NCBI GenBank assembly: GCA_037576195.1
Contig: CM075104.1
Location: forward strand, 11,734,211-11,798,210
Origin: Phytoseiulus persimilis
Taxonomy: Eukaryota > Arthropoda > Arachnida > Mesostigmata > Phytoseiidae
Direction: 5' to 3'
Length of the DNA: 64,000 nt
Part shown: piece after piece, positions 1 to 64,000 of the stretch
How the letters are laid out: each line of letters begins with the position of its first letter
Position numbering within the stretch: the first letter of the stretch is position 1
Notes under the pieces: model-generated
Seen by the model: only the letters and a program-made list of their open reading frames with translations
Database searches by the model: none
Told to the model about the DNA's origin: nothing
Translations under genes and position numbers: made by a program

Positions 1-1909
1 AAGGGGTCTGGGGAACGATGGCGAGCCTGAAGTTAGGGCCGCGATGTCGAGAAAAAATGGGACCCGATGGCGTCCTTCCCTCAGAGAAAGGATACGCCCA
101 GGAGAAAAAAGGGGGGCGGAGGGAACAATCGGTCGAAAGGCGAAATGAGCCAGGGGTCTCTGAGGCAGGGTGGGGAATCGAGGCAAGATGATGAGGCTGC
201 CCAGAAAACGGCGCGCCAGGGGGCTGGACAGTTGAGGGGCAGAGACGCTGCCCAGCTGGAGCACGAGATGACCCTCATGAGGAGATACGTGGAGAAACTC
301 ACGAGGCTGAGTAGTGCCCAGAATACTAAAGTGGAGCTTAAAGACATGGGTAAGGTTATGCCCCCACTCTACGGTAGGCTAGAAGCCAGTTTCAGGAAGG
401 GTCTGGAGAGGGCGAAGAATGAGGGAGCTGCGGAGGCGATTCGGGAAAAGTTCGGGGGAGAGGAGGGGAAAATAGGCTGCGATTGCGGGGAAAAGAGGAG
501 CAGCGACGCGGCGAAAGGCAGGAGGACGAGGCGAGGGAGTTTGAAGAGAGGATCTCAACGGCGGTGACGCCTGAGGCCCGGCTGGGTCTCCTAGACCTTG
601 AATGGCCTGAGGAGTGCTTCCAGCACGTGAGGCGAACTCCGGAGGAAAAATTGGGCGAAGAAAAACATCAAAATGGTCATCTTCGGGGAGGGGGAAAAGT
701 TGGAGGGAGGAATCTGGAGGGAGATCCGAGCACAGTTTCCCAAGGTGGAGGATTTAAAACGGACTCGCTGCGGGAAGTGTCGCGGTCCTGAGGAGTTATG
801 ACGTGATGGAGGTGTCGGAGAAGCAGGGTCCAATCGGCCAGGGGCACCAGAGTGCTCGTTGTCGGGATCCTCAAGCAGGGGCAATTTGCTGGAGCGGAGA
901 CCCTAGGAATGCTGGGAAGGGCGCTGGGGGATCCTGGAGGTGGCGGGAAACGGGGGTGAGCAACCAGATGTCTTCGTAGACCCGGCGTATCGAAACCAGC
1001 GACTGCTGAGAGCTCTTGAAGTAGCATATAGGGCCGCATGGACGATGAATTGGGTGTCTGGGGCGCTAGGAGTTTGCTCGAAGGCTGGAGTAACCCTCTC
1101 GACCGACGACAGGGAGCGAGCGCTCCCAGAGAGCGACGATAAGAGTAATGGTTCGAGAAAACCGAACCTTCGGGAAGGCTCTGCAGGGGCTCAGAGAGCA
1201 GTGGGAGCCCGATGCGATGGACTTGAAGATGCGAGGGGTACCGACGGAGGATGGGGATGGAAATCTGATCATGAGACTAGACGAGGCGAGGGCTGGGGCG
1301 GGTGCTAGCTTCGCGAAGATGCTCAGGGAGAAGGCGAACCTGGAGGCCGAAGTGAGAGTTGGAAGGAGTGGGCAGACGGTGGCTCTCTGGGGATTCGACC
1401 AACTAGTCTCGCCGACGGAGGCAGAAAGAGCTCTCCGGAGCCTCCTGCAGGTGCCGAACGCGGCTGAGGTCAAGCTGGATGAACCCCGTCTCGTCGGGGC
1501 AGAAGTCTGGAGAGCCTTGGTACCGCTACCGGTGGAGCAAGCGGAGGCACTGCTGCGCCACCGGACGATCCGGCTGGGGAATCGCTGGTGCAGGCCCGAG
1601 CTTTGGGTAAATGTGCTCGCGTGCTTCGGGTGCCACGTACCAGGCAACAGGACAAGGGATTGCAAGGCTGGGGGCGGGAATGGGAAACCGTGCTACAGAT
1701 GCGGGGGCTTGGAGCATATTGCGAAAGACTGTAAGGGCACCGCAAGGTGCTATGTCTGCAATATCGATGGTCATCGGGCCGACAGTAACGCTTGTCCAGC
1801 TCGGCTAAAGAAGATGAGGAAGTTCATTGGGTCGGGAAAACAGGGTAAAGGCGGTGACGCGAAGGCGGCCGACGAGTGGATCACGGTGGGCAGGCGCCAG
1901 AGGAAATGA
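1..1909 (+). pseudogene. R1-type ORF1 (gag-like), frameshifted
   Basis: ORF1 encodes the RNA-binding protein of the LINE ribonucleoprotein. Open segments lie in different frames at 67-567, 483-791, 940-1308 and 1148-1909, so several frameshifts have accumulated. The last segment is intact. It has a conserved gag core beginning near 1236 (RGVPTEDGDG), then three CCHC knuckles at about 1615-1800, the second reading CYRCGGLEHIAKDC. The N-terminal part is charged and low in complexity. Its stop codon TGA at 1907-1909 overlaps the ATG of ORF2. The family resemblance is clear; function of this copy is unlikely because of the frameshifts. Confidence 0.85.
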
Positions 1910-3460
1910 TGGCCGAGGTATGCGTGATTCAGGTGAACCTAAATCGGTGTCGAGGGGCACATGACATGCTAGAGAGGGTATGCCATGAGACAGGGGTGAG
2001 CATTGCTTTGATGTCAGAGCCGAACCATACCTCCGTCGGGGGCAGGGCAGACCGGTTCCGCGACGTACCGTTTTACGCTGCGGGGTGGATCAAGGGGTCA
2101 CTCAAGCTGAGAGGGAGGGGTCAGGGCAAGGGGTTCATATGGATCGACGTGGAGGCGGTGGGAGTCTTTTTCTCCTGTTACATCTCGCCGAATGTGGGGC
2201 GGGAGGCCTCCGCGGAGTTCATGCAGGACCTGGGCGACAGTATTGAGGCCCAGACGGCGGCTAAGGTTATTGTCACGGGGGACTTCAAGTCCAAAAGTGT
2301 TGTATGGGGGAACCGGATGACCGACGAGAGAGGGAGGTTCGTGGAGGATTGGGCTGCGTCGCACGATCTGACTTTGGTGAACGACGGGAGGGTTCCGACA
2401 TTCTCAGGGGCGAGGGGGCAGTCATTCATTGACTTGACCATGATGAACTCGAGGGCGCAGGGGAGCATCTCGGCATGGGGAGTCTTGACGGACCAGGAGT
2501 CGCTCAGCGACCACAGATATATCGCCTTCTGAGTAAGGAGAGAGGCTGGCACAGCGCATGATAAGCGGGGTAAAAGCGGGGTGATAAAGATGGGATCCAA
2601 AGAGGCTGGACTTCACCAAAAATAGGAAGTACATCGACGAGAGATGCAGGGGCAAAAGGGGAGAGGATATTGGCGCTGAGGGACTGGAGGGCATTCTTAC
2701 GGAGGCATGTAGGAAGGGAGGTCCGAAAAGCAGATACATGGGAAGGAAGCAGCCGAACTACTGGTGGAACGAGGAAGTGGCGGCCTTGCGCCGACAGAGC
2801 ATTCAACTACAGAGAACCGCCAGCAGGACGGCGAGCTGGGTCGGACGCTCCGACAGGGGGGAAGAGGGAAGGGCTAAGCAGACGGCGCACATTGCAGTGT
2901 ATAGGGAGGCTAGGGCGAAACTTAGGGCGGAGATCAAGAAGAGCAAGGATAGAGCTTGGCGGGAACTGATTCGGGAAGTGCAGAGGGACGTGTGGGGGAA
3001 GCCATATAAGGTGGTCATGGGGAGATTCAAGAAGAAGGCACCGGAGCTAGCACAGGACAAACTGTGGGAAACCAATCCAGGGTCTTTTCCCGGAGCGGCC
3101 CGAGAGGAGGAACTGTACGAATGGGAGGAATGAGGAGAGAGAGCAAGAAGAGCTGGCTCACGAGATCACTCTCGAGGAGGTAATTCGGGCCGCTGACGGA
3201 CTTGCAGACGGCAAAGCGCCAGGACCGGACTGAGTTCCTGCAGAGGTGGTCAAACTCCTGGCCAAAAGATGGCAAAAAATGGTGAAGGCAATGTTCGATG
3301 AACTGCTGAGGACAGGGGTTTTCCCGGGGCCTTGGAAGCGGGCAAAGCTCGTTCTTATACCGAAAACGGGTGGGGGGCACAGGCCAATCTGTCTGCTGAA
3401 TACGATGGGGAAACTTTTTGAGAAGGTGATTGCGGGAAGGATTCAATCCGATCAATACCG
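1906..3460 (+). pseudogene. R1-type ORF2 (endonuclease plus start of RT), broken
   Basis: The reading starts at ATG 1906, which overlaps the ORF1 stop as ATGA, and runs through an APE-type endonuclease (VIQVNLNR near the start, VTGDFKSKS near 2274, SDHRYIAF at the end) to a stop at 2530-2532. After frameshifts the linker continues at 2738-3133 with PNYWWNEEVAALR. The first RT block continues at 3246-3450 with LVLIPKTGG and RPICLLNTMGK. The catalytic RT motifs A to C and the C-terminal region are absent, so the enzyme cannot be functional. The intact sister copy at 12352-14657 shows what is missing. Confidence 0.85.
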
Positions 3461-3474
3461 GAGGAGCCTATTGA

Positions 3475-4539
3475 GGACAAACAAACATACAAACAAACAA
3501 ACAGACCCTGGATTTTTATATAACTCCCCTCCGCTCCTTCCGTTGCTCTACTGCTGGCAAGCTATGTGCGTGTTTGAGTGGTGTTGTATGTGGTGAACGT
3601 GTACCGTTGTCGTGTGCCGTGGTTTGCAGTGAACGTCTCTGCCATTGTCCGTTTTGTGCTGGTGTCTAGCTGCCAGTGTCCCTCTAATCGCTATTCTCAC
3701 TCGTCCGAAGGAAGCCAATCCTCATCGCTCCACTTGTCTGTGAGAGACCGTCAGCTCTCTCGCGGGCTCCTTCCCCCGCTTCTGCCCTCTGACGTGTCCC
3801 GGAGTTCGCGACAAGCCGCGACCTCCTTGCTTCCTCCCTCGCTGTTTTCCCCATCATTATCCTTTCCAAGTACCCTGCGACAGCCTTCCACTCCTCCCTC
3901 CCCCTTAGCCCGAACTCCACCGTCTCCCTCACACCAGTCCCCTCAAAAACCTTGAATTCCCTCCCGTCTGATGTCTCCAAGGGCGTCGCAGTGCAAAACG
4001 GTGTGCTCCACCCCGTCGGACTCACCGGACGTGCACAGGACGCAGACATCAAAGTCCGTTTTCCCTATTTTCACCATGAATGTCTGGAACTGCCCATGCC
4101 CCGTCAGCACCTGGGTCATACCGTGCTTTAAATCCCCGAACTCGTAGCCCATCCACCCCTTGAGATCCCTGATTAATCCCCTCGTCCATTTGCCCTTCGA
4201 GTCCCCGACCAGTCCCGCATCCCACTCCCTCTGCCATTGTCTGATGGTATCGTCCCTGGCTGTTTCCCGTCCCTCCCCTTCCTGCCCCCAGCACCTGGTT
4301 CTCTCTAACGCCAGGAGGTCCCACGGCACCATCTTGGCGAGGACAAGGGCAGCCTCCGTCGAAACCGTGCTACACGCTCGGCTCGCACGGACCGCCAGCG
4401 TCCTCTGCGCCGCTCGGACGGCCTCCCGCCTGCCCTGAGTCCCGAGCGCCAGGTGGGCCCAAGCCGGGGCCGCGTACATTGCCGCTGATTCCGCAACTGA
4501 CGCCTGCAGCCGTCGCTGCACCCCCCCAGCCCTGCCGAC
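3475..4539 (-). mobile_element. R1-type LINE copy b, 3' part (C-terminus of ORF2 and 3' UTR)
   Basis: An open frame at about 3943-4530 on the minus strand encodes the post-RT region of R1 ORF2. It contains SVAESAAMYAAPAWAHLAL, TVSTEAALVLAKMVPW and a C-terminal CCHC-type finger (CVLC...HTVLHC). Below about 3943 lies a putative 3' UTR, ending at 3475-3510 in an imperfect (TTTG)n tail on the minus strand. The 5' continuation of this copy is at 10087-10296, on the far side of the hAT insertion. Joining the two flanks, minus one copy of the 8-bp duplication, restores alignment with the copy at 13201-13270. Confidence 0.85.
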
Positions 4540-5465
4540 TAGGGGTCGCAAAAATCCACGAGTCCGAGTCCGAGTCCGGACTCGGACTCGCGAGTCCGGC
4601 GAGTCCACGAGTCCAGGTGAGGGCGCAAAATCTCGGTTACGGGTTCGAGTCCGAAAATCTCTGATTCTGAGCTAGTACGATCGGAAACGGAGGCTGACTT
4701 TCGTTGAGAATCACTGACGAGAGGGGTGATTCCGAGACCAATCTGGCCATTACTTCCCAACTCTGGAGGGGTAATTCCGAGACCAATCTGAGCATTACTT
4801 TCCAACTCTGGAGGGGTGATTCCTAGACCAATCTGAGCATTACTTTCCAACTCTGGAGGGGTGATTCCGAGACCAATCTGAGCATTACTTTCCAACTCTG
4901 GAGGGGTGATTCCGAGACCAATCTGAGCATTACTTTCCAACTCTGGAGGGGTGATTCCTAGACCAATCTGAGCATTACTTTCCAACTCTGGAGGGGTGAT
5001 TCCAAGACCAATCTGCGCATTACTTCCCAACTCTGGAGGGGTAATTCCGAGACCAATCTGAGCATTACTTTCCAACTCTGGAGGGGTAATTCCGAGACCA
5101 ATCTGAGCATTACTTTCCAACTCTGGAGGGGTGATTCCGAGACCAATCTGACCATTACTTTCCAACTCTGGAGGGGTAATTCCTAGACCAATCTGAGCAT
5201 TACTTCCCAACTCTGGAGGGGTAATTCCTAGACCAATCTGACCATTACTTTCCAACTCTGGAGGGGTGATTCCTAGACCAATCTGAGCATTACTTTCCAA
5301 CTCTGGAGGGGTGATTCCTAGACCAATCTGACCATTACTTTCCAACTCTGGAGGGGTGATTCCGGTGCCAATCTGAGCATTACTTCCCAACTCTGGAGGG
5401 GTGATTCCTAGACCAATCTGAGCATTACTTTCCAACTCTGGAGGGGTGATTCCGAGATCAATCTA
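4540..5465. repeat. Left TIR of the hAT element including a 45-bp tandem array
   Basis: Positions 4540 to about 4720 are unique terminal sequence matching the reverse complement of 9918-10086. The left end has an extra GAGTCC-rich stretch of roughly 30 bp. From about 4720 to 5465 the sequence is a tandem array of about 16 units of 45 bp, reading GGGGTGATTCC...AATCTGAGCATTAC on the plus strand. Units differ by a few substitutions. It is the inverted counterpart of the right array. Confidence 0.93.
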
Positions 5466-5524
5466 ACTCTACGGATTTTTATTGCTTTTGAAATTTGTTC
5501 CATGTCTTGTCTCTTTCTACGAAG

Positions 5525-7678
5525 TTATAGCATAGCGGTGTCGCGATAGAGAGCCCGAAGTACCACCAGGTTGTCGAGTGTTCTGGGGCTGAGGGAATTC
5601 CGAGCTTTTGAGCAAACGTGATTCATGATGCTGAACTCACGCTCAGCCTTCACTGACGTTGGCTGAACAGTCAGCAGTCGGTTGCAGCACGATTTGAGGA
5701 TCATGCCATGTTGCTCGCCAGCTTCGAAACGTTTCATTTCCCGGAGTATTCTTCCGGAGATCGGCTCCGCCTCGTACGGAGTCCTTGGCGAACGCAACGG
5801 CGTACTGAATACATTCTGGAAATTCATGGCGAACGAAGGCGTTGCGCTAGGCAAGAGCGCTTCCTCTCCGATGCCGCCAGAAACATTGTCAACATGCGCG
5901 ATACCGTTGAGCAGGTTCCGAATCTCCGATTGGCTGAGCCGCGCGATGCCGAGCGATTCTTCGAAAGACCAGTCATACCTGGGGTCCAGGAGATATTGTA
6001 GGACACTCGAGTAGCCTGTCCTTCGTTTCAGTACTTCCACGGCCACCGAATTGCTGAGAAGTATTGACAGACCCGAGTTAAGGTCGTGCAGGCATTGCAG
6101 GAGGGCGAGTATGATGCGGTCAGCATACACGAGGTTGGCCTGCGCAGAGCTGAGCATGTCTATAGCGGTTTTGAAAGGCTTGATCGCCGCCAGGATATGC
6201 TCCAAGTTCTGCCTCTCCTGTGCATTGATAGCACTCTCGTTTGAGTCCAAGAGAACTGTATTGATCGATGGCAGAATCAATAAGGCTCGCTCGAGCATTG
6301 CTGCCGTCGACGACCAGCGAATTTTGGTATCAAGAAGCACCTGGAAATGAGAAGAAAAGTTGGTTTAGCCGTCCACAAACCCCATGAGGATGATGACGTA
6401 AATACAATGAATCGTCGCGAAATAAGCCACGAGCTACGACTGAACGCTCACCTGGAGACTCTTGCCGTGGTTTTGCCTGGTAACTTCTCGAAGCTTGTGG
6501 CGCTTGGGGGCACTTCTCTTGATGAGTTTGAGGGTCTTTCGCAGCCGGCGCAAACTCGTCTTCACGGAGACGACCACTTCGTTCTCTCTTGCTTCGTCCT
6601 CGGACACAGCCGCGGCGAAGCATTGGAAGTCGCCGTCATCTGATTCGCCGTCCATGGAGTTTTGAGAGATGTCATCGCCGGATGCATCATCCAGGGAGCT
6701 CCGCGGCTCGCTCTCGGTTTCCATGTCCGTGTCGTCCTGGACGTCGTCGCCTGATGAAACGGCTGCCTCGTTCTCGTCGTCGCCTTCATCCACATCATCA
6801 CTGGAGAACGTTTCACCGCGCTGCGAGATGGACACACTCGCCGATAGGTCGAGGACCTTCTGGAGAGCGATATGGAGGGCGTGAGCAAAACACAGCTGCG
6901 ATTTCAATCCCAGCTTCGAAACGGTGCTCTTCATCACAGCTGCCCCGTCCGTTACAGCAAAGAAGCAGTTACGGATGTTCACTCCATACTCTTGTAGGCG
7001 ATTTGTAACTGCCGCGGCGATGGTGTCGGCGTTCCCTTTACCGGCGAGTTGTATCAGTCCGAGGTATGTATCAGGGCCAGCATGATCATCACCGGCCGCT
7101 GGTTCTGTCCGCAGACTCAAGCTGATGTAGCTGTGCTGAGAATTGGATGCGACGGCCTCGTCGAAGCATATGGAGAAGCTTTTTCCTGACCTTTGGTACT
7201 GCTCCAACGAGTCTCGCACGCTCTTCCGAGCTTCGTTCGCCTTCGTGTTCACGATCGCTTTCACTGAGTTCGGCGATTTCGGCGAGGCTCGTCCGACAAG
7301 CGACTCGAGGAGGAGTTTGAAGGTCGGTGACGTGGCTATGGTCTTGAAGGGAACGTTATCCTCGGCCGCGAGTCTTGCGATGATGGTGTTTAAATCGTAG
7401 TGCACGACAGCAGCATCGAACGCAGTTGACAATTGTGACGACTGTGACGCTGTCGCTTGCGCAACTCGCCTTGGGATAGATGGAGATGGCGGTGGGATCA
7501 TGCAGTGAACAGTCCTGAGATGCTTTAGCATCGAGGTCGTTTGGCCCATGTATGCCAACATCCTACGACAAATCCCGCACTCTGTCTTCACCACGTCGTC
7601 CGAGATCTGAACGAGTGTGAAGTGGCTCCACACCCAAGCTGAGAACCCTCCGAGTTCTGACGTATTCGCGGAAGCCAT
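5525..7678 (-). CDS. hAT transposase, two exons, apparently intact
   Basis: Exon 1 is 7678-6452 and exon 2 is 6340-5525. The intron between them (6451-6341, 111 bp) has GTGAG at the donor and AG at the acceptor, and both boundaries are phase 0, giving about 680 residues. I chose ATG 7678 because the codon further upstream is GTG. Visible domains are an N-terminal BED-type zinc finger (CGIC...HLRTVH, about residues 35-60), a catalytic core with FDEAVASNSQ and AVTDGAAVMKS supplying the expected aspartates, a long acidic insertion near residues 290-370, and a C-terminal hAT dimerisation block (SVKAEREFSIMNHVCSKAR). It should cut and rejoin the element at its TIRs in the nucleus. No internal stop is seen, so the element may be autonomous. 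Confidence 0.88.
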
Positions 7679-8289
7679 TGCGAGTAACACGATTCGAAGC
7701 TGAACTTACTCGAACACTAGCGAAGGAGTTTGTGGCGCTGATCGGGATCGGGTTGAGAGCTCGGAGTTCGCTGGGACTACACAATGAGGGAGTGGATGGA
7801 TAGTCTCACGATTCGTCCGAAAGAACAGTGATTCCTTCAGTCTCGACGCCTCTTTTTATTCGCTTCGCTCCCCTCTCGTGAGGTCTCTCTCTTTCTGCCC
7901 GCCATATTTTCCCCCCTGAGCGTTCGTTGTTTCTCCGGCCTTCTGAACCGTGCTCGTTCTCAGATTTGTTGACGGACATAGCGAAAATTGTAAACGAGCG
8001 ACCCCTAGTATAGCGGTACAATCCAAAGACGATCACATCTACGCCGCCAATTAGATTGCATTGTAATTGGTAGCCAGAAGGCAGTCAGATGTGCCCCCAT
8101 GTGAAACATGTGCAACATGTGCAGGCGGCGAAGTCGACACCGCGGTCGGGGCGAGATTTGAATCTATGGAGAAACACAGCAAGCACCGTCTGGCGGAGCC
8201 CAATCAGGAGAATATGGCAAAATCGTTCGTTGCTTCCTAGCGGCGAAATCAGGCCGTTCCTCTAGATCTAGATCTGAAGAGAAACACCG
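7679..8289. other. 5' region of the hAT transposase gene; no gene seen
   Basis: This stretch lies upstream of the transposase start and inside the hAT element. It contains only short, unrecognised open frames. It presumably holds the promoter and leader, but I see no confident promoter motif. Confidence 0.5.
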
Positions 8290-8509
8290 TGTGGAGTACG
8301 GTCTACGGGGTCCTCACTCGAGTTTAGGACGTTTCGAGGCCAGACTGAAGATCGACACGGAAAAAGATGACGGGCGATGATTTGGTTGAACACCTCACAA
8401 CTGCACTTAGCAGACTAACTCTTTATTGTTGTTCTCGGGGGAGAGGCGACGTTGTCTCGACATTCGAGGCTCGGGAGACGCGCGAATATATCGGTCATCA
8501 CAATTGACA
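8290..8509 (-). mobile_element. Solo LTR (220 bp) nested in the hAT element
   Basis: The segment starts TGTGGAGTAC and ends AATTGACA, and is flanked by identical 5-bp repeats CACCG (8285-8289 and 8510-8514). It is the reverse complement of the 220-bp element at 25396-25615, which has its own 5-bp duplication. The minus-strand orientation is chosen because that strand carries AATAAA and a TATA-like GATATATT in the usual order. No internal retroelement sequence is attached, so it is a solo LTR left by LTR-LTR recombination. Confidence 0.92.
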
Positions 8510-8576
8510 CACCGCAAGCACCCCGTCTACTCTACCAGGTCTATTCCTAGCCCGACTAAGCTTCGCTCGAGTCCTC

Positions 8577-10086
8577 CAGAGTTGGAAAGTAATGCTCAGA
8601 TTGGCACCGGAATCACCCCTCCAGCGTTGGAAAGTAATGCTCAGATTGGCACCGGAATCACCCCTCCAGCGTTGGAAAGAATTGCTCAGATTGATCTTGG
8701 AATCACCCCTCCGGAGTTGGGAAGTAATGCTCAGATTGGTCTTGGAATCACCCCTCCAGAGTTGGGAAGTAATGCTCAGATTGGTCTTGGAATCACCCCT
8801 CCAGAGTTGGGAAGTAATGCTCAGATTGGTCTTGGAATCACCCCTCCAGAGTTGGGAAGTAATGCTCAGATTGGTGTTGGAATCACCCCTCCAGAGTTGG
8901 GAAGTAATGCTCAGATTGGTCTTGGAATCACCCCTCCAGAGTTGGGAAGTAATGCTCAGATTGGTCTTGGAATCACCCCTCCAGAGTTGGGAAGTAATGC
9001 TCAGATTGGTCTTGGAATCACCCCTCCAGAGTTGGGAAGTAATGCTCAGATTGGTCTTGGAATCACCCCTCCAGAGTTGGGAAGTAATGCTCAGATTGGT
9101 CTTGGAATCACCCCTCCAGAGTTGGGAAGTAATGCTCAGATTGGTCTTGGCATCACCCCTCCAGAGTTGGGAAGTAATGCTCAGATTGGTCTTGGAATCA
9201 CCCCTCCAGAGTTGGGAAGTAATGCTCTGATTGGCACCGGAATCACCCCTCCAGAGTTGGAAAGTAATGCTCAGATTGGTCTAGGAATCACCCCTCCAGA
9301 GTTGGGAAGTAATGCTCAGATTGGTCTTGGAATCACCCCTCCAGAGTTGGAAAGTAATGCTCAGATTGGTCTTGGAATCACCCCTCCAGAGTTGGGAAGT
9401 AATGCTCAGATTGGTCTTGGAATCACCCCTCCAGAGTTGGGAAGTAATGCTCAGATTGGTCTTGGAATCACCCCTCCAGAGTTGGGAAGTAATGCTCAGA
9501 TTGGTCTTGGAATCACCCCTCCAGAGTTGGGAAGTAATGCTCAGATTGGTCTTGGAATCACCCCTCCAGAGTTGGGAAGTAATGCTCAGATTGGTCTTGG
9601 AATCACCCCTCCAGAGTTGGGAAGTAATGCTCAGATTGGTCTTGGAATCACCCCTCCAGAGTTGGGAAGTAATGCTCTGATTGGCACCGGAATCACCCCT
9701 CCAGAGTTGGAAAGTAATGCTCAGATTGGTCTAGGAATCACCCCTCCAGAGTTGGGAAGTAATGCTCAGATTGGTCTTGGAATCACCCCTCCAGAGTTGG
9801 GAAGTAATGCTCAGATTGGTCTTGGAATCACCCCTCCAGAGTTGGGAAGTAATGCTCAGATTGGTCTTGGAATCACCCCTCCGGAGTTGGGAAGTAATGG
9901 CCAGATTGGTCTCGGAATCACCCCTCTCGTCAGTGATTCTCAAACGAAAGTCAGCCTCCGTTTCCGATCGTACTAGCTCAGAATCAGAGATTTTCGGACT
10001 CGAACCCGTAACCGAGATTTTGCGCCCTCACCTGGACTCGTGGACTCGCCGGACTCGCGAGTCCGAGTCCGAGTCTGCGACCCCTA
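8577..10086. repeat. Right TIR of the hAT element including a 45-bp tandem array
   Basis: About 30 units of 45 bp fill 8577-9925, with core AGTAATGCTCAGATTGG followed by GGAATCACCCCTCC. They are very homogeneous, and a higher-order copy is visible because the distinctive AATGCTCTGATTGGCACC variant recurs at 9220 and 9670. The final ~165 bp are the unique terminal sequence, ending in GCGACCCCTA. The array is nearly twice as long as the left one, so the TIRs have expanded unequally. Confidence 0.93.
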
Positions 10087-10296
10087 CTGCCGACCCTCGG
10101 CATCAGCATGCCCAGCCTGCGTGCCGTCTCCCTCGCCCTCGCCGCCACATATTTCACATGCTCCCCTCCCGTGAGCGCGCGATCCAGCACAACCCCTAGA
10201 CATTTCACCCTTTCTACTAGCTTGATGTCTATCCCGCCTAAGCTCAGCCTGATTCCCTTGGCCCTTTTCCTCCCGATAAGATACAATGCTTCTGTT
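10087..10296 (-). mobile_element. R1-type LINE copy b, 5' part (ORF2 after the RT core)
   Basis: The minus strand encodes KTEALYLIGRKRAKG through MLMPRVG, matching the intact copy at 13210-13450. It begins abruptly at 10296, where the 45-mer satellite starts, so the copy is 5' truncated and appears inserted in the array. The rest of its ORF2 lies at 3943-4530 beyond the hAT insertion. Confidence 0.88.
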
Positions 10297-12045
10297 TTAC
10301 TTTCCAACTCTGGAGGGGTGATTCCGGTACCAATCTAGCCATTACTTTCCAACTCTGGAGGGGTGATTCCGAGACCAATATGGCCATTACTTTCCAACTC
10401 TGGAGGGGTGATTCTGAAAACAATCTGAGCATTACTTCCTAACTCTGGAGGGGTGATTCCGAGACCAATCTGAGCATTACTTTCTAACTCTGGAGGGGTG
10501 ATTCCGGGGTCAATCTGAGCATTACTTCTCAACTCTGGAGGGGTGATTCCGGTACCAATCTAGCCATTACTTTCCAACTCTGGAGGGGTGATTCCGGTAC
10601 CAATCTAGCCATTACTTTCCAACTCTGGAGGGGTGATTCCGGTACCAATCTAGCCATTACTTCCCAACTCTGGAGGGGTGATTCCGAGACCAATATGGCC
10701 ATTACTTTCCAACTCTGGAGGGGTGATTCTGAAACCAATCTGAGCATTACTTCCTAACTCTGGAGGGGTGATTCCGAGACCAATCTGAGCATTACTTTCT
10801 AACTCTGGAGGGGTGATTCCGGGGTCAATCTGAGCATTACTTTCCAACTCTGGAGGGATGATTCCGAGACCAATCTGACTATTACTTTCCAACTCTGGAG
10901 TGGTGATTCCGAGACCAGTCTGAGCATAACTTCTCAACCCTGGAGGGGTGATTCCGAGACCAATCTGCCCATTAGTTCCCAACTCTGGAGGGGTGATTCC
11001 GGGACCAATCTGAGCATTACTGTCCAACTCTGGAGGGGTGATTTCGGGACAAATCTGAACATTACTTTCCAACTCTGGAGGGGTGTTACCGAGACAAATC
11101 TGAACATCACTTTCCAACTCTGGAGGGGTGATTCCGAGACCAATCTGAGCATTACTTTCTAGCTCTGGAGGGGTGATTCCGGGGTCAATCTGAGCATTAC
11201 TTTTCAACTCTGGAGGGGTGATTCCGGTACCAATCTAGCCATTACTTTCCAACTCTGGAGGGGTGATTCCGAGACCAATATGGCCATTACTTTCCAACTC
11301 TGGAGGGGTGATTCTGAAAACAATCTGAGCATTACTTCCTAACTCTGGAGGGGTGATTCCGAGACCAATCTGAGCATTACTTTCTAACTCTGGAGGGGTG
11401 ATTCCGGGGTCAATCTGAGCATTACTTCTCAACTCTGGAGGGGTGATTCCGGTACCAATCTAGCCATTACTTTCCAACTCTGGAGGGGTGATTCCGAGAC
11501 CAATATGGCCATTACTTTCCAACTCTGGAGGGGTGATTCTGAAACCAATCTGAGCATTACTTCCTAACTCTGGAGGGGTGACTCCGAGACCAATCTGAGC
11601 ATTACTTTCTAGCTCTGGAGGGGTGATTCCGGGGTCAATCTGAGCATTACTTTTCAACTCTGGAGGGGTGATTCCGGTACCAATCTAGCCATTACTTTCC
11701 AACTCTGGAGGGGTGATTCCGAGACCAATATGGCCATTACTTTCCAACTCTGGAGGGGTGATTCTGAAAACAATCTGAGCATTACTTCCTAACTCTGGAG
11801 GGGTGATTCCGAGACCAATCTGAGCATTACTTTCTAACTCTGGAGGGGTGATTCCGGGGTCAATCTGAGCATTACTTTCCAACTCTGGAGGGGTGATTCT
11901 GAAACCAATCTGAGCATTACTTCCTAACTCTGGAGGGTTGTTACCGAGACAAATCTGGCCATTACTTTCCAACTCTGGAGGGGTCATTCCGGGGTCAATC
12001 TGAGCATTACTTCTCAACTCTGGAGGGGTGATTCTGGTACCAATC
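10297..12045. repeat. 45-bp satellite array, first block (about 39 units)
   Basis: Tandem 45-bp units read AACTCTGGAGGGGTGATTCC then a variable tract then ATTAC on the plus strand. They are more diverged than the hAT arrays. A five-unit higher-order repeat of 225 bp is visible, starting near 10315, 11224, 11449 and 11674, with the same order of variant units in each. Because 45 is divisible by three and the units lack stops, the array gives long open frames on both strands, which I do not treat as genes. Confidence 0.95.
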
Positions 12046-14657
12046 TTTTTTTTTTTTTTTTTTTTTTCGGGGACCAGGATCAAAAATGCGTGATGCAGAC
12101 CGAGCCACAGCCCCGCTCGGTACTGTGGGAGTCGCATACCCACTAAAAACCTAGTGTCTCCCCAACCTTCACTTTTCGGGTGAAGGTCCGCCACCCATGG
12201 CCGGAACTGCGTTGGCATTACTTCGTTACCATAGGAGCGGGAGTCGAAATTCTCAGCTCCTTATAACTACTCTACCCCAGACTACCTCCAATGTTGTCTG
12301 CCCGAGATGTCATGTGCTCCTTTTACCAAACGTGTCGTATCAAATGCTGTGTCAGGTGCCTGGGGCATTAACGCCTTCGCCAGTCCGGCCCGGGCGGACC
12401 GCCGACCCATCTTCAACGTCAACCCCAGACTCCCCCCCTTCCCTCCCGCCCGTTTCCAGTGGGTTGCTCCGGCGTCTTGGCGGAAGAACATCCCTTTCTA
12501 GCCGGAGAGTCCCTCCATGAACCACTGCTCTTCGCCTTTCTTCCCGTCTTACCTTTTCTCTCATGACGGCTTCAAAGAATCTCATCACTAGCGTGAATTG
12601 TTCCTGACCTTGCATGCCCCACTCCCACATCTCCCTGACTGTTTCCCCCATTGCATCCCCTCTTGTGACCCCTCGGGCCTCCGCCAACGCTGCACAACGG
12701 AGCACCGTATGATCAGCATCATCCGCGGCGCCAGAGTCGCAGAGAACGCAGACGTCCGACAGGGCTTTACCGATTCTGACCATGTAAGTCTGGAACTGAC
12801 CATGTCCAGTAATGACTTGCGTTGCCCCATAGCTTAGTTCCCCGTATTCACAATTAACCCACCCCTTGAGGTCCCTGATTATCTCTCGCGTTCGTTTCCC
12901 CTTTGACTCTCCAAGCAGTCCCACATCCCATTCCCTCTGCCATTCCCTCAAAGTATCCTCCCTCGCTTTTTCACGGCCCTCCCCTTGTTCTCCCCAACAC
13001 CTGGCCCTCTCAAAAGCCAGGAAGTCCCATGGAACCATCTTCGCGAGGACGAGGGCAGCCTCAGTCGAGACCGTGCTGTAAGCCCGGCTCACCCGAAGCG
13101 CCAGCGTCCTTTGAGCCGCTCTGATAGCCGTCCGAGCCCTCCGGGTCCTGAGTGCAAGGTGCGCCCACGCCGGGGCCGCGTACATTGCCGCCGACTCCGC
13201 AACCGAAGCCAGTAGGCGTCGCTGCCCATCCCGTACCCCGCCAACCCTCGGCATTAGCACTCCCAGCTTGCGTGCCGTTTCCCTTGCTCTCGCCATCACA
13301 TACTTAATATGCTCCCCTCCCGTGAGCCCACGATCCAACATCACCCCCAGATATTTAGCCCTCTCTACCAGATGGATTTCGGTCCCCCCCGAGCTCAGCT
13401 TGATCCCCTTTGCCCTTTTCTTCCCAATCAGATACAGTGCTTCAGTTTTGTGCGGCGCCAGCTCCAGACTTATTAGCCCCATCCATTCATGGATCATCCC
13501 CAATGCCAGATTCCCCACCCTTTGTACATCCCCTTCCGTTTTCCCAGTCACCATCAAGGCCAGGTCATCGGCGTACGCCAGCAGCTCGGCTCCCTTCGGC
13601 AGATCCAACCTCAGAACCCCATCATACGCAAGATTCCACAAAGTGGGTCCCAAAATGGAACCCTGCGGAACCCCCGCCGTGACTTTGTATACACCTCCGC
13701 CCGTGCTGATCCCCCTATCCCACAAATACGATGATATGATCCTCAACAGATACCCTGAGAACCCCCTATCCCCTAGCGCCTGCAAAATCTTCCCCCATTC
13801 CAGCGAATTGAAAGCATTTTTCACATCCAGCAAAACCAACAGAACGAAACCCCTTGTCTTTGTGCTTTTTGCCCTCTCCTGCACTGCCCTCTTCAGGACC
13901 CACCCTACAGCGTCAACTGTCGATAATCCCCTTCTGAACCCATATTGTTTCCCCGACAGAGCCCCCAGCTCCTCGATTTCCCCATGGACCCTTTCCACGA
14001 TAACTTTTTCGAAAAGTTTACCCATGGTATTTAGCAGGCATATCGGCCTGTGCCCCCCTCCTCCCGCTTTCGGTATCAAAACCAGCCTCGCGCTCTTCCA
14101 CTGCCCCGGAAAATCCCCCTCCCTCAACAGTCTATTGAACATTTCGCTCACCACTTTTGGCCATCTTTTGGCCAGGAGTTTTACCACTTCCGCTGGAACT
14201 CCGTCCGGCCCTGGCGCCTTGCCCTTCGCCAGTCCGTCGGCTGCCCGAATTATTTCCTGTGGACTAACCTCGTGAGCCAGCTCCACATTTCCCCATCTCC
14301 CATTCCTCCCGTATGTACAGTCCCCTCTTTCATGGCGCTCCGGGAAAAGCTCCAGAATGGTTTTCCATAGCCTATCCTGTGCCATCTCAGGCCCTTTGCT
14401 CTTAAGTTTCCCCATGACAACCTTATACGGTGTTCCCCATAAGTCCCTCTCCACTTCCCCAATCAGTTCCTTCCAGGTCCTCACCTTGCTTCTTCTAATC
14501 CCCGCCCTTAGTTCTGCTCTGGCTTCCCTATACTTGATCATATGTGCCAAGAGGGTGGCCCTCCCTTCTTCCCCCCTGTCTCTACGTCCTAGCCAGCTAG
14601 CCGTCCTACTGGCAGTTCTCTGTAGCCGGATGCTTTGTAGTAGCCATTTGCTGTAGC
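12046..14657 (-). mobile_element. R1-type LINE copy c inserted in the satellite, with poly(A) tail
   Basis: A 22-nt T run at 12046-12067 on the plus strand is the poly(A) tail of a minus-strand LINE. It is followed by a 3' UTR (12068-12351) and ORF2 (to about 14656). Both ends abut the 45-mer array: CCAATC precedes the T run and TAGCCATTAC follows the 5' junction. Those two motifs are adjacent in intact satellite units. The element is 5' truncated in the EN-RT linker. Some TAGCCATT filler is duplicated at the 5' junction. Confidence 0.93.
12352..14656 (-). CDS. R1-type ORF2 fragment with intact reverse transcriptase
   Basis: The frame is open over the whole LINE part, with no stop or shift. 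It also reads on into satellite upstream, which I exclude. It lacks the endonuclease domain. It carries the linker (LQRTASRTASW), RT motif A (LLDVKNAFNSLEW), motif B (GVPQGSILGPTLWN), the catalytic motif C (YADDLALMV), the post-RT region (VAESAAMYAAPAWAHLAL) and a C-terminal CCHC finger (CVLCDSG...HTVLRC). It ends in a charged tail at 12352. The RT residues look competent, but with the endonuclease missing and no native start this copy should not move on its own. Confidence 0.9.
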
Positions 14658-17600
14658 CATTACTTTCCAACTCTGGAGGGGTGATTCCGAGACCAATATG
14701 GCCATTACTTTCCAACTCTGGAGGGGTGATTCTGAAACCAATCTGAGCATTACTTCCTAACTCTGGAGGGGTGATTCCGAGACCAATCTGAGCATTACTT
14801 TCTAACTCTGGAGGGGTGATTCCGAGACCAAAATGGCCATTACTTTCCAACTCTGGAGGGGTGATTCTGAAACCAATCTGAGCATTACTTCCTGACTCTG
14901 GAGGGGTGTTACCGAGACAAATCTGGCCATTACTTTCCAACTCTGGAGGGGTGATTCCGGGGTCAATCTGAGCATCACTTCCCAACTCTGGGAGGTGATT
15001 CCGAGACAAATCTGAACATTACTTTCCAACTCTGGAGGGGTGATTCCGAGACCAATCTGGCTATTCCTTTCCAACTCTGGAGGGGTGATTCTGAGACCAA
15101 TCTGAGCATTACTTCCCAACTCTGGAGGGGTGATTCCGGTACCAATCTAGCCATTTCTTTCCAACTCTGGAGGGGTGATTCCGAGACCAATCTGGCCATT
15201 ACTTTCCAACTCTGGAGGGGTGATTCCGGGGTCAATCTGAGCATCACTTCCCAACTCTGGGAGGTGATTCCGAGACAAATCTGAACATTACTTTCCAACT
15301 CTGGAGGGGTGATTCCGAGACCAATCTGAGCATTACTATCCAACTCTGGAGGGGTGATTCCGGGGTCAACCTGAGCATTACTTTCCAGCTCTGGAGGGGT
15401 GATTCTGGGGCCAATGTGAGAATTACTTTCAAACTCTGGAGCGGTGATTCCGAGACCAATCTGGCCATTACTTTCCAACTCTGGAGGGGTGATTCCGGTA
15501 CCAATCTAGCCATTACTTTCCAACTCTGGAGGGATGATTCCGAGACCAATCTGGCCATTACTTTCCAACTCTGGAGGGGTGATTCTGAGACCAATCTGGC
15601 CATTACTTTCCAACTCTGGAGGGGTGATTCCGAGACCAATCTGAGCATTACTTTCTAGCTCTGGAGGGGTGATTCCGGGGTCAATCTGAGCATTACTTCT
15701 CAACTCTGGAGGGGTGATTCCGGTACCAATCTAGCCATTACTTTCCAACTCTGGAGGGGTGATTCCGAGACCAATATGGCCATTACTTTCCAACTCTGGA
15801 GGGGTGATTCTGAAACCAATCTGAGCATTACTTCCTAACTCTGGAGGGGTGATTCCGAGACCAATCTGAGCATTACTTTCTAACTCTGGAGGGGTGATTC
15901 CGAGACCAAAATGGCCATTACTTTCCAACTCTGGAGGGGTGATTCTGAAACCAATCTGAGCATTACTTCCTAACTCTGGAGGGGTGTTACCGAGACAAAT
16001 CTGGCCATTACTTTCCAACTCTGGAGGGGGGATTCCGTGGTCAATCTGAGCATCACTTCCCAACTCTGGGAGGTGATTCCGAGACCAATCTGAACATTAC
16101 CTTCCAACTCTGGAGGGGTGATTCCGAGACCAATCTGGCTATTACTTTCCAACTCTGGAGGGGTGATTCTGAGACCAATCTGAGCATTACTTCCCAACTC
16201 TGGAGGGGTGATTCCGGTACCAATCTAGCCATTACTTTCCAACTCTGGAGGGGTGATTCCGAGACCAATCTGGCCATTACTTTCCAACTCTGGAGGGGTG
16301 ATTCCGGGGTCAATCTGAGCATCACTTCGCAACTCTGGGAGGTGATTCCGAGACAAATCTGAACATTACTTTCCAACTCTGGAGGGGTGATTCCGAGACC
16401 AATCTGAGCATTACTATCCAACTCTGGAGGGGTGATTCCGGGGTCAACCTGAGCATTACTTTCCAGCTCTGGAGGGGTGATTCTGGGGCCAATGTGAGAA
16501 TTACTTTCAAACTCTGGAGCGGTGATTCCGAGACCAATCTGGCCATTACTTTCCAACTCTGGAGGGGTGATTCCGGTACCAATCTAGCCATTACTTTCCA
16601 ACTCTGGAGGGGTGATTCCGAGACCAATCTGGCCATTACTTTCCAACTCTGGAGGGGTGATTCTGAGACCAATCTGAGCATTACTTCCCAACTCTGGAGG
16701 GGTGATTCCGGTACCAATCTAGCCATTACTCTCCAACTCTGGAGGGGTGATTCCGAGACCAATCTGGCTATTACTTTCCAACTCTGGAGGGGTGATTCTG
16801 AGACCAATCTGAGCATTACTTCCCAACTCTGGAGGGGTGATTCCGGTACCAATCTAGCCATTACTATCCAACTCTGGAGGGGTGATTCCGAGACCAATCT
16901 GGCCATTACTTTCCAACTCTGGAGGGGTGATTCCGGTACCAATCTAGCCATTACTTTCCAACTCTGGAGGGGTGATTCTGAGACCAATCTGAGCATTACT
17001 TCCCAACTCTGGAGGGGTGATTCCGGTTCCAATCTAGCCATTACTTTCCAACTCTGGAGGGGTGATTCCGGTACCAATCTAGCCATTACTTTCCAACTCT
17101 GGAGGGGTGATTCCGAGACCAATCTGGCTATTACTTTCCAACTCTGGAGGGGTGATTCTGAGACCAATCTAGCCATTACTTTCCAACTCTGGAGGGGTGA
17201 TTCCGAGACCAATCTGGCTATTACTTTCCAACTCTGGAGGGGTGATTCTGAGACCAATCTAGCCATTACTTTCCAACTCTGGAGGGGTGATTCCGAGACC
17301 AATCTGGCCATTACTTTCCAACTCTGGAGGGGTGATTCCGGGGTCAATCTGAGCATCACTTCCCAACTCTGGGAGGTGATTCCGAGACAAATCTGAACAT
17401 TACTTTCCAACTCTGGAGGGGTGATTCCGAGACCAATCTGAGCATTACTTTCCGACTCTGGAGGGGTGATTCCGGGGTCAACCTGAGCATTACTTTCCAG
17501 CTCTGGAGGGGTGATTCCGGGGTCAATCTGAGCATTACTTCTCAACTCTGGAGGGGTGATCCCGGTACCAATCTAGCCATTACTTTCCAACTCTGGAGGG

Positions 17601-18978
17601 GTGATTCCGAGACCAATATGGCCGTTACTTTCCAACTCTGGAGGGGTGATTCTGAGACCAATCTGGCCATTACTTTCCAACTCTGGAGGGGTGATTCCGG
17701 TACCAATCTAGCCATTACTTTCCAACTCTGGAGGGGTGATTCCGAGACCAATCTGGCCATTACTTTCCAACTCTGGAGGGGTGATTCCGGGGTCAATCTG
17801 AGCATCACTTCCCAACTCTGGGAGGTGATTCCGAGACAAATCTGAGCATTACTTTCCAACTCTGGAGGGGTGATTCCGAGACCAATCTGAGCATTACTTT
17901 CCGACTCTGGAGGGGTGATTCCGGTACCAATCTAGCCATTACTTTCCAACTCTGGAGGGGTGATTCCGGTACCAATCTAGCCATTACTTTCCAACTCTGG
18001 AGGGGTGATTCCGAGACCAATCTGGCTATTACTTTCCAACTCTGGAGGGGTGATTCTGAGACCAATCTGGCTATTACTTTCCAACTCTGGAGGGGTGATT
18101 CCGGTACCAATCTCGCCATTACTTTCCAACTCTGGAGGGGTGATTCCGAGACCAATCTGGCCATTACTTTCCAACTCTGGAGGGGTGATTCCGGGGTCAA
18201 TCTGAGCATCACTTCCCAACTCTGGGAGGTGATTCCGAGACAAATCTGAACATTACTTTCCAACTCTGGAGGGGTGATTCCGAGACCAATCTGAGCATTA
18301 CTTTCCGACTCTGGAGGGGTGATTCCGGGGTCAACCTGAGCATTACTTTCCAGCTCTGGAGGGGTGATTCCGGGGTCAATCTGAGCATTACTCCTCAACT
18401 CTGGAGGGGTGATCCCGGTACCAATCTAGCCATTACTTTCCAACTCTGGAGGGGTGATTCCGAGACCAATATGGCCGTTACTTTCCAACTCTGGAGGGGT
18501 GATTCTGAGACCAATCTGGCCATTACTTTCCAACTCTGGAGGGGTGATTCCGAGACCAATATGGCCGTTACTTTCCAACTCTGGAGGGGTGATTCTGAGA
18601 CCAATCTGGCCATCACTTTCCAACTCTGGAGGGGTGATTCCGAGACCAATCTGGCCATTACTTTCCAACTCTGGAGGTGTGATTCTGAGACCAATCTGGC
18701 CATTACTTTCCAACTCTGGAGGGGTGATTCTGAGACCAATCTGAGCATTACTTCTCAACTCTGGAGGGGTGATTCCGGTACCAATCTGAGCATACTTTTC
18801 CAAGTCTGGAGAGGTGATTCCGAGACCAATCGACTATCACTTTCCGAGTCTGGAGGTGTGATCTCGAGACATATCTAACCATACTTTTCAAAACCTGGAG
18901 GGGTGATTCCGGGACCAATCTGACCATGCTTCTCCGAATCTGGAGAGGTGATTACGAGACCGATCTGACCATACTCCT
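14658..18978. repeat. 45-bp satellite array, second block (about 95 units)
   Basis: This continues the array interrupted by LINE copy c. Most units are 45 bp, but a 42-bp variant with CTCTGGGAGGTGATTCC recurs near 14985, 15255, 16335, 17365, 17815 and 18215. Those spacings are mostly whole multiples of the unit, so higher-order copies are present. Within 16500-17400 two-unit alternations (GAGACC then GGTACC variants) dominate. Units near the right edge (18780-18970) are increasingly diverged and drift towards the CTGACCATAC variant seen elsewhere in the window. Confidence 0.95.
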
Positions 18979-19167
18979 CAAAACCATGATGCTGACCCAG
19001 TGAAGAGAGAGTGAAGTGCCTCGATTCCTGGGCAGGATCCCATCGAGAGTCGGTGGCCACTCCCGAAGGTCTCATGACACTACATGTAAGGCAATGTGTG
19101 TCTGTCAGCAGTAGACTCCCGAAGCAAGGGACGGGTCGGCCAGCGTAGTCGGCCGAAGGCCGGCTAG
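18979..19167. repeat. Interspersed repeat with a 3' hairpin, copy 1
   Basis: The segment begins CAAAACCATGATGCTGACCC within a 45-mer unit and ends at a short hairpin, GTCGGCC-GAA-GGCCGGC, followed by CTAG. A shorter copy is at 37127-37232 in the same satellite context, ending in the same hairpin followed by CTGG. A CTRR end after a hairpin recalls Helitron 3' ends, but the hairpin is closer to the end than usual and I see no helicase. The identity remains open. Confidence 0.55.
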
Positions 19168-19345
19168 TAGAATATATGGGGGTGATTCCAGTACCAATCT
19201 GACCATACTTTTCCAAACCCGGAGGGGTGATTCCGGGATCCATCTGACCATATTCCTTGGAGTCTCCGGAGGTTATTCCCGGGTCGAATCTGACCATACG
19301 TCCCGGAACCTAGAGAGGTGATTACGGCGTCGACCTGACCACTTT
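19168..19345. repeat. Degenerate 45-mer units at the satellite edge
   Basis: Four or so diverged units with the GTGATTCC and TCTGACCATAC cores extend the array to about 19345. They resemble the variants at 40200-40900 more than the main array. Confidence 0.8.
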
Positions 19346-19584
19346 TTTCAAAGTGGAGGTAATCACTCTGATTGAGGAAGATGGGAGGGAGGAAATCATC
19401 AGATCGTTCAACGATTCACCTCGTCACGAAGGAGAGGCGCTTCCTGCCCACGAAGAGCCTCCGGTTGGAGCAGTACCTCGATATCCGGCGATGGACCATT
19501 ACTGGTCAGTATTTGGCCCATAACTAGTGGGTGGCCCAAAACTGGTAAGTGGCCCAAAACTGGTAAGTAATGGTAAGTACTTTT
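19346..19584. other. Gap before the gypsy fragment, with a short tandem duplication
   Basis: The plus strand is open from about 19360 to 19527 with no family resemblance I can name. From 19499 to 19580 the sequence is made of imperfect repeats of GTGGCCCAAAACTGGTAAG. These sit exactly where the gypsy pol frame begins and may be a repair scar at its 5' truncation. Confidence 0.5.
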
Positions 19585-21917
19585 ACCCTACATGAAGTCA
19601 GGCAGTTTTTGGGTCTCGCGAGCTTTTTCCGAAGATTCGTGGGGGGCTTTGCTGGAACCGCGCATCCTCTGACAGAGATGCTCAAGAAGGGTGCAGAGTT
19701 CGTGTGGAACAGCGAGGCGGATGACGCTTTCAAAACGTTGAAGAGGAAGTTGGTGGACGAGCCGATCCTAGTGAAATTCGAGTCTGGCAGGCCTACAGAG
19801 CTGCACTGCGACGCCAGCCATCGGGGCCTCGGTGGGTTACTGTTCCAAGTGACTCCAGACGGAACACGCCGGCTGGTGTACGCCATAAGCCGGAAGTTGT
19901 CAGCGGCCGAAAAAGGATACCACTCCACGAAACTGGAGCAGCTTGCGGTTGTCTGGTGTCTAGAAAGACTAAGACATTACTTATTCGGGCTGCACTTCAC
20001 AATATATTCAGACTGCTTCGCGGTGACCTCATTAGGCAAAACTCCACATCGGCACAGGCGGCGAGATGGCTGGATAAGCTGTCGGAATTCGGCTACGAAA
20101 TCCAACACCGGCCGGGAGAGAAAATGCAGCACGCCGATGCGCTCAGCAGGAACCCGGTGGAAGAGACTGAAGTTGAATTAGAGGAATCAACGGAAATTCT
20201 CGAGAAAAGAGTCATGATCACGGTTGCTGAGACGGATCAGATCGCCATGATCCAGGGTCAAGATGAGACGATCAGAGACAAGGTGGCGCTGCTGAAGAAA
20301 CCAGAGAAGGAGCGTACGATTCGAGAACGGAGTCAGACGCAGCCGCTCGTTCTAGAAAACGGAATTCTGTACAAGGAGGTCCAACATGGGGAGAACTTGA
20401 AACGGCTGTTCGTGCTACCGGATGCCATGCGAATATACATCTGCGTGATGATGCACGAAAAGGCGGGCCATGATGGCGAACAGAAAACCAGTAAACTCAT
20501 CTTGGAGCGGTTCTGGTTCCCCAAGCTGAGGCAGTATGTCAAGCAGCATGTTAGGTCGTGTATAGAATGTGTCTTCAACAAGGAGCCAAGTGGCCGGCAG
20601 GAGGGTCTTCTAAACCCAATACCTCCGGGGAAACGACCTTTCGAGATGGTGTTCATCGACCACCTAGGGCCGCTACCCAGGTCCAGCGGAAAAGAGCACA
20701 TAATCGTTCTGGTTTGTAATCTGACCAAGTTTGTTCTGTTGGAGGCGGTGGAATCCACGGCGAAGGGGCCAGCGCTTCGATTCGTGGAGAACTTCATCCT
20801 GCGATTTGGTCCACCCGAGATTTTGGTTTCTGATCGCGGTTCTGCGTTCACCTCCAAGGACTTCGCAGGGTTGCTGCGGAAGCACCTCGTAAAGCACGTT
20901 CTAACGTCAACCCAGGACGCGCGTGCCAACGGACAGGTCGAGCGCTTGAACAAAGAGATCGCTCGGGTCCTGAGGACAATATGCACTAAGGAAGGGCACG
21001 AGGACTGGGCGGAACGATTGCCGGAGGCAGAAGCAAACATCAACCAAGTGCCCTCCAAGAGCACTGGTCGGAGTCCATTTGAAGTGTTGTTCGGATATCT
21101 CCCAGCGAAGGACAACTTGTCGAAGTTCGTGGACGGCAAGCAGTCGGAAATGACATGGAAGCCACCTGTAGAGATCCAGGAACAAGTCGGACGAGAAATT
21201 TCGAGGTCGCAAGCAGACAACGCCAAGCACTTCGACAAGAGCAAGAAACCGCATCTGATTCGATTCGACGTGGGTGACGTCGTCGTCGTCAGGAGGTCGC
21301 CCGCGGCGACCGGGGAACCCACAAAACTACAGGCGAAGTACCGCGGTCCCATGGTCGTTGTCGAGATATTACCTAAAGATACCTATCGCATTACCACGCT
21401 TACTAGTTCTAGGTATATCACAACTGCCCACTGTTCTCAGCTAAGACTATACAAACTAGCCAGAGATGAAGGTCTAACAGTCTCGCAGGATGACAGCGAA
21501 GATGCGGAGCTGGAGGTCACTCCTGATGAATCAGCCAGACGGTCACAACAACCACTGAGCAGTGGCGCACTGGAGAGTTCGAGTCAGGCCATGAGTTTTG
21601 AAGGAGAAAGTTTCCGCAGCGCTCGATCTACAGCTTCCACGATCCTGGAAGGGGATGACTCAGCGACGGATGAAGCGAGTTCCGGAGGCGTGTCGATCGT
21701 GGACCATCGAGGATCCAGCGAGGAGCGAGCCCATGAGAAGCCGATCCCGGGTGCGTTCGAGATCTGCGGCACTGGATCGGCGGAAGAAATGACGGATGAG
21801 ACCGCAGACCGAGAGCATGAGGAACCCACGACGTCAACGCCTGTAACGGAGCCAGTTCCGAGACAATCCCAGAGAGTATGCCGGAGGCCGGATGTCTATG
21901 GGCGTTGGTACAGATAG
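19585..21917 (+). pseudogene. Ty3/gypsy pol fragment 1 (RNase H and integrase), 5' truncated
   Basis: The frame opens in the end of reverse transcriptase (VRQFLGLASFFRRF), passes through RNase H (LHCDASHRGLGG, YSDCFAVTS), and shifts frame near 20035. It then runs unbroken to 21917. The second part has the integrase zinc finger (HEKAGH...CIEC) and the DDE residues in FIDHLGP, VSDRGSAF and GQVERLNKE, followed by a long acidic C-terminal tail. Catalytic integrase residues are intact. Gag, protease and most of RT are missing, and a single-base shift breaks RNase H, so the copy is dead. The C-terminal tail after about 21480 has no recognised domain. Confidence 0.88.
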
Positions 21918-22250
21918 AATTGTCAGACGTAAGTTGTCAGCGATCGTGATGCCGCGATATTCGGTGAAGGTTCTGATCTCAAGGCTTAGGGCAGGTCTAT
22001 CAGTTCGTTGATGTGGTCATCAACAACGTCAGAATGGTCGAATGTCAGGGCCAGAAAGAATCACGCGCGCATCACCCATTTTTGAGGAGCCCGCCACGGC
22101 GGCAGTGGAGAGGAGTTATTGGAATAAAGAATATGATGAAGAAGAGAGTGTGTGTGCGACTTAGCACGAGTACGAGGAAAAACTCCGGTGTCCTCCTTGT
22201 CTAGCCGAAGGGCGAAAGCCTCCCATTCCTCACGTACCCAAAGTTAGTGC
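21918..22250. other. Non-coding stretch between two gypsy fragments; possible 3' LTR remnant
   Basis: This follows directly on the stop codon of gypsy fragment 1 and contains an AATAAA at about 22122, as expected for a 3' LTR. I cannot see a matching LTR or clear TG...CA ends. It ends at the abrupt start of gypsy fragment 2. Confidence 0.4.
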
Positions 22251-24253
22251 CTTACACTTGGACGACATCATCATCTCGAGCAGTACCCAAAAAGAACACG
22301 AACAACGGATCGATGTTTCGTTCAACCGTCTTCAAAAAGCCGGACTCAAAGTCCGCCTGGAGAAGTGTACACTGTTACAGCAGGAGATCAAATATCTCGG
22401 ATTCATCATCGACCGAAACGGACGGAGGCCCGACCCGGACGAAGTACAAGCCATCGTGGACATGCCCCGACCAACGAGCCAGACTCAACTCGGAGCGTTC
22501 CTGGGAATGACAACATTCTACAACAATTTCCTGCCTGACATGGCAGCGCTCAGAGAGCCGCTAAATCAACTCCTGAAGAAGGACAGAACGTTCAGTTGGA
22601 ACGCCGACTGCGAACGAGTGTTTATGAAAACAAAAGAATTATGTACTGCAGTCGCCTCTGCTCTTCACACATTTCGACCCCGCCTACCGATCACCGTATC
22701 CGCGGATGCATCCAGCTACGCTCTTGGATGCGTCAACATGCGCACGTTTGAAGACGGCTCAAAGAGGGCTATCCAACATGCGGCGAGATCACTCACAGAA
22801 ACCGAAAGGAAGTATGCTCAGATCGAAAAGGAGGTCCTCGCTATAGTGTTTGCCATTCGGAGATTCCATAAATATCTCTACGGCCGACGATTCACACTCA
22901 ATACCGACCACAAGCCACTTGTGACTGTCTTCCAGCCGGGAAACGGCATCTCCGCCCATTCAGCCAACCGCCTACAACGTTGGGCACTGATTTCGCTGGA
23001 TTACAACTTCGAGATCAAACACAAGAACACGAAGTAGTTCGGTGAAGCCGACGCCCTCAGTCGACTCATCAAGGAACGCCAAGCAAGCGGAAGTAAGGAG
23101 GACAAGATAATAGCACGCGTCGAAAAAGAAGTCGAAGACGAATTTTTCAAAAGCGTAAACCGCACTCCACTCACAGCGGAACAAATCGCAAGTGAGACAG
23201 CCAAGGACCCGCTCCTGCAGCAAGCAAGCAAACAAACACTTTCCGGCCAATGGCCAAAAGTGACGAAAGACAACAAGCTCTTCAATCTCGCATCAAGAAA
23301 AGGGTCCCTCAGCCTAGTAAAAGACTGCCTACTCTACGGAAATCGAGTCGTCATTCCAAGCTCCCTCAAACCGAAGGTGCTGGGAACTCTCCATGAGGGT
23401 CACTGTGATGAATGTCAGAAGGCAGGGAAGATGCCGAGAAAGGTGCCGTTGCAACCATGGCCGACCCCCGAAAACAGCGCCCATGGAACCGGTTCCACGC
23501 AGACTAGGCGGGACCCCTCGCAGGTTGGTACTACCTCATCATGGTAGATGCATTCTCAAAGTGGCCGGAAGTGTTCGCAACAAAGAAAATCACCGCGAAA
23601 CACACGATCGACCTATTCGACGACGCGTTCGCCCGATACGGTTTTCTGGAAGAACTCGTAACAGACAATGGATTACAGTTCGCCGCAGCAGAAACAAAAG
23701 AATACTGCGCCCTCCGCGGCATCAAATCACTTTTTCGGCCCCCTTCATGCCGATGTCGAATGGACAAGCCGAGCGTTTTGTCGACACGTTCAAGCACTCG
23801 CTGCAAAAGATGAAGGAAGAGGAGGGGACGGTCCCCGAAAAGGTCAGAACGATTCTGAGGACCTATCGGAACTCCCCAAACCGCGCCATATAAAGCAAGT
23901 GCCCGGCTGAGATGCTCCTCGGAAGACGACTCAGATCATCGCTGGACCTGGTGCGCCCGGTGTCGTACGTCGTGAACTCAATCAACCCATCGGGTCCATC
24001 GTACAGCGACAAAATGAAAAGCGATTTCGATCGCCATCATGGCGCTGCCGAGAGGTCATTTCAACCCAGCGACAAAGTTCACGCCGCCAGGTACCAAGGG
24101 GGGAAGTCCTCCTGGGTGCCGGGCGTTGTTCGCCGACGCACCGGCCAGGTGAACTACGAAGTAGAGGTCGGAGGGAGAATGGTCCATAAGCACGCCAACC
24201 AGCCGAAACCCCGGTACAACTCTAAAAAAGAAGAGCCCGACTGGGAAGAATAG
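22251..24253 (+). pseudogene. Gypsy element 2 pol, broken
   Basis: The reading starts at the RT catalytic motif (LHLDDIIISSS), then covers the connection and RNase H (SADASSYALGC, NTDHKPLV). It meets a TAG at 23036-23038 and resumes as FGEADALSRL. The integrase zinc finger is damaged: HEGHCDEC is present but much of the rest is lost. The catalytic core shows VDAFSKWPEVF and VTDNGLQF, and after a frameshift GQAERFVDTFK. The chromodomain-like C-terminus ends at 24253. Further open frames at 24255-24515 and 24495-24755 are charged tails with no recognised fold. Stops and shifts make it non-functional. Confidence 0.85.
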
Positions 24254-25079
24254 GCAATTCAGCTGGCTATCCGACTACCAACCTTCCGCCGGAGCAAAGC
24301 AGGGAAGGCCCCTCGGACCGAAGAGGAGGAAGGAAGCGGATCGAGCCCACGGATCGAGCCGGAGCCAGAGGAAGCCTCTGACAAGGCGAGGCTAATCCGC
24401 TCGTTCGACCGACTCGCTATCAAAGTAGACGAGAACGCGCGTCTCATGGAAAACGCCATTCAAAACGCAATCCTGGCAGTCAGAAACGCTCGGGATGCTA
24501 TCTCCGTCGACTAACCAACAGGCCTCGGCCGAGTTCTCCACAGGGAAGAAAGCGACCGATGACGCTCAAGCGACCCGTGCCGAAACGGCTTCGGACACCA
24601 GCGAGGCCGGCTACGACGGAGGTCACGACGACTCCATTATTTCCGAAGATGCCCAAGACTCCTCGGAGAGTCCCATAACGGAACCAACCGCCGAACGGCC
24701 TACTTCCACGAACGCTCCCGCGAAGTCAGACAGACCTCTCCGCGACGTCAGGTAAAAGGCCGTGACCGGATGAAAAAAGAACTCCGGCTCGTCTCGAGAG
24801 CGAGGCAGGCACGCCCCTAGGCGATGAGATATAGGGATGAGTGAACAGGGAGAACGACGCTCCCTGATTCCACTCCGATCACACTTCGTGATCGAACCGG
24901 GTGAGGTTGAGATCTCACCATGCTCGGGACTTCTTGTATGTGAGTGAGCATCGTGATGTTCGCCCTTTTCTTCTGGTGGTTGTGCATGCCTTCCGACAGC
25001 AGCGACTGAGACCTGTGGAAAATCATATACCACGGCAGCAGGATCCTTCGAACTTGAGAACCCCATCACGAGGGGGAGG

Positions 25080-25296
25080 TGTTGGGTCGGGAGCCTCCGG
25101 AGTGACACCGCCCACAAAGGGAGCGAGATGACTCTAGGAGAGAGTCCACGGAGGGAAGACTGTGTCAACGAGCGCATGTGTAGGACCAGAATAAAGTAGT
25201 CCAGATTCGGCCGTAAAACAGTTCAGACGTGTTTTTATTCAAACCTCCCGGTTTATCCTAGTGTGGACAGAAAGTTGAAGTACCAAACCCGTGACA
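25080..25296 (+). repeat. 3' LTR of gypsy element 2
   Basis: It starts TGTTGGG immediately after the purine tract, ends CCGTGACA, and contains AATAAA at about 25190. Length is 217 bp. No partner 5' LTR exists in the window, so the borders are inferred from the TG...CA rule and the purine tract. Confidence 0.7.
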
Positions 25297-26527
25297 GATA
25301 CAACAAATACCAATGGTGAAATCCTACAAGTATCTTTGGCCCGATCTATCGGCAGAGGAAGACTATCTCACCAAACACTGGGAGAATATGTTCACTGTCA
25401 ATTGTGATGACCGATATATTCGCGCGTCCCCCGAGCCTCGAATGTCGAGACAACGTCGCCTCTCCCCCGAGAACAACAATAAAGAGTTAGTCTGCTAAGT
25501 GCAGTTGTGAGGTGTTCAACCAAATCATCACCCGTCATCTTTTTCCATGTCGATCTTCAATCTGGCCTTGAAACGTCCTGAACTCGAGTGAGGACCCCGT
25601 AGACCGTACTCCACATTCACCAAAGCCAACCTAGCTAGCCAGAGACTTTACTCGAGAACCCTATGGAGCTTCAATGGATTTGAGGTGACAAAAATTCTCT
25701 GGAAAGCTACAGCGGTCCCGAAACTCACATATTGCAACTCAGTGATAACCATGCCGAAGAGACTGAGAAACCACATCGAGGTCGGGAAAAGAGAGGCGGG
25801 ACGGTGGGCCCTTTGCATACCACACTCCACCATACCCAACGAATTCACGGAGGGTGAACTGATGTACTTCGAGAGAATAAAACAAATGGACCCACACACA
25901 CATGGCCGAAACTTTTCCTCCAGGCTACCGAAACAACAAGCACCAGGTTCAAAGCGACAGAGAGACTCAGAAACCTGAGAACACAATTTGACCTGAGTGA
26001 CTTCGGAATAGCCAGAAACAGATCAGGACAGCCAATGTGGAACGCATTCCGCATAGACCTTGGAAAAAAGGTGCAAGATAAACTGGACTCTACGTGGAAA
26101 CAAGCCATGCATTCCAAATCCATTGGCGTGTTATCGGCGACACAAGGAGTCCAGAGGTCTCCAACAAAGGCTGCACGACAACACTCGCCGAAACCAGCTT
26201 TTAGCTCTAACGAGAGCAGGGAAGTTAACCATCCTGAAAAAGCACCGGAACCGTGACCCTTCCATCGACATCAAATGCCCAAGATGCGACATAACCGAAA
26301 CGGACAGACACGTGGTCCTGGGATGCGAGGAAGACGCTTTCTCCCAAGAGGAATTCCCCTATCGCATTGGACTCTCGCCGAACACAACTCAGGCAGTCCT
26401 ACGGAGGACGAAAACCACCCTGATAAACTGGGGGAGACAAGATCTGTGACTACAGTTCAACTCACCCCTGTAATAAGAAGGGTTCATATGATGTATATGG
26501 AAGATCAAATAAATCCAATCCAATCCA
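25297..26527 (+). mobile_element. 3' end of a LINE (post-RT region) with (AATCC)n tail
   Basis: The plus strand encodes the region after RT (YKYLWPDLSAEED, ILWKATAVPKLTYCNSV) and, after frameshifts, a C-terminal finger (CPRCDITETDRHVVLGC, 26273-26330). The CDS ends near 26449. The 3' UTR has AAATAAA and a microsatellite-like tail of AATCC repeats ending near 26527, typical of several LINE clades. The coding part is interrupted by a 220-bp solo LTR at 25396. Since the LTR plus its duplicated 5 bp is 225 bp, the frame resumes in phase afterwards. I cannot place the clade firmly. Confidence 0.75.
25396..25615 (+). mobile_element. Solo LTR (220 bp) nested in the LINE fragment
   Basis: It starts TGTCAATTGTG and ends TACTCCACA, and is flanked by identical 5-bp repeats TTCAC (25391-25395 and 25616-25620). 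It is the same family as the solo LTR at 8290-8509 but in the other orientation. It contains GATATATT and, downstream of it, AATAAA. Confidence 0.92.
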
Positions 26528-26529
26528 AG

Positions 26530-28018
26530 TCGGGGGTGTTGATTCCGAAGTTTCCCCCGTGCCCCTCTATACAGGGCCATTTGTTTGGCATACGTAGCCC
26601 TCCCCTCAGCTCCCCGGTCCCGACGTCCCAGCCAGCTCGCCGTTCTGCTGGCAGTCCTTAGTAGGCCGATGCACCGTTGGCGCAGAGCGGCCACTTCCTC
26701 GTTCCACCAGTAAATCGGTCTATCCATCCCCTTGTAGTTCCGTTTTGCCCCCCCCCCCCTGCTACATGCGTTGGTGAGAATACTTTCCAGCATATCGGCG
26801 CTCAAGTTGACCCCGATTAGGTTCCTGCAGCGCCTATCGATGTAGTCCTTCATCCTGGCAAGATCTGGCTCTCTGAACTGCCAGCTCCCACCCGGCCTCG
26901 ACTGCCGTAAGTGTCCCCTCCCCCGCACCGTGGAAATTATCTACCGGTCTTCTTCCCTCTTTGGCCAACCAAACACTCCCCGAGCTCCCCAAGAAAACTC
27001 CTGAAATCATCTAGGGGCCTGTTGGGCGATATAAAGCACGAGTAGAAAACCCCGATGCCATCGATCTCCATCCAGATGAAGCCACTGCTCCCGCCCGTCC
27101 CCCCCAGTTTCAGTGACCCATTATTATCCGTCACCCAACCTGCTTTGCCACATGCTTCGTCTCAGATCGAGCCTCCATGGCCCCTGGCAATCGCCTCGTT
27201 GGTTTCCGAGAGCAACGCCGAATCCACCCGCATCTCCTTGACCAACTTTTCAAGCATGCTGTGGGCATCCCTACTCCTGGTCAGATTAATTCGCATTATG
27301 GTTATCCCGCCCATTCAGTTCTGTTTTCTATACCCCACAGTGGTCCACCCGTCCGCCGCGGGCACATTCTTCCTTCTGCCCCGTTTCATCGCCCCGTTGA
27401 TATCCCTCATTTTTCTTCCCCTCTCCGGGCAGGAGTTGCTGTCCGCTCGGTGCCCCTCAGAATTACGAACTTAACATCTGGGTTGGGCTGCGGTGCAGTC
27501 CTTCGCCGAGTGCACAGCTGCACCACATCTGCAGCATACTTTCCCGTCCCCTCCCTTCATCGTGCACTCTCACGCCATATGCCCCGGGACGTGACACCTG
27601 AAGCAGGTCTGGACCTCGACCCACCACTCGGTTCGACCTCACCGGCTTCCAAGCCGGAGCGTCCTATGCTGCAGAAGGGCTCACGCAGCGTCCGCAGGTA
27701 AGGTAACCAGGGCCCTCAATACTTCAGCCCTCACCAGACGGGGCTCATCCACCGCGACCTTGGCACTCTCCGGCATCCGCAGTAGACTCCGAAGAGTTCT
27801 CTCCGCCCATCCCTCCGCTCTATCCCAAGAGAGCCACCGGTCTCAGTCCCGTTCCCTCCCTCACTTCCGCCTCCAAGTCGGCGCTCTCCTCGAGAACCCT
27901 CGTGAAATCCCTTCCCGCTCCCTGCCGCTGCTCCTCGAGCCTAATAATGAGACTCCCGTCCCCATCCTTCATCGGGACTTCATTGGAGCTCGCGCGGAAC
28001 TTCTATCTAAGATGATGT
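26530..28018 (-). pseudogene. R1-type LINE copy d (ORF1 C-terminus and start of ORF2), broken
   Basis: Reading down the minus strand, the ORF1 gag core starts near 28000 (DGDGSLIIRLEE), with frameshifts and stops through the zinc-knuckle region near 27480-27300. ORF2 begins near 27290, has endonuclease sequence at 27134-26937 (SSGFIWMEIDGIGVFYSCF) and continues through the linker at 26928-26550 (IYWWNEEVAALRQRC). It ends at about 26530, abutting the tail of the plus-strand LINE. The missing upstream part of ORF1 may be the fragment at 36625-36992, because this block is interrupted by SINE and BEL insertions. Confidence 0.8.
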
Positions 28019-28315
28019 AACAGCACGATACCAATGTATTCCATATTCATGTGTATGGATGTGATGAAGCCGCGATACGCAAGGGAGATTCACGATAACT
28101 TCTCTAGGAATCGCGCCAGAAATCGAATGAGGAATTCGATTGCGGAAACTTCCACGCTTCCAACTACGAAACGACGGAAGCTTGTTATGGGATCCGTTGC
28201 TTCGGATTTCTGAAGCTCCCCGAAACTACTAGCGGGGCTGTGGATAAACTTTCTTGCGGTGTGAGGGTTTTCGAGATGATTTCTTCAATGTTGCGCACGG
28301 AAGATCTAAATTCGG
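28019..28315. other. Unrecognised stretch between LINE copy d and a SINE
   Basis: No gene or known repeat is visible. Together with 28592-28657 and 36475-36624 it forms about 500 bp of older DNA into which the SINE and the BEL element inserted. The last 13 bp (28303-28315) are the SINE target duplication. Confidence 0.4.
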
Positions 28316-28591
28316 ATTCGGCTCGTTGGCCGTGTGGCATAAACCAACGCCTCGGGTACCACGCCAAGCTAGCAATCGCGGCTTTGATCCCCGGTTGACA
28401 ACAAAAATTCCTTATGTGGTAAAAAGAGGATTTAATTTGTATCAGAATTAAATCTGAACCATCTTAAGAACCAAGCCCACCGCCCGCAATGGGATTTGCG
28501 AGGCTATAGGGAGTGTCACTGAAGCAATACCGAAAGGTGATCCCGGGACACTTCTGAGGGCTGGCTGAGAGGTTCAGGCGGAGAACAATGA
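28316..28591 (+). mobile_element. tRNA-derived SINE, copy 1 (276 bp)
   Basis: The element starts with a tRNA-like head (GGCTCGTTGGCCGTGTGGC), with a degenerate B box (GGCTTTGATCC). It continues into a conserved body (ATCTGAACCATCTTAAG, CACCGCCCGCAATGGG) and ends near 28591. It is flanked by a 13-bp duplication, GATCTAAATTCGG, at 28303-28315 and 28592-28604. Two more copies are at 38150-38425 and 61114-61300. Confidence 0.88.
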
Positions 28592-28657
28592 TCTAAATTC
28601 GGTGCGCGCATGCGCTCGCTGTTCTGAGCCCACAGGTTTGCGAATAAGAGAGCATGG

Positions 28658-29115
28658 TGATGCAAAACCTGCAGTCTCCAACCTGGGTATTGACGAGTCG
28701 CTTTTGGATGGTTCGTACCGGCCGCAGCCGTCCCAGGTGGCCTGTGGAAATTGCACTTATTGAGAGCGCTGGCTCTCCCGTGCCGTTTGTTTGAACGGCG
28801 AGTAAGTTACTGAACGTGCAATGTTCCGCCCTGCGGCGCTGCCACGCAGCTAACCGCCGTGCACCCTGGGAGCGACTTGACCATTTTTATTCTCATTCAC
28901 ATATCGAATAGCCGTACTGCTGACGGGCCCTTTACCTAGATACAGAGATGCAGGTAGCGCCCTGGCGCTACACTCTCAGAATTCTAGGTGAAATGGAGCG
29001 ATCCTGTGTTTCCAACCGGTGCGCTTGTGGCGCCCCGCGGTGGCCTACGGCCGAACTACCGGAATCGCTTCCACGAAAGTGTCGAGACTCTGGGGTCCGA
29101 CCACCTTTCGTGACA
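28658..29115 (-). repeat. BEL/Pao 3' LTR
   Basis: 458 bp with TG...CA ends. On the minus strand it starts TGTCACGAAAGG and contains AATAAAAATGG as a likely polyadenylation signal. It matches 36017-36474 with one visible difference (near 28982 versus 36341). Confidence 0.95.
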
Positions 29116-29581
29116 CTCCCGCCGAACCGGGCTCCGGTTCTGATTCTAATTAGACAATTCATTTACACACTTGTTGTACCTACTCCAATGTTGCTTCGGC
29201 GAGACTGGAGCCACTCGTCTCCAGCAACCGGAGAGTTTCGCGCTACATGAGACATTGAGCACACTTGATCTGCACATCCGAAACTCCGAAGAAAGCCTGC
29301 CATGCCATTTGACACCGTAATCCCGATATCTTCTCATGCAAAGACCAAGGAACATGATTGGATGATCATGGACGAATCACACTCCGGAACCGCACTGGCG
29401 GTGACTTTTACTCCACCCCCAATGTGCTCTAGACAATAAAACCCGTCAAAGCAACTTCCACTTGTTCTCTGTTTCTCGACGTTGAAGCACGTGCCTCACC
29501 CCGCGATTTCTCCTGGAAGTTTCCTTCAACTCTATCATCCACCGCACCGTAAGTTGTGACCCCGACTGTGATTCCCGTACT

Positions 29582-30318
29582 ATGCCGCTTAGTTCTGACC
29601 CTGCCGAGATTCTTCCATGCTCCTGTTTCCAGGTCAACATGGCCAACGCCTTCAATCATACCCACGAGCGCATTGGCCGCCAGGGCATGCACTTGGAGTA
29701 CGCTTGCACTCCCCGCGGATTCCTTGATCTGATGTGGCGTATCACGTGCCCTGGCTTTGAGGCTCTGGGCGACGCCGCCCGGGGGCAATATCTGGATTAC
29801 TACCTTGCCGCAGCCAGCCCGGCCGCCCTGCGCACTCTTTCCGCCAGTGCGGAAGGGTGCCGGCGCGCCGGCTGCCCCCGTGCACTCTCACGTTTGGCCA
29901 CGGCGCTGATTGACGCCAACTGGCTTTTACCACTCACCGCGCCCGCTTTGAGTCCACTGCCGATACCCCTGCCGCCGCAGTCCCTGGGTGCCATGCCGCC
30001 CTTGCCACGCGCTTGCAAGCGAACCGTCCGCCCCCCGCTGCCGGCACCATCGCCAGCTCCGACCAAGCCGCCGCCGCCGCCAACTTTGACTACGCCGCCG
30101 CCAACTTTGACTACACCGCCGCCGCCGCCAACCCTGACCACGCCGCCGCCGCCGCCAACTTTGACTACGCCGCCGCCGCCGCCAACCCTGACCACGCCGC
30201 CGCCGCCGCCGCCCAGGCGGCCGCGTCGGCCGCCAGACTGGCCCGGGAGATCGCTGATTGGAACGACGAGGACCCCCCGCCCGAGATAGTGGGCTCCTGT
30301 GTTTGGAGGGATGAATAA
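29582..30318 (+). CDS. Antisense ORF inside the BEL element, unknown function
   Basis: An open frame on the strand opposite to gag-pol begins at ATG 29582 (or 29639) and encodes an uncharacterised protein (HLEYACTPRGFLDLMWRIT, then an alanine-rich helix-like part). It stays open to 30289 as a Pro/Thr-rich tail. A second frame at 30013-30318 gives an Ala-rich repeat (NFDYAAAAANPDHA) and a more natural end (REIADWNDEDPPPEIVG), with its stop overlapping an AATAAA at 30317. A frameshift or unrecognised intron near 29940 may join the two. GCC-rich tandem repeats lie at about 30060-30220. BEL elements with a third gene normally carry a sense env here, so this may be a captured or antisense accessory gene. 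I do not recognise the family. Confidence 0.45.
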
Positions 30319-30369
30319 TAAATACGATGTACATAGACCCCCCCCCCGGATTGGTCTGACTCCTGTTCT

Positions 30370-33300
30370 TTAATTTACGGCTGGCGCCACATCTATCTTG
30401 TAGAGTAGCTGGATGGGTCTTTTCAGGAATTTCCCCGTCGGTAGTCGCACGATCACGGTTCTGACGCGTCCGTCTGAGCCTCCCTCCCCGCGGCAAACAG
30501 AATGCACGCGGGCCATGGGCCAGTACGCTCGTGACGCCGCTGGATCATCTAGGAGCACTATATCGCCCTCTTTCAATGATCTACTTTCTACCGGTAGCCT
30601 TGCTAAATTGGATTTCAGCTGAACCAAGTACTCTTTGCGATATCTTGCCCAAAACGCGTTCATGATGTTCTGCTGATATTTCCATCTTTCCGATAATATG
30701 ATTGGTGTGGCTAACTCCGACGTGTTTATCACGTTCGTTAGATCTGGCAGCGCTGGCTGCACTTGGTTCCCGTATAACAAATCTGACGGCCTTAACGGTA
30801 GCAGCTCATCGGGATTCGTGCTGACGCACGTTAACGGCCTGTCGTTCACTATTTTCTCGATGTCCGTGAGAATCGTTTCTAGTTCCCTAAACGTGGGAAT
30901 GTTCCTCCCCAGGATTTTCCTCAACGGGCGTTTAATCGTCCCTATTAGCCTTTCCGTGAAACCATTCCTCCACGGCGCCCTCTCCGTCGAGTGAAACCAA
31001 CTGAGCGAATTCTTTGCTAGAAAACTCTGCGTTTCCGCCGCTCTTGACAAATCGAACATGGCTTTCACTTCTTTCGCCGCCCGTCGGAACGCAGCGGCGT
31101 TGTCCGAATAAAAAGCTTTAACCGTGGGGTTCCTGTTGTAGAACCGCCGCATGGCCATCAAGAATTCATACGTGGATAAATTCTCGACCAGTTCTATCCT
31201 TACTGCCCTCGCTACTGGACATACGAAAATCATTGCATACGCTGGAACCTTTCTCCCAGCGGAATTCCTGACCGTGAGTGGTCCCGCCGCGTCAACACCT
31301 GTTGTGTGAAACGCTGGTGCTGTGGCCACTCTGAACCCAGGCAAGTCCGGCATCTCTTCGGCCGCTGGTCGCGCCTTGAAACGATCGCATGTGCGACACG
31401 CCACCAGCGCCTTGCTAGCGGCACGACGTGCTCTTAACACGAGAAACCTCCTCCTTAACCGCTGTAGAATCCCTTGCACCGCGCCGGCGTGCAGACATAG
31501 TTGCTCATGCGTCCACCGAATGTATGCCGCTACCACCTCGTTCTCTCCTGGAAGAATCACTGGATTCTTGATGTCGAACGTGACATCTTTGAGATTACTC
31601 AACCTCGACCGACACCTGATGAGCCCGTCCGCATCCAGGAATGGACTGAACTGGAAAATCTCGCTCTTTTTCGACAGCTCCTTGAGCCCCTGGCTGAGTT
31701 CTGCCCCGAAATGCTGCTGTTGCACCCGTTTGAACACCTCCCGTTCCGTAGCTTGCCATTCTGGCGCCGTGACTGTCTGTAGCCACTGTGGTTTGAGAAC
31801 CCTCTTATACCGTCTCCATCGAAAGATGTACGCCAAAACTCTCATCGACTTCGCCCAAGAAGAGCCCAACGGTATATTCAGCATTCCTACGCTCGCCGTG
31901 GTTGCTCCAACGAAACACTGCGACCTTTTCTCGCTCGCGACCTCCCGTTCTAGCTCGTCTGGGTTTAAGGAATGACTCCGAGGCATACCCATAGTTCCCA
32001 ACCAACTCGGTCCCGACAACCAGAACTTTCTGAGTTCCGCCGTATCTAGCGCTGAGAATCTCGAAACAAGATCTGCCGGGTTGTCCGCTGTTCTGACGTA
32101 TCTCCATTGCCGTGCTTCCGAACTACTCTGGATTTCTCTGATGCGGTTCTCCACAAAGCTCTCCCACCGCTCCGGTCGATCTCTAATCCAAGCTAGGACA
32201 CATGCGTTGTCGCACCAGAAATTCACCGATACAAAGGGAACGTTCACCGCCTCGCCAATTTTCTTCGCGATCCTCGTGGCAACAATGGCACCCAACAGCT
32301 CCAGTCTATGGATGGACCATTCCCCCTTCAACGGTGCTACTCTGCCCTTCGCCATTATGAAAGCTACCTTCACGTTACCCGGCTCGCCGATATCTCTCGC
32401 ATATGCTACGCAACCATAACCCAACAAACTGGCATCGCAAAATACATGCAGTTCTTGCGCGCTGGCGCACGTCTGCCCAACCATCTTCCCGAAATTCCGC
32501 TCGACGCGGACATCTTTCACGTGCATTAAGCGACCCGTGGTTTCCAAATATTCCGCCTTATCTGCCTCGTCTAGCGGTGCGTCCCAATCTAGTTTTTTCT
32601 GCCAGTACTTCTGGAGCAGCCTCTTGAATCCTAGCATTATTGGCGCGACAAGACCGATTGGATCGAAAACTTGACTAGCGCCCTTCAGCAAAGCTCTCTT
32701 CGATGGAGAACCCGCCTTGAAAAACTCGATTGTCTTAGTCGCGTCAATATGCAGCGAATCCGCTCTTTGATTCCATCGGACGCCCAGAAATTTGAAATTC
32801 TCGTCTTGGAACGTGACGGTCGCATCCGGATATTTTGCTGTGATGAATTCCCCGAGTTCCGCTGAATTCGTTGACCACTTCTTGAGCGGAAAACATCCCG
32901 CAGCAAACGACTCATTCAGGACTTCCACCACTTTTTGTCCCTGTTGGACATTTTCCGCGCCTGCCAATAGATCGTCGACGTAGAAATATTTCTTTACGAA
33001 TTCAAGGAGTGTTCGATGCTCCGGTCTCCGCGCGATCGTGTGCTCTAGATGCAATCGGATCCCCGCGCAGTGTTGGAATGGTGCCGAGATCAAGCCGAAT
33101 GACAACCGACACGATCGCATTTCTCGAAACTTGGCTCTCGGATTCTTGCTGATTCCTAACGGCCACAGAAACCTCAAAAACTTCCTATGTTCCGGCGTGA
33201 TTTTGAATTGTAGATATGCCCTTTCTATATCTGCCGTTATGACTATTGGCAACTGACGAAACTGTAACACCACCGCAATCAACTCCCTAATGAGATTTTC

Positions 33301-35898
33301 ACCCTGGAACAATACATCATTCAGGCCTGCCGCATTTCGTGACCGCGCACTGGCGTCGTTCACTACTCTGACTTTCATCTTCGAAGTGGCTGTCGCCTGC
33401 TTCTTGATTACTGCTAGTAATGGCAGATAATGAGACTGCTCTCCGGGCCTGGGAGGATCCGTGAGTTCTATGAACTCCTGCTCGAGCAAATCTTGCATTT
33501 CTGCATCCACCGCCTCGAGCAGCTGTGGGTTTTTCCTTGCTTGAACGAGGAAACTCCTCAGACGCCGCTCTGTGAGATCCCGATTGTCTCCCAAGGTTTG
33601 AATGTTCGGCTTGAACGGCAGCTGAATGACGTACCTCCCGTCTGGGTCTCTCGTCGTCGTTGATTCAAAGAACCGCCTAATCTCCTCGTCCGGTGCTTCG
33701 TCGTTCTCCTTGAAGTATGGCTCGATGCCCATGACTTCCGTGTCCCAGAGAAACGAAATGTCCTCCGGTTCGTACTTTGCGCGTACCGCAACCGCCAGTG
33801 AAACCGCCGTTTCACTCCTAGGTTCCTTCCCTCCAGACCAAGCTTCCCTCTTTTGCCTGATAACCGACAATAAAGGCGAGTTTGCCTGTGTCTCTTGGTG
33901 TTGTCCGGTTCCACATAGAAAGTAACCGAACAGCGTTTCAAACGCCACGAAACCCCCGACTTTTTTTATGGACTGCCCCACGATAGGATACAAATAATCA
34001 ACCCCTATGAGAATGTTGATCTCGCTCGACCATTGTCCTTCGTTCCTATCAGCTATTGGGCCCAGGTTCCCTACACACCCTGCCTCCGGCAAACAACCTT
34101 CTACCACATTCGGCAGCGCAGTGGCGTGTATGACCAAATGTTTATCCGAGAATCGACTCTTTAACGTGATCTCGACAATTCTTCCCTTGCATTTCTTGGG
34201 CTCTGCTTGGCCAGCTGCCTGTAGGAAGAAACTATCCGTGCCCACCGACTTCGCTTTGATAGCGTCCGCGAACCGATTTGAAATAAGCGTCTTCTGCGAC
34301 CCCGTGTCCAGGACGATCCTCCCGACTGCCTCGCAGTGATCGCTTACCACCTCCACATACCCCGTGGGGAGCCGCCTTTCCGCAACATTCGTTATCCTTA
34401 TGGAATTCACGCTAGCCCGCCCCGTGGATTGAGTCACAACCGGTGCCGACGCCGCGACCTCTGCGTTCGACTTACTGCACAGCAACTCGTGATGTCTACC
34501 CTTACATCTCGCACAAGGCTTGGCTTTGCACTTGTCGACCCGGTGATTACGGTTCAGGCATTTGTAGCAGGCATTCTTCGTCGTTGCACACTTCCTACGT
34601 TCCTCCTGAGACATTGGTTTCCTACACTTATTACTAGGATGCTGCTCAGAACAAAAAATACACGCCTGATCTGCGGATAGGTTAGTGGCATGGACTGCGA
34701 ACGAGTGTTGGCTACTTACAGCCCCGGTTGCACCGGCAACACTGAACCTATTATTCTCTGTTCGCCGGAAAGAGTTGTTGCTTGAGACGCCGCCAAACCG
34801 ACCTCCCTTCATATTCTTCGAAGGACCAGCCCCCTCCACTATGCCTCTCGACGATAGTTTCAGCCGTTCGACCTGTTTTTTCTCTTCAGACAAAAAAGCG
34901 ACCAACGCCTCGAGCCTCGACTCTCTTTCCTCCTCTGGCTGAGCTCTATATGCTCTATCAAAGTCCCTCCGCAGATCATACGTTAGCGATTGCGTAATTA
35001 ATGTGAAAGCGAACGCTGACATACCCTCGTAGCTGTTTCCCAACAAGACCAACGAATCGATGTTTTGTGCGAGGTCTTCAACGAAGTCTACAAACTTGCG
35101 GTTGGCCACCGCTTCCCGTTTGAAACTCCAGCCGCATAGGCTGATGACCGTGTTGACATGTTGTTCCTCGGCCAGGACGATGTCATCAAATCTGTCGTAG
35201 AGGGAGTTCCTCGCGTCTTCGTAATTCTCCGCCGTAATGTCGCGGCCTCCTAGGCACCTCGCTGCTCTGCCTGACAACGTCTTCAGCATGAGCTCAAATT
35301 TTTCCAGCGGGTCCATCGCCGTCGAGTCCACGTGCAGTACGAATGCGTTTTTCCATCTCCGGAACCTCGTGGGATCACCGTCGAATTTCGGAATCCTCTC
35401 TAAGATGTCCTTCCATGAGCTTCTTGGACCTGATGTCCTGTGCTCCAATGTCGAGTGGAGTCGTGACTCTCTCTCCATGACGCTATCATGCTGGATGGAA
35501 TCGGATTCTCGCCGGGACCCCGCGCTGTCGGAAGTCCCTGGCTCCAAGCTTCTGATAAACGCCCCGATTTCGAACTTCGCATCGGCGATTTTCAGCTCGT
35601 AATCCATTGCCTTCGCGGCCTCCGCCTCCTGCACGTCGTCCGAGAACAACTTTGAGTCCACCACACGCTGCGTCGCTTTGGCCAGCCGCTGTTCCTGTTC
35701 GCTAAGCAGATTGGCTGCTTCCTTGGCGTTTGCCACTGCTTTTTCGCAGGATCCCTGTTCGATCACGTTTTTTGTTCGCGTAATCGATCGGGTAACCAAA
35801 GCTCTAGCCAACGACAGTTCCCTCTTCAGGCCATCCGTATTTCCGCCCAGGACCTCTCGTCCCGACAGCTCGACATCTGCTTTGTCCTCCATTGGCAT
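30370..35898 (-). CDS. BEL/Pao gag-pol polyprotein, intact
   Basis: About 1,842 residues from ATG 35898 (the upstream TTG at 35919 is not a likely start). In order: an N-terminal coiled, charged gag; a DUF1759-like gag core (IPKFDGDPTRFRRWKNAF); CCHC-type knuckles (CIFCSEQHPSNKC, then CYKCLNRNHRVDKC); an aspartic protease (VLDTGSQKTLIS, near 34300); reverse transcriptase with ITADIERAYLQF and the catalytic YVDD near 32975; RNase H (VFCDASLLGYG); and an integrase with HEQLCLHAG...CRTC finger and DDE residues in GVDAAGPL, FYSDNAAAF and FTERLIG. The C-terminus (GKFLKRPIQLLYKID) is typical of BEL integrases. It should package, copy and integrate the element. No stop, shift or missing catalytic residue was seen. 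Confidence 0.95.
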   Translation of the reverse strand: MPMEDKADVELSGREVLGGNTDGLKRELSLARALVTRSITRTKNVIEQGSCEKAVANAKEAANLLSEQEQRLAKATQRVVDSKLFSDDVQEAEAAKAMDYELKIADAKFEIGAFIRSLEPGTSDSAGSRRESDSIQHDSVMERESRLHSTLEHRTSGPRSSWKDILERIPKFDGDPTRFRRWKNAFVLHVDSTAMDPLEKFELMLKTLSGRAARCLGGRDITAENYEDARNSLYDRFDDIVLAEEQHVNTVISLCGWSFKREAVANRKFVDFVEDLAQNIDSLVLLGNSYEGMSAFAFTLITQSLTYDLRRDFDRAYRAQPEEERESRLEALVAFLSEEKKQVERLKLSSRGIVEGAGPSKNMKGGRFGGVSSNNSFRRTENNRFSVAGATGAVSSQHSFAVHATNLSADQACIFCSEQHPSNKCRKPMSQEERRKCATTKNACYKCLNRNHRVDKCKAKPCARCKGRHHELLCSKSNAEVAASAPVVTQSTGRASVNSIRITNVAERRLPTGYVEVVSDHCEAVGRIVLDTGSQKTLISNRFADAIKAKSVGTDSFFLQAAGQAEPKKCKGRIVEITLKSRFSDKHLVIHATALPNVVEGCLPEAGCVGNLGPIADRNEGQWSSEINILIGVDYLYPIVGQSIKKVGGFVAFETLFGYFLCGTGQHQETQANSPLLSVIRQKREAWSGGKEPRSETAVSLAVAVRAKYEPEDISFLWDTEVMGIEPYFKENDEAPDEEIRRFFESTTTRDPDGRYVIQLPFKPNIQTLGDNRDLTERRLRSFLVQARKNPQLLEAVDAEMQDLLEQEFIELTDPPRPGEQSHYLPLLAVIKKQATATSKMKVRVVNDASARSRNAAGLNDVLFQGENLIRELIAVVLQFRQLPIVITADIERAYLQFKITPEHRKFLRFLWPLGISKNPRAKFREMRSCRLSFGLISAPFQHCAGIRLHLEHTIARRPEHRTLLEFVKKYFYVDDLLAGAENVQQGQKVVEVLNESFAAGCFPLKKWSTNSAELGEFITAKYPDATVTFQDENFKFLGVRWNQRADSLHIDATKTIEFFKAGSPSKRALLKGASQVFDPIGLVAPIMLGFKRLLQKYWQKKLDWDAPLDEADKAEYLETTGRLMHVKDVRVERNFGKMVGQTCASAQELHVFCDASLLGYGCVAYARDIGEPGNVKVAFIMAKGRVAPLKGEWSIHRLELLGAIVATRIAKKIGEAVNVPFVSVNFWCDNACVLAWIRDRPERWESFVENRIREIQSSSEARQWRYVRTADNPADLVSRFSALDTAELRKFWLSGPSWLGTMGMPRSHSLNPDELEREVASEKRSQCFVGATTASVGMLNIPLGSSWAKSMRVLAYIFRWRRYKRVLKPQWLQTVTAPEWQATEREVFKRVQQQHFGAELSQGLKELSKKSEIFQFSPFLDADGLIRCRSRLSNLKDVTFDIKNPVILPGENEVVAAYIRWTHEQLCLHAGAVQGILQRLRRRFLVLRARRAASKALVACRTCDRFKARPAAEEMPDLPGFRVATAPAFHTTGVDAAGPLTVRNSAGRKVPAYAMIFVCPVARAVRIELVENLSTYEFLMAMRRFYNRNPTVKAFYSDNAAAFRRAAKEVKAMFDLSRAAETQSFLAKNSLSWFHSTERAPWRNGFTERLIGTIKRPLRKILGRNIPTFRELETILTDIEKIVNDRPLTCVSTNPDELLPLRPSDLLYGNQVQPALPDLTNVINTSELATPIILSERWKYQQNIMNAFWARYRKEYLVQLKSNLARLPVESRSLKEGDIVLLDDPAASRAYWPMARVHSVCRGEGGSDGRVRTVIVRLPTGKFLKRPIQLLYKIDVAPAVN

Positions 35899-36016
35899 CC
35901 TGCCACTATATTTCTTCAAGCGTCACTCAGAAAATTCTCCTTCAGGCGTGACCTTGTCCGACCTCGCTCGAGCGCTGGCTCTTGCGTGGATTCTTCTCTT
36001 GACCTTCTGACACCAC

Positions 36017-36474
36017 TGATGCAAAACCTGCAGTCTCCAACCTGGGTATTGACGAGTCGCTTTTGGATGGTTCGTACCGGCCGCAGCCGTCCCAGGTGGC
36101 CTGTGGAAATTGCACTTATTGAGAGCGCTGGCTCTCCCGTGCCGTTTGTTTGAACGGCGAGTAAGTTACTGAACGTGCAATGTTCCGCCCTGCGGCGCTG
36201 CCACGCAGCTAACCGCCGTGCACCCTGGGAGCGACTTGACCATTTTTATTCTCATTCACATATCGAATAGCCGTACTGCTGACGGGCCCTTTACCTAGAT
36301 ACAGAGATGCAGGTAGCGCCCTGGCGCTACACTCTCAGAAGTCTAGGTGAAATGGAGCGATCCTGTGTTTCCAACCGGTGCGCTTGTGGCGCCCCGCGGT
36401 GGCCTACGGCCGAACTACCGGAATCGCTTCCACGAAAGTGTCGAGACTCTGGGGTCCGACCACCTTTCGTGACA
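36017..36474 (-). repeat. BEL/Pao 5' LTR
   Basis: 458 bp, the promoter-bearing LTR for the minus-strand element. It is followed on the minus strand by the primer-binding site and then by the gag-pol start at 35898. Confidence 0.95.
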
Positions 36475-36624
36475 CATGGCTCTCGAGCTTCCCCTTCCAG
36501 ACTTGTCAGGAGGATTGGAGTTATTTGACAGCGCGGACGTCATTCCGAACGCTCGTTTCGTGACTGATCAGACGAATTATCTCACAGACTGTGTGAGCGC
36601 GTTTCTCACACTGGCAGTCGCATC
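36475..36624. other. Short open stretch beside the BEL insertion
   Basis: This is the older DNA on the right of the BEL element. An ATG lies inside the CATGG target duplication (36476) and opens a 49-codon frame ending TGA at 36626. No family is recognised and it may be chance. Confidence 0.3.
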
Positions 36625-36992
36625 CTGATGCCCCTGCAGCCTTGACGCCCGGGGCGGACCACCCCACCGCCCCCCGCACGGTACGCTAGTGCCTTCAGGC
36701 TGCTGACCTGCTCAACCCTCGGGAACTGCTGCAAGAGGTCGCCCAAGCTTTCACCCTCGAACTTCCGACCCTCCTCGACAATGATCAGCTTCAACCTCCT
36801 CTGACTCCAAGGGTCGTCCCGCGTGAGTTTGACGCATCTGAAGTCTTCCTCAGGCCGTTCGAGATCGAGGAGCTCGAGACGACCCTCAACGCCCTCAGCA
36901 CCTGCGAGTCTGTGCTTTAGCTCTTTCGTCAACTCCGCCCCACTCCTGAATGAGGCGGAGTGAAATGAAGAATACGTGACCAGAGGGGCCAC
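36625..36992 (-). pseudogene. R1-type ORF1 fragment (copy e)
   Basis: The minus strand encodes LELLDLERPEEDF...LIIVEEGRKFEGE...LLQQFPRVE, which aligns with the ORF1 N-terminal half of the copies at 585-760 and 62650-62830. It is truncated at both ends. It may be the upstream part of the copy at 26530-28018, separated by the SINE and BEL insertions, since orientation and order agree. Confidence 0.75.
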
Positions 36993-37019
36993 GAATTCTT
37001 CTCCTTTGCGACGCTTCTC

Positions 37020-37126
37020 CGACGCTGACTACTTTACAAAACTTGGAGGGGTGATTCCGCATCCAATCTGACCATACTTGTCCAAATCTGGAGGGGCGAT
37101 TCCGGGACCAATCTCACCATACTTTT
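37020..37126. repeat. Degenerate 45-mer units
   Basis: About two and a half units with GAGGGGTGATTCC and CAATCTGACCATACTT cores. They belong to the same 45-bp family as the large satellite. Confidence 0.8.
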
Positions 37127-37232
37127 CAAAACCATGATGCTGACCCAGTGAAGAGAAAAAAGTGCCTCGATGCCGGGGAACGCTGTCTACGCGCGCGCAG
37201 CGCAGCCGACTCTAGTCGGCCAAAGGCCGGCT
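37127..37232. repeat. Interspersed repeat with a 3' hairpin, copy 2
   Basis: A shorter copy of the repeat at 18979-19167, starting at the same point within a 45-mer unit and ending in the GGCC-AAA-GGCC type hairpin followed by CTGG. Confidence 0.55.
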
Positions 37233-37249
37233 GGTATAGGATACAACGT

Positions 37250-37840
37250 AACGTTGATCACGGCAACGGCAACGGAACCGGATGAACCAGGCCAAGATAC
37301 GGCGTCAGGAGCCTGAATCGCGAAGTTTCCTGATGCACATCGACCGGAGGTCCAAGGAGCTTCGAGAGAGAGAGACCTGCTGATCGACGAACACACCATA
37401 AATGACATACTCACAGAAGCATTTTTGGAGGCGCTCCCTCGGATTCCTCCACATGTCTGCAGAAAGGAACCTCCATAACGGTGGATGGAAAAGGTTTCAT
37501 TCCTCAGAAAGGGAGCGCATCAAAGCAAGAAGAAGCTCCACACGATACAGAAGTACCACCACCGCAGCGCCTGAAATAACAGAGACACAACAGAGGAGCT
37601 AATGCGAGGCAGAGCGGAAGTTCCACATAGGTATCCTAAGTGCGAAGAGGGCAAGTGGCGTGAGCTCGTCGACACGCTACGAGAGGACATTTGGGGGCTT
37701 CCTTACAAGATTGTTCGCGAAAAGCTTGGACAGAAACGGCTGAATACTCCCACGGAAAAGATCCACGCAGCCGTCAACCAGCTGTTCCCGAAAGGATGTC
37801 TTCTCGACAGAGAACAGTTCAACACTGGGCAAGTAAGAAT
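37250..37840 (+). pseudogene. R1-like LINE ORF2 fragment f (EN-RT linker)
   Basis: The plus strand encodes KWRELVDTLREDIWGLPYKI and NQLFPKGCLLDREQFNTG, matching the linker upstream of RT in R1-type ORF2. It ends at FNTGQ near 37837. The next residues expected in the ORF appear at 44098 (SNTQEMEIPPV), so fragments f and g are probably one copy split by later insertions. Stops and shifts upstream show it is old. Confidence 0.75.
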
Positions 37841-37900
37841 CGCGGTCCCAGAACCGCAAGTGAGAACCGCGAAGAACCGCGACCAACGGGCGAAATGATA
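37841..37900. repeat. GGTTC/GAACC-rich palindromic terminus, left
   Basis: The sequence reads TAAGAATCGCGG followed by repeated GAACCGC motifs. A matching, inverted GGTTC-rich terminus lies at about 44010-44092, ending CTGCGATGCCTA. The two flank the inserted block that splits the LINE. They look like worn TIRs of a DNA transposon, possibly hAT-like given the similarity to TAGG..TCGC ends, but no clean 8-bp duplication is visible. Confidence 0.45.
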
Positions 37901-38149
37901 AGCGCTCGCTCAGAATTCGTCGCTCGATCGGTCGATGATGAGTCACGAGTCGGCAGTGGACTGTTTTCGTTCAATCCGTACTGTGTCCTCAAATTTTCGC
38001 TCAAAGCGCTCGTCGATCTTTCTGTCTTCAATTCCTGAGTTTCGGGATACGAAAACAGTTACTCACTGGGTTTGGAACTCCGAACGCGAATGCAGCTACG
38101 GTCAGAGCTATATTTTTCGTTTCCCCCGGCTGCTGGGAGCCAGTTATCT
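37901..38149. other. Unrecognised stretch left of a SINE
   Basis: No gene or known repeat is visible. It ends with the SINE target duplication (38134-38149). Confidence 0.4.
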
Positions 38150-38425
38150 TTTTTTGTTTTCCGGCTGAACCTCTCAGCCAGCCCTCAGAAGTGTCCCGGA
38201 ATCACCTTTCGGTATTGCTTCAGAAACACTCCCTATCGCCTCGCAAATCCCATTGCGGGCGGTGGGCTTGGGTCTTAAGATGGTTCAGATTCAATTCTGA
38301 TATAAATTGAATCCTCTTTTTACCACTCAAGAAATTTGTTGTCCCGGCCGGGGATCGAACCCGCGATTGCTAGCTTAGCGTGGCACCCAAGGCGTTGGTT
38401 TATGCCACACGGCCAACGAGCCGGT
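38150..38425 (-). mobile_element. tRNA-derived SINE, copy 2 (276 bp)
   Basis: On the minus strand it starts GGCTCGTTGGCCGTGTGGC and has a clean B box (GGTTCGATCCC). It ends with an A-rich tail, seen as a T-rich run at 38150-38160. It is flanked by the 16-bp duplication TGGGAGCCAGTTATCT (38134-38149 and 38426-38441). This is the best-preserved copy of the family and shows its tRNA-like promoter. Confidence 0.92.
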
Positions 38426-38441
38426 TGGGAGCCAGTTATCT

Positions 38442-38905
38442 AGAGCATCCAATCGTGCGAAAACGTGTGAACCGTCTCGAACATTCTAGCTCCATTTAGA
38501 TTCCCACGCTGGAACAGACTGCATTTGGCTTGTAAGTCACGTTACAAAAACCATTTCCAGACCAAACTTTTTGGGTGCACCAATTCAGCAAAACCACTCA
38601 TCGTTGCGTCACGTAGAGTGGGAAAGATTCCTCGTGATAGAAAACGGGATTCTCCCGGACAGAACCGGATCACAAGAGCGAGCTCAGAAAGATATTTTTG
38701 ACGATTCGTGCAACGATCCGTACAATGCGACTTGCGTAGCGTGACGGTGCGACGTGAGTCGACGCAGAGAGCATGGTGATTTGAAAATTTGGCGCTCTCG
38801 TTCCTTCGACGCATGGCCCTGGTGTGCAATGGAATAGCATCGCTATTGTGGCAAGCTTCTCAGGGAGTGGGTGTCTGCCTGGTGGTGGCTTCAAATGATA
38901 CTTCT
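38442..38905. other. Unrecognised stretch before long-TIR element A
   Basis: About 460 bp with only short unrelated open frames. No family resemblance is seen. Confidence 0.4.
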
Positions 38906-39409
38906 GAAAGGATCTGGGGGATAACTGGGGGTTTCGTGTCCAAAGTCACGGATTTTGATGATATTCACGGAGGATGATCCTTAGGCCGAGCTGAGCTCTC
39001 CGCGCTATATTCAGCCCTCGCGGACTTCTCGTTTTCTTAAAACGAGATAAAAAAAACTAAAAATGGTGATTCCTCGAGAACCATTGATGCTACTGCGACG
39101 AGTTTTTTTTTCTGGAAAGCTCTCGACGAGGGCCCTCCTCTGACATATCGAAATCAGATCGAAATTCAGACGGCTTCTTCCATGACTTTGTGCTCGGAAG
39201 TAGCCTTTCCCGTGATCGCGCCACCCTGTAATATGTCTCAAAATGTAGCTCTTTGGCCCCCCTGCACACTCCGAAAGTATCACCGAAATCGGAGGGGTAC
39301 TTCATACTTGAATCGGTAAAAGTAACATGTCGACCACACTCGTGAGCACTCGTGGAATTCTCCGGAGACTCTCGTGGACACTCCTGAATGGTCGCCTGGA
39401 AACTCGTGG

Positions 39410-39835
39410 ATACTCTCCGACCTCGGAATCACCTACCAAGACCCCTAAAAGTAGGTTCAGATCGATCCCAGAATCACTTCGATAGACCACCAAAAGTATG
39501 GTCATATCGATCCCGGAATCACCTCCATGGACCCCAAAAGTATGGTGATATCGATCCCGGAATCACCTCCATGGACCCCAAAAGTATGGTCAGATCGATC
39601 CCGGAATCACCTCCATGGACCCCAAAAGTATGGTCAGATCGACCTAGGGATCACCTCCATAGACCCTCAAAAGTATGGTCAGATCGACCTAGGAATCACC
39701 TCCATAGACCCCCAGAAATGTGGTCAGATCGGATTCGAATCATGCCACTCTCTGGTCGGAAGGGCCTCGAAATCACTCCTCCATACTCAGGGAAGGATGG
39801 TCAGAAGGGCCTCGGAATCACCACTCTTCCGCCAC
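39410..39835 (+). repeat. 45-mer array in left arm of element A
   Basis: About nine units with core TATGGTCAGATCGATCCCGG and GAATCACCTCC, diverging towards the right end. Four central units are nearly identical. Confidence 0.88.
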
Positions 39836-40204
39836 CTAACTGAGCGAGAACGCGAGAGTTCGAGCACATCATGGGCATCGAATAGCCTCTGAAGAAATCG
39901 TCGCCTCGGGGAATCGAGCCAGCAATCGTTGGATCTCTCTTGTGCCACAGCAACTTCAGCCTTCGTATTTGAAATGATGATTTCCCGAAAAACCTGCATC
40001 CCTGTCCATGAAGAATCTAGAAAGAGGAACGGGAAAGATCAGGAAATATCGTGTGGATAGAAACGACTGAGCGCCGATTGATGACAGCAGTCGAAAATAT
40101 TTCAGACTAAAGACAGCAAAAGCTTTACTGCGAAGTTTTCATTCATCAGCATCATCGTTGCTAAATACCTGGCATAAGACAGATAGTAAATGGCCGCGGT
40201 CACA
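39836..40204. other. Central spacer of element A; no gene seen
   Basis: About 370 bp between the inverted arms. It contains no recognisable coding segment or structural RNA. Confidence 0.5.
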
Positions 40205-40900
40205 TGACAGCTTCCCTGAGTATGGAGGAGTGATTCCGGGACCCTCCTGACCATACTTCCCTGAGTATGGAGGAGTGACTCCGGGACCCTCCTGACCATA
40301 ATTCCCTGAGTATGGAGGAGTGATTCCGGGATCAATCTGACCATACTTCCCTGATTATGAAGACGTGATTCCGGGACCCTCCTGACCATACTTCCCTGAG
40401 TATGGAGGAGTGATTCCGGGATCAATCTGACCATACTTCCCTGATTATGAAGGAGTGATTTCGGGACCCTCCTGACCATACTTCCCTGAGTATGGAGGAG
40501 TGATTCCGGGACCCTCCTGACCATACTTCCCTGAGTATGGAGGAGTGGTTCCGGGACCCTCCTGACCATACTTTCCTGAGTATGGAGGTGTGACTCCGAG
40601 GCCCGAGGGTCTTTGGAGATGATTCCGGGATCGATCTGACCATATTCTTGAGGGTCTATGGAGGTGATTCCTAGGTCGATCTGACCGTACTTTTGAGGGT
40701 CTATGGAGGTGATCCCTAGGTCGATCTGACCATACTTTTGGGGTCCATGGAGGTGATTCCGGGATCGATCTGACCATACTTTTGGGGTCTATGGAGGTGA
40801 TTCCCAGGTCGACCTGACCATACTTTTGAGGGTCAGTTGAAGTGATTCTGGGATCGATCTGAACATACTTTTTAGGGTCTTGGTAGGTGATTCCGAGGTC
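40205..40900 (-). repeat. 45-mer array in right arm of element A
   Basis: About fifteen units in the opposite orientation to those at 39410. The outer eight have the TATGGAGGAGTGATTCCGGGA variant and the inner ones the GTCTATGGAGGTGATTCC variant. The array is longer than its left-arm partner. Confidence 0.88.
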
Positions 40901-41954
40901 GGAGAGTATCCACGAGTGTCCAGGCGACCATTCAGGAGTGCCCACGAGAGTCTCCGGAGAATTCCACGAGAGCTTACGAGTCTGGTCGACATGTTACTTT
41001 TACCGATTTACGTATGAAGTACCACTCCGATCTCGGTGATATTTTCGGAGTGTGCAGGGGGGCCAAAGAGCTACATTTTGAGACATATCACAGGGTGGCG
41101 CGACCACGGGAAAGGCTACTTCCGAGCACAAAGTCATGGGAGGAGCCGTCTGAATTTCGATCTGACTATTCGATATATATCGATCTGTTCTCGAGGAATT
41201 ACCATTTTTAGTTTTTTTTAGCATTTTCTTTATCTCGTTTTAGGACAACGAGAAGTCCGCGAGGGCTGAATATAGCGCGGAGAGCTCAGCTCGGCCTAAG
41301 GATCATCCTCCGTAAATATCATCAAAATCCGTGACTTTGGACACGAAACCCCCAGACCCTTTCACAGAAAGGGTCTCGGCAGTTCTTCGGCACTTTTGGC
41401 CTTGGGTCAGGGATTCGAATGAGATATATTGTTGTGGTTACCCCATCCCAAGAGAACACTTTCTGCCCAGTCGGCGGGCTACTAGCTGCCTTGGCTTTTT
41501 TTTTATAGTATGAAACATCTTCTGGACCGATGAAAATCGAGCGAGATTTGGAAACTTAAAATGCTCATATCTCCGTTATATTAAGGAGTTCAGAGCTCAT
41601 GAAGTGGGTTTTGGAAAGCTCGTGAATCCAGCTTTCTGATGCGTCCGTCAGAGTTTTTCCACGATCAATTTTAATACCTCAAAAATGACCATCTCCAAAG
41701 TGAATGTTTCTAACCCACTTCCTGGAGGTTGACCACTTTCTAGTTTGTGTCATATTATGCCCCCCTTCAGTGCGAGCACAATGCGATAGATAGATCAAAA
41801 AAATATTTGGGGGACCAAGGTGAAAAAACTAAAAAACTGTTGTTGGTCACCCTGGATCCATCGAGTTTCATGCTCAAACTCCAGAATATTTGATGGTGGA
41901 AGGCCCCGAGCCAGGGAAAATCATATTCTGAGCCGTGGAGTACACGGAATCAGC

Positions 41955-42127
41955 CGCTCAGACACCCAAAAGTTTGGTCAGATCGATCCCGGAATCACCT
42001 GTCCAGACCCCAAAAGTATGGTCAGATTGGCCCCGGAATCTCCTTCCAGCTTTTGAAAAGTATGGTCAGATCGGTCCCGGAATCACTCCCATATAGTCAG
42101 AAAAGTATGGTCAGATTGGCCCCGGAC
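41955..42127 (+). repeat. 45-mer units in left arm of element B
   Basis: Four diverged units with TATGGTCAGATTGG or GATCGATCCCGGAATCACC cores, at the inner edge of the left arm. Confidence 0.85.
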
Positions 42128-42276
42128 GATGATGCCCGGATCTCATGATGCATTATTTTCATGCGCGCATGTGGCGTGGACTGAAGCGCCACCGCTGCGC
42201 GGCCATTTCGTGCTAGTACACACAGTTCCGATTGCCCCAGCTTGAACTCTCGAACAGCGAATCAACGCCTCAAAAC

Positions 42277-42970
42277 ATGCCTAAGTTCGGAATCGCCAAG
42301 TGTGCAGTTTGTCATGTTCGCCTTGATAAGGGAGTGGGCAGAAGTAAGATCGTGCGAACGCCGGAAGAGGCCGCAAGATTCACTGACTACCACGGCACGC
42401 AGATATCTCTGGACGATTCCCTCTGCGGACGCTGCCGTATCTTACGAGGTAGCACCGGAGGATCTTCATCGAGTGAGGTTTTTGGAGCGCACAGAACTCA
42501 CGACTCCAACAGATCAAGGCCACCGACCTAACCGACTTCCCGGGCCTGACGCGTGAGGATTTACTCCTGTTGACTTCAGGACCGTTTCAACTCAAGCTGG
42601 CATGCTCGTACTTGGCGGAACTCTTGACACCCGACAATAATGCCCTACTGAGGTTTGTCAAAGAAACACCCAATTTCGTTCGTCTAAAAATCAGGTCGCG
42701 CCATTGTGGACCCAGCAGCAGAAAAAACTACCATGTATTCATCGATTACGAACCAAACCTGCATCAACTCGACGGCATTCGGAGATACTGGTGTGACTGT
42801 CCTGATGGGCACGGACAGTGGGCTGCTGTTCGCATGTGGCCGCGTGCATCTACTACCTGTCTTTCGCCAGGCATGAGCCGCGAATTCGGCTGCCGGCACC
42901 AGAGCTAACGGATCTCTTCTTGCCATCTGGAGACGATACAGAGTCAGAAGACGAGGGAACCAACACTTGA
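42277..42970 (+). pseudogene. SWIM-type zinc-finger protein gene, frameshifted
   Basis: From ATG 42277 a Cys-rich N-terminal domain (KCAVCHVRLD ... LCGRCR) is encoded. The frame changes between about 42450 and 42513, by a short intron or a shift. It continues with DFPGLTREDLLLLTSGPFQLK, a conserved block (LKIRSRHC, YHVFIDYEP) and the first half of a SWIM finger (WCDCPDG). A one-base loss near 42808 moves the frame; in the new frame the finger is completed (ARTVGCCSHVAACIYYLSF) and an acidic tail ends at TGA 42968-42970. SWIM fingers bind nucleic acid or protein and occur in some transposase families. This family is common in animal genomes, but I cannot name its function. Its place between long TIRs suggests it belongs to the transposon. 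Confidence 0.7.
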
Positions 42971-43089
42971 GGAGCGAGAATAAACGAAACCGCTCGAGAC
43001 CACCGAACGTGTTCTCTTTTTTTGCTCGAGGTCGATTTCTCCGAGAGTGTCTCGGCTCATAACATGATTCTTTCTTGCTTTGGGCCTGA

Positions 43090-43335
43090 CACGGTCAGAT
43101 TATTTTGGAGTTTGTTCGGGATCGACCAATCTGACCATACTTTTTACAAGTCTGGAGGGGTGATTCCGGGACCGATCTGACCATACTTTTCTGACTATGG
43201 GAGAGTGATTCCGGGACCGATCTGACCATACTTTTCAAAAGCTGGAAGGTGATTCCGGGGCCAATCTGACCATACTTTTGGGGTCTGGACAGGTGATTCC
43301 GGGATCGATCTGACCAAACTTTTGGGTGTCTGAGC
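43090..43335 (-). repeat. 45-mer units in right arm of element B
   Basis: Five to six diverged units with GATTCCGGGACCGATCTGACC cores split by substitutions, inverted relative to those at 41955. Confidence 0.85.
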
Positions 43336-43917
43336 GGCTGATTCCGTGTACTCCACGGCTCAGAATATGATTTTCCCTGGCTCGGGGCCTTCCACCATCA
43401 AATATTCTGGAGTTTGAGCATGAAACTCGATGGATCCAGGGTGACCAACGACAGTTTTTTAGTTTTTTCATCTTGGTCCCCCAAATATTTTTTGATCTAT
43501 CTATCGCATTGTGCTCGCACTGAAGGGGGGCATAATATGACACAAACTATTATAGAAAGTGGTCAACCTCCAGGAAGTGTGTTAGAAACATTCACTTTGA
43601 AGATAGTCATTTTTAAGGTATTAAAATTGATCGTGGAAAAACTCTGACGGACGCATCAGAAAGCTGGATTCACGAGCTTTCCAAAACCCACTTTATGAGC
43701 TCTGAACTCCTTCAGATAACGGAGATAAGAGCATTTCAAGTTTCCAAATCTCGCTCGATTTTCATCGGTCCAGAAGATGTTTCATACTATAAAAAAAAAA
43801 CCGAGGCAGCTAGTAGCCCGCCGACTGGGCAGAAAGTGTTCTCTTGGGATGGGGTATCCACAACAATATATCTCATTCGAATCCCTGACCCAAGGCCAAA
43901 AGTGCCGAGACCCTTTC

Positions 43918-44092
43918 GGCTCCCATTGTACCATTCGAGCTGAGGTCTACCAAGGCAGTGCACGGTGAAGGTTTTGGCTCGCTGATGAGGGCGCTAGACA
44001 AAAGCTTCTTCCGCGCGGCTTCTTGCGGTTCTGGAACCGCAGAATCTTGCGGTTCCTTCCGGTTCCAGAACCGCGGTTCGGAACCGCTGCGA
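43918..44092. repeat. GGTTC/GAACC-rich palindromic terminus, right
   Basis: After about 70 bp of unrecognised sequence, 43990-44092 is dense in GCGGTTC and GAACCGC motifs in both orientations, ending CTGCGATGCCTA. It mirrors the left terminus at 37841-37900. Immediately right of it the LINE frame resumes. Confidence 0.45.
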
Positions 44093-45312
44093 TGCCTATC
44101 CAACACTCAAGAAATGGAAATACCACCGGTCTTGGTGAGCGAAGTCACCGCAGCCGCAGGAAGAATCGCGTCGAGCGAGGCCCCGGGCCCGGAAGGAATT
44201 CCGCCGGAGGTTACCAAGATTCTTTTCTCCCGTTGGCCTGGAATTGTGAGCAAGCTCGTGGAGAGCATCCTGCAGAGTGGAGTCTTCCCCCAGACATGGA
44301 AGACTGAAAAACTCTACCTTATCCCAAAGCCGGGGAAGGAGGACGCTCTTCGACCGATTTGCCTCCTAAACACCTTGGCAAAGGGAACGGAAATCGTTAT
44401 CAACCGGAGACTACAGCGAGAAGAGGAGGCTGGAGAAGAGGACAGGCTGTCTGAGAACCACATCGGCTTCAGACAGGGGGTTCGACCATGTCAGCAATCG
44501 AAAAGGTTATGGCAGCCGTCCTGTCTCATGCCGTAGATGTCTCATCATACTGCTGGACGTCACGAACGCCTTTAACTCCATAGAGTAGAGCGTGATTCTC
44601 GACAGCCTGAGGAGGAGAGGAGTTTCACCGTACCTTCGAAGAATAATTGGCTCTTACCTGCAGACACGCTGCGTGGTCGATGAGGAGAGAACGAAGCACC
44701 AGATGTCCGCCGGGGTCCCCCAGGGCTCGGTGCTCGGGACCACTGTTTGGAACATCGGATACGACGACGTACTTCGCATACGACTGCATCAACGTTAGCC
44801 TCGGCGGACGACTTGGCCCTCATAACGGTCGTCAGGTCGATCCAAGAACTCGACGAGATACTACGAGACGCATTGGACAGCTCAAGGGAAGGAAGGAAAG
44901 AGTCCCGCGGGTCCAGTTCGAGGGACACCCGGTCACCATGGGTCGTTCAGCGAGACACTTGGAAGTGAGGATCTAATGGGAGGCAACGGACGTGGAACAC
45001 GTTGAGCATGTAACACAGCGCGCGACGAAAGTCGCAATGGACATCGCGAAAATACTGCCCCGCACCCACGGAGCCACAGAGGCTCAGGGGCGAGTCCAGG
45101 CCACTGTGGCACAATCGATCGCTTTGTACGCAGCACCTGCATGGGCGCCCATGGCACTCAGATTACAGAAGAACAGGGGCATGCTCGAAAAGGCACAGAG
45201 GCTAACCCGCAGCTACCGCACCGTCTCTACCGCAGCAGTCTTAGTCCTGGCAAGGACACTCCCATGGCCGATCCTTGCAGAGGAGGGAACTGAACTGTAC
45301 AGGGCTTCAATA
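44093..45312 (+). pseudogene. R1-like LINE ORF2 fragment g (RT to post-RT), broken
   Basis: It opens with NTQEMEIPPVLVSEV and APGPEGIPPEVTKI, continues through LYLIPKPGKEDALRPICLL and NHIGFRQG, and then shows motif A (ILLDVTNAFNS) and motif B (GVPQGSVLGTTVWN). The catalytic motif is changed to SADDLALI, the tyrosine of YADD being serine. The post-RT region (SIALYAAPAWAPMAL, TVSTAAVLVLARTLPW) follows at 45000-45290. There are several stops and shifts. It stops at about 45312, where an opposite-strand LINE begins. It is probably the continuation of fragment f at 37250. Confidence 0.82.
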
Positions 45313-45871
45313 ATCAGAGACCAGCCATATGACTCAGGCACCGATGACCGCTTGCTCCACAGCTTGTACAGAAAGCTCCTGCTGCTTTACAACCCTTGCC
45401 TATGTGGCCGTTGCCTCCGCATCGGTAGCACTTCCTCTCTTTCGTTTCTCCTACTGAGCAGGTGTTGGATTCATACCCCACTTTCTGACACCTGTAGCGG
45501 ATGAAGACATCGTACAATTATTTCACGCGGCAGAGTTGCCATCCGATCTTGATCCTTCCCATCTGAAGCATACTTTCAGCGTCGGATTCGGATAGTCAGA
45601 CCAAGGCTGTTCTTTTCCTTGATTTTGTTCCTCTTATCTGTTCCACTCGAACGTACGTTTCCTGTTGTCTTCCCAATGCGTTTCTGACTTCTTTATAGAT
45701 CTCAGACTCGTCAGTGACCGTGTCCATGCGAGGCACTATGATGGTGGAGTTCAGCCCAGAGCCGTGCGCCGCGCCGTAGATCCGCCGGCGGGCGGCGTCG
45801 CCGAGGGTGGGATGGCCCCGCCAGTCGGCGGCGGAGCGCCGGCGCCTGACCTCGTGATTGAGTGCCACAAG

Positions 45872-45914
45872 TAGGGGCTCGCAAGAATACGCGAGTCCGA
45901 GTTCGCGACCCCTG
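45872..45914. mobile_element. 43-bp miniature hAT remnant
   Basis: The segment starts TAGGGGCTCGC and ends GCGACCCCTG, with CGAGTCCGAG inside, like the termini of the hAT at 4540-10086. It is flanked by GCCACAAG (45864-45871) and GCCACAAA (45915-45922), a 7-of-8 match expected of a worn hAT duplication. Almost nothing but the two tips remains. Confidence 0.7.
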
Positions 45915-46069
45915 GCCACAAAGCTCGTATCATGGTCCCAGTAACAGAGCGCAGTTAGACATGCACGAGAAGCTTCGATCAGCGGACTACGCCAACGAAT
46001 CGGCTCTGTCTGTTGGCATGATGCGGCGTTATTTCCGCACGAACGTGAACCGGAGTCGAACCGGACCAT

Positions 46070-46700
46070 TGGAGGTCGTCAGCGATCGCGTGCTTTCTTT
46101 GCGTATCGTTGGAAAGATCGGTTATGCCTCAAATTGGATCCAAGCGGCTTTCAATCGATGCCTCCGACTGTCTCGAAGGCTTGAGAATAGAATACACCCA
46201 GATACTTGACGATCCAAGTTTCGCTTCGAATTACAGTTCATCTTTCCCGTTGCGGAAAATTGAAAAAATGTGAAGCTCCCACTGGCTCATTCTAAGTCTG
46301 CGAGTGCATGAATCATACTACATCGTTGAGTATGATATGAAAATTGTGACTGCCCTATCAAGATGTTTCGAGTATTGAATCTGGAATTGATATAGTGCAC
46401 GTTGAGCCTGAACTACTCTAGAGGACAGGAGGAATTGAGAGATGACCTTTGTGAGTTATTTCGCTGACGGACAGGCACTCCTCGCGACGAACAGGTTGGA
46501 TCCCAGAAGCCATGGGTAAGAACCTGGGAAGTGGCGATCGTCCCCGCCGCCTTTTTTTCCGTCCGCCGCCGCCGCCGTCGAAACCCCCACGGCCCACAGC
46601 TCTGGGTCAGCCGCGTTCTCGCGCTCATTTTGAGCTCATCAGAGATGTATTTGGCTAGCCTCTCCTGTCCTCCACTTTTCCTCCCCCGAATCTAGATCCT
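46070..46700. other. Stretch inside the LINE ORF1 region with no clear gene
   Basis: Only short open frames are present. Part of 46413-46628 on the minus strand could be decayed ORF1 sequence. I see no other feature. Confidence 0.3.
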
Positions 46701-47810
46701 GAGACATCCTCCTGTTTGGCGCACGCCTCGGACGTCAACTTCAAGAGCTTTGGACGTTTCCATGTCGATATTGCTGCGGAGGTTTTTGAGGACATCGGCA
46801 AAGCTTGTTTCTCCTGTTTCGACGAGGATTATTCTTTCGTTCCGTCTCGAGGACTTCTCGCTGTCTGTTTGTCTCTTGTCTGCTGACCTCTTGGCGGGAT
46901 CTCGCAGTGACTTGAGCGAGAGCTCTGCTTCGCCTTCAGTGCCATTGACGATCCAACATGCCTCCGCGAGTTACCTAATTAGTTCGTGGTCGGAGTTACA
47001 CGGTATCTTTATCAGGACCTTTTCTTCGCCTCTATGACAGCTCATTTTCACCTGCTCTGCCACCCTCTGAAGTATTTCTGCGATGTCTATCGGTATAGTG
47101 GCGCTCTTGATCTTCCCCACGATGAGGGTTCTCTTCTCTTCTCAGACTTGTGAGGCACCTGCTCTAAGGAGCGTAGGCGACCGCAGTGAAGGTGGAGAGT
47201 CGACTTCACCGTCCTCCAGGCTGTGGATTTCCTTGACCGCGCTGTTTGTTCCGCATTTGCGTTTCGCACATATCTCACAGGGTTTCGTCTCAGCTTGTAT
47301 CGGGAGCGTCACACTCTCGAGCCTCGTTGCTCCCCTGATGACTTCTTGGGTGATCTTCTTGACTACTTTTGCGGTGTTATGGACTCCGCTCTCATATAAT
47401 TCTTCAGTTTTCTTCTTGATTAAACTATTGACTTCTCCAGCACTTCTTTCTTCTGAGTCGCAGGTTTGTGCTTCCTTCTCGGGCTCTTCCCCATCTGTAA
47501 AAGGAGTGTCCTTGCGCATCTTGCTACTCCTGGATTCACTCTCCGATGTAGGCCTTTCTACCCTTAGGGTTGCTTCTGGGTGCAATCGGATTGGGCGTGT
47601 AGGCTCTTGCATCTTGTCCTTGTTAGCCTTTGCGGGTCCAACGGCGTCTGGGTTTGCCTCTGTGGCGTTTTCTGTTCCTTCTTTTACCACCACTTCGTCT
47701 TTCGTCTCCGTGTCCGAGGGGTTCTTGTCTGCCGTGCGCTTCATCTCCTCTTCATCGCCCTCCTCCCCGCCTTGAGAGCTCTTGCGAGGCGTTTTCGGCA
47801 AACCCATCTC

Positions 47811-50243
47811 CGAGATTCAACCTCCGAGTCTCCTCGATGTGTTCTGATATGGTCTGGAATCTCTGCGTCGTCTCCCTATACAGGTATCGCTATTCGGAGT
47901 TTGACCTCAACGTGATCTTGTCTTAAATGACGCCCTTAATTTGGTCCTCACTTGTTCTCGACCTGTCGGACTCGCCCAGAGGCCTCCCGGCACCGAAGTA
48001 TGTGAGCACGCGAGGGACAGAAAAGCTGACAAAACGCTTGGTTTGTTGACGTAGTGCATCGAGTCGCGTGCCGAAGACAACTCGAGAGTGTATACACCAC
48101 TCTAGCGCCACGGAGTATCTGCTCTGAGTTAAGCTAGCTACACGTGATTAACCACACGTGGGTGCGGCCGCGGAGATTCTTCAAGAGGCGGTACGGAAAC
48201 ACCTTCCACAGCGATCCAATTGTCTCAGGGTCTCGGGAGGCTGGGTCAGGTCACTATCGCATCTCGAAAAGGAATGTTCACTTTTCTAACAGAACGAACA
48301 TTGTCTTGCGCGATGGTCAGCGCGAATCAAGAGAGGGTCACACCGTTCACTGCCAACACCGAGATGTGGCTCTGCAGAGTCGTAACCAAACGACTGATGG
48401 CGGCGTAGTCGTATGGTGTAGAGTCTAGACACGTTGGGTAGCTTTCGGAGCTCACTGATCACTTCAGTCCCCTCAGAGTTCACTCAAGTTATTCATCTCA
48501 AGCAGCGAGTATACTAATTTGTTATTGGAGTCCGTCAGCTCTATGGCCTCCAGAATTATGAGAGAACGACTTCAACTCCGAACGAACCGATGTGTCGGAA
48601 ATACTGGGGTTCCAGACGTTTTCTGACGAGTCCCTCCCTCCACGATCATTGGGTTGAACTCACGAATCGTCAAAGCATGCCCACTAGTGCAGCCATGGCA
48701 TCCGCTTAGCCGTCGGCAGGAAAAACTGGATTTTCGGTGTGCAGTTCTTGGAACCTCGCCAACTCGCTCCTAATCGAGTTTGCGGTCATGGTACGGAGTC
48801 TGTTGAGCGATTACAGCCCGTTTTTCCTGTGCCTTTCGTCATCTTCATTTTCCAGACTGGGAAGCACGTCCTACACAATAGGCATCCTGTCCGTCGAAGA
48901 TCGCGAGATTCTGGTTTTCCGAGCTTACACTTGTATCCTGGTCACGGCACCAAACCGGGAGATACCGGCGGTGTCAATTTGACAAGCTAAGAACTTGAGA
49001 AGAAGACGGGGCGGTTTTTCCTGAAGAGACCAGCACGTATTCACTCATTTTGATATTATTCCTTTTCGCGCGTCGCTTCGCCACGCAGGCGCTCCTCTGA
49101 GGCCGCTCCTTTCCAAAATCGAGATCAGAGAGCCCTGTAGAGGAATACTTGAAAGGTTCGTCTTCCATCAAGCGAAATCAGGATCACCTCAAATCGGACC
49201 TTTCGGGGCCGATATTTCCGCTTCGCATTCGGACCCGATTGAAATTCGGGGCTCAGAACTTTTGCATCGACCGAATACTTTCTTGCAAGCACTCTCGAAT
49301 CCCGGTCTCGCAGTCCCGGTTTTGAATTTCACCGGCTCGCGGTCCCAGGGTGAACTCTGCGGTTACCCGCGAGCTTGCGGTCCCTGCTGCGGGCTTCGTG
49401 GAGCCCGCATCCAGAATCTTGACTATCTTCAATAGTTGGCAGATTTGGATGATGGTTATCTGGATAGAAAATGCCAGCCTCGGTCAAAACCTTTGTTTCG
49501 GTGCTTCATTGGTGCACGAGAATTCAGACAGCGGGTGACCCAGAAAGATGTCTCCATCAGAAACACACCAGTCCTCCCTTCCCGCCGCCAACAGCGAGAG
49601 AAAAGGAGCCAGCCCGAAAGCACCGGAAATCGTGAGGTGCCCATGAGCCCATGTGCGTCAAGTCAAAAGTGAGGGAGAGGATTAGAGACTGAGGCCCCTC
49701 AACCAGGGTTTTCAGCGAGCGTCGCAACTCTGGTTGGGCACTTGGGATCTCAACCCGATTTCGTTGGGCTACGATCCGATATGTCAATTTTTGAGCAGTT
49801 CGAATTTCATCCTTCCTCTCAGTTTCGGTCTAAATAATACGATTGCCTCCGTTGTCACCAAGATTTATTCCCAGGAAATGCTCAAAGAGAAATTAGCAAG
49901 TCAAGAGCATCGAAATTCACAGCCATGCCTCGATCGAACAGATGCTGAATTCAGAGCACCAACACACCCGGCATCTCCATATTAGTTGCAGTGCAGGAAT
50001 GTCTCCGAAACATGTAGTTCCTCGTACGATGGAACTCAACCGAGCTCTCTGGGATACGGAGCCGTCGGGAGAACGGTTCATGCCGGAAACTAACAGAACT
50101 CATTATGATGATAATTCCAAAGTTGAATTTGCCTGACTCATAGAGTTCAGTCGTGCGTTTGTGGAATTCAGTGGATATTTAAGCTGTGTTCCGTAACCTC
50201 CAGCATCATACTTGAGGGAGAACGCTCGACGTTTCTCTGATAC
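47811..50243. other. 2.4 kb without a recognised gene
   Basis: Both strands show only short, unrelated frames. Around 49280-49400 there are GGTCCC/GGGACC-rich imperfect palindromes resembling worn transposon tips. This is the 3' flank of the P450 gene; no AATAAA is obvious close to its stop codon. Confidence 0.4.
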
Positions 50244-53200
50244 TCAGTTTGAGCTTTTGCTGGTCTCCGTCGAAGGCAGAGTTTCGATTTCGATGAGCAG
50301 ATCCCCCTCCGATCTCATGGTGAACTCCCAAGAGAGTTGGACTTTGTCTTTGGGTGTGATACTTCTCCATTTGATGGCCCTGAGTAGGTAGATCAAGATG
50401 ATCTGGAATTCCGGGAGAAAGGTTCAAGAAATGTGAGTAGCGCATTGCAAACGTGAAGATCTCAGGTCACAGGCGTCCTGTGAGACCTCCCGGGACAGAG
50501 CCTCGACCATTCAACCCAGGTCGTCATCGAGAAGAACGAAACTCGTTACTTCTGCTTTGCGTCGTCGTAGGTGGAGTTACCAGACCAACACAAGGGTTGG
50601 TAGAACGATCACTAACCTTCAGCTCCATGAGTGCGAACCTCTGCCCCATGCAATTCCGAGGACCGGCCGAGAACGGCACGTAGGCCATTGGATTGGCTTT
50701 ATGGGGTGGGTTCTTCTCCAGAAACCGTTCAGGGTCAAACTTATCGGGATCAGGGAAGAACCGTGGATCGCGATGAAGATGGAATATCGAGATGAGCACT
50801 TGAACCCCAGCAGGAATGGTGTAGGTTTTTCCGTTTCCTGAAACAGAGAAATCTATAATCTGTTCATGCCGCTGAATGTTGCGTCAACTGACGACTGATA
50901 CGCGTACTCTGTCAAATTGTTCTTTTCCGCTACGAAACAAGGAATTTATGCTCTCCATAAGACTGACAATGGAATACCTTCGACTTCGAGGTCCGCATCA
51001 AGGAATCTACCGACGAGAGGGATAGGGGAGTAAACCCTCATAGACTCCTGCATATGGAGAATAAATTTCACGTATGTTCATGATTCTTGCTGGCTATTCT
51101 GACTTACATCAGATACTTCGACTGTAGCTCCGGACACAAACAAGAAAGGCTAATAAAATCTCAGCAGTCTGCAGAACAAGCGAGGCGATTGCTTACCTTG
51201 AGCGCAGCCTCGAGATACTTCAACGAGCTTAAATGCTCCGCGGCCACAGTAGCGTTCGGATCATCTCCCACTCGCTCGAACACCTCCTCGCGACAACGCT
51301 CCTGAACCTCGGGATGGTGACCAAGGAGGTAAATCGTCCACGTCAAAGCAGCTGCCGTAGTGTCCTGACCCTGGACCGAGAAGCGCTTTGAATGCTAACA
51401 CGTTTCAGTGACAGAAATCTGATCTTTATCGGAGTCCCATAACATTCAGATTGGACTCTGGAAACGGGTCTGAGATCCCTGACTACGAAGGATAATTCGA
51501 CTCACAGCGAAGAGGGTTCCATCCAACGCGGATTGAATTAGCTCCTCCGTAATCAGCTTGGGATTCTGTTCACGCAAATCGAGTATGAGATCCAAGTAAT
51601 TCCGGAATTTCTTCGGTTGAGAAGGGTCGTTGCTGTCCATTCCGGCCGCCTGTCTTTCTTCATGCTCCGTCATTTTCTCACGTATGATGCGACTGGAAAA
51701 CAGCGAACAAGAGCTGATGCCTTCTCTGTTCTATGATTCCAATGTATGCTCTCGATATCTAGACTGATTGGAGGCTTGAGAATGCAAGTTGGGAAAGCTC
51801 ACGCTGAAAGTCCACGCATTCTGTTTATAGCTCTCTTCATGATACTGCCGCTGCGAGTGAAGTTGTAATAGACAGCGTCGATCCACATCAGAGGGTTAAG
51901 CAGTCGCACCATGAGCTGTGTCTGCAATCTGGAAGCAAACCATCGCAATGTTCGGAAAACTAGCGAAAATGCCAACCAGAACTCGCTTTCATATCGCCTA
52001 GCGCCTGATCCGCTTGCATGGAACATCTCTATGCGCGGGATAATCCTGGACCGGCCGCGACATTTTCAGCTCGGAGCCCAGGTTTCGTCTTCAGAGGAAT
52101 AGAGTGTTTGAAATCCGTGGATTGACGATGCAAACACGCTCTTCTTGCCCGCGATGTCCCGTCTCATCGAGACCCAGAATAGGAGGCGGAGCCCCGCGGC
52201 CGAACGCAGCTCTTGAGGTGGCGGAACTCCATCTCCGAGCCCTGAAGCAGCAGGCTCATCGCTTACTTACTCTGACAGGGCGGCTCCATAAAAATTATCG
52301 GTAGACATCGCATTCAGGTCGTGACCCATGGAGACTTCTGTGAAACGTTCGAAGAGTTAAGAACCAGAAAAAAACAGCGCTGCGCAGAAACCGTATTGCC
52401 GAAGAGTCCACCGAGAATGTCTGATTTTCGGCTCACCGGCTATTATATTTATCGTGCATCTCGACGTTTCTCGGAAGAGGCGGATCTCTCCTTCTGCAGA
52501 GCATTTTTTCAAATGCTGAACGAAGGCTGAGGCGTGCCTGTTGAAACATTCCATATAGTTTTCGAGCGCTTTGAAGTGTACGGCGGGGGTCGAAAATTTC
52601 CGCAGAAAACGCCACTGATTGCCGGCCCTGAAATATCGAAAATTACGTTCAATCATGCAGCTCTAGATCCTGAGAATCATTAGCTTGTTACAGCACGGGG
52701 AAATCTCGCTGGGTGCGTGGAGATCCCACTCACGTTGTCGCGATTGAGCCGGGAATGAATGCCTCCAAGAATTTGTATACCATCGGCTTGGCTATATTCA
52801 CGGGGTCCTTTAATAGCGGTCCAGCACTCTCCACCGAGGTGAAGAACACCATAGGCGTGAAGCCGAAATATATTTTGGAGACTCCCACGTTTGGTTCAGC
52901 GTATTGTTGTACCATGTTGCAGATCATTTTCGCGGCTCCTGCAATCAAGTTTCACGGGTGCGTATCAAAACTCAGAGAATAACTGTTTGCTTTCCGAGCG
53001 AACAACTCCGCCATGGCGACCTCCTCGCAGAATCTGCGATTCTGATCCACAATCGAGGTCGAGAATCCATCGGCAATCGCTATTCTATGTGATAGCCTTT
53101 CGTAAGGATTATTTCTCTGCAATCTCATACGGGGAATCGGAAGCGGGTTGTATACAGAATAACTCAACGCGACTCCGGGACCCACCGCAGGTGATAGCCA

Positions 53201-53429
53201 TGTCCTTTCGCATCCTCTTCCTCTTTCGAATTTGTCTCATAACGAACGATGGTGGGAACGTGTCGTCCGGCCCAGGAACGCTTCTGAGATACACGTATCT
53301 CCGGATCCATTCCACGAATATTTTCGATAGGAGCACGACGCATGTCGTCACCAGAATCGAAACGAGGTTTCGTTCGAGGAATACGAAAAGCACGCTGGCA
53401 CGAGGATTGAGAGCCCGCACGAAGTCCAT
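50244..53429 (-). CDS. Cytochrome P450 (clan 4 / CYP4-like), ten exons, intact
   Basis: Exons on the minus strand: 53429-53186, 52938-52734, 52627-52437, 52337-52271, 51928-51803, 51692-51506, 51370-51197, 51047-50978, 50837-50617 and 50402-50244. All inferred introns are GT-AG, phases agree, and the total is 1,644 nt (547 residues). The first donor is the least certain. The product has an N-terminal membrane anchor (LVSILVTTCVVLL) and VPGP hinge, helix C NQWRFLRK, helix I FAGQDTTAAA, helix K ESMR, FDPERF and the haem loop FSAGPRNCMG with the cysteine ligand. Such enzymes are ER-bound monooxygenases acting on fatty acids, hormones or xenobiotics; the substrate cannot be told. The canonical CYP4 helix-I extension is not exact. 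It is the only clear host gene here. Confidence 0.9.
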
Positions 53430-55334
53430 GGCACCTGAGTCACCACGAACAGTCCCACCGGCACGAACACACGAAGGCCGATTAGAACTGTGGAGGGATC
53501 TCTCCTGCTTTACCCAACGGCTTCAGATGCTCACCGCATGTGAGAGGCTCGCGTGTCCGCCAATCAATTTGTACGTTCATTTGAGGAAATTTTCCGCGTG
53601 ATGGCGAGGATTCACCTGCCATCGAAAATTGTTTCTATGAACGCCAGCGCAAGTGAAACCAGTCCACTGGCTGGATTTGATCATTCCCCTGCGCTCAGCG
53701 CTCGTCGAACAACCAGAGTCAGTCAACGCACGATCTTTTCCAGAACAAAACGGATCTAGTCCTCGGGGTGCGATCTCAACATCCAAGAACTCCATAGAAC
53801 TAGCACCTGATGAGGCACGTTAATTTGATTTTTTCATTCATTTCTGGTCCACTCGCGAGCGTGAGCTGCTTGTGAAAGTTCACAATCGAGAGATACAATA
53901 CCAGCTTGACGGAGCGAATATCGTTTGAGCTCTCTCTTGAGAGTTTTAGAGATCCAGGGGGCCTGGATCCAGGGTAGCAGTTGGGCGTAGTTGGTTCTGT
54001 GCGGGGTCTCAGCAGGTCGAGAGCACATTGGCCACGGGCAGAGAGAAAGTATCGGATTTAGGCGTTCCAATGTGAGATTTGCTCCGAAAAACCTTTGGAG
54101 TCGGGGATTCCATGCGAGATTTTCTCCGAGCAACGAGCTCTATCGGACAGAGATACAGCAGTTTGGTCACACGACTTTGATGATGGAGGAGATCCCATAG
54201 TCGATCTACCTGGACGGAATTGAAGGAGATTTGTTTTTGACAGATTTGTCACTGACAGACATGGAATGCGAAAAACTTCGCATTCCATGGGGGGCTTCGT
54301 GGGGAGCTTCTCAAATGTTCTCGGCGGAGACATTGAATGCGAGAAACGCTCATTTTCATCAATGCAGCTCGATACGAACGGTCAGAGTTCCAGGAACAAG
54401 AGGAAATCCATAATGAATGAGTGCTTTCCAAAATGATTTCCCGGAATCGCCGGGATAGAATCGAATCCTCGCCAAATTCGCTGAGTTTGAATCACGTGCC
54501 AAACACCATCCCTTGATCATCGATTCCGCGTCGGGGAAATGTCTCCTTCCTTGTAAAATACCGAGCAGAGTGGTTTGATGGGTTGCTTTAATTTAACGAT
54601 GGAATTCATACATGGCATTTCATCCGGTCAGGCAGAGAATGGCTCTGCCTCTATCCGGTATATTTCCGTCAGGGAGCCCTCTGTTTTCGGGAATTGCTTG
54701 AGCATGATCGTGGCACTGTTGCAATGTATGTTACATGGCTGTCATGTTCAACTGTGAAGGGAACGAATTTCGCCACTTCCTCTGTTCTGGAATCTCCCCC
54801 TCCTCTGGAGAATCTCGCTCCCCCTCTGGCTGACTCTCAGCTCAATCCTCGTCGGAAACATCGGATGAACCGTCTCCTTTATCCTCTCTCAGCAGCGTTC
54901 TCATTCAAATCTTCTGAGCTCCATGTTCTCCCCACCGAGAAGCTCCTCTGCTGGAAGCAGACATTATTTGAGCATGTCCGTAACCGCAAGGTGCAATCCG
55001 CGAGCGTGGCTTAGATGGTGCCAGGAGGATTTTGGAGCTACTGCGTCGCTGACTTATTTTCTGAGACGTCGGTTTCCGGTAGTGCCCGTATATTGAGCGG
55101 CACATCAGCTATACACACGGCGTTGGAGGGATATCGAGTGAATGAGTGCTTTACCGTGTCTTTCAGGAAATATGCCATCCCCTATTGATAAGCCATATCT
55201 CGATTTTCGTACACTCCGTCTATATTAGCCGTACCCCGAATATGAGCCGTACCTGGAACTCATCTCAGCGTGGGGCCCGCGCGAGAGAAATGTCGGGATG
55301 CGGTCAAGTTCCAGAATTTGTCTGCTCCAGTAAG
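53430..55334. other. 1.9 kb upstream of the P450 with no recognised gene
   Basis: This should contain the P450 promoter, but I see no confident motif. Near 54060-54360 there are small imperfect repeats around GAATGCGA and TCCGA...GAGATTT. Short frames at 54694-55014 and 55146-55337 have no family resemblance. Confidence 0.4.
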
Positions 55335-55940
55335 TAGATATCATTTTCCGGAGTCCGGAATCCGCCGCGGACCGACCGGTCCGGGATTGGAATTTTCGGA
55401 CCGGCTGGTCCGCATCGGACCGGGCCAGTCCGATAAATCATTTTCCGGACCGGCCAGTCCGATAAATCATTTTTCCTGGTCCGATGGTCCGGAGAGTGAT
55501 TTTCCGTTAGGAGAGGCCCTGCTGAGGGATTTCACACCGATTCAGCCCTGATTCCGCTGATCGGGATATCCTCCACTGAGACATTTAGCACCGCACTGCC
55601 GATCGGATGGGGTCAGACTGCCGAGTCCGGAAAATCATCGGCCCCAGACTGATGATTCATCGGACTACCCAGTCCGATAAATCATTTGCCCTGGTCCGAC
55701 GGTCTAAATCTATCTGCTAAATGTCTCAATGAAGGATATCCCAATCGGCGGAATCAGGGCTAAATGGGTGTGAAATCCCTCAGCAGGGTCTCTCCTAATG
55801 GAAAATCACTCTCCGGACCATCGGACCAGGAAAAATGATTTATCGGACTGGCCGGCCCGATGAGGATCAGGTGGTCCGAAAATCCAGATTCCGGACCGGT
55901 CGGTCCGCGGCGGATTCCGGACTCCGGAAAATGATGTCCA
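55335..55940. mobile_element. Palindromic (foldback) element of about 606 bp
   Basis: Arms of roughly 245 bp (to about 55590 and from about 55700) are inverted copies. Outer ends read TAGATATCATTTTCCGG and the complement of TGGACATCATTTTCCGG. Arms are full of GGACCGG/CCGGTCC and CCAGTCCGATAAATCATT motifs. Flanking CCAGTAAG (55327-55334) and CCAGTGAG (55941-55948) match at 7 of 8, suggesting an 8-bp hAT-type duplication. There is no coding sequence, so this is a miniature element. Confidence 0.7.
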
Positions 55941-55985
55941 CCAGTGAGCGCCGATTGGAGATGACGCCTGCAAGCTGAAAAGTTT

Positions 55986-56517
55986 GTGGCACGCTGTTGT
56001 TTCAGGACCGTAGTCGGTGGAGGACTCCAGTGTTCGATCAGGGAAAGATTAAACGAATTTCCGGCGCAAGCGTTCTCGAATCCGAGAAAGCTTGCGCGAT
56101 TCGAGATGCGATTCGAAAGATGGTTGATTGGATGTTACCGCCGATCGTTCGCAACGGGCAAAGAGGACTCATCATTTCGGACTCAGCGAGCACCCATCGC
56201 GCGAAGACAGTGAATCCCCTACTCACCGCTGAAGGGGTGGATCAGATCATGATACCTCCTCGCATGTCCGGGGAGCTGCAGACTTTGGAGCTCGCGATCA
56301 AAAAGCTCTCCCTTTTTTGAGCCATGAAGTGAAAGAATTCATGGACCACCGGTTGCAGAAAAATACACGCGGCAACTTCGTCAAACCAAGCCTACCTGGA
56401 GCAGTATCATGGGTGAAAAACTCATGGGCAAGGATCTGCAATGACTGTGTGAGAAACGCACCGAGAGCCGCTTATCTCGACGAAACTAGCTCGTTTGAAG
56501 AAACGTACGTGACGCGT
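55986..56517 (+). pseudogene. pogo/Tigger-type (DDE_1) transposase fragment
   Basis: One frame gives GLIISDSASTHRAK, which carries the second catalytic aspartate region of DDE_1 enzymes, then IMIPPRMSGELQTLELAIKK where lPpxxTsxlQPlD is expected. After a shift at about 56317 it continues with FMDHRLQKNTRGNFVKPS and AVSWVKNSWARI, the usual C-terminal block. The N-terminal HTH domains and first aspartate are not found. It is a decayed fragment. Confidence 0.72.
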
Positions 56518-56899
56518 TGATCCTTCCGGCGGTCAGCCAATGAGAAGCCGAAATGGCCTTCTCCAACTCGACGGTTTCCGAAGATATGGCACAGGAGATG
56601 ACCTGGCTGTTTTAGAATGAGTGCCCGGACTTTTGTTGTCTCGGTATCTCGAAGTGAAAATTTTGAAGCGCCCCAGTGAAAATTCATGTATGTGAAACGA
56701 ATATAAGCCATGCCCCAAAAATGAGCCGTTGTCCAATCTTCGGATCCCTAGACCAGGGGTTCTCAACCTGGTACCCAAGGGGTCCGTCAGTCATCTCTGG
56801 CGTAGCTCTGGTTCCCAGATCAGAGGATTCCGATGAGCCTCAGCCGCCCTCCGTGGTGAAGCCTAGTGAAATTACGCCAACTCTACCGAAAAAAAGTCA

Positions 56900-59800
56900 T
56901 TCAAGTGCGAAAACTTGGCACTTTCACGAGCGCTACATCAATTTGGGTTCGATGAAAGTCGGCGATGAAAAGAAGCCTGATGGGCCATCAGTGATGGCTT
57001 ATGCGTGATCTGTCAGGATGTCCTCAAGAACAGCTCCTTGGTACACACCAAACTTGATCGTCACTTGAGCTTAAAACATCCGAATTTGACATCTATGCCT
57101 ACTTCGATCTTCGAATTAGCCGCGAAAGAACTAGAGCTGTCGCGGAGAGCGTTATCATGCAGTCCTCCGAAAGAGCCGGAGGGGGTTTCGCTGAGGGTCT
57201 GCTATAAAATTGGTCAGGAAGGTGAAGCGCACACGATCGGGGAAAAACTTGTGAAGCCCTGCATTCTCAAAGCAGCTGTGTCTCTATTCAACGAGAAACA
57301 GATCAATCAGATTCAGGCAATCCGTGTCTCAAACAGTACGCTGAGCAGCCGCATCGCGAATATCAGCTCATGGTTGGAAAATGAAAATTGTCGAGAGCTA
57401 AGGGATAGTACGCACTGGGCCTTATAACTTGACGAGTCTACCGATGTGGCAGGCTGCGCAATCGTATTGGCATTCGTGTGATACGTTCGCATCCGAAGTT
57501 AGAGATGAGTTACTGCTCTGTAAGCAACTGACAAAAAACGCCACCGGTAGGAGCACCTTCAACTTGATAGATGCGGGGGGGGGGGCAGCTATGACTTGTC
57601 GACAGATGGGTTTCATCGATAGGGTGGAAGGAAAATCACCTCACATCAGTACCAGCCATTGTATTTTTCATCGAGAGGCTATCGCCGTCAAACGCATTCC
57701 ACGCGCACTGAAAACTGGCCTCGATGACGGAATCAAGATAATGAACTTCATCAAAGCTGGACCGCTCCAATCTGGATTGTTCAAAGAGATATTTGAACAG
57801 ATGGGTAGCGAGCACCAATGTCTCCTTCTTCATACTGAGGTACGTTGGCTTCCACGAGGCCGCGTTCTAACCTGCCGTTTCGAACTACGCGAAGAAATCG
57901 TTTCCCCGATCGTTCCCGGCCCCTGTGCTCCGTTCATCAATCCATGCAGTCTATCGGACGAGATTTGATGGGAGGTTCCGAAAATTTTCCTCCTCCCCAC
58001 AACTCCCGCATGTCATAGCAGACAGCGGAGAAGGAGGAACGAGATGAGTAGCGGAAAAATTGTCAAGAATCGAACCGAATTCTCGATTCCAGCTCGAGAC
58101 GAGAGCGAATCTCTTTCGATGACGAGAGTTCGCGTTCTTCCGGACTCCGTGGCTTGTTCCCCCGTACTTCCCATCCGCTCGACGTGGTTTTCGGCACCGA
58201 CTCGGGAGTAATCAGTCAAGGGCCCGATTTCGAATCGGCTAGTTATCCTCATTTCGTCTTCAGCTCTCCCGAGCTCCCACGTTTTGTTCTCGAGAGGAGC
58301 GGAGGGTTTGTCGTCGTCGTCGTCTTCGAGGAGCTCGAGGTGGATTTCATCTCCTTTCTTTCCTCCGTTCCTAAATGGATTTCACAAACGGATTTATCCT
58401 TCAGGGGCGTCTACGCGGTCCACACACGAGATGAGAAGACGACGACGACGACAACAACAGTAACGACGACGACGAGAAGACTAAGGAAAAGAATAAAGGG
58501 AGGGATTCGAGGGACTTTCGCCCGGGAGAGCAGCACTCTCCTCGCAAGCACGGCCATACTCAAAAAGACAGACAGAGTCCGGAAAAAAAAAACTTAGCAA
58601 AGGGAGCCGGGGAAGCTGCTCTGAACGAAATAAGATTTATCTCTTGGAACACAACAACGAACGGGGAAAAGCGATTGTCACCAAAACAACCTCCTCTTCA
58701 ACGGAGAGCAATTTCACGAATGGGATTAGGAAGCTATGAAAGGTCAACCGGGACTCCTAAATTGTCCCTGCGCAGGAAAAATAAAGCTCAGCTTCCCAGG
58801 TTTCGGAATATCAGACGAAGCTCTTCTCATTCGCGTGTCGATAAATCGTCTTCATCGATGGCCATCCTTTGATCGGATGAAGCTTCAGAGGAAGCCGATT
58901 TCTCCGGCTCTAAAAGCCCTCCGTCACGACTTTGCAACGTCGAGCTTTCGCTTGCTCCGGTCGAGCAGGGGGAATAGGATTCATCGGAACCACGAGAGAT
59001 CACGAGTCCTCGCTGGTTCGGCATTGCGAGAATAAAATCCGCGATCGATCCAAAACGATGCGAGAATCTTACCTCAAGCCCAGCTCCAACCCGCTTCATC
59101 GGGGGATTTCGTTCGGGGCCATCGCTTCTCTCCGACCTCGACTTCTTGCTCGACTTTCTGTATTTTGGATCTATTGTTTCATTCCTTCCCTATATCCCTA
59201 GTTTCTTTCAGAACGACTCCTCAATCCCCGGTTTTCAATTCCTCCAAGCTCCTGCTTTCGATGGCTTTCAGTCTCCAAAACCAGTCGAGCTTGTTCGACC
59301 GATTCTGAGACACCAACTGGCTTCAACGGTTGGCCTACTTGGCCGACATATTCCAGGAGTTGGACGAATCGAACGCGGCGCTCCAGGGCCCTAACGTGCA
59401 TATTTTCTCGGCTGTGGAGAGAATTGGCTCCATGAAGAAGAAGCTGGGAATATGGGCGGGCTGATTCTCCAAGATCGCCTCGATCCGTTTGTCACACTGC
59501 AGCATTTCCTTCTCGAGAAGAGTTTGGTGGTGGATGAGGATCTGAAAAGTGTCATGATTGAACACCTCATTGAGCTTCGGGCGAATCTCGAGACGTACTT
59601 TCACACTCAGTTGTTGTCAAAGCAAACGCCTCTTGACTGGGTTAAGAACCCATTCTCCTTAACCACCCCATACGCTCTCGCCGGCAGACGGATTGACCAG
59701 TTAGCGGAGTTACAACACAGTAGCCACTTGGAGGAAAGGTTCGGTAAAATGAAGCAAGCAAGCTTCTGGGCCTCACTTCTGACAGAATGTCCCGACTTAG

Positions 59801-59982
59801 CGCGACCGGCGCTCAAATTTCTGGTGCCATTCATCACCGGTTGTTTGTGCGAATCAGGGTTTGCGATATATACATCCACGAATACCAAGTACCGATCTCG
59901 CCTGAACGCGGAAAACGAAATGCGCCCCCAGCTATTAAGAAGGGAGCCCGATTTCGTGGCGATTCCGAGAGATTACCAGTAA
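56900..59982 (+). pseudogene. Buster-type hAT transposase, broken
   Basis: The N-terminus has HFHERYINLGSM and a BED-like finger (ICQDVLKNSSLV...HLSLKHP) with a stop near 57006. The next block has HTIGEKLVKPCILKA and ISSWLENENCRELRDSTHWAL, a stop at 57427, then LDESTDVAG. The core continues as CIFHREAIAVKRI, NFIKAGPLQSGLFKEIFEQMGSEH and LLLHTEVRWLPRG (57650-57860). After an insertion it resumes at about 59300 with RLAYLADIFQELDESN and runs to the C-terminal dimerisation block (LVPFITGCLCESGFAIYTSTNTKYRS), ending 59982. These are the hallmarks of the hAT group related to vertebrate ZBED5 and FAM200. Stops and the insertion disable it. Confidence 0.82.
57910..59290. other. About 1.4 kb of unrelated DNA inside the Buster transposase
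   Basis: The transposase reading is lost at about 57905 and resumes near 59295. The interior has a (GAC/ACG)n microsatellite at 58437-58482 and short frames rich in Ser, Thr and Arg. I recognise no gene or transposon ends. It could be an insertion of another element. Confidence 0.45.
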
Positions 59983-60245
59983 CAACCTCCTCATTGGGTT
60001 TTGAGATGTATATCCGGCTTCCTTACTTTGTGTTCGCTCATGTACGAAGTAGAAAGTAAGTTTTTAACAGTAAACAAAAAGTGTTGACCTTGTGCAAACG
60101 ATCGTTGTAGATGAAAACATGACGATTCTCAGCCAAAATCGTTAGCTTCAGAAGGAAGGGGTTCGCGGAAATACTCGCGGCGTAGGAGAGGGGGTCCGCG
60201 GACCCCGTCGGGGGTCCGAATGACGAAAAACGTTGAGGACCCCAG

Positions 60246-61113
60246 CCATGGTCGGATCGACCCCGTAATCACCGCTTTTGCTTTCGCATCTACCTTGGTC
60301 CATTCTGGATTCAGAATCGGAGACTCACCCCGTTCGTTCTCGGAATCGCGACCCTTATCGACCCAAACCAGTTCTTCACCTCGAAGGAAACCTCGACTTG
60401 AATATTCCAGACTGGGGAATCGTTATGGAATACTAGCCTTCCACGGCCTTCGTCCGACTACGCTGGCTGGCCCGTCCCTTGCTTCGGGAGTCCACTGCTG
60501 ACAGACTGACATTGCCTTCCATGAATTGTCATAAGAGCTTGAGGAGTGGCCGCCGCATCTCGCTAGCATAGTATCGGGGCGGTGCGCCTCATGGTTGAGA
60601 TTCGTGTCCCGGTCATACATGCGAGCAGGTACAATCTGGCGGGGTCAACGGGTCAGCACCATTGGTGAACTATCTACTTTTTCGGCTAATCCGCGCATCT
60701 CTCAAAAATATGGTAAGACTCACCCCGGATTCACCGTGTTAGACTACGAGGAGTGTGGTGAGATCGAACCCGGAGCCAGCTCCTGAGAGTCCCGAGAATA
60801 TTAACAATCCGATCACGGAATAACCTCCTTCGAATCCGGAAAGTGTGGTCAGGTTGACCCCGGAATCACCCCCCCCAGACTCCGAGAAGTGTGCTGAGAT
60901 AGATTCCTGGACCACCTGCTTAGGCTCCCATAAGTATGGTAAGATCGACCTCGGAATCACCTCCCTAGCCTCAGAGAAGTCAGGTTAGATCGGTCCAGGC
61001 ATCAATTCCTCAGGCTCCGGAAAGTTTGGTCGGATCGACCCCGAAATTACCTCCCCAGATTCCGAGGAGTGTTCCAAGATAGGTCCGGTACCACCGCTTT
61101 AGACTCCAAGAAG
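60246..61113. repeat. Degenerate 45-mer array
   Basis: From about 60690 to 61113 there are nine or ten diverged units with GTGGTCAGGTTGACCCCGG or GATCGACCTCGGAATCACC cores, in the same orientation as 39410. Traces of the unit occur near 60245-60275. No gene is visible in 60280-60690. The array runs up to the SINE target duplication. Confidence 0.82.
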
Positions 61114-61300
61114 ACTCCATTTCTTATGTGGTAAAAAGAGGATTTAATTTATATCAGAATTAAATCTGAACCATCTTAAGACCCAAGCCCACCGCCCGCA
61201 ATGGGATTTGCGAGGCGATAGGGAGTGTTACTGAAGCAATACCGAAAAGGTGAATCCGGGACACTCCTGAGGGCTGGCTGAGAGGTTCAGCCGAAAACAG
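61114..61300 (+). mobile_element. tRNA-derived SINE, copy 3, 5' truncated
   Basis: It contains only the body and 3' end (ATCTGAACCATCTTAAG onward) of the SINE at 28316, without the tRNA-like head. It is flanked by a 13-bp duplication, AGACTCCAAGAAG, at 61101-61113 and 61301-61313. The target is a 45-mer unit. 5' truncation with a good duplication indicates LINE-driven insertion. Confidence 0.9.
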
Positions 61301-61313
61301 AGACTCCAAGAAG

Positions 61314-61619
61314 TATGGTCAGATCGAGGCCGGAATCTCTCGGTCGGAACCTTCGAAGAGGACGGTCGCACTCGTCGTCGCTCCGCCTTCTGAGAGATTT
61401 AGAGGCTTCTGGTGTTCCTGGCTGCGCAGCGGGTGACACGAGACCATTTTTGGTGAGTATCGCATCATCCGGGCCCGAGGGGTTGACAATCCAAGGAATT
61501 AAATACGAAAAGCTCGGTTTTTGAAGAGACACCTGCCGGATCTACTTTGGGCGACTGTTGCGGTTCTTGAGGCAATCGATCCGCGACAATCCGCTTGGAT
61601 TGAGATAGGCAGGCTGACA
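61314..61619. other. Gap between SINE and LINE copy i
   Basis: The first ~30 bp finish a 45-mer unit. The rest has no recognised feature and may belong to the LINE 5' UTR. Confidence 0.35.
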
Positions 61620-61874
61620 GAGAGGTAAGGAAGCCAAGTCTCTTCGGGTTTTTCCCCAACCGCTCAGGGGAGGACTGTCCCGAAGACGGGGGTTAGGACT
61701 GTCCGGCTAGGACAGTTTTCGTTCGCTTTGGAGGGTTTTCCCAAGCGGGGGAACCTAGAGCATAGGTAGTTGTTCCAGAGGTTAGAGGATTGCGGCGGGA
61801 ACTACGCCAATAATTTTGGCCAGACTCTGTTAGGGGGTTAGGGCTTCAAAAGGGGGAAGACTAGACGGGGCAGG

Positions 61875-63977
61875 ATGGCTCGAAGGGGCTCAGCGCCCGA
61901 GCCTGAGTTGGGAGAACTCGACGCTCTCGAGAGGGAGGCAACGGCCCCCGAGGGGAGGAGAGGGGGCGAGGTGCCCGGAGAGGGGAGGGAGGGGACGTTG
62001 CCCAAGAAATGGGGGAGGGGGGAACCTTCAAGCGTACGAAAATTGCGCGCTCGCCTGCAAAGGGCATGGAAGGACTTGACGGAGGGGCGCGGCTATCGTT
62101 GGCCCATTCGACGCAAGGAAGAAGGATGGAGCTGGGGGACGAGGGGAAACCTGGGGAGGGGGCGCACGGACCGAGGAAAAGGGGACCCGAGGGCGTAGTG
62201 ACCCCAGAGAAGGAGACACCGAGGGAAAAAACAGGGGTGGAGGGGACCGGCATGCAGGGAGCGGCGCCGACCCCAAAGGGGGAGAGCCAGGGGGCTAGCG
62301 TGGGGAGAGACAAGGACGGAATCCAGCTCGAGCATGAGCTCTATCTCATGAGGAAATACATGAAGGAACTCTCGAATCTTTGTAAAGCTCAGAATACCAA
62401 GGTGGAGCTGAAAGACCGTGGTAAAGTCATGCCCATTCTGTATGGTAAGCTGGGAGCCAGCCTCAGGAGGTCTTTAACCAAGGCGAGGGAGGCAGGGGAT
62501 GCAATATTGACCCGGACTGGGCACGGAAGAAGGGGGGGGCGATACATGCAGTATATGCGGCAGTGAGGGAAGCGGCAATAGGGTGAAAACAAGGGAGGAA
62601 GAGGTGGGGGGAGATCGAGAAAAGGATCTCAACGGCGGTAACGCTCGAGGACCGCCTGGGTCTCTCTGACCTCGAATGGCCGGAGGAGTGCTTCAAGCAC
62701 GTCAAGCGGACGCCGGAGGAGAACTGGGCCCGGCGTACCGAGATGGTCATCATTGGGGAGGGGGATAAGCTGGAGGGAGGGATCTGGAGAGACATTCGGG
62801 CACAGTTTCCGACGATTGAGGAGCTCTGCGGGCTCGCGGCGGGCAACGTGGCGGTCCTGAGGAGTTTTGACGTGATGGAAATTGTTGGGGAATCGAGGGG
62901 GTCTAAGCGACCGGAGGGCACCAGATGAATGGTTGGAGGGATCATCAAAAAAGGGCAGATCGCAGGGGCGCAGACTCTCATTATGCTGGAAAGAGGGCTG
63001 GAGAAGGTTCTGGAGGTCGCCGGAACTGGGAGGGACCGACCAGAGGTCTTCGTTGACCCGGCCTGTCGAAACCAGTGGCTCCTCAGAGCTCTGGAAGTTG
63101 CATACAGAGTCGTGGGAAAGACCCTTGGGGTCGGTGGGGAACCCGGGTTATGCTCAAGGGGGAAAATCGTCTCAACAGGGACGACGACCGGGAATGAGGG
63201 CTCCCAGAGGGCCACGTTAAAAGTTAAGGTGGGGGAGGGGGGGCCTTTGCGGAGGCTCTGAGGGGATCAGGGAACAATGGGACTCCTGCAAATCGGATCT
63301 GAGAATCCGAGGGGTACCGACGAGGGATGGAGTCTCATTATAAGACTCAACGACGGTGAGGAGGGTGCAGGGAGGGATATAGTGAGGACACTCAAGGAGA
63401 AGGCGAATCTGGACGCCGACGTGGGACTGGCACGTGGGGAGCGAACAGTGGCTCTCTGGGGTTTCGACCCGCTGGTCTCACCGGTGGAAGCGGAACGTGC
63501 TCTCCGGAGCCTTCTGCAGATACCGAATGTCGCCAAGGTCAAGGCAGATGAGCCCCGTCTCGTCAGAGCCGAAGTGTGGCGAGCCCTGGTCACATTACCA
63601 GTGGAACACGCGGACGCTCTCCTGCGTCACAGGACTGTCCAACTGTGAAGTCGGTGGTGCAGGCCCGAGCTGTGGGTGGACATTCAATTGTGCTTTAGGT
63701 GTCATGTGCCGGGGCACAGGGCGAAGGACTGCAAGGCTGGGGGTGGGGATGGGAAGCTATGTTACAGATGCGGGAGCCCGGATCATCTGGCGAACGATTG
63801 CGTGGAGTCCCCGAGGTGCTTTGTATGTGTGTTGGACGGGCACCGGGCTGACAGCAGCACCTGTCCGGCCGGGGGCAAAAAATAAAAGAGGTCATTGGTG
63901 CGGGGAAACGGGGCAACCGAGGCGATACAAGACCAACCGACGAGTGGATCACGGTGGGGAAAAAATCAAATAGATAA
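61875..63977 (+). pseudogene. R1-type ORF1 (gag-like) of copy i, frameshifted
   Basis: ATG 61875 begins a charged N-terminus. Frames then alternate over 62009-62566, 62592-62927, 62929-63261, 63277-63648 and 63676-63885. The conserved parts are QLEHELYLMRKYMKELS, AQNTKVELKDRGKVMP, DLEWPEECFKHVKRTPEE and the gag core WGFDPLVSPVEAERALRSLL. The three CCHC knuckles are at 63691-63870 (CFRCHVPGHRAKDC and CYRCGSPDHLANDC first). A shift after 63870 leads to DEWITVGKKS and a TAA at 63975-63977. At least five shifts disable it. Confidence 0.85.
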
Positions 63978-63979
63978 GA

Positions 63980-64000
63980 ATGAGTGAGGTGGGGATAATC
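63980..64000 (+). CDS. Start of R1-type ORF2, copy i (cut by window end)
   Basis: ATG 63980 opens MSEVGII, matching the MAEVCVI start of ORF2 at 1909. Unlike copy a, the ORF1 stop (63975-63977) lies two bases before this ATG rather than overlapping it. Nothing more can be said because the window ends. Confidence 0.6.

Follow-up and report, generated by a model that had tools for sequence, protein, structure and literature searches.

A hAT transposon of Phytoseiulus persimilis whose inverted arms carry arrays of a 45-bp satellite

A single locus in the window, the 64-kb stretch of DNA analysed here, touches on two questions: by what route satellite arrays become scattered in genomes, and for what reason certain transposons possess kilobase arms of tandem repeats. 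Because the ends of the transposon at this locus hold runs of a 45-mer that also forms separate arrays, the element can be regarded as a mobile satellite carrier. Are the arrays binding sites for the transposase, a product of the transposon ends, or passengers? We favour the last answer, a hAT element with Foldback-like arms which carries, resizes and redistributes a satellite that was probably captured, and assign this reading a probability of roughly 0.6.

Anatomy of the element and its transposase

The following features are present in the window.

4532-4539: target-site duplication (TSD), left copy, CTGCCGAC
4540-10086: hAT element, delimited by its tips, TSD, arrays, transposase and empty site
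4540-4720, plus strand: A-end terminal repeat (left), with tip TAGGGGTCGC and a GAGTCC-rich subterminal part
4721-5464, plus strand: A-side array, 16 units of the 45-mer (TRF and unit scan)
5465-5562: inner flank LB, overlapping the transposase C-terminus
6340-5525, minus strand: transposase exon 2, Dimer_Tnp_hAT (PF05699, E 2.9e-5)
6451-6341, minus strand: intron, GT-AG
7678-6452, minus strand: transposase exon 1, zf-BED (PF02892, E 5.7e-7)
7998-8007, minus strand: internal (third) tip TAGGGGTCGC, found in 5 copies
8012-8289: inner flank RB, first part, which also adjoins a second hAT-like core
8290-8505: nested 216-bp insert, absent from L021 and others
8506-8572: inner flank RB, second part
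8573-9926, minus strand: B-side array, 30 units of the 45-mer (TRF and unit scan)
9927-10086, minus strand: B-end terminal repeat (right)
10087-10094: TSD, right copy, CTGCCGAC
10297-12046, plus strand: free array outside the element, same 45-mer (TRF and unit scan)
12953-13443, plus strand: paralogous empty site in a second LINE copy, with a single 8-mer at 13238-13245
14656-18972, plus strand: free array outside the element, same 45-mer (TRF and unit scan)

The tips, at 4540 on the plus strand and 10086 on the minus strand, have the exact 8-bp duplication immediately outside both, as the first-pass annotation of this DNA had noted. Its description of near-identical termini of ~180 bp and inverted arrays of ~16 and ~30 units also agrees with our measurements. 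Terminal sequence extends for 181 bp at the A end and 160 bp at the B end, the two being 99.3% identical over 145 bp and unlike in the outermost ~40 bp, and the 16 and 30 units counted are spaced by exactly 45 bp throughout both arrays. The empty site which that annotation had suggested seeking is present in the window itself: when the element flanks are joined with one TSD copy removed, they align to the second LINE copy without gaps across the junction. The element boundaries are thus fixed independently.

The two exons encode a protein of 680 aa with no internal stops, in keeping with the initial impression of a seemingly intact transposase, and in a domain search the zf-BED and Dimer_Tnp_hAT matches both pass the curated cut-off. 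The catalytic region and C-terminus can be aligned to a hAT homologue, P0001, and residues in the aligned motif regions are candidates for the D-D-E roles of a putative RNase H-like fold. Similarity to the solved Hermes transposase is limited to a weak match at the C-terminus (E about 0.08). An 8-bp TSD, the target preference nTnnnnAn and hAT transposase domains together identify a hAT element; the domains are not those of the Mutator-type transposase associated with Foldback elements of the Mutator superfamily. Judged from sequence, this is an autonomous-looking hAT, presumably capable of activity; the empty site and the copies elsewhere speak indirectly for transposition.

Copies, array length and exchange of cores

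At least 16 further elements in the genome share the tips, and TSD-bounded tip pairs enclose the arrays, which places the arrays inside the mobile unit as initially claimed. Neither outcome that the first-pass annotation had named as refuting its view, a lack of further copies with these ends or a position of the arrays beyond the mobile unit, was thus observed. Seventeen elements, including that of the window, have tip pairs with matching TSDs (15 exact, 2 at 7/8) and span 296-13,363 bp. TSD position 2 is T in 16/17 and position 7 is A in 15/17. A listing of 14 element pairs (13 exact, 1 at 7/8) was restricted to TSDs of at least 7/8; four pairs chosen by tip position had an exact TSD in two cases, 7/8 in one and 6/8 in one. 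Among 14 unselected pairs of perfect tips, all nine outer pairs have an exact 8/8 TSD, and in the five formed with the internal tip no more than 2/8 positions match. Loci with a single recognised tip (for example L012, L016, L018, L020, L023, L028 and L058) were excluded from the element count. At L058 the A tip is joined straight to the array, mid-unit, a junction that favours the passenger reading, and no partner tip was found in the ~6.5 kb read past it.

Element arrays range from 1 to 56 units, an architecture of the Foldback type, with inverted arrays on both sides in 8 of the 14 listed elements and arrays in one orientation only in the other 6. In all eight two-armed elements the 45-mers point inward from either tip, as expected for an ancestral part of the end. 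L026 consists of tip, array and tip without a core (2,717 bp, 55 units), and elements of this form (L026 and L019) suggest that satellite blocks are moved in trans.

Since two copies with cores 99.55% identical carry 16+30 and 24+16 units, respectively, the arrays change by whole units, as the unequal exchange envisaged by the first-pass annotation would yield. On the A side 13 units are common in order, compared with a mean of 7.6 and a maximum of 11 in shuffles; the signal is weaker on the B side, where 14 are common against a shuffled mean of 12.2, a value reached by 27 of 2,000 shuffles. Two of the seven core-bearing elements compared, L013 and L022, have a core inverted with respect to their tips, and unit-order sharing between L013 and the window is no greater than in shuffles.

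Flank LB with its 45-mers also occurs at other loci, beside different sequence, and inner flank-plus-array arms adjoin other cores, one of which encodes a piece of a different, Hermes-like transposase. The stretch read showed no tip of this second hAT element; TAGGGATTCGAATC at L073 618 was considered as its end and rejected, being in the wrong orientation for that end. A broader proposal, which we hold to be rather doubtful, is that array plus inner flank constitutes an exchangeable arm of at least two dissimilar hAT cores, that hAT transposition is the main route of satellite scattering, and that satellite homology, not the transposase, picks which cores and ends recombine.

Function and origin of the arrays

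The arrays lie directly inside both ends, in either arm, and excerpts of work on Galileo place THAP sites within the tandem repeats of its TIRs (PMC3688188). By this analogy the 45-mers could be putative subterminal sites for the transposase BED domain, expanded, as has been argued for Galileo, since more sites would raise transposition; the first-pass annotation had likewise proposed subterminal transposase-binding sites, expanded by unequal exchange. We consider such a role improbable. Similarity of the 45-mer to the element ends, tip motif included, does not rise above shuffles, as 20-43% of 1,000 shuffled units score equally high, depending on the part of the end. Elements with just 1-4 units are flanked by exact TSDs, a state which could reflect later shrinkage of their arrays, and no scored unit is found within 1.5 kb of the A tip at 12 of 30 loci. 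Conservation of the units is no higher inside elements than in free arrays (mean entropy 0.336 and 0.337, respectively), and per-position constraint in the two is loosely correlated (Spearman 0.31). Furthermore, no tip, even at up to 2 mismatches, was found within 15 kb of any of 23 sampled array loci. Excerpts of PMC10368747 consider it unlikely that Hermes relies on auxiliary inner binding. Of the initial interpretation, the hAT with satellite arms, its copies and the whole-unit change are retained and the binding sites are not. A tip-like site at window position 60357 had prompted the idea that the 45-mer was born from the tip; it was dropped because end-to-unit similarity fell within shuffles.

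The 45-mer may alternatively have arisen in hAT ends, with free arrays representing dead elements with decayed tips. The inward orientation in all eight two-armed elements is in favour of this, as are the arrays adjoining the second hAT-like core and the observation that free and element 45-mers are not cleanly separated (best element match 0.946 and 0.952 for the two free window arrays, 0.884 to 1.0 for element arrays). Tetris provides an analogous satellite proposed to derive from transposon ends, in excerpts of PMC4079207, and in the model of Scalvenzi and Pollet, as partly retold in PMC12628747, end loss turns array-bearing elements into free arrays, the model itself beginning with capture of a pre-existing repeat. 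We regard an origin within the transposon as possible but less likely than capture. Against it, unit-end similarity of the kind seen in Tetris does not exceed shuffles, the 45-mer has 20,809 exact pattern matches genome-wide compared with 172 in 14 elements, and the 23 sampled array loci are tip-free at the stated distance, although these could be old elements with tips eroded past 2 mismatches. The diverged 44/45-mers that occur in the window suggest that the satellite is old. When the 45-mer repeats were translated and a protein trace of the satellite was sought in other species, no candidate had three words in common. Free 45-mer arrays also adjoin the element, which could point to chance nesting of a hAT that landed in satellite, or to misassembly of repeats into inverted arms. 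Copies whose arrays are bounded by matching tips and TSDs occur on four large contigs, and the empty site lies within a LINE, so that, short of systematic assembly error, both explanations are refuted and their probability is negligible.

Each arm comprises an end of ~160-180 bp and a run of the 45-bp satellite, and in the reading that we favour this run is a passenger, probably captured beside that end. The transposase would cut at the tips, moving all that lies between, satellite included, and leaving nTnnnnAn 8-bp TSDs. The arrays would grow and shrink through whole-unit exchange, pairing of the inverted arrays may at times flip the core, and different cores may come to sit on common arms when array arms are exchanged. 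Satellite blocks would thereby be both spread and resized by the element.

Comparison with known systems

In the TU elements of sea urchin, the Foldback arms are made up of short tandem repeats with a unit of about 15 bp, as opposed to 45 bp in this hAT, and the TSDs likewise measure 8 bp. As in Hermes and other hATs, for which excerpts of PMC10368747 give the target preference nTnnnnAn and an 8-bp TSD, the element has 8-bp nTnnnnAn TSDs, a BED finger and a C-terminal dimerisation region. Short repeats lie subterminally in Hermes, close to the tips, and the tips of the present element are GAGTCC-rich; unlike those of Hermes, its arms contain satellite arrays of up to kilobases.

Tetris of Drosophila virilis resembles the element in that its repeat also forms free satellite arrays, as the 45-mer does. 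Excerpts of PMC4079207 describe ~220-bp units, a 37-bp overlap between unit and end, 8-10 bp TSDs, ends in common with a MITE, and a transposase that was not found, Mutator being suggested. In contrast, the present unit is 45 bp, the hAT transposase is intact and no sequence shared between unit and outer end was found. Galileo, of the P superfamily, likewise has tandem repeats within long arms but a P-type transposase with a THAP domain, in excerpts of PMC3688188. The miDNA4 MITE of Xenopus is also a cut-and-paste element carrying a satellite monomer or array, and capture of a pre-existing repeat has been proposed for MITEs of this type; unlike this hAT, it is a non-autonomous Tc1/mariner element whose satellite is internal and does not form inverted arms (excerpts of PMC12628747 and PMC9659126). 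Among the precedents compared, as far as these excerpts describe them, Tetris is without a transposase, and neither Galileo nor miDNA4 is a hAT. The present system combines intact transposase genes and exact insertion boundaries with an empty site, array-only derivatives and near-identical copies that differ in array length, and capture, dispersal and array change are therefore directly testable.

Anatomy and boundaries of the element

The window (G000:C4:11734211-11798210 of a 181-Mb genome) contains a hAT element with two end types, A on the left, beginning TAGGGGTCGCAAAAATCCACGAG, and B on the right, beginning TAGGGGTCGCAGACTCGGACTCG, which are 99.3% identical across 145 bp inward of the outer ~40 bp.

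4540-10086: hAT element, with tips TAGGGGTCGC at either side, flanked by CTGCCGAC
Just inside the ends: 45-mer arrays, with 16 units next to end A and 30 next to end B, mutually inverted, spaced at exactly 45 bp
7678-6452 and 6340-5525, minus strand: transposase exons, separated by a GT-AG intron
8012-8289 and 8506-8572: inner flank RB, between array and transposase core

The exact 8-bp duplication, the inverted arrays of 16 and 30 units and the seemingly intact two-exon transposase of the first-pass annotation were all confirmed, as CTGCCGAC flanks the tips, the unit counts agree and the reading frame extends over 680 aa with 0 internal stops and matches zf-BED and Dimer_Tnp_hAT, both above curated cut-offs. 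The better of two database homologues shows 25% identity along the catalytic region and C-terminus, and solved Hermes structures match weakly, at the C-terminus only. The encoded transposase would move the element by cut-and-paste. The insertion host is a LINE, and the joined element flanks align, with no gap at the junction, to a second LINE copy at 12953-13443, where a single 8-mer (13238-13245) is present as opposed to the two in the element's LINE. Thus, the arrays are inside the mobile unit, not outside it as the same annotation had allowed.

A third, internal tip at 8007, adjoining CGCTATAC/CGCTATGC, occurs in five copies and suggests that the transposase core was formerly a shorter element which was joined to these satellite arms. 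The 8-mer GCATAGCG at 5530-5537 is near-identical to that beside the internal tip. A 216-bp insert within the element at 8290-8505, probably a nested MITE, has a reversed copy at 25396-25615 (about 97% identity) and additional copies elsewhere in the genome. The window also contains an open BEL/Pao polyprotein of 1849 aa at 30370-35919, whose best match overall has 55% identity and whose best named relative, at 50%, belongs to Galendromus occidentalis, a predatory mite; the likely host is a phytoseiid mite.

Genomic copies and target-site duplications

Other genomic copies share these ends: 39 exact A and 35 exact B tips were detected genome-wide against 0 for each reversed-pattern control, and 149 and 151, respectively, at up to 2 mismatches (controls 6 and 0). 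A list selected by design for tip pairs with at least 7/8 TSD bases, single-tip loci being uncounted, comprises 14 distinct elements, 13 exact and one at 7/8 (L022+L059, 13,363 bp). Four more pairs picked by tip position alone have TSDs that are exact in two, 7/8 in one and 6/8 in one. An unselected check covered the window and the genomic loci L009-L058 and took every opposite-orientation pair of perfect 10-base tips separated by 150-14,000 bp; it gave 14 pairs, with 9/9 outer pairs matching at 8/8 and the 5 pairs involving the internal tip at 2/8; exact 8-mer agreement has a chance of about 1.6e-5. At least one 45-mer unit is present in each of 14 elements scored, ranging from 1 to 154.

B tips are clustered on G000 C3:23712301-24000807, with 16 (5 exact, 11 with 1 mismatch) in 0.29 Mb among the matches listed, which suggests local amplification. 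Among the 100/149 A and 100/151 B places listed, nine A-B pairs measure exactly 42 bp, with no sequence separating the two tips; no pair between 42 and 296 bp occurs among these matches.

42-bp tip pairs: C1:2869737, 3001462, 3014966, 15653526, 28173553, 30907895, 34984834; C2:4790534 (locus L038, 1501-1542); C3:12446399

Such pairs may have been left by deletion via the repeated GAGTCC motif, or may represent a very small mobile unit; in the sole pair with flanks seen, that of L038, flank agreement is 6/8. A diverged tip-to-tip unit of similar size lies at window 45872-45914, its flanks GCCACAAG/GCCACAAA agreeing at 7/8.

Variation of arrays, cores and arms

Arrays differ between copies by whole units. 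The core of copy L011 is 99.55% identical to that of the window across 3,108 bp, with an open transposase frame (that of copy L021 has one internal stop), while its arms contain 24 and 16 units compared with 16 and 30 in the window. The A sides have 13 units in common, in matching order (mean of 2,000 shuffles 7.6, maximum 11); the B sides have 14 (mean 12.2, with 27/2,000 reaching 14), a weaker signal because many B-side units are identical. Unit order common to L013 and the window was not above shuffles. The arrays would have changed through gap repair or unequal exchange. The core of L013 and L022 is inverted with respect to the A and B tips, unlike that of the window, L011, L014, L017 and L021; recombination between the inverted arrays would produce such an inversion. 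Two copies, L026 with 55 units and L019 with 8, are made up of ends plus satellite alone.

The arms are common to several cores, since RB, and the opposite inner flank LB with 45-mers, adjoin other sequences. The first part of RB is found at 88% identity at C4:1743109 and C3:24194389, adjoining sequence that differs from the window core, and LB with 45-mers adjoins a further different sequence in 4 loci read (of 8 short matches). The core at C4:1743109 contains an open stretch of 288 aa that matches Hermes transposase (E 7.8e-4) and has no significant similarity to the window transposase; no Pfam domain was detected in four pieces tried and no PDB match to the C-terminal piece. One 45-mer unit flanks this core on the left, at the limit of the stretch read, and 13 flank it on the right; no tip of the window family was found in that stretch, and the gene piece occurs in three additional genomic places. 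Arm exchange between elements would proceed through satellite homology. In locus L073, TAGGGATTCGAATC at 618 leads into numerous GATTCGAATC repeats; this may be a further hAT-like end, one whose subterminal repeats are palindromic.

The 45-mer: satellite or binding site

The 45-mer pattern has 20,809 exact matches in the genome (control 0), with 172 inside the 14 elements. We sampled arrays through a rarer unit variant (689 matches); the first 100 matches listed fall into 23 loci, all on contig C1 and below 22.1 Mb. That stretch, which the tip lists (100/149 A and 100/151 B) cover fully at every mismatch level, has 34 A or B tips at up to 2 mismatches, all of them farther than 15 kb from each of the 23 loci; the nearest exact tip is 20.5 kb away, as measured from the first or last listed unit of a locus rather than the array edge. 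The sampled arrays are therefore outside recognisable element copies, although tip erosion could hide some. Free and element units do not separate cleanly, best element matches being 0.946 and 0.952 for two free window arrays and 0.884 (L017) to 1.0 for element arrays. The window also has older, diverged 44/45-mers, near 60.8 kb and across 37-43 kb. Two of its 45-mer arrays stay in register on either side of a LINE (12046-14655; poly(T) at 12046-12067), which was thus apparently inserted into satellite. The satellite would have been captured beside an end; at locus L058 an A tip is fused to mid-unit of a 45-mer array at a short shared stretch, a suggestive case.

The first-pass annotation had proposed that the 45-mers may be subterminal transposase-binding sites, a reading which found no support here. 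Likeness of the 45-mer to the ends does not exceed that of shuffled units (20-43% of 1,000 shuffles equal the score), and mean per-position entropy is equal in 352 element units (0.336 bits) and 131 free window units (0.337). Exact TSDs flank L021 and L025, which have 4 scored units and one, respectively. In 3-kb pieces from 30/39 exact A tips, a scored unit lies within 1.5 kb inside the tip in 18/30 and is absent in 12/30; among the 12 is L053, which forms the A end of L021 and shows a single unit on visual inspection. Judged from sequence, the 45-mer is thus not visibly a binding site. The idea is still testable because, according to PMC3688188, arm repeats of Galileo do contain binding sites.

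The TSDs fit nTnnnnAn (T2 in 16 and A7 in 15 of the 17 elements that agree at 7/8 or more, the window among them), a preference shared with Hermes, for which PMC10368747 gives it as the target preference. In titles and abstract openings of the openly licensed literature, no hAT element built in this way was found, whether with foldback or tandem-repeat arms or with satellite; the closest described case to a satellite-armed hAT found there is Tetris (PMC4079207).
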